Source: Sialis fuliginosa (lineage: Eukaryota; Arthropoda; Insecta; Megaloptera; Sialidae). Taken from it: DNA of 64,000 bases. The stretch spans positions 16,988,001 to 17,052,000 of the forward strand of contig OY540812.1 in the NCBI GenBank assembly GCA_961205875.1, written 5' to 3'. The position numbers were made by a program, and so were the translations under genes. Position 1 is the first letter of the stretch; the number at the start of each line of letters is the position of its first letter. Positions 1-64,000 of the stretch are shown in pieces. The notes under the pieces were generated by a model. The model saw only the letters and a list, made by a program, of their open reading frames with translations. It did no database searches and was not told the DNA's origin.

Positions 1-1563
1 TTTTTAATAAGATTTAGAAATTCTTATTTCACATCATTTTGACTTTTTAATACAATTATATGTTTAACGTCAAGACTTTACTTAAGTACCTATATGATAT
101 AACGAATAAAGTATCTATTATGTTATTACATTTGTACACGAAAAAAAACTATCTGCGAAAAATAACGTGATTTTTAAAAGAAACAAAATAATCATGGAAA
201 ATCGTCGTATAGCCCTGTAATTTAAAAATTTCATGAGATACTCATAAATTGATGGGTAAAACTGCAAACATTACAACCTAAACTTATATTATTACAGTTT
301 CAGAGAGTAAAATATTCAAAGTGACCAAGAAAAAAATTTGTTATAAAAAAATACTGAATTATTATTGAAAATATCCTATGATCGACAATTAAAAATTACG
401 GGACAAACTGTAAAAGTTATAATACGTACAAAGTAATAAATTATTAATAAACTGTATTTATTACTGTACTTACTTTAAATTTCATTAAAAGAATATTGAT
501 TTCGAATCGGGGTGTAAACTAGCTCTCGCTAGGGAAGTGTGTTTGTACTTTCTATAAATGCCTTGGAAAGTGATATTTTTAACAATGGGACAAGTACCTT
601 CTAGCTATTTGCATTACGATCTGGTTGATTGGGATATTACCTAATATTAGCCTTCGATCAAGATTACGAACTCAGTCGATGACGCCAGAGCTCTATCACG
701 GAAATTCGGAGATACCGTTCAAGCGCCATTTTGCCAGGAGCAAACTTCTTTTTAAATTGCTCCAGTTTTTGAAATCAAAAATAACTAAAAATTTATAGTT
801 TGATTTTTTAAACTTTTTTTTAAATCTTGTTTAAGAAATTGACTTAACGTAATCCATTGTACGAGTATGTCACGTATTCTTTAATTTAGAAATGTGATTT
901 AATCGTTATCAATATAAGTAAGAACAAACAAACACGCAGAATCCTTGAATTTGTCCGTGGAACCCCAAGGTTCCACGTAACCGTCCTTGAAAAACACTGG
1001 TATAGATTATAGATAATAATATTTAATTATATTGAACTTTTATATAAGATCTACATCTTTATCATTATTTCTAAACACGACCTAATACCTATGTTTTTTT
1101 TAAAATATAGCAGTTTAAATAGCTCAAGAACCACATTTTTAAGACTCCTGATTTTATCTACCCGTATCACACTTCTTACTTTCCTTCCAGTCTGAAAAAA
1201 TTTGATGTCAATACTGTATACAAATCACACATATTATCCGAACTTATATCGCAATTAATATACATACTATAGCTTACGTCATGTCGCTCTATTTATAAAA
1301 TAATATGCGTATACGTGTGGCAACAACAGTGTTAATAATGGAATTATTCATCCGATAAACTAAAATAAAACAACGCAATGTGTTTGAGAATATGCAACGC
1401 TTATTAATATGTATTTTAAAAACAACTGCTCTTTTCTTTGCGACTTAATAATAGAGATCGTATGTACGACTGACTGTACGTGCATTCAAGAGAATTCGAA
1501 CGTACTTATTAATTTTCCTTTGTGATTTAACAGTCTGATTTTAAATAATATTGTTTGTTTAAG
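1..1563. other. Gene-free AT-rich stretch
   Basis: I see no gene, RNA or clear repeat boundary here. The reading frames are short and broken on both strands and the base composition is that of the surrounding spacer. A short self-complementary stretch near 945-985 (aaccccaagg / ttccacgt) is too small to interpret. Confidence 0.5.
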
Positions 1564-2173
1564 GTAGTTCCAGCATGAAATCACTTTTCGACAGATTTGG
1601 CCGAATTTTTTTTCTCGGGTTTATAACAACTTTATTTATGAATTCCTAAAATTTCATAATTTTTGGCCGTTTAGATCGCGAGATATTTAAAGACAAAGTT
1701 CGCGATTTTGAGGGTCATGTCCCATTTAAAGCATGTAAAATGTCCGGTCTCTCCAACTATTTTTTATTATATTAAAAAATTCACTCGACAGAATTGGAAA
1801 AAAAACTAGGAGAGTGTTGAGAAATAATTTTCGAATAAGTTAAAAAAATAAAAATAGCACCTCGCCGTTTTATTATCAAGATGTAATAATTAAAAAAATT
1901 AATTTTCGATCCATTTCCAACCTGTTCACTCAACAGATTATAGTGATCTGGCAACGCTGTGCGCAACGCTCTCTGAAATAGTGTAGAATAAAAACGCGAT
2001 ACTATTTGTACATACTGAGACCATAAACAAAAATACATAAACACTCAGAGCAACGTTGCCAGATCACTGAAACTAACCATATGTAATTGTATGTGTGAAT
2101 GTCTGTGTGCCGAGGCTTCTAAATTTTTATCTATAGTAAATTGTCTGATTATACTATACCACGCTGGAACTAC
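1564..2173. mobile_element. Possible small TIR element with nested hairpin
   Basis: The ends are inverted copies of each other: GTAGTTCCAGC at 1564-1574 and GCTGGAACTAC at 2163-2173. A second inverted pair lies inside: AGTGATCTGGCAACGCTG at 1942-1959 and its near-complement at about 2049-2068. This suggests a miniature element carrying a hairpin, or one element nested in another. No clean target duplication was found, so the outer boundary is tentative. The 87-codon minus-strand frame inside does not resemble a protein. Confidence 0.4.
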
Positions 2174-2262
2174 GTTAAAAATGTTTATTGACAATTGTTA
2201 TAGAACTCTCAAAATCTTCCTTTTATACCAATGTTTATGTGATTAAAATCTTTCCTTATATC

Positions 2263-2684
2263 CAGTGGCGTATTTACGTTAAGTGCCGCCCTGGACCAAA
2301 AAAAAATGCCGCCCTGGGTAAAAAATAATTGACGCTCTGGGCAAAAAAATTATCGCCCTGGTCAAAAAAAAATTGCCACCCTGGTAAAAAAAAATTGCCG
2401 CCCCTTTACTAAGGGAAAATATTATATATTTTGAACAGAATTTTTTTTACAAATAATGATAAAAATATAATGTACATAAAAAACTGAGCTTTTTTTTTAG
2501 TCACATTAATGGAAATTTCAAATTTTATAAAATTTGTAATACAGAGAAATAAAAACTTGAAGACCTTTTTTTTTTTTTTAAGTCACGCTACTCATTTTTT
2601 ATTTCCCTATATTAAATTTTAAAAATCTACCGCCCCTCTCGGCCTGCCGCCCTAGGCCATGGCCCCATGGTAAATACGCCTCTG
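2263..2684. mobile_element. hAT-like MITE, 422 bp
   Basis: The left end starts CAGTGGCGTATTTACG and the right end is a diverged inverted copy ending in ACGCCTCTG. The 8-bp direct repeat CTTATATC flanks both sides (2255-2262 and 2685-2692). An 8-bp duplication with a CAGTGG-type terminus is characteristic of hAT transposons. The interior has repeated GCCGCCCTGG motifs and no coding sequence, so the copy is non-autonomous. Confidence 0.75.
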
Positions 2685-2804
2685 CTTATATCGAAAAGTT
2701 TTAATAACTTATTTACGCTCCCAATAAAATAATAGTCAATCTTTCGACGAGTATCGCTAGTGCGACTGACAATTGTGTTATGTTGTCTATGGATTTTACA
2801 GCGT

Positions 2805-3167
2805 CAGGGCCGTAACTACAGGCTCGGGGGCCCTGGGGCAAGAAGAGGCCGAGGGGCCCCCAAAATATGAAAAATTGAAGACCTTTTTTTTATCCTTACT
2901 TGCAAATGTACCACTTATGTTAGTGTAATTTAGATTTTAATGACCTTTTTTTGTCGACAATCTCAAGTTTTTTATGTAAATGTACATTTCCTATACTATA
3001 ACTTTATTTTCATGAATAATAAATGTAAAATTCAAGTTGACAACGAAAAAAAAAGTCATTAAAATCAAAATTTGCATTTTCAAGAACCAAATAAAAATAA
3101 AAATAAAAGTTTTACGCTGCCGCGAGGGCACCCTTCCCCGGCTGCCCTGGTGGTAGTTACGGCCCTG
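2805..3167. mobile_element. hAT-like MITE, 363 bp
   Basis: The left end CAGGGCCGTAACTACAGG and the right end GTAGTTACGGCCCTG are inverted copies. The flanks are TACAGCGT (2797-2804) and TACAGCAT (3168-3175), an 8-bp target duplication with one mismatch. There is no transposase. It lies only 120 bp from another hAT-like MITE. Confidence 0.7.
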
Positions 3168-3502
3168 TACAGCATGCAATACATAGACCATATAACACAA
3201 TTCGGTACCTTGTAAAGTAATTGGAATTTGCTTTTCACACAGAACTAGTGGCACCGAAGCCAGGGGGGCAGTTGCCCCTCCAAAATTTTCAGTGGGGGTG
3301 CAGACTACTTTTTACCCCCTCAAAATTTGGATCCTGTTTTTTTTTATGGCGGGTTTGAAGCGACGTGCTGTTATTTACGTTCTGTAATTTTTTTACTAAT
3401 AAAAAATATTTAATTTTTGTAAACTGATGTTAAAGCTCACAAACAAATTATAAAATTAAACCATAAGTCCAGTCAGAGACAAAGAAAAATAAAAAGTGAG
3501 TG

Positions 3503-3644
3503 CAGTGAAACCTCGTTAGTACGTTTTTTTCTTTTTTTTAGGTCCCGGCATTCTTCTATAAGACCCTACGTTAAAATATTTGGTTAGTATGTTTTACGTG
3601 TTTTCTTCCAGTCCCTTTAAAAACATACTAACGAGATTCCACTG
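3503..3644. mobile_element. pogo/Tigger-like MITE, 142 bp
   Basis: The left end CAGTGAAACCTCGTTAGTACG and the right end ACTAACGAGATTCCACTG are inverted copies of the CAGTGRAAYCTCGTTA type typical of pogo-family (Tc1/mariner superfamily) elements. The element is short and non-coding. A TA target duplication is not clear on the left. It sits within a longer stretch (about 3245-3810) that itself looks like a decayed element rich in GGGGGCAG / CTGCCCCC ends. Confidence 0.5.
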
Positions 3645-3809
3645 TATTTCTATTAATTTTTATTTTTTAACAAATAATACGATATTAATCAAACTAAAGA
3701 AAATTTAAGTCAATTTTTTGAAAGTCAAAAAAATTAGGTCCGCTTAATTTTTGAGGTTCATACTGCCCCCTCCCCCAGAAAATATTGGTTCCAGCGCCGT
3801 TGATTGTAT

Positions 3810-3990
3810 ACAAGATAATTTTCATAATATCACTACTGTTTTAATATCATTGGTGTTTAATTACCCCGCGTGCGAGAAACTTGTTAAACACTTCATGATA
3901 CTTCAAGGGAATTATCATAATATAGGTTTGATCCCCATTTGGAAGTGCTTGTTAGTTAATAAACTTTGTTAGCTCCTTTATAATACCGGG
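3810..3990 (+). repeat. Dispersed repeat, shared with 24242-24556
   Basis: This stretch is similar, in reverse complement, to 24242-24556. Shared motifs include TTTTCATAATATC, CACTGTTTTAAT, AACACTTCATGA and GGAAGTGCTTG. It is a truncated copy of the same miniature element family. The 73-codon frame across it is probably fortuitous. Confidence 0.5.
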
Positions 3991-4207
3991 CATAGAAGAA
4001 TATTACATTTTCTTTTTAATGTTGCATTTGCAGCCTAGGTGCAAGGTACAAAATTCCGCCCCTTTTGATATATGGATATGAATCATATTCATACTGATTC
4101 ATAAAAACTGATATACATACTTGTATCTTGAATAAAATACTATTTAAAATGTTATACATAAACAATCTTTTCTAATAATCATTTATCGCATACTTATAGT
4201 TATAATG

Positions 4208-5547
4208 CAGTGGTCTTCAAACTTTGTCGCTTTACGGAACCCTTAGAGACCGTTCACACGGCGCCGCCGTAACTGCTTTCCCCCGTGTCAATGCATTTCA
4301 TATTAGAGCGTTCACACGACACACACGCGGTCGAGCTGCCGTATACGGTTGACCGTGTATCGTGTGAACACTCTCATATGAAATGCATTGCCACTACTAG
4401 GCGCACGGGAAAAAGCCGTTACGGGAAAAAAACGTTACGGCGCCATGTAAACGGACTCTTATAAGTATATGGTTTATTCGGTGAACCCCTTTCCAGTTTT
4501 AGATAATCATATCTTAATGTAATATTAAAAGTAAAACATGTTGGTTATATTATATATAGAGGTACGTTATGCTAAAGTTTTATATTTTTTATTACATAAA
4601 ATTAACGTAATTTACTCATTAATAGCATCAATTCGTCCCCAGATCTCTCCTCAAACTGTGGAATTTTGGCTCTATTTTTGTTATCTGCAGTCGCATTTCA
4701 TATTCTGTTTTTTTTTTGACGGAATACATGTATTTTAAAAACGCCTTTAGGTTTCCATAGAAAACTAGGAAACCTTATAGTTTCCCAATGTCCGTCCTCA
4801 AAAATTTTAAGCCGATTAAGATGAAATTTGGTATACGGACGAAGACTGATAACATAAAAACATAAATGATAAGATTTAAAAAAAAAAATTTTTTTGGACC
4901 CCCTTTCCATAAACTGAAATGTGAACTCACATTCATTAGATAAGTCTCCTAAAATGCCACAAAAAATGTTAAATGATTTTTTTATTTTAACCCTTCAGTC
5001 ACTTTATATTTGCATTTAAATGTCGTTATCAGCGTCGTCCCCCCCACCGCCCTAATTTCCAAACTATCAATTAAAAAAATCTGAAAAAAATTCAGAATGT
5101 AGCTTTTAATTAGAAAATTATAACGAACACTGTCAAAATTATTTTGGACCCCCTCCATAGACTGAAAATTGTACTAAATTTTTTTTTCACTTACCCCATT
5201 GAGTGGGGTATCATTCGATAGGTCTCCTAAAATGCAACAAAAAATGTTATATAACCTTTTGATTTTAACCCTTCAGTTACGATATATTTGCATTGAAATG
5301 TCGTTATCAGAGCGTCCGTTGACATAACTCTTGTTTATAAATCGTAATGACTACGGAAACCTATTATGTGTGTGCCCAACACGCACTTGGCCGTTTTTTT
5401 TAATTTTTAAATATATAACTAAATGTATCTTTATAGTTTTTTAGTAAATAAACATTAGTCAACTAGTGTGAGTGCTTTATGATTTTTTTTTTTGACTCGT
5501 AGAACCATCAGAGAGGGGTTCCGCGGAACACAGTTTGAAGACCACTG
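4208..5547. mobile_element. Non-autonomous hAT-like element, 1.34 kb
   Basis: Terminal inverted repeats CAGTGGTCTTCAAACT and its complement (AGTTTGAAGACCACTG with small differences inside) bound the element. GTTATAATG flanks it on both sides (4199-4207 and 5548-5556), a 9-bp direct repeat. Inside, 4244-4462 is a GC-rich imperfect palindrome, and 4940-5030 recurs at 5215-5305 (shared TCTCCTAAAATGC and TTTTAACCCTTCAGT). No transposase frame is present. Confidence 0.7.
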
Positions 5548-5879
5548 GTTATAATGTAATGATATATTATAAATAAAATACAAAATAAATATTAAATTAA
5601 GATATCAATTTAATACAACAACAAATACACAAAATGTCATGTGACGTAAACATTCCCCTACACGCCACCCACCCAGTCATACACAAAACCAACGGGTACG
5701 CGGAAGTATATCTACGCAAAAGCAACAGGTTGTTGACATTTGTCACCCTTTTGCGACATAAATACAAACTAAAATCCGCGACTGCGAAAAATACTGTCCT
5801 TCAGTTTTGTAGCTAATATATATAATGAATAATTAATATGAATAAGTTACTGTTTCAGTTAAAAACTTTGAGTCAATAT

Positions 5880-6455
5880 ATGAAAATCGAACAATTAATT
5901 ATGTTTTATTATGCACACGTGTTTTCAATAATGAAATATGGAGTAATAATGTGGGGCCGAAGCACTGATGTAAAAGAATTTTTATAATTAAAAAAAAAAT
6001 CATGAGAGTAATTTTTCGATTATCATCACGAGAGACATGTAAAGACATATTTAAAGAACATCGAATATTGACTTTTCCGAGTATATACATATATGAATTA
6101 ATTACTTATATGCATCAGAAAAAATATTTTACAATGTCAAAAACACAGGGACATTATAATACAAGATCGAAATATATATATGATTTCATGCATAAAACAA
6201 GTTTCTACGAGAAAACGCCTATTTATGCTGGTTTCAAAATTTATGAAAAATTGCCGGATATAAAAAAATGAAATAATATCTGCTAAATTTAAAACAAAAA
6301 TTAAAAGTTATTTGCTGAATATGGTTCCTTATGAAGTTGATGAGATAGTAGAATTATAGTTGTGTATATTTTTTATATATTTTTTGTTTTTATATATTAC
6401 TGCTGTTTTGACTTTTTGTATACCTGTACTGGTCATTGTCAAATAAAAATATTAT
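5880..6455 (+). pseudogene. Decayed non-LTR retrotransposon 3' end
   Basis: Two broken frames encode the C-terminal part of a LINE-type ORF2. One (about 5893-5988) reads through KYGVIMWGRS, the usual YG-I-WG motif, to a stop. The next (6002-6271) reads on through HYNTRSK, the conserved H-YNTR-K block, to YEKLP. This pattern follows the thumb region of reverse transcriptase in Jockey/CR1-like elements. The sequence ends in an AATAAAAATATTATTATTA tail at about 6440-6460, typical of a retrotransposon 3' end. It is 5'-truncated and frameshifted, so it is dead. Confidence 0.65.
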
Positions 6456-6464
6456 TATTATAGA

Positions 6465-6884
6465 TACTGGCACCAGTCTGGGATATGCCCCCGTTATGGC
6501 TATTTTTTAATTAAATGTACCTACTTAATTATAAATATTTGTTGATATCTGATTACTACTTTCAGCGTTATTTGGTGACAATCGGCCAATAGGTGTCAAA
6601 AGAGACGATTCTTTATTTTATATCTTTTGTGTCGTAGTGCTTATCATTTTGTAATCATTTGAAAGGTTTTACTGTATCCATTACTGGAGAAAAAACATTA
6701 ACAAAATAAAAGGCTATAATTTAAAAAAACAAACAATATTTGCGGACTTTTGTAATTAAATTGATTAAATAAAGAGTTACTTGTTTTATTAGTAACATGA
6801 GTTCATGAGAATTACAAAAAAGAAGCCCGTCAATCACAAAAACAGTAAACCTTGCTCTTATAGCGGCCATAACTGGTGCCAGTA
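6465..6884. mobile_element. Possible Tc1/mariner-type MITE
   Basis: TACTGGCACCAGT at 6465-6477 is matched by ACTGGTGCCAGTA at 6872-6884, with further matching a few bases inward (GTTATGGC / GCCATAAC). TA at both outer edges fits a TA target duplication. No coding content is seen. Confidence 0.45.
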
Positions 6885-8427
6885 ATTGTAAGTAAGCTTA
6901 TCTAATCGTGTAAAATAAAACTAATGTTAAGTAAAACCATAATGAACAAATCAAAAAACAATAATAATACTGGGAAACGTCTCGAACTTATACCCTAAAA
7001 AAAGAAACAGAAACTGACTACCCCTGAAATCGTCACAACCCAAGCTGCTAAAATTATTTACATAGCCATTGCAAAGATTATGCCACGTCTAATGTAAGAC
7101 ACATTCCTCCAGCTTTGCCACTGATTATCGTTCGGATTGACCTATGTACTTGAACCGTTTATCATTGCGTTTTCTTTATTAACTAGATTAACATAAAGTA
7201 AATAATTAAATACCCTTCCTCTAAGGTTACAAATAATGTTATATAAACCAAAACGATTTTAAATCATACTTCATACAAAAAGTGTAACATGAAGTATACA
7301 AAAATTGCAGCAGTAATAATAATTGTAACAAATATTAAAGACCATGAGTCAAATATTGTCTGAATCATCATTTAAATGACATCAGCGTGAATAATAATAT
7401 GTTAAATGAACTACAGCTATACCACTCAATAAATGTTTACATCTTACTATAAGTAGACACAATAAAAAGCTCGTAAAGTACATACATACATAAAATATAA
7501 ATTATGTATTTGACAGTATTTTTTTAAATTTTGTTTAGTAAAAAGCTAAAATTTTCATTGTTCTTAAAATGAAATGTAAGTAATATTTAGGAAAAAGTAT
7601 TTATCCCTATGTATATATAATATATATCTAAGAGTTGATATCCTTTTCAGAAATAATTTTTATCTTTTATATTTTAATTAATAAAATACACTCACGGAAA
7701 AAATTAAAGGACCACTTTTATTTTTCGAAAAAATTGCTCATTTTCAAAGTAATGCCGATAGATGAAATATGATCCGTTTTTCTCTTATAGGGTACGAAAA
7801 TTGAAGGAAATTTTATCATCTTTTCGAATTTAGGGGTATTTTTGTGTTATTAAACTTATTTTTGTGATCAAATCGCGGTTTAATAAAAAATAAAAAATAG
7901 ATTTTTTTTTGTAATTTTGAAAGATGCCCACGGGGATGTTAAAACTTTTTTCTAAAATTTCAAGATAACCGTTTTGTAGGAAATTTTTTCAGCTTTAAAA
8001 CGCTTTTTCAAATTTGTTTTATAATTTTTTGGTGTCGCGATGTTCGAGTTTGAATGAAAAAAGTACCAAACGACCATAAAGGACCTAATGTTCGTCACAC
8101 AGAAAAGAAAAAAAAAGAATATTGAAGCTTAAATAATTAAGTTCAATTAATATTAATATTAATCACGGTATAATTTTGATAGATATTGCCAATATTTTAT
8201 AACAATTTCTCACGACGCACAGTGGGTCTAAATCACACATTTTTGGGAGAAATTTCGCTTCAAGTCAATTTTCAACCAATGTAGTCAGCCGCATTTAAAA
8301 GGTAAGTAGTTGTATTTTCTGAAAATTACCCAAAAAATAGCCAATTCACTCTAAATCATCCCCTTAAATGTAAATATGTAGATTTGTTCACGCATGTTTA
8401 CACAAATTACACATACTATATAATAAG
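6885..8427. other. Gene-free AT-rich stretch with old repeat remnants
   Basis: No gene is visible. From about 7690 the text (CACGGAAAAAATTAAAGGAC...) resembles a decayed repetitive element, but I could not find a matching second end. Confidence 0.4.
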
Positions 8428-8429
8428 TA

Positions 8430-8767
8430 TAGGTAAACGTCGTTTTACGCCGGGGTTCCGTTCCGAGAGACACCGGCGTAAAAAAAAATCGGCGTAAAAT
8501 GAACACAAATATAATGGACGATATAATTTTATTATTTTTTATTTTTCTTAAAAACAAAACGAAAACTCGGAAACAATTTCACACACACAATAGGCTGCTC
8601 GCGTACACGGTAATAGAATAAAACAACGTGTAAAAGTGTGTCTGCTATTAGAATCGCGGCGCCTACTGTCATCTGGTGTCGGCCGAACCGGGGAATCCCA
8701 CGCCGGCACCAACCGGCGTAATTGTGAATCGGCGTAAATCGAACCGGCGCAAAACGACGTTTACCTG
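8430..8767. mobile_element. Tc1/mariner-like MITE, 338 bp
   Basis: The left end TAGGTAAACGTCGTTTTACG and the right end (reverse complement CAGGTAAACGTCGTTTTGCG) are near-identical inverted repeats flanked by TA. Internal GGCGTAAA motifs recur several times. There is no transposase. Confidence 0.65.
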
Positions 8768-9111
8768 TACTAACAAATTAATCTTTATATTTGTGCAGTA
8801 TACTCGTATATTATCTTACTCTATTTATTAATTTATGAATTTATTACGATAGTTATACGATAACTATTAGTGTGTATAGAACAACGTGTTAAACCTATAA
8901 CCCGATCGGTTGATTAGAATTTCGTTTCTGCTTCCCACCAACCGTAAAAAAGTGGTTTCGAGAAAAACGGTCTCTTCTATGCGCTATAACTTCGTAAATA
9001 CTTTGAATTTCGGTCTACAATTTTCACAGTATACTCTCAATATACTTTACTTTCAAAATATTATGTCAAAAAAATCGAAAATTTAAAGTCGTCACACCGC
9101 AATACTTAACA

Positions 9112-9447
9112 GGGTGTCGACTGTTTTTTGAAAATAAAATTCCCTGACTTTTCCCTGACCACAGATTCAAAATTTCCTGACCACTAGAGGCTCGGGGGCA
9201 AGAAGTGATCGAGAGGCTCCCAAAATGTGCAAAAAATTTGAAGACCTTTTTTTTGCTCGTTAACTGAAATTTATACACTTTTTTCTTCTTCACTGACTTC
9301 CCTGATATAATAAATTCCCTGACGTTCCAAAAAAATGTAATAAATTCCCTGATTTTCAGAATTTTAAAGAAATTCCCTGACTTTCCCTGACCACTTTAGG
9401 CTTTCCTGACTTTTCCGTGATTTTCCCTGACTTTCCAGAAAGTGAAC
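9112..9447. mobile_element. hAT-like MITE with CAGGGTGT ends
   Basis: The left end CAGGGTGTCGACTG and the right end CAGAAAGTGAACACCCTG are inverted. The interior is a run of repeated TTCCCTGACTTTCC units, a composition I recognise from CAGGGTGTTC-type hAT miniature elements. The target duplication is not clean. Confidence 0.55.
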
Positions 9448-9453
9448 ACCCTG

Positions 9454-11029
9454 TACTACCTTAAGTAAAAAATTAGGTATACTCATCTAGGAAGAAAATT
9501 ATTAAAAAATGCAATATTTAATATCATTTTCTTTAGAATATTTTAAGAAAGAATAAAATCAAAAACTCACTTTAATACGTTAAAAGTAAATTAAGATGAA
9601 TTTATGTATAAAAACAGCTAAATTATATTTCATTGGTGTATTTAGAGTTTTGAGTAGAACCACCTGTGAGGCCTCTAAAAATCCTAATAAAATGCCTACG
9701 TTGACTACGCCTAAAACCGCTAAAAATCAAATAAAAATTTATTAAATTTTAGTTCTAATCCCCCCCTGCAACGAATTTGTGTTTTGTTAATTGATTATAT
9801 TCTTGAATTCATTCCGTCCCTTTCATTCTACGAATGTCTCGAGGACCAACACAAATAAAAAAGAACTTAAAGTGTGTCTGTGCCTGCTTTGTGTATGTAC
9901 AACGCTAGGTGTCGGGTGTTGAAAAAGCATTATACAAAATAAAAACAAGCATACGTTATTCAGAATAGTGTGAAGTAATTAACTTGTATGACAAGGATAT
10001 GAAGTAAGAAAAGCCTTTCATTCGAAGCCGTTTTCAATTTATTAAGTAGTTTGAAACCGTCACAATTGTACTGGACTTATAATTTATTACAAAAAATATA
10101 GTTTCCATACATTTTATAAGGCTGCACACAAGATCGAAAAAATCGCGTCTCGGCGTTTAGTCCTAATATTTTATTATATTTTGATTTTATTTATTTATGT
10201 TAAATACAAATAACATTAAAATTAATGGTATACCCACAATTATATGTGTATCGGTTATTACTTTTAATATAAATATAATAAATAATTACTTTTAATATAA
10301 ATATAAATAAAAAAAATTTTGAAATCATTCTTCAGTAATTTCAAAATATGTCAAAAATCGCATTTTAATTTAAAATCTTCATATTTAGGCAATACGTATA
10401 GTATGAAAACTATGTGTATATTTGATAATCCTAAACTGACAACTCGCAGATTTTTTTCGTACTTTCTATTTGAAATTTTTTCCACTTAATTTAACGGTCT
10501 ACATTATTCCAGTGGCGTAGCTAATGCTATACGTGTATCCTAACAGTTTTATCTTATTATTATTTTTATGGGAAAGCGGAAGTTTTAAATAAAAAATTAT
10601 TTACAAAAAAATTCTCATGAAAATATCTATTAATAGAAAAAAATTATTTGTAGGTACAGGAAATATATAGTTTTTTACTTACGATATAATAATTTTTTTT
10701 TACTTATGATATAATAATTATGTTGACACCGTACGAATGAATACGAACATGAACTATGAATTACATTAATATACGCGCTCCTTTTCAATTAGAATGTAGG
10801 TAAAATTAATTAATTAGTTTTTAACTTTGCTAAAGGTTTTAATCTGCGGTACGGGGAGTGTCGAACCTCGTGTATTAGTGAATACGTGAAGCTCGACTCG
10901 CAATTTACATTTTTTTAGTCTGGTAGGATATAGGCAATGTAGGGGTATCAAAAATCACTGGACTCTAAACCCAGGTCTATACATAGTACATACATCTCGC
11001 ACTGTATGATAGTAAGTAGTTAATTAAAT
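9454..11029. other. Gene-free AT-rich stretch
   Basis: No gene is supported. A short local duplication of TTTACTTACGATATAATAAT occurs at about 10674-10730, and an isolated MITE-like end (CAGTGGCGTAGCTAATGC) sits at 10510. Confidence 0.4.
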
Positions 11030-11709
11030 TAAAACGGCCAAAAAATGACCCTAAAAATATATTTTTTTTCGCCCGTTTGGGGGTCCGCAAATATTTAATT
11101 AACACACAGACATTAATCACACAAAAAATGAGTGTAGGAATAGTTTCAAAGATATAAGGTATCAAAGTAATTGTAACATGTATAGAACGTTCAAATGAAC
11201 GAAATTATCTAAATTTATAAAACGATATAAAATATATCTACATTAAATTATAGGAATTAATTAATTGCCAATAACATCGACTATCCAAACATAAAACTAC
11301 CCCCGAAACAACTACTGCTGTCCTTTCAACTACACTATAAGGTTTCGAGTTTTATCTAATGATCTTCATAAAAATTCAGGTTGCAACTTGGGTATAGGGG
11401 GTAGTTGAAGGGGTCGTAGTAGTTTTTTAGGGGGCATTTTTATGTTTGAATCGTCGAAGTTATTAGCATTTAACTAATTCCTACCATTTTTTTATATCGT
11501 TTTATAATTTTCTATCATTACGTACATTTAAATGTTCTTCATGTTTCAATTACTTTGACCCCTTATATCTTTGAAACTATTCCTATGCTCATTTTTTATG
11601 ATTAATATCTCATCATAAGACATCATTTAATTAAACTACAAATTAATTTAATATTGCAGACCCCCAAACGGACAATTTTTAGGATTACTCTTTAATCGTT
11701 TAAGTTTTT
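11030..11709. mobile_element. Foldback element, about 680 bp
   Basis: Arms of about 310 bp (11030-11341 and 11392-11709) are imperfect inverted copies around a 50-bp loop. Paired landmarks are CCGTTTGGGGGTC / GACCCCCAAACGG near the ends, AGTTTCAAAGATATAAGG / CCTTATATCTTTGAAACT in the middle, and CAAACATAAAA / TTTTATGTTTG near the loop. There is no coding content. The divergence between arms indicates an older insertion than the one at 16443. Confidence 0.7.
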
Positions 11710-12864
11710 ACCCCAAAAATGTTAACCAATATTTTTGGTTAAAAAAAATATTGTATATTTTTAGAAATAAGTGAAACATTGAAAGTTTCCTAAAAATATT
11801 TAACAATAATAACTCTTTGAAAGTACGTATTTTGTTACATTCTCTTTAATCTTTATCTACCTATGTAATATTTGAAAGTCACAAATCAACTTGTGTCCGA
11901 AAGCAATTTATCATAATATAACTGAAAATAAATACAACTACAAATCATGCATACATCCATATGTACTATGTAAATTAAGTACCTCTATATCAATAATAAT
12001 TTTAAAAATCAAAGACATTGCGTGTATAAATTTAAATCTTCACTAAAGCACTTGCGCAAAAAAGCAAATATTTTTCCATCAAAAAATATATATAAACACA
12101 AGATAGTAAATAACCCACACAAGTTTTTTCATTTTTTAACAATCGATTTTAATAATTTAAATAACATTGTTTGATATAAAAATACGCGCGCAGTTCTAAT
12201 ACATTTGAATAGACAAAGCTCACTGGATTCGGTCGACCGCGACGTGTCAAAAGTCAGTCGGTAACGTAGAACGCTGTGTTGCCATACATGACCGAACTCT
12301 AGCGACAGTTCATGAAACTTACAAAATATATCAACAATGAATGCCATACCCGCCATACCGTTTATTCAAATTAAAAACTCACAGAAAATTTTAATCAGTC
12401 TTGAGTAATTCAATAAAACTATTGCAATTACAATAAACACGCTCGTGAGATAGAAATTTCATAATAAATACATATGCACTCTGCACTTATAAATGCATAA
12501 TAAACAACATAAAATTTAATATTAACAAACATTAAATTATGAAAATATGTTTTACGATGGTTACACATTATACGTAAAATACGCTTTGACTCATATTTTC
12601 AAGAAAAAAGTATACTTTCTGTATTTCCTGTTACCACACTTTCTCAACAAAAGTACATAATATGCGATTGTTTATTGAGAATAACAATGATAACAATTAA
12701 CAACAGATGCGTTCCATAAAAAACACAATGTTACAAATTCTAATCTTCGATAATTGTATTTGTAAATATATACATGTTCACGACAGTAGCGTAGCTACAA
12801 TGAGGCTCAAGAGAAGGGAGGGTGGGCACCTGAAATTTTATATATACTTCAACTGTATGGAGGT
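11710..12864. other. Gene-free stretch with a possible promoter-like island
   Basis: Mostly AT-rich and empty. The segment 12180-12360 is less AT-rich. On the minus strand it holds an ATG (12356) followed after 34 bases by a GTAAGTTT donor. That could be a tiny first exon of a gene running leftwards, but nothing downstream supports it. Confidence 0.3.
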
Positions 12865-13020
12865 CAGTGGCGTAACCAATAAGGGGGCCTAGGGACCTGG
12901 CCTCTCCGTAATGTTGTAACCGTCGAAGAGCTAGATTGTTACAACATATAATAATATGTAAAATGTATTTTATATGTCAATACCCCACCCTCCTTAAAAA
13001 ATCTTAGTTACGCCACTGAA
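12865..13020. mobile_element. CAGTGGCGTAAC-type MITE
   Basis: CAGTGGCGTAACCAA at the left is matched by TTAGTTACGCCACTG at the right. The interior is short and non-coding. No clear target duplication was found. The terminus matches the family of hAT-like miniature elements seen elsewhere in the window. Confidence 0.55.
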
Positions 13021-14129
13021 AGAGGAATATATTTTATTAAATTACAAGAAAAGTATACCTATATACAATATTTTTATTATTATTGTATCTTAAATTTCTT
13101 CAGTAACCCACTTAAAAGTTTACAATTCCTGAAAGAGAACATTATAGTCTCCATATTTACTTATTGTTAGTTTAATATCGATTGGTTTTAATTTTTTTAA
13201 TAACTATAATAAAAGATTAGCACAGAAACTTCATGGGACTAAAAGCAAAACATAATAAAAAAAATTGTGCAAGTCGTGCCTCGCGTACCTACAAGTCTCC
13301 CGTACCATATAGTTTTTCAATTTATTCAGTTAATTTAATTTAACAATATTAAAACCACTAATTATATTAAATAGTTCATATATTAGAAAACAAATGGCTC
13401 CAAATGTACTATAATTAAATTATTTTGAATTATTTATTAAAAAATAAGTAAATATACATAATGCAAAAAATTATTGATAATTTTTTTTTTTTTGATCTTA
13501 ATATCATTAAACATATTCCCATTTTACTTTTGAAGATATAAACAGTTGGTTTTGTTAAATGTTTATTTTAATAATGTCAAAACGTTTACATATTTAAATT
13601 CTATTAATTGTCAGCTGTCATTTGATACTCAACTCGCCGAGATTGAACAAAAACATTTTTTGGCCACCCATCTGCTCCCCTTAAAAAACTTAAAATTTTA
13701 TTTATATAACTTAGGTCTTTTACTGGTCCACTTTTTCCTAAAAGATTGCCAAATTCCAGCTTTCCATGTTAAACAGTTTAGTAACTAAGCTAGAAGGCAA
13801 GCAGACATACTGTTGATTCCATAAGGGTTGATCCAGACTATCGAGCCGATCTCGGTCCGATCTCACTCCGATACAGCAGAATAATTTACTGGAGTTTTTT
13901 TATTGAAAATTCTCAAATTTTCTTCATTTTAAAAAATTATATCTTTATAATAATCATATTTTCTCTTAGTGTAGGGGCGAAGGGGCGGCAAATTTGGCAT
14001 CTACCCCAGGTGGCAGAAACCTATGCTACGCCACAGTCAGGCTTGTAGAAACCGGATATGTAAGACTTTCTTGGTACGAAGGTAAAGCAAAGCTAAAAAT
14101 AGACATGACAATTTTTTTTATACGTTTTT
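13021..14129. other. Gene-free stretch
   Basis: No gene is visible. A single MITE-like right end (CTATGCTACGCCACAG) lies at about 14021-14036 without an evident partner. The frames here are short and show no protein-like composition. Confidence 0.4.
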
Positions 14130-14137
14130 ACGTATAC

Positions 14138-15435
14138 CAAGCTTGTCCAACCCGCGGCCCGCGGGCCACATGCGACCCTCGAGGACCCTTGGTGCGGCCC
14201 GCGAGCATAATTAAAAAAAAATATCTGCCCTGGGAACCACGGGACTTTCTTATACCTAACCTAACCTAACAGTGAATTGTATACGTGATTCTTTGTTTAT
14301 TAAAACATTTCTAACAAAATAAAACAAAATGAATAATATAGGTAATATTATTCTCTCCATTATATAACAAGTGATTTTTTTTAACGTAATAACTGAAAAC
14401 GGATGTTTACTCTTGTAAATTTTTGGATTTTTGAATTATTTTTGAAATAAGAAAAAAATGTTTTAGATAAAAAATGTCGAGTATGTTATTATCTATAATT
14501 TATTCCCCATACATTTTTTTCCAACATTTATGATTTAGCCAGAAAGAATTTTTTATGTAATTATTTAGATTCACCTACACAGTTTACTCTCAGTATTACG
14601 TATAAGAAAGTCCCATGTTACCTACGGCAAATACACACACTGTTCAATCTCTGTAATACGTATAAGAAAGTCCCATGACACTCATGGCAGATATTTCTCT
14701 TCTGTTATGAACCATTTGAATTATAATAATTATTTTTTTTTTAAATTCGTTTTTACAAAAAAATGAATAGAACATAAATTATAGATATAGATATTACCTA
14801 CATTTTTTAACTTGACCATTTTTCTCTATTTCGCACTGTTTCAGAGTAATTCGAAAAATTAAAAAATCGACGTAGGTAAACATCCGTATCCGGTTGAAAG
14901 ATCGTTTTCAAAAATAGGACGTTTTCTTCCCAGCCAAAAATTAATCTTAAATATAAAATATCAGCCTTCTACGATTTGTCGTATTTGAGTTACAGCGCTT
15001 ACAGACAGACAGACAGACAGACGGACACACAGACATCATGGCGAAAATAGTCAGAATGGATTCAGGGAAGGTCAAAATAGATAATTCCGTCAAAATCCGG
15101 AGTTAGAAAAAAATCGGCTTCACTATACTTACTTATACTAATGTATATTTCATATACATGGTATAAGAAAGTAAAAATTATGATAATAAATTTACATAGA
15201 AATTAGTATCTACGACAGTATCTTTATTCTGTGTCTACGACTAAAAAAAAAAAGGTTTTTCCTAATCTAACTCTCTAGTTATTTATTTATATTTATAATA
15301 TTAATTAGGAATTGAAATTGAAGCGACAAAAAAAAGGTCCTCAGTTTTATATTGTAAGCTGCTGCTCTCAGTAAACTAAATTAAATAAAATTTTTGCTAT
15401 GCGGCCCCAGAGGTTCAAAAGGTTGGACACCTATG
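14138..15435. mobile_element. hAT-like element, 1.3 kb, with nested insertion
   Basis: The 8-bp duplication ACGTATAC flanks the element exactly (14130-14137 and 15436-15443). The ends GCTTGTCCAACC and GGTTGGACACC are inverted, and GGCCCGCGGGCC / GCGGCCCC lie just inside, a familiar hAT end type. A second inverted pair, GACTTTCTTATACC (about 14243) and GGTATAAGAAAGT (about 15159-15171), suggests another element nested inside. Internal features are a CCTAACCTAACCTAAC run at 14259 and a CAGACAGACAGACAGAC run at 15004. No transposase remains. Confidence 0.75.
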
Positions 15436-15752
15436 ACGTATACAATATTTAAAAAAAAATGTAATAGAAAATAAATGTTTTTTTTTCGTTTTGTTTTTAT
15501 TTTTTAATTATTAAACAAAACAAAATCTAGTATTTCAATAAAATGTACTCATAAAGACAATATATATTTAAAATGCATTCTACATCCGCTACATAATATG
15601 CCTGATAATGTCAACATAATATCAATAATTGCAACTGATTAATACTTAAATATCAAATCAAGAACAAACGTGGCATCAAAACCCGCAATGGTCCTCATCA
15701 TACTGATTTAAATTATATATTAGTATAAACGGGTCACTATATAGTTCCTCTT

Positions 15753-15933
15753 TTAAAGATATCTATTACACCACTGTATAAAATACAGAATGTAAAGTAT
15801 TGTAGGGAAAACTGTGATCCCGTTCATTGACACGAGCAAGGCGACTATGGACCAGTCGCTAACCTTGTAGTGATACATAGAAATACCGCACAGCAGCACT
15901 AGTTGTATGACCGTGAGATGTCGCCACGCATTG
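15753..15933 (-). CDS. Unassigned terminal exon, two membrane segments
   Basis: On the minus strand, after an AG acceptor (15935-15934) preceded by a pyrimidine-rich stretch, an open frame of 59 codons runs to TAA at 15753-15755. It reads NAWRHLTVIQLVLLCG, then a short loop containing MYHYKVSDW, then a second hydrophobic run through VALLVSM and TVFPTILYILYFI, ending WCNRYL. Codon composition and two clear transmembrane helices make it look like the last exon of a multi-pass membrane protein. The incoming phase needs two bases from the previous exon. I do not recognise the family; a four-helix MARVEL-like protein is one guess. Upstream exons were not found, though a minus-strand ATG with a GTAAGG donor at 19591-19422 is a speculative first exon. 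Confidence 0.5.
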
Positions 15934-16442
15934 CTTGATCGGCCGGTAAAACAGAAGTTGGAAAATTAATCAAATAATTATTTTTGAAAAAAGGATCAAC
16001 AATTGAATGTTAAAAAATCTCAACTTCTTAATAAAAATCTATTTTAGCGCATTTTCCAACCTCAAAAGCACAAAAAAATGAAATATTAGAATATTACCTC
16101 ACAAAAATTCTTAAGCATACCTGTATACAGCAATTGATACCATTAAACATTTAATATTTTAATTACTGTAGGTAATTACAATTCTATGAATTTAAATAAA
16201 ATGTAACTTACTGTTATTTAGAAAACATTTAAAGAAACTCACCTGAAACAAAACAAATATCTAAATTAAAAAGTGTTAATCAAACTTTATTTTATTTTTT
16301 ATAATAAAATCAGGGACAAGATCTTATAATTATTGTGAGCAGGAATAATAAATAAATAAATATATAAAAAAAAATCAAATACCTATAAAAAATAAAAATA
16401 AAATATTTAAACATTAACATAATTAAAACTAAAAATTAGTAA

Positions 16443-18650
16443 TAGTCCAGTAATTTTAGATATTAAAACACCTAATCTGGGATAAAAAATAGCAGATAGC
16501 TGAATTTTTGTATACACCTTCGTTACAGTGTTATAAATAACGTGTAAAAAGTCCCCAAAGATATCGCGCCGGCGTTGCGAGATATTGAAGGTCTAACGTG
16601 ACGAAAAACGGTTATTCGTGAATATCTCACTTCCTATGACTCGGAGGTCAATGGGGGTTATTATATAAAAAGTGTATTATTAAATTCCTAAGAAAAAAGG
16701 TTCTTTCCATTAAAAAAAAAAAACAACCGTTCTCGTGGTAGAGCGCGGAGAAAGTATGGCTATATATTTGCATACGGTATGACGCACTCTATGGCAATTG
16801 ACTATTTGCATATGACTATTTCTACGTGAAAAAATTACAGGACAAAAATTAAAGAGTAGCAAATAATCTATAAGGTGTGTCATTCGGATATATTAAAAAA
16901 ACATTTTTAATCAATTTTAGTCACATTTAGTAGAACTACAAACACAGTGATTTATGAAAAATTACCATTCTTGTTCAATTTTGTGTTGAAAATCTACACT
17001 TAAGTTTTGCAAAGTTATTTAATGGTTCTACTAAAGTAGGCTTAGGACATATTGAGTAGAAAAGAGAGAAAAAATGTGTTAAATTGGCCTGCATTTAACG
17101 AGAGGTACGCCAAAAATTAAAAAATCGAAAAAAAAATTGTTTTATTATAAAATGCACCCTTTTTAAAGTTGTATGTGTACTTATGTTATAAATATGACTA
17201 AACAGTAAAATTATAAATATTTTTGGGCTACAAACATGTTTTTTATTATTTTTTTGCTAGAAAAACTTCTATTCATACTACCGCAGGATCTCTTGATAGC
17301 TCCTATTTGATATGCAAGCCTTCAAATTAAAAAAAATAAATTAAAATACATTCGCTATAAAATTTTGAATAATAAACAATCAATTATTTTTTACTAAATT
17401 TTATATTTTCCGTGTAATGGGAAGTCAAAATCAACGAATATTGGACGATAACAAGAAAATTGGTGTCCGCGGGATTCTTTTTTGTTTTATAAAATAAGGA
17501 CTGCATCGAGATAGGAACATGAAATTCGGTATTATTGTACATCAAACTCTCCTCTTCAAAAGCATATGTGGCGCCACTCTCAATTCTTATTCGGCCCCAG
17601 TTTTATAAAACAAAAAAGAATCGCGCGGACACCAATTTTCTTGTTATCGTCCAATATTTGTTGATTTTGACTTCCCATTACACGGAAAATATAAAATTTA
17701 GTAAAAAATAATTGATTGTTTATTATTCATAATTTTATAGCAAATGTATTTTTATTTATTTTTTTTAATTTGAAGGCTTGCATATCAAATAGGAGCTATC
17801 AAGAGATCCTGCGGTAGTATGAATAGAAGTTTTTCTAGCAAAAAAATAATAAAAAACATGTTTGTAGCCCAAAAATATTTATAATTTTACTGTTTAGTCA
17901 TATTTATAACATAAGTACACATAAAACTTTAAAAAGGGTGCATTTTATAATAAAACAATTTTTTTTTCGATTTTTTAATTTTTGGCGTACCTATCGTTAA
18001 ATGCAGGCCAATTTAACACATTTTTTTCTCTCTTTTCTACTCAATAATGTCCTAAGCTTACTTTAGTAGAACCATTAAATAACTTTGCAAAAGCTTAAGT
18101 GTAGATTTTCAACACAAAATTGAACAAGAATTAAGAATGGTAATTTTTCATAAATCACTATGTTGGTAGTTCTACTAAATGTGACTAAAATTGATTAAAA
18201 ATGTTTTTTTAATATATCCGAATGACACACCTTATAGATTATTTGCTACTCTTTAATTTTTGTCCTGTAATTTTTTCACGTAGAAATAGTCATATGCAAA
18301 TAGTCAATTGCCATAGAGTGCGTCATACCGTATGCAAATATATAGCCATACTTTCTCCGCGCTCTACTACGAGAACGGTTGTTTTTTTTTTTAATGGAAA
18401 GAACCTTTTTTCTTAGGAATTTAATAATACACTTTTTATATAATAACCCCCATTGACCTCCGAGTCATAGGAAGTGAGATATTCACGAATAACCGTTTTT
18501 CGTCACGTTAGACCTTCAATATCTCGCAACGCCGACGCGATATCTTTGGGGATTTTTTACACGTTATTTATAACACTGTAACGAAGGTGTATACAAAAAT
18601 TCAGCTATCTGCTAATTTTTTCGCAGTTGAAATCTAACATTACTGGACTA
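16443..18650. mobile_element. Long foldback element with 1.06-kb arms
   Basis: Two arms of about 1060 bp (16443-17503 and 17598-18650) are near-identical inverted copies separated by a unique spacer of about 95 bp. Outer ends start TAGTCCAGTAAT and finish ATTACTGGACTA, flanked by TAA on both sides (16440-16442 and 18651-18653). Most mismatches are single bases, apart from a diverged patch just inside the ends (about 16460-16490). There is no transposase. The 3-bp TAA duplication would fit PIF/Harbinger, but the terminal sequence is not diagnostic. Frames inside it are palindrome by-products. Confidence 0.85.
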
Positions 18651-18719
18651 TAACCAAAACAAATGAAATAATAAAGAGCTATCTAAAAAAAACATGGTAG
18701 TTAATTATCTAACAGTTTT

Positions 18720-19260
18720 AATCTTTAAATAAATACCGACACTTTTTTATTCAATTTTATCTAAAAATATTAATTCGAAATTTTTCGTGATACGCGCCTG
18801 ATTATTTTCCTGTATTTTCAGTTTATTAACAATTTAAATCTAAATTTTTCTGCTATGAATACGTCAAAATGACATTTAATACATATGTCAAAATAATTAG
18901 CGACTGCAAAAATCAAAATACTATTTTTTAAGCAAATGCAAATAAATTTTCGTAAAGAAATATTTTACTACAAAAGTTGTGGTGACCTTTTTTCTTGATA
19001 ATTGGATAATCTACAAAAAAGATTCTATAAAACATTTACGTAACATATGTGATTCTTGAGATATCTTGAAAAAATAACTAATTTGAGATGTCACCCCTTA
19101 ACAAAATTTTAATGATTTTTATATGGTACCGTTCTCAAGCCAGACGGAACCAACCAACCAAGTTTCATTAATATCGGTTCAGTGGTTCATGAGCTATGTG
19201 TGTGACAAGGACGTTTGCTGGGGACACAAATTTTTAAACTTTATATAACGCTTGCTGCGT
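18720..19260 (+). repeat. Dispersed repeat family A, copy 1
   Basis: The same family occurs at 26965-27680 (+) and 21575-22130 (-). Shared blocks include TTCGAAATTTTTC, CAAAATGACATTTAA, ATATTTTACTACAAAAGTTG, GAGATATCTTGAAAA, CTCAAGCCAGAC and GTTCATGAG. Copies differ by point changes and small indels. The order of motifs resembles the untranslated end of a retroelement, but no coding part is linked to any copy. Confidence 0.65.
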
Positions 19261-21574
19261 CATCTCTGAAGTAATTGAAATAAAGTTTAGACATCCTGGC
19301 TACGCTGGATAGTCTCTCTAATAAAATATATTTTACTCTTTAAAGTAGTAGTTAATTAAAAACATATACAAAATAAAACCATTCCACGACAAAAAGCATC
19401 AAAACAGATTCGTACCTTACAAATCGTACAGTACTTATTTCTAATTGTGCTAGAAACGAGATGAGTCTACTCTCGGGCAGGGGAGAAGAAGGGGGGGAGG
19501 AGAATCTCGTACTGATAAAAGATCCGCGCGCAGCCGTTCCGGAAACGGTAGTTTGCGACCGGAAGTCCGTTGTGAACTGCCACATTGACACCCACCCTCG
19601 CTATATATGTGTACGAGTATGTGTAAAAGTCTAATACAATTGCTGCCCATTATATGATAGCTTCCTTAACGCGAGATTCTCGCCATATTCCAGCGGTAGC
19701 TAACCGATGGACCCTAACTTTCACGAAGATTACAATACTAATAACGTGGTCTTATGAACGAATTTCTCCAAGTAAAATTCAATGTAAACTCACTTTATAA
19801 TTTTGGCAGTTATATTATCCTCTATAAAATTACGGCCTGCAAAAAGTCTTTTTATTCGGAATTCGGGCAGCAGTTATTTTTGACCAGATCAAAATAATTC
19901 TAGTGTATAGCGCATTTATATAATACATTAGCTGATATTCCGCTAAGGATCGATTTGTCTTTATTTTTGTGCAATTGTTAAAATGCTGGAATTATTGAAA
20001 ATGATTTTTCACACTTTTTATTGTACGTACTTATAAAATCTCTAATGTAAGCCTGTTCTAAATATTGAATTTAAAAGTATACATAATGCTAACTTTTAAA
20101 AGTTATTTTCTATAATCTTCTTTAAAACATCAATATTCCATTGTTATTATTGTACATATATATTATTTAAATATTATATTTTACAGCTTAATCAGACTAA
20201 TTCATGAAACGTTTTTTTCCAATAAATTTTGACGTAACCAATAATTCATAAAATATACACAATGAAAAAAAAACTTCGACTCACTATATACTGGTACTTT
20301 CCGATAAAGAATTCCTGTACAACGAAGCAACGAACGCTTGGAGCCCCTCTACAGCGAACGAAACGCATTTTCCTCAAACCCACTTATGCGCCGAATAAAT
20401 GGAAGCCACTGATAAATAATAAGATAACGCAAATATTCGAGTACTTGTGTTTCTGTCTTATGAACACATTGCGCTTATGTTTGTTCGCGTGAACAATTCG
20501 GGTAATGTACTTTGAATATATGTTTAACAAAGATGGAACTGGGGCACCATCCTTTCTTTCTCTTTCTAACGACAGTGTTTTCGGCTACCTCACTTACTCT
20601 ATGTTATATTATCTCTATGTTCCCGCAGCGATCCATCGACATTCGCACAGAATTTTCTGTTTATTAAGATTTCTTAAGCAATTAAAAAACGTATGTACAT
20701 ATGTGTTTCTACTTGTCAAAACTCCGATAACCGCAACGTTCTGCGCATACCATTCACGCATGTCAAAGAGTAGCATAAGTAATTTCTAATCATATTTTAA
20801 TCATATGTCATCAACAGTCCCTACATTGGTCTTACTTTGTCACAATCATTAAATCATAATGCTTTATTTATGAGAATGAAAAGAAACCATTTCAATAAAT
20901 TGACCAGAGGTCCTAAACCCAAGGCCATTATGCATATGTGCCCCACGTAAAAAAAAACTCTTGTTATGTATATTATGATTGTGACAGTTGACAGTGACGA
21001 CAAGAATTTAGATCTGAACATAAAATACAGTCAGACGCTCGTTATTGACAATCACTCGGGCCAATGTACGCTTATTATTGTCAACGTATATTTTTCCCAC
21101 TCCTCCGAAAGCTCCACGTGCGCACATAGTTAATAAGAATAAAAATGCGCATACATCACAAACAAAACACTACAAGACCACAGCATCACAAAAACATCAT
21201 AAAAATAATGCATTGAATAAAATTATACATTAATTTTCAAGAAAACAAAAACATCAACATGCCATCTGCTATTTCTCTGTTCTCAACATATTTCTTTCTG
21301 CTATTCTTTCTTAATCTTCTGCGGCAGAAAAATGTTTTTTTATATAAAAAGAACTGTTAATACCTAAATTTTGTACTTATTTTTTTATAGAATTGAACGC
21401 GCTAGAATAACGCCCGCACCGCGAACATTACTTCGACTAAAATGCATGCTAAACAAGTTGACAGTAACAAGCAGAGGGGGTTGATAATAACTGATGACAG
21501 TAACGACATTGACAACTATTCTACTTTATAACTTCCGGTTTTAATTTTTATTTATTTTAACTTTACATTCTAGG
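19261..21574. other. Intergenic stretch with a GC-richer island at 19440-19720
   Basis: No gene is confirmed. The segment 19440-19720 is clearly less AT-rich than its surroundings and carries several CpGs, which would suit a promoter or first exon. On its minus strand an ATG at 19591 opens 57 codons to a GTAAGG donor at about 19421. The remainder to 21574 is AT-rich with no protein-like frame. Confidence 0.35.
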
Positions 21575-22130
21575 TTTGCTTCCTCGCCATATCGAAGATA
21601 CGAGAAGCTTTGTGATCGTTTTAAAATGAGAAGAAAAAAAATTTCCGATGTTAAAATTTTTACTTTAACTTTTCGTTTCAGATCAATACAAACACTTTCG
21701 TTCCGTTTCTGTCTGTATGTCTGTCTGTGTGTCTGTCTATTCTCTTAATCCTTGTCACACGCATAACTCATGAATCACTGAACTGATATTAATGAAACTT
21801 GGTTCGATGGTTGAGTCTGGCTTGAGGACGGCACCAATTAAAAATCATTAAAAGCGTGTGTAAGGGTGAGGGATGACATCCCAAAATAGTTATTGTACAA
21901 GATATCTCAAAAACGACACGTTGCGTGAAAATGTCATAGAACCTTTTTTGTAGAGCATTCAATTTTCTATAAAATAGGTCACCACAACTTTTGTAGTAAA
22001 ATATTCACTTATGAAGATTTATCTACATTTGAATAAAAAATCGTCATTTGTTTTGTTCAGTTGCTATTTACTTTGACATATTAAATGCCATTTTGACGTT
22101 TACATAGCAAAATTATTTAGATTTTAGACC
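21575..22130 (-). repeat. Dispersed repeat family A, copy 2
   Basis: It is the reverse complement of the family seen at 18720 and 26965. The block GAAGATACGAGAAGCTTTG here matches the minus strand of 27638-27660. A GTCTGTCTGTCTG-like run at 21715-21735 lies in the same position as GACAGACACGG in the 26965 copy. Confidence 0.6.
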
Positions 22131-22150
22131 TCTGACTTCAAAACTACATA

Positions 22151-22674
22151 AGGGACCATTCCACTATAAAACCGTTTGAAAATATTTTTTTTACATTATC
22201 GAAAATATTAACTTTCATAAACATGCTAATAAATTTTGGTCGCGATATTCGAATTATTCAGGTCGCTATAGCCTTTCTTAGAAAAATAGATCAACCAGCT
22301 GTCTTCAAGATATAAGGCAGATGATTTTTATTTTCAAAATGGAGGTTGTAGGGAATTTTATAGCAAACAACTTTTATTTGAAACTTTTTTTGTATAATAC
22401 TTATTTAGACTGGTATTTAGCAAATATCAGAAAATCTGAAGAATTTTGGTTTACCCATGACACGGACAACCAAAATCAGAGAAATCTTAGGGTATTATTC
22501 TAAATCACAAATGTAACAAATTCTGTGAGTAGCAAAACTGTACCTAAAAATTCCTATTTTATGCACTTTTTACGCTAGACAGTCTGAACTAAAGGTAAAA
22601 CATTAAAAAATATTTTTATGCACAACATAATAATAAAAAAAATCATGAAAATCAGCACAGTGGAATGGTCCCTT
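22151..22674. mobile_element. AGGGACCATTCCACT-ended MITE
   Basis: AGGGACCATTCCACT at 22151 is matched by AGTGGAATGGTCCCTT at 22659-22674. The element is 524 bp, AT-rich and without coding capacity. It lies in the first intron of the Fndc3-like gene, about 50 bp beyond the splice donor. Confidence 0.65.
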
Positions 22675-22721
22675 AAGTCGATTATACATATTATAAACTA
22701 TATTTTTTAAATTGTACTTAC

Positions 22722-23163
22722 CACTTATCCTTTGCATGCTTTCCCCAATCTGGAAATTGACTGTAACTCCAGGATTTACATGAAAATGTACCACATGCTC
22801 ATGTTGTCCATGATGTTGATGTTGCGGTTGAAACCCCGGTCCGAAATGAAACGTAGCCGGGGCTCCAGCACCTGGTGGAGGTGCACCAGGTGGCAATGCT
22901 TCCGCAAACGTCGTCCACGGTTGATGCACGTGATGAAAATGAGGCGTTATCGCGGCTGAAGCTCCCGGGGGCGGAGCTCCAGGCCCCTGCTGTTGCTGTA
23001 CGAGAGTTGCACGCAAATTTGTGCGAGGTTTCTGCGCTCTTATAGCTGTTGAGCTGACGGTAGCGCCATGGCAGATGCCCGACGTCGCTACCACAGACGA
23101 TGCTGAACTCGTAGCGCCGACATTGTTGCTACTGCAGCTAGGGAGATCGTGAACTTTTACCAT
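22722..23163 (-). CDS. FNDC3: Probable Fndc3-family (miles-to-go-like) first coding exon
   Basis: The frame opens at ATG 23163 and runs 147 codons to a consensus donor GTAAGT (22721 downward), leaving one base over. Residues 1-60 are Ser/Thr/Ala-rich. Residues 60-125 are rich in Pro, Gly, Gln and His, with two APPPGA repeats and HQHHGQHEH. The exon ends VVHFHVNPGVTVNFQIGE then MQRISG. This VNPG-(x)-hydrophobic block followed by an ISG/ITG turn matches the N-terminal block that precedes GPAxVPM in FNDC3A/B and insect homologues, which are ER-anchored fibronectin type III proteins. The next exon should start by completing Gly and reading Pro. I could not find it in the window, so the rest of the gene lies beyond a long intron, probably off the left edge. 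The identification rests on one short block. Confidence 0.55.
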
Positions 23164-23735
23164 TTCGCATTCAGTTTATTTTTTGTGTTATTGAAATGTA
23201 CGGTATTCTGGAAAAATGAGAAAATTACGGTAAATTATAATTTTTTACATTGATATTTTCATGTCTCAACATTTTTCTTAGTTAGGATCCAAATATTACA
23301 CTAGTAATCGTTAGATTATTTAAAATTTAATTTAATTTAAAGAAATTATTGAATATATGTATATTATTGAATTTGACCTTCAAATTCAAAATAATAACTC
23401 GTACTTTCTAAAATTATTTCCCCCAACTAATAGATAAAATAAGATAATAGTAATTATATTAAATATTTACAACATTATACAGGTATATTAATAATATAAA
23501 TAATTATATAAAAAATAAATTTTGATGATATACCTGTGCACGTTAGGGTTACCAAATTTCAGACTTGAGAAAAAAATATACCTTAAAAAGTAATCATAAT
23601 CACATATTTATAATGTTACTTCTTCCTTCCACCCTTTTCGATTTGTTTACATTAGCCAAAAATGTCAATATCTCAAATTAAAATTATATTTATTTACTTT
23701 AAATTTGCTAATGCATATTTCCATATGCATTTTAT
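23164..23735. other. Upstream region of Fndc3-like exon
   Basis: AT-rich sequence immediately 5' of the minus-strand start codon. It may hold the 5' UTR or an intron leading to an upstream non-coding exon. I see no distinct promoter motif. Confidence 0.3.
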
Positions 23736-23930
23736 CAGGCGCGGATCTAGGTTAACAATTTGGGGAAGGTCATGGTCTGAAAAATGACAATTTGGGGGTG
23801 GGTCATAGACTGTGACATGGACAACAAGTTACTTTAGTATATTTAATAAACATTTTTCTATTTAATTCGCTTTAATTTTTAGATTTGGGGGGGTCATATC
23901 TCCCATGACTCCCCCCTAAACCCGCGCTTG
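23736..23930. mobile_element. hAT-like MITE, 195 bp
   Basis: The left end CAGGCGCGGATCTAGG and the right end CCTAAACCCGCGCTTG are inverted. The flanks CATTTTAT (23728-23735) and CATTGTAT (23931-23938) form an 8-bp duplication with one mismatch. The interior is non-coding with GGGGGGGTCAT-type runs. Confidence 0.7.
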
Positions 23931-24241
23931 CATTGTATAAATAAAGTAAATATCAATTATAACTGACCCCAAAAACACTACTACTTCAATCTGGATTGAA
24001 TTTTATTAATTTTAAATGTTTTATCTCACTTCAAAAGCTAACAAAATAATACTAAATTCAAGAGTATTATTTATATACATATCTTCATATATTCTAAGAC
24101 TAACTGACTGACAAACCATTACATTTTTTGTTTTAATTTTGTGTATAATAAATAATAAATGTATATACCTACTTGTGTACTAAAAGAGTACAAAGTACAT
24201 AGTACAATTAAGAAAAAATAAAGAGTAGGTATAATGTCCAA

Positions 24242-24556
24242 TGTTATAAACACGCTAGCAAAATTTGCTAGCTAGCAAGCACTTCCAAATGAGGTTTCAA
24301 ACCGATTTGACAGTTCTCTTGAAGTTTCATGAAGTGTTTGACAATTTTCTCGCATGCGTGGTATGTAAACACAACGGTATTAAAACAGTGGCGATATTAT
24401 GAAAATTATTTTGTACTGTCAGAGTCGCCAACTGTGTTATAATAAGTTGAAGTATCACAGCTCTAAATTCCATAGCTAATCCATAGATACTATCACACAA
24501 TTAATACTCCATTTGAAAGTGCTTGCAAGCTAGCAAAATTGCTACATAGCTCCTTT
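24242..24556. mobile_element. TIR MITE with GCTAGCAAAATT ends
   Basis: GCTAGCAAAATTTGCTAGCT near the left is matched by AGCTAGCAAAATTGCTA near the right, both followed inward by AAGCACTT(C/T)CAAATG in inverted sense. The interior is similar to 3810-3990 in reverse complement. It is non-coding. Confidence 0.6.
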
Positions 24557-26964
24557 AAAATACAGAATATAAAAGTAGAATTTTCATAGAGTACATGTAC
24601 TCTTTATGAAAATAGTACGTCTGGTAACTGGTAACCCTATATGTACGAGATCTTTTTTTAGGCCCTAAATACAATTACTTAGAAAACAATTATGTACTTT
24701 CAACACAGCTACATTTATGAAAAATATATTCGAGAACTCAAACTAAAGAGAAAGATAAAACAAGTTAAGCATTTAGGATATTTAAAATGACGTGTCAATT
24801 GTATGTATGTATATGTATGTATACATAGTAAATACATATTGCTACTTTCTCGAAACAATTTTATTACCTGTAATTTATTTTCACAATACACCAATTTAAT
24901 TCCCATTTTACAAATACTGTTAAAGCGATATGGTTGGTAACCCTACATAATATATACGAGAAAACCGGTGTTTAGCCAATTTCTTAGAATCCTCAATCTA
25001 CTGTATCACCAATACAGTGATATTAATTAACTGATGCAAAAAAATACGTAAATTATCTTTTAAACATAGTTCGCTGCCAAAAATATATTTAAATAGTACT
25101 TACTCAAGTCACAATTTGGTTTAAAACCCTCAATAAAATGTTACAGTATGCTGTTGACGTATTAACGCCCACGAGAAATGCATGTCTCAAAACAGTTCAG
25201 CTAAATAAATTATATCCAACATGAATCGTTGCACAAACATACAAATTTACCATAGCTGAGTAAAATAACTTCTATCAAATAACTTTACAGAGACTGCCGT
25301 ACGTAAAATATGTTTATTCGAATGAAAATTTCATTTGACATTTAACACTATCCGCCATGTTTATCGATTTTCCAAACATTAGTAGGCGTTTACGGAAATT
25401 TAGTCTGATCATCCTGAGTGTGTACCTGTAACTTAATTGTTCCTTTTCAAAATGACCGGTTAAAATTAGTGTAATAAAAGAAAACAATGAAATAATACTC
25501 ATTTAATTGCGCATATTTAAAATAACTGTTGTTAATAAAATACAATGTATCATTTAACTAAACTTCTTGAAAGAATAATACTTTATATACCCACATAGGA
25601 AAATTGAAAATCGCAGTATTGAGCTATGCCTTTTAGTGGCTCTATGTAAAATATAATTTATAACCCTCTTGTTGTGAGGGAAAAATTTGGTCAAAAGATT
25701 CCCTTACCAAAAAATATGCCTTTATTCTAAATAGGACATTTTTAGGAATGATGTAGTTGTTTCCTCTTGAGTCTCTAGCTCTGTGACATTAAACTCGTAA
25801 CAAATCAAATGATACATATAATTTTCTATTTTAATTCTTATTAAAGTTTGCGAACAAATAATGCAATATTTCATATTAAAAAGATTACATAAGTCCGTAT
25901 TTATTTCTAATTCGCTTTTAAATTGTGTGTGTTAATGTTTGGCAAAGGATGATAACATTCAGTTTATTATCGAATTTTTAGCAGCTAGAGATCGCTGCGC
26001 TTCTGAGCGAATAATAAAAAATGTTGGGGGGAATCAACATTCCGCCCAAGGCCCAACCTTCTTAAGTCCGCCACTGTTTCTACCCCATTTTGACGGCTTC
26101 CTCAACCTTGCGCCCCCGGCAGAATGAACCCAGTCCCTGATAAGGACACAGGGCCCAGGAGGCGGAAAATTCATCCTATAAAAGATAAGAAAACAAATTT
26201 AATTATTTTTTCTGAATTATAGTATTAACTATCATATCATTTCTAAAAACATAAAACTTTTATTATTTTAGTAGTTTTATTAAATCTTTCTTAATTATGT
26301 TATGTATTACAATAAAAAAGATAATAAAAAGTAAAATTAAATTATTTTGATTCTTCATAATTCTTTATATCAGTTTCTAAATTTATTTTCAAAAATAAAA
26401 TGATACAAAAATTGATTAAAAATACAAAAGAATATTGTCATCCAAAAAATAAATTATTAAAATTTTATTCATTTACAAATGTCAATGAAAAGTTTGAAAA
26501 ATGTGCATGCAGCAAATGCATGATCATGCATCTTAATTATTTGTTAGTATGTGTCTAAAGGCTGTTGTACAATGCGATCAATGTTAATATTAAGACAATC
26601 TTATGGGTATGCTATATTTACTGTTCTGTGGGGTATGCTAATGCTTACTAGGTCCTAGAGAGAGATACCATATAATATCACTAGCGTCCGACCGAAGGTC
26701 AGTTTTCGGCCTATCTACTACCACCGAGGTAGTACCCCGGGGTCCCCGAGCTTAGAGGACCTCCAAACAAACGAAAGTGAGTATATAATAGACCCCTCGA
26801 TCGTTTGCTGCCCCGGAGCTTCTATGTAGTTACGGTCATGTATACTTATGTTTTCATAATAGATAACATCAATGTTAATACATAAAAAAAAACATCTGCC
26901 AAGTAAATGCACAGTGCTTCCTCGTGCTAAATTCACCAAAGGTAGTTCATTATTCAACAATTTA
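24557..26964. other. Gene-free stretch with repeat fragments
   Basis: No gene is supported. A single MITE-like end (CTTAAGTCCGCCACTG) lies at 26061-26076. The segment 26670-26830 is GC-richer (GTCCGACCGAAGGTC, CCCCGGGGTCCCC) and may be a fragment of a GC-rich short element. The rest is AT-rich. Confidence 0.35.
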
Positions 26965-27680
26965 AATAAAAACCGATAGTGTTTATATATTATAAATTGC
27001 CTGGAATTGGTTAACCATTCAATTTTTATACAATTTTACTAAAAAATATTAGTTCGAAATTTTTCTTAAAACGCATCTGAATATTTTTTCATATATTTTT
27101 AATGTTTTGACAATTTCTAAATCTAAATTTATGCAAATGTCAAAATGACATTTAAAACGTCAAAATCACATTTAAAACGCTAAAATGACATTTAAAACGT
27201 CAAAATCACATTTAATATATTCAAGCAAATATCAATTTAGAAAAACAAAACACGAATTTTAAAAATAAATTGAGATAAATCTTTGTAAGGGAATATTTTA
27301 CAACAAACGTTGTAGACCCATATTATAAGAAATTTAATGTTCTATAAAATTTTCACGTAACATGTATCGTTCTTAAAATATCTTGAAAAAATAAATATTT
27401 TGGAGTGTCACCCCTCCCCCTTATACACGATTTTAAAATGGGACCGTCCTCAAGCCAGACCCAACCATCCGACCAAGTTTCAATAATATCAGTTCAGTGG
27501 TTCATGAGTTATGCGTGTGACAAGGATTCAGGGGACAGACACGGAACGAAAAGTGTTTGTCTTGACGTGAAACGGAAAGATAAATTTAAAATTTTGAAAT
27601 CGGAGAACATTTTTTTTGTCTCATTCTAAAAACGATCACAAAGCTTCTCGTATCTTCGATATTGCGAGGAAGCAAAACAT
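26965..27680 (+). repeat. Dispersed repeat family A, copy 3, with 20-bp minisatellite
   Basis: Collinear with 18720-19260 and longer at its 3' end. Within it, 27140-27219 is four head-to-tail copies of a 20-bp unit (TCAAAATGACATTTAAAACG with single-base variants). The other two copies have the motif once, so the expansion is local. The repeat ends about 160 bp before the FAM210 start codon and probably forms part of that gene's promoter or 5' UTR. Confidence 0.65.
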
Positions 27681-27837
27681 TGTGCTAAGGCCAGTATATA
27701 AATTTCAACATGATGTTAGCCTTGAAACACGTGTAACTGTATTCTTTATTATACTGAATTCTAACTATATAAGACTGAGTGAAAAGGAGTTATTTGAAAA
27801 TGTATTTTCTTATTTAAGTATACAAAAACACTATAAA

Positions 27838-30800
27838 ATGAATTCTGGACGTTTTATCATTAAAAATAAAAATTTATTACTTGCAACAAGCTCAAAATGG
27901 GGTAATTTAGGTTAGTATATTATCTATTATTAAATATTTTCATATTGTACCTATGTGACACTAATATTTTTTTTATCAAGTTCAATGACATTGTATTGTG
28001 CCGGTTTTTATATCTAATTTTATTTAGTGTCATCATCTCAATCGAAACTGCATATAACAAAACCACGGTATCCTTTGGCGAAGCCTTTACCATTGCCAGA
28101 AAACTTAGATGGTATCAGTCGGTTTGAAATTGGACATTGGTCACCTCTTCGTACCCGTGATATTAACGGACCATCTATATTGTGGCATCCATCGAATTTT
28201 CGCTACGGCGGATGGATCTCGTCTGTTACAACAGATCCACGAGTAGAAAGTTACGATTGTAGAGGCTTTGTAAGCCTTTCCTCATGCATGCAAACGAATG
28301 TCCCAACTCCATTCTCATCGAACGGAAAAGCTATGCATTTTAATATGCCTGGCGGTCTGTGGGAACAAGGGAATAAATTTACTGCAGAGAATATGAGAAG
28401 TGTTCATTATTTAAACACTGTTAGAAGTAAGTTTGGTAAAAAGTGGGACGCATGAATTCTGAATCTGTTTTTAATATTTTACAAATGCCTCTTTATATAT
28501 GTATTATTTTATAAGTAGGTATAATATTATCCCTTTGCGGTTTGAGTGTCCTGACCATCAACACTTAATTTAAACTGGTATTCAAAGGGTTAATAATATA
28601 ACAAAAATTAATAGATTGTATTTTTTTATCTAACTGTAGTAATACAGTCAAATATGTTACTCTGTCTTTTAAAAATGTGATAAATTAAAATTTTCTATCT
28701 TTTGGAAAGAAAATAAAATAGTCTGTGATAAAAGAAGAATTAAATTATTAGATTTATAAATAACGATACAAAAAATTAAATTATAAGTTTTTATATAAAA
28801 TTTTTTTGCTTGTTTGAAGTGCCCAGTTATATACTTTGCTCCAATGAATTGAATTAAAAATGTACTGTAACATTGATAAGATTAATATAAGATATTTTAG
28901 TATTGTAAATTTACAATCTAATATATATTTTGTAAGAAGTATTAATGTATTGTATTATTTTGCAACAATAAAAGTAAGTTGATTTAACTGAAATTGTTAC
29001 TTATTAAATAAAAATCTACTATTTTACATTGAGTTTTATTTTTTAAGGTATGAGTACCGAAGTCAATAACACAACACCTGAAAATATCAGTAAGAAAGAA
29101 AAGTTCAAACGTTTTGTTAAAGAATATGGAAGTACTGTTATTGTATTTCATGTAACAATATCACTAGCTTCTCTAGGAATCTGTTATGTGGCAGTATCCA
29201 GGTAATTTTGTCTGAAAATACAAGTAACAAAAAAAATCGTAACCATTGAGTAAAAAATAACAAGAGAAACAACGTATACGCATTGAGTAAAAAATAACAA
29301 GAGAAACAACGTATACGGGAGAGTTGAAACGCAGTAGATATATGAACCATGCACTATTTGAGCCCCAGGAAGTGCTGGTATCTATTGAAAAAATTATTAA
29401 TTATACATATGAAATATCTGGTTTTCGACTCTGCTAAATCGTCAGATTTTAAGCTCCGCCCTTCTGAAATGATTTACGAACGTCTTGTTTACATTATTTT
29501 AAGTCGGCTGATACGTGATACAAAGGCGGCAAGAACGTTGCAAGAAATATTCGTTACTTATTATCTTTTTCTTTTAAATAAAACAAAAAAAATATGTAAT
29601 GTTAAAATTATTTGAGATAATTGCTGCTATCAATAATATAATAGATTTTTGCTTTAAAATAGGTTTTTATAAGTTGTAAGAAATTTAAATTTGTGACGCG
29701 ATGTTACATTACTGATGATATAATAAGTAAAATTAGATTGATCGTTTTATTCATTTCAAATTAATATAAAAATATATCAAAACTAAAAATATGGTTCTGC
29801 GGTTTTTTGTATCTACATTGCTTTAAACATAGAATATGGATTGTGGACCGATACATATTACATATAATAATATATACAAAATAAGTTTTTTTATCTTCTT
29901 CAATGAAAATTAAAAATTCTTTTGTTTTTATTTCTCAAATATTATTTATTAAAATTACTTTTGACCAAATATCATCGAAATTTTTATTATTTATGTACAT
30001 TTTTTTGATATTTTGAAGAAATAAAAATCCTTTTTTTAGGCCGACGCGACGGCTGGAATGTTTCTACATATAAAGAAAAACAGAAAAAATAATAATTTAA
30101 TATTGCATCCCCTGTCGCGTATGGAGAGTCGTAATTATTTTCATTCGATCCGGCGGGAAAAATACTATGGGGAAGTACCCTCTCTCGCATAGGAGCCGAA
30201 ATATTTACAATTTTTTAAGTTCGGTTAGGTAAATAATACATATAGATAATACAAATTTTTGTATGATAATCGATAAACAGGTAAAATTTTACACACCCAT
30301 TTTTTTATCTAATACATTTTTCGGGATACAAAGTAGCATATGTCGTTCTTCAGGATGCAAGCTATCTTCCAGCCAAATTTCATGAAGATCGGTTCATCGG
30401 TTTAGTCGTGAAAAGGTAAAAAAAACAGACAAACACACTTTCGCATATGTAATATTAGTATGGATTTAAAGCAATGAAAAAAAATTGGAATAAAAGATTT
30501 CACGATTTCTATTACTAAACATTACATTCTAAAAGGTAAGCTGAAACGTCGAAAACCACACGTAAAATCTCGGCTTGAAACATTGAAAGCTTGTTCAAAT
30601 TGTCCAATAAGAACTAGAATATTGTGTAAGGAATGTGACGAGATTTTTCGATGTGTTTCAAAAACAAAGACTACAATAAGTCAGCTATCAGAGAGAGGCA
30701 AGGGGACTCACAATAAAAAAGCACCCCAAAATGTACACAGTAATTTGAATATGACTGAAAGATATAAAACATGTAGTTTATAATGTTTTATCACTAAAAA

Positions 30801-33800
30801 TTCCGAAAAAAATGATGATTTTTAAATTTTTACCCCCACCATATTGAATTAAAAACGGGGAATGAGTGAAAATATTTACTGTAATAGTGTATTTAACATA
30901 GAATTTCACTTTTATTATAAGTAGCTCATAAAAGCATGATACAAAAAAAATCTTAATTTTAGAATTTTTTTTATTATTTTTACCATTTTGGTGAGTTTTA
31001 AATGGTTTAAGGTGACAAAAAAAAATGTTTTCTTAAACTCTGATACCTCCGATCACCGTTGATCATAGTTTCAATTCAATTCTGATACTCTTTCGACTTG
31101 AAAAAAAGTGAAAATAAAAAATCTCTTATTTTTTGATACTTTTCGATTTAAAATCCGCCATATTTTTTTCAGAGCCATAAAAATGCAATTTTGAACCCGG
31201 AAATCGAAAGAGCACACTCGAAAATAGTAAAATACATTACTTTTATTTATATTAGTTCCATTATTCTTAATGAGTTTGGAGCTCAAAGATTGACGAAAAA
31301 ATTGTTATTTTGGTCCTTAATGGGTTAAATTGCCGTTACCCAAAAAAGTGGTATTTCATTAAGATCGGTTTAGCTGTGAAAAAGTAACAGACAGAAAGAT
31401 AGACCCACATTCGCATTTATAATATAAGTACGGAATATTTCGGTATTTTGGTTTTCATTCATTGTACAAAATTGTAAATATCTCGACTCCTATGTGAGAT
31501 AGGGGACTGTTTTTCCCTCTAAACCTCCATTCCCGTAGAATTTTTCCTACCGAATCTAATAAAACTAATTACAACCCTCTATATGTGAATATATAGGAGG
31601 TCAAATATTTAAAAAAAAATTTTTTTTGGTTTTCATTCATTATACAAAATCGTAAATATCTCGAATCCTATGCAAGTTAGGGGGTTGATTTTCCCCCTAA
31701 AACCCCTACCCACGTAGTATTTTTCCCGCCGGATACAATGAAACCAATTACAACTCTTCATATGTGACAGGGGGTGAAATATTAATGACCAAAAAAATGT
31801 TCCCATACAAACTTGTCCACCTCCTTGCAATTCCTTAGGGGTTGTTTTTCGGGAATCGAAGTAGCTTTTATCCTTTCCCAGTATGCAAGCTATCTTACTG
31901 TCAAATTTCATCAAGATCGGTTCAGCGGTTTAGCCGTGAAAAGGTAACAAACAGACAGAGAGACAGACAGACACACTTTCGCATTTATAATATTAGTATA
32001 AAAAAAAAAAATTCTACTAATTGATATCTATATTTTGACACCCCACAAATTCTATGACGTCCCTCCCTATTATTCCAAAATTTAAAATTATATTGTTGAC
32101 TTTAGTATTTTTCTTTGGTAGTCTCACCACAGCCTCATTACCAATTTTTTTTCAGATTTTTTGAGCCAGTAGTTACAAAGTTAGAGGGGGGGGGGACAAA
32201 ATAAAATTTTACTTTTAGCCTCCTACAGGCGCCATTTTTGAGTTAGAAAAAAAATAAAAAATATGGTCATATTCTACTAATTGAGATCTACTATATTTCG
32301 ATAACCCACATGCCTAGATATGAAAATTAAACTTAAAAATTCTGACACCCGTCCCTATTATTCCAAAATTTAAAATGATATTATTGACTTTAGTATTTAA
32401 CGTTGGTAGTCTCACTAAAGCCACTTTACCAAATTTTTGCAGATTTTTTGAACCAGTAGTTACCGAGGTAGAGGGGGGACAAAATTAAAAACTGCTTTTA
32501 GCCTCCTGCTGGCGCTATTTTTGAGTTAGAAAAAAAATATATAAAAAAATAGGGTCAAATTTTACTAATTGAAATCTACATTTTGATACCCCACACGTCT
32601 TGATATACAATTTTTTATTTATTTTTATTTGCTTTAAAGCTCCCTGCTGGCGCAATTTTTGATTTAAAAAAAAATAAGAAAAAGCGTCAAATTCCACTGG
32701 TTTGGTTATACATTTTAACGTGCCACATGCCTTGATATAAAAAAAATATTTTGTTTACCTAGCTTCTCCTTAGCGTCAACCCTGAAAAATTATTTTTTCA
32801 ACAAAGTACATCTTTTACTAGAAGGCATTATTTGACATGTTCAGTAAAAATTTCAAGTTACTAGCTTATATAGTTAACGAGATATTTTGCTTTGACTGAA
32901 AATGACGGACAGACGGGCGACAAAGTGAGATTAATAGGGTTTCTTCGGAACCCTAAAAAAGAGTTTGTTCATTATTTTAATTTTAATAACACATTTATTA
33001 TACCAATAATTTTTCCAACTACTAACATAACTTTTTCAATTACATATAAATACATATTCATGTTAGAAATGTATTAAATAGATCAGTCGCGCCCGACAGA
33101 AGGTTAAAAATAAAATAATAGTACGAATCACAAGTCACAACGTGTGAAATAGTTAAAGCCGCGTCAATGTTTACATTAACATGAACAGAAACTAGTAATA
33201 TATATATTAAACTGGTTTGGGTAAAGGCGGAGCTTAAGCTTTGTGTGCTGTCAAGCGAGGGGCACGGGACGGATAATTTTGTATCTTGGATAATAAGTTA
33301 GTTCAAGTTCCGATTGTAAGATGGCTTGAGTGCTGCCACCTAGAGCTTGGAACATCGTCCCCGTTTCATCAAAATACATTGCGTTGTTTCTCTTGTTATT
33401 CTTTACTCAATGGTATACGGGAGAGTTGAAACGCAGTAGATATATGAACCATGCACTATTTGAGCCCCAGGAAGTGCTGGTATCTATTGAAAAAATTATT
33501 AATTATACATATGAAATATCTGGTTTTCGACTCTGCTAAATCGTCAGATTTTAAGCTCCGCCCTTCTGAAATGATTTACGAACGTCTTGTTTACATTATT
33601 TTAAGTCGGCTGATACGTGATACAAAGGCGGCAAGAACGTTGCAAGAAATATTCGTTACTTATTATCTTTTTCTTTTAAATAAAACAAAAAAAATATGTA
33701 ATGTTAAAATTATTTGAGATAATTGCTGCTATCAATAATATAATAGATTTTTGCTTTAAAATAGGTTTTTATAAGTTGTAAGAAATTTAAATTTGTGACG

Positions 33801-36800
33801 CGATGTTACATTACTGATGATATAATAAGTAAAATTAGATTGATCGTTTTATTCATTTCAAATTAATATAAAAATATATCAAAACTAAAAATATGGTTCT
33901 GCGGTTTTTTGTATCTACATTGCTTTAAACATAGAATATGGATTGTGGACCGATACATATTACATATAATAATATATACAAAATAAGTTTTTTTATCTTC
34001 TTCAATGAAAATTAAAAATTCTTTTGTTTTTATTTCTCAAATATTATTTATTAAAATTACTTTTGACCAAATATCATCGAAATTTTTATTATTTATGTAC
34101 ATTTTTTTGATATTTTGAAGAAATAAAAATCCTTTTTTTAGGCCGACGCGACGGCTGGAATGTTTCTACATATAAAGAAAAACAGAAAAAATAATAATTT
34201 AATATTGCATCCCCTGTCGCGTATGGAGAGTCGTAATTATTTTCATTCGATCCGGCGGGAAAAATACTATGGGGAAGTACCCTCTCTCGCATAGGAGCCG
34301 AAATATTTACAATTTTTTAAGTTCGGTTAGGTAAATAATACATATAGATAATACAAATTTTTGTATGATAATCGATAAACAGGTAAAATTTTACACACCC
34401 ATTTTTTTATCTAATACATTTTTCGGGATACAAAGTAGCATATGTCGTTCTTCAGGATGCAAGCTATCTTCCAGCCAAATTTCATGAAGATCGGTTCATC
34501 GGTTTAGTCGTGAAAAGGTAAAAAAAACAGACAAACACACTTTCGCATATGTAATATTAGTATGGATTTAAAGCAATGAAAAAAAATTGGAATAAAAGAT
34601 TTCACGATTTCTATTACTAAACATTACATTCTAAAAGGTAAGCTGAAACGTCGAAAACCACACGTAAAATCTCGGCTTGAAACATTGAAAGCTTGTTCAA
34701 ATTGTCCAATAAGAACTAGAATATTGTGTAAGGAATGTGACGAGATTTTTCGATGTGTTTCAAAAACAAAGACTACAATAAGTCAGCTATCAGAGAGAGG
34801 CAAGGGGACTCACAATAAAAAAGCACCCCAAAATGTACACAGTAATTTGAATATGACTGAAAGATATAAAACATGTAGTTTATAATGTTTTATCACTAAA
34901 AATTCCGAAAAAAATGATGATTTTTAAATTTTTACCCCCACCATATTGAATTAAAAACGGGGAATGAGTGAAAATATTTACTGTAATAGTGTATTTAACA
35001 TAGAATTTCACTTTTATTATAAGTAGCTCATAAAAGCATGATACAAAAAAAATCTTAATTTTAGAATTTTTTTTATTATTTTTACCATTTTGGTGAGTTT
35101 TAAATGGTTTAAGGTGACAAAAAAAAATGTTTTCTTAAACTCTGATACCTCCGATCACCGTTGATCATAGTTTCAATTCAATTCTGATACTCTTTCGACT
35201 TGAAAAAAAGTGAAAATAAAAAATCTCTTATTTTTTGATACTTTTCGATTTAAAATCCGCCATATTTTTTTCAGAGCCATAAAAATGCAATTTTGAACCC
35301 GGAAATCGAAAGAGCACACTCGAAAATAGTAAAATACATTACTTTTATTTATATTAGTTCCATTATTCTTAATGAGTTTGGAGCTCAAAGATTGACGAAA
35401 AAATTGTTATTTTGGTCCTTAATGGGTTAAATTGCCGTTACCCAAAAAAGTGGTATTTCATTAAGATCGGTTTAGCTGTGAAAAAGTAACAGACAGAAAG
35501 ATAGACCCACATTCGCATTTATAATATAAGTACGGAATATTTCGGTATTTTGGTTTTCATTCATTGTACAAAATTGTAAATATCTCGACTCCTATGTGAG
35601 ATAGGGGACTGTTTTTCCCTCTAAACCTCCATTCCCGTAGAATTTTTCCTACCGAATCTAATAAAACTAATTACAACCCTCTATATGTGAATATATAGGA
35701 GGTCAAATATTTAAAAAAAAATTTTTTTTGGTTTTCATTCATTATACAAAATCGTAAATATCTCGAATCCTATGCAAGTTAGGGGGTTGATTTTCCCCCT
35801 AAAACCCCTACCCACGTAGTATTTTTCCCGCCGGATACAATGAAACCAATTACAACTCTTCATATGTGACAGGGGGTGAAATATTAATGACCAAAAAAAT
35901 GTTCCCATACAAACTTGTCCACCTCCTTGCAATTCCTTAGGGGTTGTTTTTCGGGAATCGAAGTAGCTTTTATCCTTTCCCAGTATGCAAGCTATCTTAC
36001 TGTCAAATTTCATCAAGATCGGTTCAGCGGTTTAGCCGTGAAAAGGTAACAAACAGACAGAGAGACAGACAGACACACTTTCGCATTTATAATATTAGTA
36101 TAAAAAAAAAAAATTCTACTAATTGATATCTATATTTTGACACCCCACAAATTCTATGACGTCCCTCCCTATTATTCCAAAATTTAAAATTATATTGTTG
36201 ACTTTAGTATTTTTCTTTGGTAGTCTCACCACAGCCTCATTACCAATTTTTTTTCAGATTTTTTGAGCCAGTAGTTACAAAGTTAGAGGGGGGGGGGACA
36301 AAATAAAATTTTACTTTTAGCCTCCTACAGGCGCCATTTTTGAGTTAGAAAAAAAATAAAAAATATGGTCATATTCTACTAATTGAGATCTACTATATTT
36401 CGATAACCCACATGCCTAGATATGAAAATTAAACTTAAAAATTCTGACACCCGTCCCTATTATTCCAAAATTTAAAATGATATTATTGACTTTAGTATTT
36501 AACGTTGGTAGTCTCACTAAAGCCACTTTACCAAATTTTTGCAGATTTTTTGAACCAGTAGTTACCGAGGTAGAGGGGGGACAAAATTAAAAACTGCTTT
36601 TAGCCTCCTGCTGGCGCTATTTTTGAGTTAGAAAAAAAATATATAAAAAAATAGGGTCAAATTTTACTAATTGAAATCTACATTTTGATACCCCACACGT
36701 CTTGATATACAATTTTTTATTTATTTTTATTTGCTTTAAAGCTCCCTGCTGGCGCAATTTTTGATTTAAAAAAAAATAAGAAAAAGCGTCAAATTCCACT

Positions 36801-37755
36801 GGTTTGGTTATACATTTTAACGTGCCACATGCCTTGATATAAAAAAAATATTTTGTTTACCTAGCTTCTCCTTAGCGTCAACCCTGAAAAATTATTTTTT
36901 CAACAAAGTACATCTTTTACTAGAAGGCATTATTTGACATGTTCAGTAAAAATTTCAAGTTACTAGCTTATATAGTTAACGAGATATTTTGCTTTGACTG
37001 AAAATGACGGACAGACGGGCGACAAAGTGAGATTAATAGGGTTTCTTCGGAACCCTAAAAAAGAGTTTGTTCATTATTTTAATTTTAATAACACATTTAT
37101 TATACCAATAATTTTTCCAACTACTAACATAACTTTTTCAATTACATATAAATACATATTCATGTTAGAAATGTATTAAATAGATCAGTCGCGCCCGACA
37201 GAAGGTTAAAAATAAAATAATAGTACGAATCACAAGTCACAACGTGTGAAATAGTTAAAGCCGCGTCAATGTTTACATTAACATGAACAGAAACTAGTAA
37301 TATATATATTAAACTGGTTTGGGTAAAGGCGGAGCTTAAGCTTTGTGTGCTGTCAAGCGAGGGGCACGGGACGGATAATTTTGTATCTTGGATAATAAGT
37401 TAGTTCAAGTTCCGATTGTAAGATGGCTTGAGTGCTGCCACCTAGAGCTTGGAACATCGTCCCCGTTTCATCAAAATACATTGCGTTGTTTCTCTTGTTA
37501 TTCTTTACTCAATGTCGTAACTTAAAATTATTTTTCAGTGGTCTTGATATAAAAGCAACGCTAAGCTGGTTTGGAGTCAGTGAAGAATTTATTAATAGTA
37601 AGTTTGCTACAGGTACTGGGACATTTGTTGCTGCCTACGCCGTACACAAACTGTTTTCACCTGTACGTCTTAGTATAACTATTGCGTCAGTTCCATTCAT
37701 TGTTAGGTATTTACGCCGCATAGGTTTTTTAAAAACACCTCATCGTGTACAATAA
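27838..37755 (+). CDS. FAM210A/B homolog: FAM210 (DUF1279) mitochondrial membrane protein, four exons
   Basis: Exons are 27838-27910, 28028-28426, 29048-29201 and 37539-37755; splice phases all fit and the product is 280 residues. The start was set at ATG 27838 because the frame upstream is repeat-derived; the first residues (MNSGRFIIKNKNLLLATSSK) are basic and hydroxylated like a mitochondrial presequence. Residues about 168-262 form the DUF1279 region: KRFVKEYGSTVIVFHVTISL, then YVAVSSGLDI, FATGTGTFVAAYAVHKL, and SPVRLSITIASVPFIVRYL. This closely follows FAM210A/B, which act in mitochondria. Exon 2 supplies a long N-terminal part (residues 25-157) that I do not recognise. The last intron (29202-37538) is 8337 bp because of an 8271-bp transposon insertion; without it and one target copy it would be 59 bp. 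Whether the copy is A- or B-type is not resolved. Confidence 0.88.
29244..29317. repeat. Duplicated 37-bp left end of the tandem element
   Basis: The 37-bp segment 29244-29280 (the left terminal repeat plus GTATACG) is repeated directly at 29281-29317. The second body copy at 33413 starts at GTATACGGGAG and lacks this left end altogether, so the array holds two left ends at its left edge and none at its internal junction. Confidence 0.85.
29311..33412. repeat. 4102-bp tandem repeat unit, copy 1
   Basis: This unit starts GTATACGGGAG and ends TTTACTCAATG. It carries its own mosaic of older repeats: two stretches ending in CACTTTCGCATATGTAATAT or CACTTTCGCATTTATAATAT (about 30340-30465 and 31850-32000) of the kind found at insect retroelement 3' ends, and diverged internal duplications at 32010-32240 and 32270-32500 (shared TTGACTTTAGTATTT and TTTTGAGTTAGAAAAAAAAT). 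The 32.0-32.9 kb part is also related to 52950-53690. Confidence 0.85.
30448..30783 (+). pseudogene. Cys-rich frame inside the tandem unit (also at 34550-34885)
   Basis: An open frame without an obvious start runs through IKDFTISITKHYILKGK and KRRKPHVKSRLETLKACSNC to a stop at 30783. It contains C-x2-C-x7-C-x2-C-x5-C (CSNC, CKEC, FRC), which looks like a small zinc-binding module such as those at the C-terminus of piggyBac-type transposases. I cannot assign it firmly. An identical copy lies 4102 bp downstream. It is probably the remnant of a transposase tail; it may also be an unrelated fragment captured by the element. Confidence 0.35.
33413..37514. repeat. 4102-bp tandem repeat unit, copy 2
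   Basis: Identical to copy 1 wherever I compared it, including long homopolymer runs and all open frames. It follows directly after the right terminal repeat of copy 1 with no left terminal repeat between. Its right edge is the true end of the insertion, followed by the TCGTAAC target copy and, 24 bases on, the FAM210 exon 4 boundary. Confidence 0.85.
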
Positions 37756-39032
37756 TTTATTATGAAGAAAGTATATCATAATAATTGTTTTCATATTATA
37801 TTTAAATAATATATATCCAGGTATTCTTCTACTTACAACTATATGCAAAATAATAATTTATGTTATTTCATCAATCATTTGTGGAAAGTTTGTTATTTAC
37901 TTGATTTTGATATTTTATATGAAATCTTGATCTATGACCAAAGTCATAGCCCTCACATCTTATTGCGGGCTTCCAAGTTAAGAAACTAAACACATATTTT
38001 TAACATAAAAAAATTTCTGACTCGCCACTCCCACAAGCAAAAGCCCTGTTAGTCTCCCGCTGTGGAGACCATGACCAAAGTATTGGAATGGAACTCTATA
38101 GTTAGTTGAGAACTAGTTATTATACCTGTATATGTATTTATATATATATATATAATAATTTGTAAAATGGCTGTGTTGAATTGAATATATTTGCCATGAA
38201 TGTGACTTTTTCATGTAGGTAAGGTGATGGTTAAAAATTATTTAACAATATCACATTTTTTTTTTGTATTTATATTACATAGGTTTGTGTAATTGGTATA
38301 CATTTTTAATAGTTTATTTTTTCAAAATAGAAATACAACAAAATAAGTTAACAATATAGTCATAAAAAGTTATATATGTGTATAATAAATATTATTCAAG
38401 CCTCACAATATCATAAAATTGGCAATTGTATAGAGCAAAGAATATATATACTAAAGATATTGAAAAGAGAGAAAATTTCTATATTCTATAAAAATATTAC
38501 AATTACATGTAAGAGTGTACGTATATTAATTAGAGGCAGTCTGAAAATGTGTATATTAAGCTAATTGAACATTTTAATTTTTAAATTAAGTATGTTAGTG
38601 CAATAGAAATAACTAACATTTATAGGAGTATGAAAGTGGACCTAAAATATTCGTGCACCCTGGATTGTATCATTTTAATAGGATTAATATCATGAATTCA
38701 GATCTATAAAAAAGTTTTGTTTTCAATTATAGACAACAAAATATTTTGTAACGAAGACTTATTTATAGTGATTTTTAATATCGTATTATTATTATGAGTA
38801 TGTAATTTTTTCAACTATTTATATCATATTAAATTACTAAAATAAAGATTAAAAATGGTATTGCTTTATTTATTTGTTCTTAGTGCGGACACTGCAGACA
38901 ATATAGTTTATCAAATTGCAAAATTTAGTTAGGAATTAATATTTTCCATGAGGTTATTTGGCCCACATTTTTTATTTTGATTAAATTACTATCTCAGAAT
39001 AATGACTTGTTCAAAGCTTAATAATTATAATG
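37756..39032. other. Convergent 3' ends of FAM210 and MPPE1
   Basis: AATAAA at 38841-38846 (+) is a candidate poly(A) signal for FAM210, giving a 3' UTR of about 1.1 kb. TTTATT at 38865-38870 is AATAAA on the minus strand and would serve MPPE1, about 160 bp past its stop. The two signals lie some 20 bp apart, so the transcripts probably end tail to tail or overlap slightly. No other gene is seen here. Confidence 0.55.
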
Positions 39033-40908
39033 TCAGTGTCTTTTAAAAAACTTATATCTGCCAGTCCAAAAATATTTCCTAAACATACGACGATATGAAA
39101 ATATAGCATAAAATACTAGAATTAATGAACTATAATGGTATATTGCAATTACTGTAGATTCTTCTGGCATGTGGCACTTTGAGATTGCATAGTTATTTGT
39201 TGTTATATTTGCCTAAAAAATAAAATTCATTAAGACAAACTTCATATATGACCAAGTCAGTAGTGGACTAAGGGTGGGGGAGGGGTCGTCCGCCCTGGAC
39301 ACTAGGTGATATTGAGGCCCTACTATAACATTCCCCTATAGGACACAACCTTCCTTAGTCTGCCACTGGACCACGAAAAAAATATGACTGTATGAAACTT
39401 TATTACTGAATTTTTGCCCTCTATTGAAATTTCTTATATAAATCCATCAATTTGACAGCTTTGGTAAATCTAGTATTATACTCATGTACATCAATTGCTT
39501 TTATCAAACTATTTACATTTATGTAAGTGGCCAATAAGTAAACAAGTTTATTTTTCAACATGCTCAATAGTATATTATCCAGTATCTTTATGAGAACATT
39601 GTCCAGTATATAAAACATATCTACATACCAAAATAAAGCTAGGATTATTTTTATTTCTCCAACTAAATGATGAAATAGAGATCTCTTCAGTTTTTAAACC
39701 TGTGTGCCCGGTGTGAATTCTATGACATGAGTGATGAGTATGTCCACCTATCGCAAGTCTTGGCTCTAAAGTCCGTAGTAAAGTGTCCGTAGCTTCTTTA
39801 CTCAAACAATCCCAACGTTCTCTCATAATCATTGTTTGTTCTGCTTCAGGAGCCATGTCATCACCTTCGTTATCACAACGTAATTTGTCTGATTCCCGGT
39901 AAAGTGGAAAATGCTAAAATATATAAATGCATAATGTTAACTTCCAGCTATATTGTTATTCCATAAGAAAGTGGCCAATAGAATTATTCCTTTCAACTCT
40001 CACTACATCAAAAAATTATAATATCAAATTAACCTGCAGTAATATTGGTCGACTGTATGTACCAAGATGCATATTCTTTCCACAGTTATGTTTCCCTTTT
40101 GTACATTTTAAACGATCTATAATAATACACAGTCATTATTATCATATTTAACAGTATACAAATTTTTAGCTTACTTTCAATGTTATTTATTTGTAACTCT
40201 GCAGGCCGACATAAAAAACAGCCATCACCTTCAAAAGCCATGCTATTAATAAGAACAAAATGATTTCCATATATGGAAACAAGTTTAACAGCAGATGATT
40301 CAAAAGCAGTCGTAAATCTTTCCATTAAATAAGGACTTATTCTAAAAAAAAATTATATTATTTTATAATCATAAATTTGTTAGAATACAATAAATACACA
40401 ATATTAAACAGATTTAAAAAAATAATTTTCATAACTTTTACCACATGCTTATTGTAAAAAATATTTATTAACCCATAATGAAAACCCATATCATGATTGC
40501 CTGCAATGACATAAACTTTTGTTCCTCGAGGAACATAAAATAAACTATGAAATCGTTTAACGTAATATTGAAATTCATCTTTACTGCACCATAATCCTTC
40601 ATCGAAAACATCACCTAAAATGATATTTACTTTTTATTACAAAAATATATAATTAAAATACGTTTTAATTCGCAAAATTTTAACAATAAGTAACCTAAAA
40701 CAAATATAACTTCTGGTTTTAAAAGTTGTACAGATGTTTGAAATGCTCTATGCATTTGCCATTCACGTCTTAATTTATCAAACCAATGTCCATTTCTTGA
40801 TCCTAGTAAATGTAAATCAGCAATAAACATTGTTTTTATTGGTTTATAATATGGTTGAACTGTTATATTAGGCTCAGCTGTGGCTGAATCGATATTTGGC
40901 CAATTACA
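39033..40908 (-). CDS. MPPE1: MPPE1/PGAP5 metallophosphoesterase, six exons, N-terminus missing
   Basis: Minus-strand exons are 40908-40695, 40614-40473, 40341-40175, 40116-40034, 39913-39629 and 39212-39033 (TGA at 39035-39033). All phases agree and 356 residues are seen. Metal-binding motifs follow the calcineurin-like order: FIADLHLLG, GDVFDEG, AGNHDMGFHYG, then LLQHFPLYRESD and GGHTHHSC. SFSWRNKNNPSFIL and YAISKCHMPEE follow, then a C-terminal hydrophobic segment (VIAIYHYSSLILVFYAIFSY) and a basic tail ending FFKRH. This matches PGAP5 along its length. In mammals PGAP5 removes a side-chain ethanolamine-phosphate from GPI anchors so that the proteins can leave the ER. The first exon seen starts at CNWPNID (phase 0), directly after where the family has its N-terminal membrane anchor; that anchor exon lies upstream and was not found. 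The last residues have Lys at -3 only, not a full KKXX signal. Confidence 0.9.
39258..39368. mobile_element. CAGTRGTGGACTAAGG-type MITE, 111 bp
   Basis: CAGTAGTGGACTAAGG at the left and CCTTAGTCTGCCACTG at the right are inverted. The flanks GACCAAGT and GACCACGA agree at six of eight positions, so a decayed 8-bp duplication is likely. It lies in the last intron of MPPE1 (39213-39628). Confidence 0.55.
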
Positions 40909-41840
40909 CTGAAATTATGAAATATTATAAATAACTATTTAACTATTATATTTTATAAATACACACTTGTCTCAGGACAATATAATATATTGCATATTCA
41001 CATAGAAAAAATACAAAAGAGATTCCAAAAAAGATCTTTAAGGGTAACATTTTCTGTAAAAATTACTGAGATTCTGTTTACTGCATATTCTAACTTAAAA
41101 ACTAATGTTTTTTATGGTGTTTGTAAAAAATTACATGACAAAATCAACAAAAATTTTAAATTTGACATTTAACACTGACTGCATCGACTACAGATTCTTT
41201 GACAGTTGCTTTGGCAGATAACACAGAATAAAGATAAGGAGTGTCGATAGATACAAAAATACATATGTACATACTTAGATACTCTAAATGGTAACTCAAA
41301 GTATATAAAGATATGGTAGCCTCATCAGCTCCTTGACCAATCATCGTTGGCGCGGGAATTGATGTCACCACGAAAACATATTCAAATTTTATAAATGAGG
41401 CGGTGAGTTCCAAAACTCGTTCGTTCCATTTAAAGATGTCAGTGGATTTTGAAAGAATTTTTAGTATTATTTCATAATGTCAGTTTTGAGCAAAACTCGC
41501 TCAATCATATTATGACATTGTCTTTATATACTTTGTCTTCTACCAATGCCCCTTGCGCTTCTTGGTTACCAATAAAACAAATTGTGACATAATCATTTCC
41601 GTTGTACGTGCATTTGTGTGTTGGCCCGTTGGCCCTCTGTTGGTCCGTCTTGTCCAGTGTCGTCTGTTTGTTCGTATGTACATATTTGTGTGGTTACATC
41701 GGTTGCATTTATTGAATACATAACCTAGCAGTATGCTTTTTTAATATAAATTATTGAAGATATTGAAACTCACGATGATGATTTATTAAAACAGGAATAT
41801 CAGGTATTCATGAAACAATTTTAACTTTTATTTATTTGGT
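40909..41840. other. Upstream region of MPPE1
   Basis: This should contain, or lead to, the missing N-terminal exon of MPPE1, but I found no minus-strand exon with a membrane anchor and phase-0 donor. A plus-strand frame at 40990-41172 (IEKIQKRFQKRSL) weakly recalls LINE reverse-transcriptase sequence. The inverted pair AAACTCGTTCGTTCC / GCAAAACTCGCTCAAT lies around 41415-41510. Confidence 0.3.
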
Positions 41841-43269
41841 TAATACGGAGAGTCTGGGGGTCCTCTGTCAAAAACTCTGAAAATCACGTGTTGATGTGTT
41901 AGAATAGAGTAGAGTATGTTGTATCTATGTTAATATATTATTTAGTGCAATAAATAAACCTAACCTAACCCTACCTGAAAGGGAACCAAATCTACCTGGA
42001 CTACTCTAACTTAAACTAAATAATTAAATATAACACAGCTAAACGTGGCCAGTCGTTTTATAAAATGCGTGATTTATAAAAGTTGTTAAGACTGATCTAT
42101 GGCCGTATTCATAGTTCCTCCTTGAGGAATAAGGATCCCTTGACAACCAAGGCTTCCTTATTTGCTTCCTTATCTCAAGGTAGGTCGCTAGCTTCCTTGA
42201 GGCTCCCTCAAGTCATAGATAAAATACAATTTAACCGTAACGCTGACGACGCGTACATAAACATAACCTATAAATGTAGTTGCACATTTCAATCTATAGT
42301 TTTGTGCTGTCATCACCCTTTCAGACAACGTGAATAAATATAAAAAAAAAGATAATGAACAACGAATTTTAAAAAACACTTTATTTATAAAATAAACATT
42401 ATTAATAACATAAAAATAATATATAATAAGATTTCCTTGTTTTGTCTTCTACGTTTATTATGCAAAATTTGTTGATAACAGTCAAATTATCTGTTACAAC
42501 CACTCTTTATAGCATTAATTTGCTCGTAATTTTCTTATAACAGCTCCATGCATTAATTGCAACGAGGAAGGGCATTTTTAATGATTTTGACACTTAACTT
42601 TAACACACGGGAGCAGGTTCCGAAACTATAAATTTCTTGAGCAGTTAATTTCCTACAACTCTTCATTAGTTAAGGGTTTGCCATTTAATTTTAACAAAGT
42701 ATGAATATCAACAACACCTTTGATGCCTTCGGAAATGGCTATAAACTAATTTCTTCGGTGGTATTTTGAATATTATGTTCATAATTGATGTAATCTTCAA
42801 CAATTTATCTGAAACTTTTTCTGAACACCCTTCTTACATAAAATTTTACCATTTTGCATTCAAAATAAATGAACAATAGTTAAATTTTTCTTCATTTTTA
42901 CTGAATTAGTTAATAATAATAATTTAAAAAGTCTAATGACAGAACAAAAATAACCAACAAAACACATAAATACAACTAATTTTCCGTGTGAAATTAGTTG
43001 CACGCATTATAAAACGGCGCTACCATTTGTAGGTCACTAAAAATTCTTAGAATATTCGTTCCTCGATGAAGGAAGCCTTGAGATTTGACTATGAAACAAG
43101 GGAGCCTTGGATATCTGAGGAAGCCTTGATCAAGGCTTCCTTATACCTTGAGATAAGGAACGTTTATGAATACGGCCAATAGTCACGCATGCGCGTCAAC
43201 CCTATTCTGAATAACTATATACGTGATTTTTCACAAATCTGACAGAGGACCCTCAGACTCTCCGTATTA
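41841..43269. mobile_element. TIR element with TAATACGGAGAGTCTG ends, carrying a nested element
   Basis: TAATACGGAGAGTCTGGGGG at 41841 is matched by CTCAGACTCTCCGTATTA at 43252-43269, and the match continues inward through TCCTCTGTCA. The interior contains a second complete element (42101-43177), so the outer element proper is about 350 bp. A CCTAACCTAACCC telomere-like run at 41958-41972 lies just inside. No target duplication is clear, because the inverted match extends into the flanks. Confidence 0.65.
42101..43177. mobile_element. Nested TIR element with GGCCGTATTCAT ends, 1.08 kb
   Basis: GGCCGTATTCATAGTTCC at the left and TTTATGAATACGGCC at the right are inverted copies. Sub-terminal blocks are also paired (CAAGGCTTCCTTA / CAAGGCTTCCTTA with AAGGAAGCC variants). 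Ends of the GGCCGTATTCATAA type occur in insect PIF/Harbinger-like elements. The internal minus strand has broken frames only. Confidence 0.6.
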
Positions 43270-43850
43270 GCCATTTATTTTTGTATTGAACATTAGTGTG
43301 TGCTTTAGACTGCAATCGCACATACTGCAGTAACTTGCAGTATTATACTGCTTGTAGAAAACTTTTAATTCATTCTAATCTAACTGGTCACATAAATAAT
43401 ATTTTGTATAAGTACACATGGTCAGCTAGATATGAATGCATTGAATATATTATACAAGTAATAAATGTGGCCGTATGAACAGTACATTACATTCATTAAT
43501 CCATAATGGAAAAATAATTTGTTTTATATATTATAATATAAATATTTATTATGTTGTAAAGAAGTTGAAAACGACTGTTTATAGTGAAGAGAAATAGAAA
43601 ATAAGTAGTATTATATTTATTATTCTTTTTTTATATTACATACAATAATATTAATAACAACATTTTTTGCAGCTTCATGTATGATACACGATGGTAATAA
43701 TTACTCCTGCTACTCTTGTTATGAGGTCATTTTTGTTTACTACATATGTACCAGTGTACGATCTCATAAATATAACAGTATGAATATAGTAATATGGCCG
43801 TACATTAAAATCTCTTGAATTGAAACATAACAGCATACAACATTATATAT
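43270..43850. other. Gene-free AT-rich stretch
   Basis: I see no coding sequence, RNA gene or repeat boundary here. Confidence 0.4.
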
Positions 43851-44251
43851 GTTTCATAGTGGTATCATTTATAAGGTCGTTCACGGATTCAGAAAATACT
43901 AGTGGCCGATCTTATAAGTGTGACCAATGTGAAGTTAAAATATGCAAGAAGTGGGAATTTTCAAATACCAGTTGATACATGCGAGCAACTAGAGATGAGA
44001 AAAATAAATTGTTTTAATGATAATTAATCATTTGAATCAGTTCAGTAAAATAATTTGTTCAGAGACTCATTGACTGAAAGATTTGAATAAAAATATTTAG
44101 AATTAGTTGTCATGTGAGTATTAATTAAAGAACGGAACTTGAAATCTTAAACATTACAGCAAACAAATGTTTCATAGTGGTATCATTTATAAGATCGCTC
44201 ACGGATTCAGAAAATACTAGTGGCCGATCTTATAAGTGTGATCAATGTGAA
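43851..44251. repeat. Duplicated 83-bp hairpin module, 318 bp apart
   Basis: 43851-43933 and 44169-44251 are near-identical (GTTTCATAGTGGTATCATTT through TGTGAYCAATGTGAA). Each copy is itself a small hairpin: TTATAAGATCG pairs with CGATCTTATAA around a 28-base loop. Flanking sequence between the copies is only weakly similar, so this is an old duplication with a better-conserved hairpin core. Confidence 0.6.
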
Positions 44252-46421
44252 TTATATTGTTAAAAAATGATCCACGACTAGAACTGGAAAATTTTAAATA
44301 ACCCCAGTTGATGATAAAAATATACAGAATTAATTAACCAGTGAGTAGTAAAAAACGGATCACTTAAACTCATAGATAGTATTAGCATCTTCTGTCATTA
44401 TGCATAACTCACAAAAATAAAAGATACATCACCTTCGGTTGGAGATACGTCATAACTCAAAAATGTCTGCTAGTGAAAGCAATATTAAAGTCAATCGAAC
44501 AACAGGTTTGTGCCACTAAAGAAATGTAACTCTGAAACAAGTGCAGTAACTTTGAGGTTTGATGGTGTACATAAATTCTAAGCGAGCTGTAACTCCAAAT
44601 TGTATATAAGTATATGTCATATGTTGAACCCTTAACACACCAATCTGTTATGCTGTTATGTAATTGTGTACCTCAATTGTCTAGTAGTCTAGTTAAAGAA
44701 AATAAAACTTATATAGGTATATGAGTATGAATATAGTAATAATTAGTTACATATAGAAAAGAGGAGTTATTATTATGTGAAGAGGAGATCATAAAAGATA
44801 AATCTGTCACACAATAAAAAATTAAATTATTAGTCATATTATAATTAATGTAATTTATTTAAAAGGACGTAAGAACAATATACATATATTAATTTAATTA
44901 ACACAAATTCCAATCTTAAAATTACAAATAGTTCCTAATTTGCTCTAAATTATTTAAAACATGAAAAAATTCGATTGCGATTTAAACTACATATATGTAA
45001 ATATTTTTAAAAATATAAAAAATAAATGTAATCACAACCGTTTTTCACCTAAATCATAAATACCTACGTTTTGATATTTACAATAAAATATATTTTTTTG
45101 TAATTTAAAGATTGAATTTCTAAAACTCGTATGAAGTAAAGTTGACTGAAAACTACTGAAATAATAAAATTTACATATTTTTAACATTCACATATTTATG
45201 AAACAGAGTAACATTTATTAAATTTGTTTTAACAATGTGAGTAATTTCTTATATACAAAATAGAAGAGTTACACAAAATTTTCTTTGATGAGCAGTAAGT
45301 AAATACGTTCCGTCGTATTTTAAAACAAATCAAAAAGATGCCATTAGAAAATATATTAATTAAACAGAAAAATGGTACATGCTTCATAATTATAAATCTT
45401 TTATTTCAATAGAGATGGTTATATTATTAACTATGAATTAATGTAAACATTGGAATAAGAGGAGGGACGTGAAATTCAACAAAGTGTGTATCTTTAACAA
45501 AATAAATATACATAGTTTCATTTTTCTGTTAAAATTTCACCATACGTATATTGTATTATATATATTAACTAATATTTATTAACAAACAACTATACTAACT
45601 AATATCACAAAATTATACATTGTTACAAACCTTCTCAACTGTCAAAATATTTAAACTGACCAATTACACAAAATCAGGATGTGTATTTTCAATATCAATA
45701 TAAGTAAACAACAATTTATATTTTATACATCTAATTGTCTTTTTGTGAAAAAATATATCATTATTTTTGCTAATTCATTGACTTTTTGCTGGCTACGGTA
45801 AACGCATTTCCACCCAGGAAATTATTTGTGTGATTTAAGTACTTAAATAATTGTAACAGTTTAACAAAGAGTTTACAATTAATTTGGCTTGTTAATGTAC
45901 ATTATTATTATATAGTATATATTATAACTTTTATGAAACGTGTGCCATTCTATACAATAATAAACAGAGTATTATGTTATATAAGCATACATCCACTTTA
46001 ACTTCATTTTTAACATTAATCAACATTTATATTAAGTTTGGCACTGTTTAGACATATACTTTAATATAATTTATTTGAGATCATTTTCTTCTGGAAAATT
46101 TCTTAAAATTATGAAGAAAAATAATATTTATTTTACATAATAAATAATATTAATACAGTGACAGATGGCAGTATATAGGTCGTAGGTATATTGATGAAGC
46201 CGATAAAATTCAGTTTTACCTCATTGTTGTATGATAGATTATCAATCTAATAATAGCTCACGACAAAACCCGAATGCGTCCACCTTTTTCACCGGCTTTA
46301 TCGAAATTTCTCTGTTAACCGCCATTGCAATAATCTTTCGAATACATTTATCAAAATTTTGTATGACAATATTATCAGACTATCGTAATTAAAGTGACTA
46401 GACGTATATACTGATTTTTTA
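44252..46421. other. Gene-free AT-rich stretch
   Basis: More than 2 kb of very AT-rich sequence with no protein-like frame and no clear repeat on either strand. Confidence 0.45.
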
Positions 46422-46688
46422 CAGTGGCGGACTAAGGTAGGTTGGTAAAATGTTAGTTATGCACCTCTCACAGAAATTAGAATAACCTTTTTTTTCGTTG
46501 CCACTTCAATTTTGACTCCTACAAAAACAAAATTTTGTACCCCCCTAATAAATCTGAAAACCTTTTTGTCGTTGTCGAACTCAATATTCATGCGTCACTT
46601 TTTTATCTCTCTCAAAATTTTCTATTTCGTCCTTCCCCCTCCCTTATACCTTGTTACTAGGGGTACCCCCCCCCCTAGTCCGCCACTG
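46422..46688. mobile_element. CAGTGGCGGACTAAGG-type hAT-like MITE
   Basis: CAGTGGCGGACTAAGG at the left pairs with CTAGTCCGCCACTG at the right. The terminus belongs to the same family as 39258-39368 and the single end at 26061. No target duplication was seen. The interior has cytosine runs (CCCCCCCCC at about 46665) and no coding sequence. Confidence 0.6.
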
Positions 46689-46745
46689 ATGTCGGGTATT
46701 ATAAAAAATTTGCTCTAGATCAAAAACTAAACTAATGGTATATGT

Positions 46746-47274
46746 GAGTATGTTTACACAGCGCTGTTATTCCGATTTTACTGTAACCGATGTAGTCAAA
46801 CCGGGTTTAAAAATGCGTGTAGATAACGCATTACACCTAACATAACTGATCAGGTTTAGTTATGCTATTCCTCTTGACCTACGGACATAGCATAACTAAA
46901 CCGGAATAAAGACGAGTATAAACTGTATGGACATAGTTATACTTATATCTATCTATCCAACCCTCAAAAATATAAGTATCTACGGAGTATAGAGATTTCA
47001 TCGTAATGCACTTCGCATTTACCTACATTTGAAAAATCGTCAGTTAAAACACCTGAAACGAAGAGGTGGAAAACAAAAAAAAACTTGATTTGTGGGACGT
47101 AGAGGAGACGAAGTATTTTTGGGGTTTCTTGTTGGTATGCTATCGTACTTCAAATTGGAATTATAATTCCAGCTGGCGTTACTTATTCTCGTATGTATAA
47201 ACAGTATCGCTTAATACGGTTTCACTACATCGGTTACAGTAAAACCGGAACAACAGCGCTGTGTAAACGTACTC
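46746..47274. mobile_element. TIR element with GTTTACACAGCGCTGTT ends
   Basis: GAGTATGTTTACACAGCGC at 46746 and GCGCTGTGTAAACGTACTC at the right are inverted, and pairing continues for about 60 bp (TTTTACTGTAACCGATGTAG / CTACATCGGTTACAGTAAAA). The 529-bp element is non-coding, with a third internal TAGTTATGC / GCATAACTA pair. TGT on both sides is at most a 3-bp duplication. Confidence 0.65.
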
Positions 47275-48275
47275 TGTGAGGTGTAGTATTAAATATATAA
47301 TGTAAGTTTTATACTTTTTTGTGGCGTACCCTTGTCACTACTGCTTTTAAATAATTGATTTCTACTTAATGCGCACGTGAAAAATATTGCTATACGGATT
47401 GTACATTTTTAATCAGGAATTGTAATTTTTCCTAAAATTTGAGTCCCAGTTTTCTCCGTGTAAGAACTGGCATTTTTATTTAACACCCCGCAGATAGTGT
47501 TAGCTTAGCTTTGTCTCAAGAGAAAATTCTTTATAATACCGGACATTAGAGGTAATAACTAAAAAATGGTCGCAAAAATTACTTTATAAGTATTTGAACT
47601 TTGAATAAAAATGTTATGAAAAATAAACATTATTGATTCAGTAAGTCGTAAGTCGATGCCTATCTGCACGTTACTGCACAAAGTAACTTTTAGAATTGCT
47701 TTGAGAGAGCTGCACACTTAAATAACCCATGTAGTTAAGTACTGATTTTAATGGTTATATTTTATGCTTAGATGTCAAATAATTCTGTGGAAAAAAATCG
47801 GATCAAATAAAAAAATCATTTTGAAGCCGAAACTACAACAGATTTTTTTTTTAATTTTTAATTCTGTGTTCTTGCAAAAAAAAAAATTTTTTTGTTTGCT
47901 ATAAATAATAACAATATAATGTTTTTTATTTAATTTTGTACGACAGTTTTTATCGTAATTTGTGAGTTATGAATATTGCCTATTTTTTTGATGTGTGTAA
48001 ATAATCAGTTGACGTTGATTAATTTCACTTTGAAAAAATGCTTCCAATTTAAGGATTAGTTTTATGAACTCGGTAATTAGTTTTTTACGAAAGATTACTG
48101 ATAATTTTACCTGGATTATTTAATGTAAGTACCTAAACGAAAAATTAAATTTTTCTTTAAATTAAATTTAAAACTAATTATTATTATATATGACATCATA
48201 AATATTTTTTGTTATTATTATTTTATAAAAAAGTTTAATTTACGAACATTTTATAAAGTTTAAAAATACTGTTTC
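47275..48275. other. Gene-free AT-rich stretch
   Basis: No gene or repeat boundary is supported here. Confidence 0.4.
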
Positions 48276-49201
48276 GGGTTGTCTGAAAAGTTCATAGGGA
48301 TTTTTAAGAAATGCTTGAAACTCACGTGGATGTTAGGTAGATATTCTGAAAGGTAATATCTCAGTGCATAGTTTAAAACAAAGTTTGCGCATATTTGTTG
48401 AGGTTTGTTTATGTTGTGATTGTGAGCATGATTTAGAAAATAGTAACGTTAAACCTTACAAAATTGTTACACCTAACCTTTCCCTTTAAATTATCATTTT
48501 TTCAGTCCTTAAAGAATTATTTTTAAGGCAGTAATTATAATTCTTTAGAACATTGGAAAATTCGGTTGGCTCACTGTCTCTATGTATACAATCTCTTTGG
48601 TCTGACAACGCAGCATCGTTTTGACATGTTTGTGTCATTGGGAGCGTTCACGTCTGACCAAAAAACGGAACAAGGAGCTTAAATTGGTTGATTCATGGAA
48701 TTTCTGGTGGAATGTATCAGAAATTAAAAGAATGCCATTTGTTAAGCGTGTAAGGAAGTGAGAAAGAAGTAACCAGAAAGAGATAAAAAGTAGTGTTCTG
48801 GCAGAAACGCTCAACATGAAGTGAACATAAAAGTTTTTTGTTAGCCGGTCACCATCTCTTTCTAGTTACTTCTTTTTCACTTCCTTACACGCTTAAAAAA
48901 TTACATTCTTTTAATTTCTGGTGCATTCCACCAGAAATTCCATGAATCAACCAATCAAAGCTCATTGTTCCGTTTTTTGGTCAGACGTGAACGCTCTCAT
49001 TATGTGTATATGGTTACAATACCAAACCATTTTCGCTGTTATTAAGTTTTAATTGACTTGATTTTTTTCAATAAAATATTTGTTTCTGAACAGTTGTAAT
49101 GATCACTAAATTGTATACCTTGCATAGGCGATCCCCTCTTACCGCTTGCCTCTTAAAGACTAACAAACCTCCCTAAAGTCCCTACGAACTTTCCAAACGA
49201 T
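48276..49201. mobile_element. Possible mariner-like remnant containing a nested hairpin element
   Basis: GGTTGTCTGAAAAGTTCATAG near 48278 is matched, inverted and diverged, by CTACGAACTTTCCAAACGAT at 49182-49201. This resembles mariner ends of the GGTTGKCYRAAAAGTTC type. No transposase motif is readable between them. A hairpin element (48640-48996) has inserted inside. Confidence 0.4.
48640..48996. mobile_element. Foldback MITE, 357 bp
   Basis: Arms of about 145 bp (48640-48785 and 48852-48996) are inverted copies with a 65-bp loop. Ends start GGGAGCGTTCACGTCTGACC and finish with its complement. TCATT flanks both sides (48635-48639 and 48997-49001), a possible 5-bp duplication. The 60-codon minus-strand frame inside is a by-product of the palindrome. 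Confidence 0.7.
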
Positions 49202-50201
49202 ATTTTAATATTGCATTGAGATGAAAGAACATTGCATTTATATTTATTATTTATTAAAATAAATTTAATATGGATGGTTAAGTCTGTTAAGTAAATAAAT
49301 AAATAATATCCGAAAATGTTCGCATTATGTATTTTCATCATATTCTATCCACATCTGTTAAATATTTATTTAAAATAATACTGAACTCAAATTATACATA
49401 CTTTCCTATTGCAAAAAATGTAATTTCGATGTATTTTTCTATTTACTGCAGAAGATGGAATATTATTTATTGTCATTCGAATGTCCGGAAAAATTACTAG
49501 TTTCAAGTATCCATGTCAGATGATAATATTATATTATTTTAATTAATTTTTATGATGTTATTTTAATAAAATATATATAAAAGTCATTTTTCTATATACC
49601 ACATTATATTTTTATTTATTCTTAATTTCATAAATATCTTAAACATACCAATCAACTGTTTAATTTTGTTTGAATAAAACTACTGATTGCTATGCTCCAT
49701 AACTACTATATTATTCTGTGATCCATTTGTTTACAATCATGATATTTTATTTATTTTTCCTACAATAATAATGGCAGTTGTAATATTTAAAAAAATTATA
49801 TTCAAAATGTGAAATATAAATAATGTTGTGTAAAAAATCTATGCCGTTATAACACGTGTCATCAGAAAATTTTGTCTCTAGTTTATCCCCATTCACCCCA
49901 TATTATCTATAATGAATTATGACTCCGAAGAATAGTATTCCATGTCAATAGCTCATGTAAATTAATTTAAGTTAATCTTTTGTAAATATATATGTGATAT
50001 GAATACATGAAACTAGTCTTTACATTTTTGAAAACCCTGCAGTAAAGAAGAGCAGTGGCTCTTAACATTCCGAAACCTACGAACTCCCCAAATCATCAAA
50101 TAAATAATAAATGGTGTTACCGAATTCCTACTCGATGGAAGAACGTTGATTTCAAGTTGTTTGAGAACCTCTGCAGTAAATAATGAGCCAATTAGAGAAG
50201 G
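49202..50201. other. Downstream region of UBE2QL1
   Basis: AT-rich sequence 3' of the minus-strand E2 gene. It presumably includes its 3' UTR; TTTATT motifs (AATAAA on the minus strand) occur several times, but I cannot choose between them. No other gene is seen. Confidence 0.35.
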
Positions 50202-53200
50202 TCAACCGTCAGCTAAAGCCGGTGTTACCCAACCGTATTTGTCATGGGTTTTTATCAGTGATCTAAAACTTTGTTCGGCTGACCTCTTGTTAAAGTCTTT
50301 GGTACCGTTTTTTGATCTAGCGATGCGACCCTGGCCTTTGACCAGACTGGCTGCAAACTGCATCAGGACGGCTTCCACGGTGTACGCACTCGCCCAACCA
50401 CGGGGAGTAAGTAGTTCCATGCAAATAGCACCACCTTCCATCACAAAACCTTAAAAAGATACAAAATGTGTATTATATATAAACATAAAATTTATGTATT
50501 TATATTAGGGTGTTTTTTTGATCCCATTGGTCTATGTTTTAGCTTTGGATCAAAAGTTAATTGTCCCAAAATTTCAGACCCATAGATCAAACCTGTAAAC
50601 GGCGTAACCCGAGTCTTTTTCCCATTTGATTAGCATGGGAAAAATTACTTTTTTACTTATGCATGCATGAATAGCTCGTTGAAAAATTTATTTATTTTAA
50701 TTTCTTACAGTAGCGTATTATAGAGAATTATATTTCCTACAAAAAGATCCCATGTGCTCAATTCATAGATCAGTATTTTTAAAGATATGTTCTTTTAAAC
50801 ATTATCATAAAAATAGTTATTTATTATGATATTATTAAATATAGTTATCAGGAACGGTGCTCTGGAAGCCAACTTTAATAAAAAAATTGATTACCTCTGA
50901 TTTTTTTTGTACAAAAAAATACATAAATTGTGTGCAGGTCATAACGCGATTTTTTTAATTTATTTATTATTTATTAACTTTTTATTCTACAAAATAAACA
51001 ACAAAAATAAAAAATTATTGGAATTCGACTCGGGACTCATTGTTTAAAGATCTTTTATATTTTTTTGTAAATTTTGAAATATAAAACAAACGGTATTTTA
51101 TATCGAAAAATCACAAGAGACACAATAATTTGCTTTTATTAAGGGAATTCCAAAATATATTTGATATTATCGATATGATAATTAATACCCGAGATATGAA
51201 TTATTTTCAATTTTGAACGGCCGCCATTTTGAAATTCATAAAGGAATTCCGCTAACTAACGAATATAACTGAGGTATTTACAAGATCGATTTTTCTACCA
51301 AGTTTCAAAAAGATCGGAATAATACCTGAAAGGCTAGAGACTCCACAAGAAAAAAAACCTTATAATAAAATTGAAAATAATAACTCGGGTACTAATTGTC
51401 GGATCGATATTATCAAATATATTTTAGAATTCTCTCAATAAAACCAAATTATTGTATCTCTTATGATATTTCGATATAAAGTGCCGTTTGGTTGATATTT
51501 TTAAATTTACAAAAAATTATAACAAATCTTGTAATCTAAGGGTCCAGAGTTCGAATCCCAATATTTTATTTTTTTATTTTTTTGTTTATATTGTAGAATT
51601 GTAGAGTAAAAAGTTAATAAACAATAAATGCTAAATAAAATTCGCGTTATAATTCTGCATACGATTTATTTATTTCTTATTTTATGAATTATTAAAAAAG
51701 CGCCTAGGCGATTTTTTTCTTTTTGGTCTTAAAATATTCCTTAAATACTAAAGAATTGAACTGTACAAAAAAAATCAGAGGTAATAAATTTTTTTTATTA
51801 AAGTTGGCTTCCAGAACACCGTGCAGGGGTTATTTTAGTGTATAGTTGTAGCTTGTTTCTGCAGTTCTAAAAATGAAAACTACAGTTGTAAAAGCTAATT
51901 TGTGTAGTTGAAAATTATAAAATATATTATATGTTGTATAAAAAGATATACTACAAAAAAGGTACATCCAGTTGAAAAATTACAAGTAGAAAGCAAAAAA
52001 AAAGAAATAGCAAGGAAAATGTACAATTGTGAATTTTTTTAAAAATAACCCCTGATAGTTATTTGTAGTGAAATATAATTAAATTACATATAGAGATAAT
52101 AATATGTACTGTAATATAAATTAAACAACAGTGAAGTACAGCAAATATATACTTAAAGAAAAAAATATTATTATGAATTATTTGTATTTTTCCCGTGATT
52201 AGGAAATTTGAAAAATTTAAAAAAAATCCCTGATAAGAACACCAGTTACTTGTATTATGGATTTACCTTTTTCTATCCTGGGTGAGATGACACGCATGAA
52301 AGGCGGTGCGAACGGAAAGTTCTCCGGAAAGGAGAGATGCAACAAGATATGCGGCACGTCGAGCTCTTGCATGTCACGAGCTAGGTCACTGTCGGCGTCC
52401 ACGCGGTGGAGTCTCACGTGCCACTCGAACAGGCTATCATCTACTAGCTCTACTGTGAACGGCAGAGACACGTCACATCGCTGCAACCGCTGTAGTTCTC
52501 GTAGTTCTTTCATAAGTCTTCGGGCACGAACACTTCTCTATAAGAAAGATAATTATATATTATTCATACTGTCTCAAATAATGTATGCATACAAATATAG
52601 CCCATATCTTCCTTAATTTTCGTTCTCTAATTTAAAGTCAAGAATCAACCATTAGGTTGATTTTCGAAAAAAGTTTGTCCAAAAGTACTAATGGAAGTCA
52701 ATAATATAACCAGTGCTCTATAGGGGTCATACAAAAATATATGGATGAACACTTTCGTTTTTAAATGCCCCCCCCCCCCCCCCTCCCCCGCAACAGACGT
52801 ATCGTAATCAGTGTAGCAATTTTAACATTTTTGAAATATTGAAAATTATAAGAATTCAAGAGAAATAATTTGGTCAAGACATACACGAGTGTATTCCATA
52901 ATAATTCCGAAGTACGTACTACGTGGACTGTTTGAAGCCATAGGTGCATTATTGAATTATAAAAAAAATTGAGATCTACATTTTGAATCCCCACATGCCT
53001 AGATATGAAAATAAAAATAAAAAAAATATATGACGCCCCTCTTTATTTCTCGGTTTGAAATGATATTGTTGACTTTAGTATTTATCATTGGTAGTATCAC
53101 CAAAGCCTCGTTACCAAATTTTTAAAAAAATTTTGAGCAGTTATCGAATTAGAGTGGGGGGGACAAAATAAAATAATGCTTTTAGTCCCCTGTGGGCGCC

Positions 53201-54639
53201 ATTTTTATGTTAGAAAAAAAAATAGGGTAAAATTCTACTAATTAACTACATTTCGATATCCTACTCGTCTTGGTATACTTTTTTGTTTATTTATTTTTTT
53301 TAAATTTATTTTAAAGCCCCCTGCAAGCGCCATTTTTGATATAGAAAAAAATAAGAAAGAGGGTCAAATTCTACTGGATTGGTTTTTGACGTGCCACATG
53401 CCATGGTATAAAAAAAAAATTACCTAGCTTTAGCTCCTTAGTCCCCCCTCCTGAAAAATTATTTTTTCAACAAATTTGAACATCTTTTACTAGAGGGCAC
53501 CATTTTATATGTTCAGTAAAAATTTCAAGTTTCTAGCTTATATAGTTTACGAGATATTTTGCTTTGACTGAAAAGGACGGACGGATGACAAAGTGAGATT
53601 ATTAGGGTTTCCCGAAAATTTTACTAGATAAAAAAATTCAAATTCCACGTGGACGAAGTCGCGGGTAACAGTTAGTATTATATAAAATCTGTAACTGAAA
53701 AATTATTAACCATCGCATAAATTAGATTTCTTGACAAAAATAAAAATAAACAAAAAATAATTCTAGTAGTAAAACTACGTATCTTAATTTTGAAATGATA
53801 AGTAGGTACACTTTCAGAACAAATAAATTTTAAATTTAATAATAAATAGCGAAGAATTGTATTATTTTTAAAGAATATATATTTTTTTCATTAAATTAAC
53901 AATGTTAATTATACGATAAGCAGTAGCGTAATTAATTTTTTTGACCTTTAATAACTAATCAAAATAATAGATACTCTACATTTTTGAGCATTTTATTTTA
54001 CAATTAACTAGAAACATTAATTTTTTTAACATACTATAACGAAATCATCTCTAAGAAATAATAATTTATAAGTAGAAAAAAATAATTCTAATTTTTGATT
54101 AAAGAAAATTAAAAAATCATCGAATAAATACATACTATTTTAATTATTACATTACGCCATTATCACAAAAATGGTCTTCAGTTTTCACTGAATTCTGATT
54201 TTTCAATGAACATTAAAGGAAGTAAATATTTTATTTTATTTTTTTGACTTACATTAGCACTGCATATGACGGATGAAATTACCTCAGGAGGTATTGCAGA
54301 ACGTTCAGCTGATCTTGTTTTTTTATCGGGCGCTATTCTCGCCCCTCTACCCCTGGGGCTGACTGGAACACTGGCTGGAGCTACAGCATCTCTACACCGA
54401 AGCAGTCTAGCACCTCCTGGAGATCCTAGACGCTTACTGCACGCTGCAGCCGACGTGCTCGTTTCTGCCGAAGCAACAGCATCCGGGTCACCGGTGTCAC
54501 TCGTAGTTGTGGAACTTTGGCCAGCTCCGGTAGCTCCGGCGCCTCCACCACCGGCCCCGCTCGAAGCACGAAGCTTTTCACTCGAACGAAAAAGCTTTCT
54601 AAATGCAGCAGCTACTTTTTCTTTAGATCTGGACGTCAT
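50202..54639 (-). CDS. UBE2QL1: UBE2QL1-type ubiquitin-conjugating enzyme E2, three exons
   Basis: Minus-strand exons are 54639-54253, 52537-52267 and 50449-50202 (TGA at 50204-50202). Phases 0 and 1 fit, giving 301 residues. Residues 1-129 form a Gly/Ala/Ser-rich leader starting [17 protein letters not shown], which has no fold that I can see. Residues 130-301 are the UBC fold: [47 protein letters not shown], then [20 protein letters not shown] with the predicted catalytic Cys229. The tail is [12 protein letters not shown] and [12 protein letters not shown]. This matches UBE2QL1/UBE2Q enzymes, which transfer ubiquitin from E1 to targets. The family lacks a classical HPN triad before the cysteine, and none is seen here. 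Intron 2 (50450-52266) holds a foldback element and intron 1 (52538-54252) a retroelement-like repeat. Only exon 1 is a plain start, at ATG 54639. Confidence 0.92.
50854..51822. mobile_element. Foldback element in UBE2QL1 intron 2, about 970 bp
   Basis: Outer ends ACGGTGCTCTGGAAGCCAAC and GTTGGCTTCCAGAACACCGT are inverted. Arms run to about 51222 and from about 51370, with paired blocks such as ACCTCTGATTTTTTTTGTAC / GTACAAAAAAAATCAGAGGT and TTTGATATTATCGAT / ATCGATATTATCAAA. AGAGTTCGAATCCC at about 51545 resembles a tRNA B-box, but no A-box or cloverleaf was found. There is no coding capacity and no clean target duplication. Confidence 0.7.
52768..52789. repeat. Cytosine homopolymer tract
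   Basis: Sixteen consecutive C followed by T and five C, in intron 1 of UBE2QL1. It has probably expanded by slippage, and its length in the assembly may be unreliable. Confidence 0.8.
52950..53690 (+). repeat. Retroelement-like repeat related to the 4.1-kb unit
   Basis: Collinear with about 32010-32950 of the tandem unit: CCCACATGCCTAGATATGAAAA, TTGACTTTAGTATTT, ATGTTCAGTAAAAATTTCAA, GAGATATTTTGCTTTGACTG and GACAAAGTGAGATTA occur in the same order. Here it ends in CGTGGACGAAGTCGCGGGTA then ACAGTTAGTA, a 3' terminus widely seen on insect non-LTR or SINE-like elements. This shows that part of the tandem unit is an older captured repeat. Confidence 0.65.
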
Positions 54640-56613
54640 TTCTTTGAGGCATTTGAAGAAAAATCTATAAAAAATATTCTTATTATACCATTATTTCAAT
54701 TAATTTCTGTATTATACCTATATATTACAATACGTACCAATACAAGTTAATTTTTTAATAATTTTATTAAAAATTGTGTAATTTCATAAAGAATTGATTA
54801 ATTATAATCACTTATGTGCACAATGTTGAATTAATAAAATAATGATGATAATCCAATAACTCCAGAAATACTATATCAGTATTTATGTATTTTCTCTTAA
54901 CAACAAAGCACATTGTTCACTGAAATAATCTAAATAACAAACAGGAAAACATAAACCATTTTTCCGACTTCATTTTCGTACATGTACGATTGACATGCAT
55001 TAGAAAAATCATGCATTTCACGCTAAAATAATCATATAAAATAATTGCTGTACCTTTTTTCCAGAATAGGATGGACGGGTTGCACAACGTAGCCCTCTAG
55101 CGGCGATCCTTGCAACTAGATTATTTTATTCTGCGCACGAGCCTGCTTTCATTTGTTATTGGTTAGGTTGCGTCGCATGTATACGCGCCAAGTGTCACTT
55201 GACATTTTCTTCGTCTTGTTTGAATAAAAGATGTTTGTCGTGTATAAAAGATAGTTTTCTGAATCGATTAACGTTTTCCTTATGGCGTCGTATAAATTAA
55301 TCTTAAATAGATTAGATGGCAGCATCTGACAGCTATAAATTAATATTTTTAATTACAATTTATCTATTCATATATTATTTTAAAATAATTTTGTTTTTAC
55401 GATAAAACTATTGTAAATATTAATATAATAAAGGTAAACTTCCTTGTATATAAATTATATAAAAACGAAAACTGGTTGAACTTTATTTTATTGTTGAGAT
55501 GTTGTCTAGTGTAAAAAATGTATAAAAGTAGTAGCGTAACCAGGATTTTTTTGGTGGGCGAGGGGGGCAGAATTTAAAAAAAAAATTCGATTGTTTTCAA
55601 ATGACCTTTTTTTTAATTTTACTTCATTTATTATTGATTATTGATAAATAATGCTATCGATATTTTTTTTCAATACAATGGTGTTTTCATGAAACCAATT
55701 AATCGCGTAAATGAAGGGATTACTATACATTAATTTTTACTACAATTACCGAATTTTGAATGTTACCCTTTTTCGATGAATATTTTTTAGTAAGGATGCT
55801 TCCAAAAAATAGCGGTCAAGCGGGGGGGGGGGGGGGGGGGGGTAAGTAGTAAAAAAATAAAATAAAATTTTATATAATGCACGAATTATTTAACTGATAT
55901 ATTTAAATAATATTATACATTATTATCTGAACAATAATTTACTTATTCAGATTTAATTTAAATTTAACAGTGAATTCACGAATTCGTAGAATTAATTTGC
56001 TAAATTCACTGAAGCTATGTATTTGTGTTTTATACTGAGAACTGATTCAACTGATGACCATTACTAAAGATTAACCTAATATTACTTACACGGTGATTTA
56101 ATTAGAACACAGCAAAATAGTATTTACATAAAAATAATGACTAACTTTATGTTTATAATGCTTCAACGAAATCTTTGGTTTGACAAATTCGCACTCTACA
56201 TTATGTAGATTCTCCTATCCTTATTCTCTTAAACTGTACAGCTTTGGATTACGGACCATTTCATCATAAAGCTTTTGATTAAAAAAAATGTCCACTATTT
56301 TGTGAAAAAAAATACTGAACATAATGTGAAAAAAGCGGAATGTCCGCTCAAATAGTGGTCACCTTGCAAAACTACTTTTTAGAGATTTTTTTTAATTATG
56401 AAATAATCTATTTTTATTCGAATTTATATATGTTTTATATTTTTTTAATTAATGTAAAGTCTCAAAATTAGCTATAAATTAATAATTATTCATAATAGCA
56501 TAAGATTTTTCTCAGAAAAAAAATACGCAATTCTTGACGACCCTAACCCCTCGCGATGTCGGGAAACTGTTTGTAATCTATGGATTTTACACAGTCGATG
56601 ACTATGGCACATT
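54640..56613. promoter_or_regulatory. Divergent intergenic region between UBE2QL1 and LRCH
   Basis: The two genes start about 2 kb apart in opposite directions. The segment 55060-55260 is GC-richer, contains ATTGGT (a CCAAT box on the minus strand, about 55158), and on the minus strand has a possible donor GTACAG after GGAAAAAAG at about 55054. It may therefore be the UBE2QL1 promoter with a 5' UTR exon. A CAGTAGCGTAACCAGG-like MITE end lies near 55532, and a run of 21 G occurs at 55822-55842. No TATA element stands out. Confidence 0.35.
55822..55842. repeat. Guanine homopolymer tract
   Basis: Twenty-one consecutive G, in the region just right of a decayed MITE with GGGGGGCAG motifs. It could form a G-quadruplex; its length is likely variable or mis-sequenced. 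Confidence 0.8.
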
Positions 56614-56672
56614 ATGGCTGCCGTAGCGTCCAGTGGTGTTCAAAACGCCCATTTACAATCACAGTTAACTAG
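56598..56672 (+). other. Overlapping upstream ORF of LRCH
   Basis: ATG at 56598 and again in the same frame at 56604 open a 24-codon frame that ends at TAG 56670-56672, inside the LRCH coding sequence in another frame. If the transcript starts upstream of it, ribosomes reaching LRCH ATG 56614 must bypass it. The LRCH start CACATTATGG has G at +4 but no purine at -3. Confidence 0.4.
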
Positions 56673-59600
56673 ATCTCTGGACAGAATTCTTGAAGAAGCT
56701 CAACTTAGTGGTGAATTAAAATTAAGTGGTAGAAAATTAAAAGACTTCCCGAGCTCAGCATCAAGATACAATTTAATCGATACGGTCGTCGCAGGTAAGT
56801 TTACATATCTTTCTCTCTCTTGTACGCAAACAAATAGTATTTGCGTACTGTTTTAATCGTTTTCCTGCTATATATGTTTGATGATAAAATTAACTTCCTT
56901 TTATTCAAGGGGGTGCCGACTCATAAATTATTTTATTTATCACTGTTTATGACCTATGTTTAAAATATATTTATAACGATTTTAAAATATAACTTCCTGT
57001 ATATTTCACAGTATAAATCTTAATTCGCAGTTAAAAGTAAATAACTAATTTGCATTAATTTAATTGAATTTTTTATAAGAAATTCCGAAAATGATCAACT
57101 AATAATAATATAGGTATATAATATCTACTATTGGTTTTTTAAATTATTTTTTTAGTTACTATACATGCATATAAAAACCTACTCTGATAACTAAATAAGC
57201 GTTTTATCGGAAATCGAACACGCGACCTTTTATTCGAACCTTAAATCGTATTTATATTGAGTTCGTGACTCATGACATTTAATTTTAAACAGTAAAATTG
57301 TATTATGTACGTATAAATGACTGGCACTGACATTCTGATTAATTAACGATTAATGAGAATGTTAATGTATTTAAAAAATATTTCGTTTGATTTTATTTTT
57401 ATCTTAAAATATTTTTTTTAATTGAATGAATGTGGTATTTACTTCCGTTTTGAAAGGAAATTGGAATTTCCGGTTACTTACAAAGTACATGCATCTGTTC
57501 TGTAATAATAAAGTATTCTTTGAAAATTGTAAAATATAAGAAAATTTTATATTTGTAATGTTTTCGTAAATATTATCATTTCAACAATAAAGTTACAATA
57601 ATAAATATATATTATAATTTATACATCTATTTATTATCAGAGTAAAATTAGGACGATAGGGGGTTCTCGGTACACTCGGTACCGGAAAAAGGGGGACTTT
57701 GTATATATCAACAAATCAGATCTTAATTGTGCTTTGACAATTGCACATACTATTTTATTGTTTGAATCCTCTAAAATTTAGAATTATTTCAATTGAAAGT
57801 AAATGTTTCGTTTTAGGACCCAAACAGTTAACATTTGTACTTTTTTTCTTTTTGAATAATATATTTATAAAAAAATATTTAGGACTTGCACATATTAAAT
57901 TTTTTTATTGTTTATTTAATATTAAGCGTATAATTAAGTATTTCACAACATACTTTATATTTAATTTTTAACTGATAATAGTATTAGTGGGGAATTTAAT
58001 TAATTCAAAGAGAGTTTTGTCCCAAGGCAACTCTTAAAAAGGCATCGATAACGTAAAATAAAAAAAGGTTTGCAGTTATACAAAAAAATAGATTAGGAGT
58101 GCTTATTTCAGTTTTTGCCAGGGGCCCAGTGACCTCTAGCTACACCTCTCTACGTATCTACAAGTAATATAAATAAAAAAAATTTGTCGGGAGAAAAATA
58201 TTATTTAGCACCTCAAAATGGTAATGTTTGAAAACACCAAACTTGAGACTATGTTTATGTTTATAGATTTATCCAAAAATCGTTTGTCGGAAGTGCCATG
58301 TGCCCTGGGCTCGTTCCCATTCTTAGAACGCCTCCAACTATATCACAATGTGATTCGCAACATTCCATCAGAAGCGATCTGTGCTCTAAGACTTCTCACT
58401 CATTTAGACCTGAGCCGCAATCAATTGACATCTCTACCAAGAGAACTGTGCGCATTGCCATTAAAAGTTCTTCTTATATCTCACAACAAATTGACGCAAT
58501 TACCTGATGAGATATGTCGTCTCACCAAACTCGCCGAATTAGACGCTTCGTGCAACAAATTGACGCAGTTGCCTTCGAGAAATTTCAGCGCTCTCATTCA
58601 GTTACGCAGTTTACTTCTACGAGACAATCTTTTGACATATTTAACAGTAGAAGTTACAACATTACCACTGGAACGATTAGATTTGAGAGAAAATCGAATT
58701 GGATCTTTGCCTATTGAGTTAAGGCTTATGCACAATTTAATTGAGCTGCGTCTTGATGATAATCCACTTACTTGTCCACCAGCTGCGGTAATTTTCTGTT
58801 CAATATTATTTATTAGCTGATTATATTATAACACAATTATACTATTATATTGTATATATTGTAAATACCGTTGTAATTTTAGATATGTAAACGTGGTCGT
58901 GTACACATATTTAAATACTTAGAACTAGAAGCAGCACAACGAAGTCAAACAAGGCCTAATGCAGATGTGAGACGCACATTAAGTCAACGATCAAATGTCG
59001 GCCTACCAATGCATATAAACAGACATCGTAGACATAACATAGATAGTGGTTACTCTACTAGTGATGGTTACGACAGGAGATGGTCACAAGAAATACAAGG
59101 TTATACACAATTTTATTTGCTTTAAGTCCAAAGTTATTGATGATAATTGTATCAATGTTGTAATCAAAAAAATAATATAAAATATATTTTGTAAAAAATT
59201 TACTTACATTAGCTTAAAATGTAATAGAATATTTAAAACTTTAATTTGATCCACACCAGAACCAAACCAAACCCTTTCTATGAGGTGTCAAATTGTTTAT
59301 GAATATAAAGCTGCTATCCTTATATTATATATTTAAATTTAATATTCTGCAGATAGCGTTTGTTTTGGTTTTGGTGTCTGCCAAATTTTTTATAATATCA
59401 AACATAAATGAATTACTCAAAATTTATTTATTTTTGAAAACAACATATATTTTTAAAATATAGCGGGAGGAGAATTAGGACCATTGAATGTTTCTACTCC
59501 TGACGGTTCTAGAGTTTCGACACCTTCGACTATTTCTCCTGGAGGTCATTCCTTATCCGATGAACAAGGAAGGTAATTGATTGTAAAATTTATTTTAGAA

Positions 59601-62600
59601 CATTTTGATAAATTTGTCATAATTGTAGAAGTGCATCATCGCTATCAACGACTGCAGACACTCCTAGTAGCAGTGGCCCTGACGACAAAACTAAACAGTT
59701 ACCATTTCAACATATACAAACTTACAAGTAAGTTTTTATTTACTAATAATATTTAATATTATCAATTTATAATACTTAGACTTTTCTACAATTTTGATGA
59801 TATTTATTCATCGTTGTAAACAAAAATAAATTACAGGTTTTCTCCTTCATTCGAGATGAATGTAATATTTGAAGGTTTGATATAAAAATCTGTTGCATGT
59901 ATAACAAGTCGACAAAGAAAAAACTTTATGGCAGCTATTGGTTATAAGTTTTATATTAAAATTGAAATTATCATAAAATTCAAGCTTCGCTTAAACTGAA
60001 GCCGCCATCAGAAAACATATTTCCGTCTGCAATATGTGTACGTTCTCAACAAATTGTTAAATAAATTCAATGCTTCGCTCAAGCGAAAACAATAACATCT
60101 AATTTAAATTAGCTATGCTTTGCCGACAATAAATATGTACTTACTTTAGTTAAATTAAAATCTAAACAATTACAGAGAGTACAAAGAAGCCTTGCGACAG
60201 CAACGCAACCAAGATGCACCTACTGCATACCGTGCCCGCACGAACGGTGATGCCGGGAGCACTCCTTGCACTCCAACCCACCGTAAAAGTACAGCTATGG
60301 CTAGTTCTAAATCAGATCCGACACCTTTGCATAAATTAACAACCATCACAACACCTATGGTTAATGGGAGTTCATCTCCCAACAAGACTGTCTCTCGTAG
60401 TCCTGTGTATACCAAACCTCCGTCACCTGTGAAGACTTGCAACGGAGGCTTATCCCATGATAATGTGCCACCTGGACGTACCAGTGCTATTCCAACAAGA
60501 AAAACTACTACTCTTACTTGGAATAAAGAAGTACCTCCAGATAAATTGAGTTTTACAATGAGGCGAGAGTTTGATAAAGCAAAGGAAGAATCCGGGCTTA
60601 TTGAACAGCTTCGAAGTGTAAGTTTCTATACGTATAAATAATAATTCTTTGGCATTTACAATATATATATTTACTTCAAATATTTGTTATGTCTTATTTA
60701 AATTTTAGATAATTGAAACGAAACTCAAAATGTCATTACCTGAAGATTTGGCTCCAGCTTTGTCTGATGGCGTTGTATTGTGTCATTTAGCTAATCACGT
60801 AAGACCAAGATCAGTAGCAAGTATTCATGTGCCATCTCCCGCAGTGGTACGTAAAAAAAATAAACTGAAAATAATTTTACACCTTATCCTCTACTTTTAA
60901 TTTTAGCCGAAATTAACTATGGCCAGATGCAGAAGAAATGTCGATAATTTCTTGGAAGCTTGCAGAAAAATTGGAATCGAGGAGGTATGTTAATTTTAAT
61001 ATTTCATTTGATTCTGTGGTGTGGTTTTTTGCACGCTTGAGCAAGAGTGAATTATTTTGAGTTTAATTAATTAATTATTTTATTAACTATTAGCAGATAT
61101 CTGCAGGTTTGTTGGTGATGTTTTAAAAGAATGTAAATTTTTTTTAACCTTTTATGGATACACATATAAAATACTGCTTCCAGATATTTATTTTATAATC
61201 TACTGGTCAATTTAGAATTATAAAAAAATTAAAAAGTAAAAGAAAAATTTTAATACAATTAACTAGTTATTTTAAAAGCTTTTTGATTTATCTACAATAA
61301 GCTTGTTTAAGCTTGACCAACACCTGTAGATATCTGCTGAGACTGCGGTGTGGTTGATTGCAGGAGCTATTATGCGCAGTGGAGCCGATGTTGCGCCAGC
61401 TGCAAGTTGCAACCCGCACGTTCACCGACACCGTAGTCTCAGCGCTGTGCTTGATCGTGTTCATCGGGACCGTTATCTTACTTACTCTCTACCCGCCTCC
61501 CAACTAGATACGGCACTTATGACATCATACGCTAGTCACTTAAAAGCTTGATTACCTTGTATTGGATGTAAAAAGAGAGAGTACATATTATAATAGTGAT
61601 GTATAAGTATAGAAAATCAAAAGTACAAATTTCATAGTATTACTTCATTGTAACTATAAAAATGTAATTATAAAAGTTATATATTCAGTCTTACGGTTTC
61701 TGATTGATCTGTTAGGATTGTTAAAAAAGAATTGAAGCGAGCAATTTTGTTTTGGTTGTATCGTAAATGACAAGGCTGCGGCCACAAGTACTACTTGTAT
61801 ATACAAGCTAGAAATTCATTTAATTAATTAAATCTATATTTGATTTCATTGGATGAATTTCTAACTTGTAGTAAATACTGCGTGTACAAACAGTATGTTT
61901 GATCACATTCTGATGATTTTATGGGAAAATCAATTAATTTATTATTATTAATAACAGTATTATTAAACTTATGAATAATACAAAACAGGCCTCTTTTCTA
62001 GACCTCAATCTAAATACATATCTGATACTGTAAGACTGAAAGTCAATCAAAAAACAAATGCACAGTACTTTGATGTACTTTTAATGAGTTAAATAACATT
62101 TACATTTTGTAGATCTGAGCTCTCTCTTTTTATACTATGTTATTTATATATCACACACTTGTTTTCTTTTTTGCAAAGAGGCTGTGACATAAAAATTGAT
62201 GTGTAGTAATTAATTTGATTTAATTTATTTATGTGATTGAATATGCCTTTCTATATAGATGAAAATATCTATATTATGTATGTAATTGTTATAAGTTCTC
62301 GGTGCTCGAATTACTTCCATCTATGAATATAGACTCATTAATGAGACCAGTTTTTTTAATCATAAAAAAATTTTAGTTATTTAAAAAAAAAACCTTAAAA
62401 CGTACTTAATTCAAAGTGATCTAGTATTTAAGTACATAATATATGTATACTTACTTTTGAATTTTGTTTCTATTTATTGTATCATTTATAATTTAGATGA
62501 GCTTTGATAAGCCTTACATGAACATTTAATGGTTAAAGTATTATATGAGTATTAATATTTAGAATTACTAAATTAAGGATATAAATATTATAGCATTACA

Positions 62601-63454
62601 AAAAAATTAAATTACTATCTTTGAGTATAGAATACTAAGGATATGCAATATGCTGTCTTTGTTGAAGTAAATCACAACAATATTTATATTTAACTGTTCT
62701 ACACGTTGATACATCCATATAGCATATATTTACTAGTATTTACTACATTTAACTAGTTAAAAAGATTACTATTTATTCATAAAGAAAACAGGCAGTATTT
62801 TTGCTTCAACATAATATATAATATATTTATTGCTTTTCCTTGTATTCCTAATTTTATAATTACTACACATGTAGGTTGTTTATTTAACGTAGATTGCAAG
62901 TGTGTGTTGAAAACTGAATTTTGCAGTATTATATTTGCATTTATATAAACTATATATTAAACTAGCTTTTTATCATTTTAAAAAGCATGGTGCTTTATTA
63001 TTAAGGTTTAAAATATATCATACATTATATTTTCATAAACAATTACATTGTTTTTTCTTTCAAAGATCTATAATAAATTTTTGCTATATTATAAATTTTA
63101 AAGCAATATTTTTGCAATGTAAGCTTACCATTTATTTATTAGGCAATTATCTATTTTGAATTAATATTGCCTGGTTTGTTACTAACCTTGGTTTGTTACC
63201 ACAATATGTATAAATATTGCCTCTATAGTAACTGAATAAACGTATAGTGTTTTATTTTGTATATTTATTTTTATTCAATAAATGCGATTAATTTAATTTT
63301 TATGTTACTGATTTGTTATTTAATATTGTAGAATCATGTTGATATTTTTTAGAATCTGATTTGCTGTTCTGCTGATGTTTTGGAAGGTCGTGGTTTGGTT
63401 CAAGTTGCTATCACAGTCACGGAATTGCTCTCTTTCCATACCACCAAGTCTTGA
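56614..63454 (+). CDS. Lrch: LRCH: leucine-rich repeat and calponin-homology protein, nine exons
   Basis: Exons are 56614-56794, 58267-58787, 58883-59099, 59464-59572, 59629-59727, 60176-60617, 60709-60846, 60907-60984 and 63353-63454. Every splice is GT-AG with matching phase and the protein is 628 residues. Residues 1-60 contain SGRKLKDFP, the cap typical of the family. Residues 61-235 hold about eight LRRs, from DLSKNRLSEVP to LDDNPLTCPP. GRVHIFKYLELEA follows. Residues 260-510 are a Ser/Thr/Pro-rich linker with DSGYSTSDGYDRRW. The CH domain (about 515-625) reads LPEDLAPALSDGVVLCHLAN, HVRPRSVASIHVPSPAVPKL, NFLEACRKIGI and LEGRGLVQVAITVTELL. LRCH proteins are actin-associated and bind DOCK-family exchange factors in vertebrates. 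AATAAA at 63513-63518 is the likely poly(A) signal. An alternative last exon at 61364 is described separately. Confidence 0.93.
61364..61507 (+). CDS. Lrch: LRCH alternative last exon encoding a C-terminal membrane anchor
   Basis: A TTGATTGCAG acceptor at 61354-61363 opens phase-0 sequence that continues exon 8 (ending KIGIEE) for 47 codons to TAG at 61505-61507. It encodes ELLCAVEPMLRQLQVATRTF, then a 20-residue hydrophobic helix (TVVSALCLIVFIGTVILLTL), then YPPPN. The base composition is coding-like, far GC-richer than the intron around it. Spliced in place of exon 9 it gives a 642-residue tail-anchored isoform in which the last helix of the CH domain is replaced. Vertebrate LRCH4 also ends in a membrane segment, but downstream of a complete CH domain. 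No strong poly(A) signal follows closely (ATTAAA variants near 61825 and 61965). Confidence 0.75.
   Translation, partial: ELLCAVEPMLRQLQVATRTFTDTVVSALCLIVFIGTVILLTLYPPPN
61508..63352. other. Lrch: Intron / alternative 3' UTR of LRCH
   Basis: AT-rich sequence between the two alternative last exons. It would be the 3' UTR of the anchored isoform or part of the intron of the CH isoform. AATAAA at about 63278 could end the short-exon transcript. No other coding exon is visible. Confidence 0.5.
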
Positions 63455-64000
63455 CGTACTTTTATTTCTGTATTGTATATATACGTATTATAAACGTGCC
63501 AAAGATTATTTCAATAAACGTCTTTTTAGTGAATATTTATTACTCAATTATTTGTTTTTTATTTTTCTATGACTAAATATATACAGTAGGATCTCTTTTT
63601 ACACGGATTTCTTTTATTTATTTATTTTATTTTCATGCAAATTCAGGGATTCCTTGTTTCAGCGAGTGGGGTATCTAATGAAAGCTAACAGTTCAAGGAA
63701 TATAAATATGTAAACGTTATGTTATTATTAAAATCTTCGTTTAACAAAATTCCACAAACGGTGACAAGTTGTATTTTCAGATATGTAATGACGATAATTT
63801 TGATGAAAAAATATGAAAGATATTGTTACTTTTTAATAAAATTGAAAAATAAACTTAGTTTATTTTAAGATTTACAACAATTTATTTCAGATTTTCAAAC
63901 TAATTTACTTTGTTTCTTGTTAGACATTCTTTCGTGAATTTTCAGAAACTTTACACGATTTTTGGCTTATTTTAATTAATAGATTTGGTTTAACATGTTT
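63455..64000. other. LRCH 3' UTR and downstream
   Basis: The 3' UTR probably ends shortly after AATAAA at 63513-63518. The rest, to the window edge, is AT-rich with no gene or repeat that I can identify. Confidence 0.45.

Follow-up and report, generated by a model that had tools for sequence, protein, structure and literature searches.

Nested self-insertion of a TIR transposon within a FAM210 intron of Sialis fuliginosa

Insertion of a transposon into a copy of itself is an already known and rather ordinary kind of event, and the double Ds of maize and the P-in-P elements are familiar self-insertions. Membership of the P superfamily is decided by a P-type transposase (THAP, RNase-H-like) in an autonomous member, and a P-like TIR sequence is not known to be a requirement across that superfamily. 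In the portions of the literature cited here, the P element is described as having 31-bp TIRs, transposase sites located 9 or 21 bp further inward and subterminal repeats of 11 bp, and local hopping is described for it as well (PMC7776569). The target of the P superfamily is palindromic with a tendency towards ANAGT...ACTNT, and 1360 makes a 7-bp target duplication (TSD) at 274/279 tabled sites, with the target motif GTTNAAC (both from the cited part of PMC3276498). Galileo also makes 7-bp TSDs, with the consensus GTANTAC (cited sections of PMC2775673 and PMC4168063), and its TIRs are usually long and internally repetitive, with short ones occurring, in the excerpts concerned (PMC2775673; PMC3573991 on D. 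mojavensis; PMC3688188). The mapping of self-insertions is among the stated functions of Genome ARTIST v2 in the cited part of its description (PMC9604107).

The locus described here lies in a window of 64,000 nucleotides (the whole stretch of DNA analyzed) from Sialis fuliginosa, where the two exons of a FAM210 gene are separated by an intron carrying an insertion. The gene features are as follows.

29050-29201, + strand: FAM210 exon upstream of the intron, given from the ATG at 29050 (PF06916 match of the joined protein, splice check)
29202-37538, + strand: FAM210 intron with the insertion, 59 bp without it (GT donor at 29202, AG acceptor at 37537-37538, frame kept)
37539-37755, + strand: FAM210 exon downstream of the intron, terminating in a stop

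The insertion sits in the intron that splits the FAM210 domain. This intron is now 8337 bp long, and 59 bp remain after subtraction of the insertion and one TSD copy. A Pfam search with the joined exons returned the full FAM210A/B domain (PF06916, profile 1-88 of 88, E 2.6e-29). Growth of the intron from 59 bp to 8.3 kb, as proposed in the first-pass annotation, is thus borne out by the GT/AG sites, the kept frame and the full PF06916 match in the joined exons.

The outer boundaries of the insertion are formed by one element in two pieces, flanked by its target duplication.

29237-29243, no strand: outer 7-bp target duplication TCGTAAC, left copy (sequence comparison)
29244-29280, + strand: outer element, left piece (bp 1-37), comprising the left TIR and target duplication (direct repeat)
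33413-37514, + strand: outer element, right piece (bp 31-4132), from GTATACG to the right TIR (copy comparison)
37484-37514, - strand: right TIR of the outer element (inverted-repeat search)
37515-37521, no strand: outer 7-bp target duplication TCGTAAC, right copy (sequence comparison)

The outermost ends (29244-29274 and 37484-37514) are inverted repeats with 30/31 bases matching, so that the inverted ends of ~30 bp reported earlier are 31 bp long with one mismatch. The exact 7-bp duplication TCGTAAC reported with them was found again at 29237-29243 and 37515-37521, and besides these two flanking copies the motif has one further + strand occurrence in the window, at 25795. Outside the region, 8/38,923 position pairs set apart by the outer spacing (8278 bp) agreed in 7 of 7 bases, which gives a chance of ~2e-4, an estimate that covers the outer spacing only. 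Lying head to tail, positions 29311-33412 and 33413-37514 show the same sequence throughout their 4102 bp, and the two 4102-bp units of the first-pass annotation were confirmed by base-by-base comparison of the copies, with 0 differences.

That description contained neither a 37-bp direct repeat nor a second TSD, both of which were found in the follow-up. Element bp 1-37 are present twice in direct orientation, at 29244-29280 and 29281-29317 (37-bp repeat, 29244-29317), and the second 4102-bp unit begins at element bp 31, without the first 30 bp of the element. The second 7-bp duplication, GTATACG, lies at 29274-29280 and 33413-33419, exactly outside a complete element.

29274-29280, no strand: inner 7-bp target duplication GTATACG, left copy (sequence comparison)
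29281-33412, + strand: inner element, complete, 4132 bp, same sequence as the outer element (both TIRs; zero Pfam domains in six frames)
29281-29311, + strand: left TIR of the inner element, 30/31 complementary to the right TIR (inverted-repeat comparison)
33382-33412, - strand: right TIR of the inner element (inverted-repeat comparison)
33413-33419, no strand: inner 7-bp target duplication GTATACG, right copy (sequence comparison)

When the outer element was put back together (29244-29280 plus 33413-37514, one GTATACG counted) it was the same as the inner element, each being 4132 bp with 0 differences; both 7-bp duplications, both full sets of ends and the lack of any copy difference were observed directly. 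The inner copy is complete and has its own TSD, and the outer copy belongs to the same family, is complete apart from the interruption and also has its own TSD. In the outer copy GTATACG is present on either side of the inner one. In the inner copy it occurs once, at bp 31, and the inner copy therefore provides a built-in empty-site control. Because a second 7-bp TSD flanks a complete element within an identical one, the locus is read as a nested self-insertion and not as a tandem duplication, one copy of a TIR transposon having landed, in matching orientation, within bp 31-37 of a copy identical to it (probability approximately 0.93).

The first-pass annotation had called the array a tandem dimer of a TIR transposon; the TIR transposon stands, while the tandem dimer does not, as unit 2 is without the first 30 bp and the inner copy has its own TSD. 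Two identical 4102-bp units head to tail would be accounted for if one insertion had been duplicated in tandem, whether through unequal crossing-over, through slippage or as an inserted head-to-tail dimer, but unit 2 starts at element bp 31 and not at bp 1, the array opens with 37 surplus bp from the left end, and the internal junction coincides precisely with a transposon end next to a 7-bp repeat, positions that such a duplication could reach only by chance. An exact loss of 30 bp in unit 2, a gain of 37 bp at the front and 7-bp repeats at both ends would be unexpected from crossing-over, slippage or a circular dimer, and we regard duplication as extremely improbable. A single element in the intron to which the assembler added a second is very improbable: the copies are 100% identical in the assembled sequence, as such an artefact would have it, but two junctions precisely at transposon ends and a second, different 7-bp duplication would be required. 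Assembly doubling is not easily the cause, since each of the two new junctions coincides precisely with a transposon end. It is possible that a real nested pair from elsewhere was mis-joined at the FAM210 intron. As for the earlier choice between a very recent duplication and an assembly doubling, the lack of copy differences agrees with a recent event if the assembly is right, and doubling would not be expected to yield a second, different 7-bp TSD at transposon ends.

For the nested self-insertion, the proposed course of events is that a non-autonomous 4132-bp TIR DNA transposon would have entered the 59-bp FAM210 intron, duplicating TCGTAAC, and that a second identical copy would have entered bp 31-37 of the first in the same orientation, duplicating GTATACG. 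The second insertion may have taken place in the intron, or the pair may have been formed elsewhere first and then have moved in as a single 8271-bp unit. The latter is a variant of nesting with another order of events, the pair having formed at another locus and moved as a composite through its outermost ends. Neither the outermost ends nor the TCGTAAC duplication has been damaged, four end pairings exist (4132, 4169, 8234 and 8271 bp) and nothing found in the window orders the two insertions, all of which would suit such a transfer; against it, the unit to be moved is longer, and the subterminal repeats no longer lie beside the outer left TIR, which may weaken it, so that we consider movement as a composite unlikely. 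Movement would in either order be of the cut-and-paste type, by a transposase supplied in trans, and local hopping of an excised copy into its replicated sister copy would simply explain the identity, place and orientation of the nested copies. Zero differences in 4132 bp correspond to a 95% upper bound of ~0.07% divergence, if the assembly did not homogenise the copies, and transposition would be very recent if the assembly is right and the identity real.

When all six frames of the inner element were translated, stops being written as X, and compared with Pfam, 0 families were retrieved (E up to 1), and the element is therefore taken as non-autonomous. The region contains 44 open frames of at least 50 aa, both copies counted. 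Five element frames were searched singly against Pfam, and four were blank while one gave a weak FDC-SP match below the cutoff. A 101-aa open frame at 30478-30783 (copy at 34580-34885) has a CxxC...CxxC...C pattern and no Pfam match; we presume that the pattern resembles the cysteine-rich tail of piggyBac transposases. Against PDB sequences this frame gave 8 distinct matches at E up to 10, with ribosomal protein bL32 as the best (E 0.017) and, weaker, a DDE_Tnp_1_7 protein at E 0.55.

Element bp 2999-3663 align with window positions 52967-53611 at 78.5% over 685 columns and bp 2767-3029 align with the same stretch at 75.3% over 263 columns, together with three shorter pieces. From this similarity, and from direct and inverted repeats within the element, the interior has the look of a mosaic of older repeats. 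Judged by the likeness of such internal repeat strings to known ones, the host would probably be an insect and perhaps a lepidopteran. A TIR pattern scan of the window showed none of the element's TIRs near 52967-53611, and this stretch is probably an older repeat, part of which is contained in the transposon. Within the window a 23-letter TIR pattern fits only the four ends of the nested pair at up to 3 mismatches. The same pattern gave 0 exact matches in viral and prokaryote contigs, two collections in which relatives are not expected. A search of literature text with TIR and repeat strings found no paper on the family, the 7 papers with one or more of five such strings appearing unrelated by title and repeat libraries such as Repbase lying outside that search. 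Elsewhere in the window, 58209-58820 is an exon of a leucine-rich-repeat protein (PF13855, E 5e-20), and short tandem arrays are located at 27135-27215 (20-bp unit) and 2284-2403 (23/44-bp unit).

The element ends carry the TIR sequence CATTGAGTAAARAATAACAAGAG, and two further pairs of motifs lie inside them.

29325-29331, + strand: TGAAACG, bp 45-51 from the left end (mate at bp 45-51 from the right end, 33362-33368, - strand)
29449-29460, + strand: 12-bp subterminal inverted repeat TTAAGCTCCGCC, bp 169-180 from the left end (partner at bp 176-187 from the right end, 33226-33237, - strand)

TGAAACG is at the same offset in both ends, and a same-offset run of equal length arose in 8/2000 shuffles (bp 32-100); for TTAAGCTCCGCC an equally long run arose in 2/2000 shuffles (bp 32-250, offsets up to 8), both motifs having been chosen after viewing. 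The internal motif spacing is symmetric at the two ends of the element. Comparison of the TIR with the P-element TIR gave no significant similarity, with 787/3000 and 1448/3000 shuffles scoring as high. The targets, GTTACGA (outer, read on the - strand) and GTATACG (inner), fit the P-group motif in part; both TSDs begin with GT in one orientation (chance ~0.01, post hoc) and neither fits both halves of the motif.

The TSD was 7 bp long in 2/2 insertions, which is one of the two lengths (7 or 8 bp) of the P superfamily; the 8-bp TSD of hAT elements was found in neither. Two 7-bp TSDs thus fit a described superfamily, P, with its 7-bp members 1360 and Galileo, and the earlier statement that no common superfamily accommodates a 7-bp duplication was too strong. 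Because the ends show no significant similarity to P and the element yielded no transposase, we have not filed it in the P superfamily, which is taken as a lead. That a transposase of the P superfamily (1360/Galileo-like) mobilises the element appears to us an evenly balanced proposition. The same two observations favor placing the element, with the nesting real, in a superfamily other than P, either an undescribed superfamily or hAT or MULE, whose TSD would then be atypical, a reading to which we would give a little under an even chance. It has to contend with two TSDs of 7 bp, when hobo (hAT) of D. melanogaster makes 8 bp in 1,196/1,198 sites in the cited part of PMC3276498, and with the nature of Dada, which makes 6-7 bp duplications, but in U6/U1 families without TIRs and with small-RNA gene targets as far as the cited section of PMC3706591 describes them.

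Dada membership was rejected for the element, which has 31-bp TIRs and whose targets are an intron and a transposon. An Rfam search of 29000-37800, made as a check for a Dada-type small-RNA target, gave no match at the gathering threshold. A pink bollworm MITE with a 31-bp TIR was also rejected as a relative, as it has a 2-bp TSD and a different TIR in the cited part of PMC6522560. In the portion of PMC1852546 cited, a 7-bp TSD in an H. zea table belongs to a truncated RTE retrotransposon. We consider it quite improbable that a P-like lineage with 7-bp targets has, where its own left TIR ends on the inner side (bp 30-37), a palindromic target, CGTATACG, and so repeatedly self-inserts, giving composites with two left and two right ends that are movable in four sizes.

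What had appeared as an odd duplication is thus a clean example of a transposon copy inside an identical copy, and it brings its own empty-site control. The two target duplications of this locus point to the same target length, 7 bp, which narrows a genome search for the family. If the sequence identity is real, the element would have moved only very recently, and its family may be active in the host to this day. For annotation, transposons described as 'tandem' are worth checking for a second target duplication.

Among the named systems, 1360 (Hoppel) of Drosophila, in the P superfamily, is alike in its 7-bp TSD and in being an animal TIR transposon, and differs from the element here, in which no transposase was found. 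The outer target GTTACGA (- strand) fits the left half, GTT, of the 1360 motif GTTNAAC but not the right half, in a comparison that covers the target sequence. Galileo, of the same superfamily and also from Drosophila, has the 7-bp TSD in common, and the inner target GTATACG shares the GTA of its consensus GTANTAC as given in the cited excerpts, in which Galileo TIRs are usually long whereas those here are 31 bp. The end layout here, with 31-bp TIRs and shared motifs at bp 45-51 and ~bp 170, may be likened to that of the P element of Drosophila melanogaster, which has 31-bp TIRs, internal transposase sites and short subterminal inverted repeats in the part of its description cited. Its internal site is spaced differently at the two ends (9 and 21 bp) in that same part, whereas the spacing here is the same at both. 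Its TSD is 8 bp against 7 bp here, and its TIR sequence has no significant similarity to the TIR here. Double Ds and P-in-P elements likewise place one copy inside a copy of the same family, a coarse likeness; the self-insertion described here would differ in combining the same orientation, a position at the inner edge of the TIR and a location inside a host intron.
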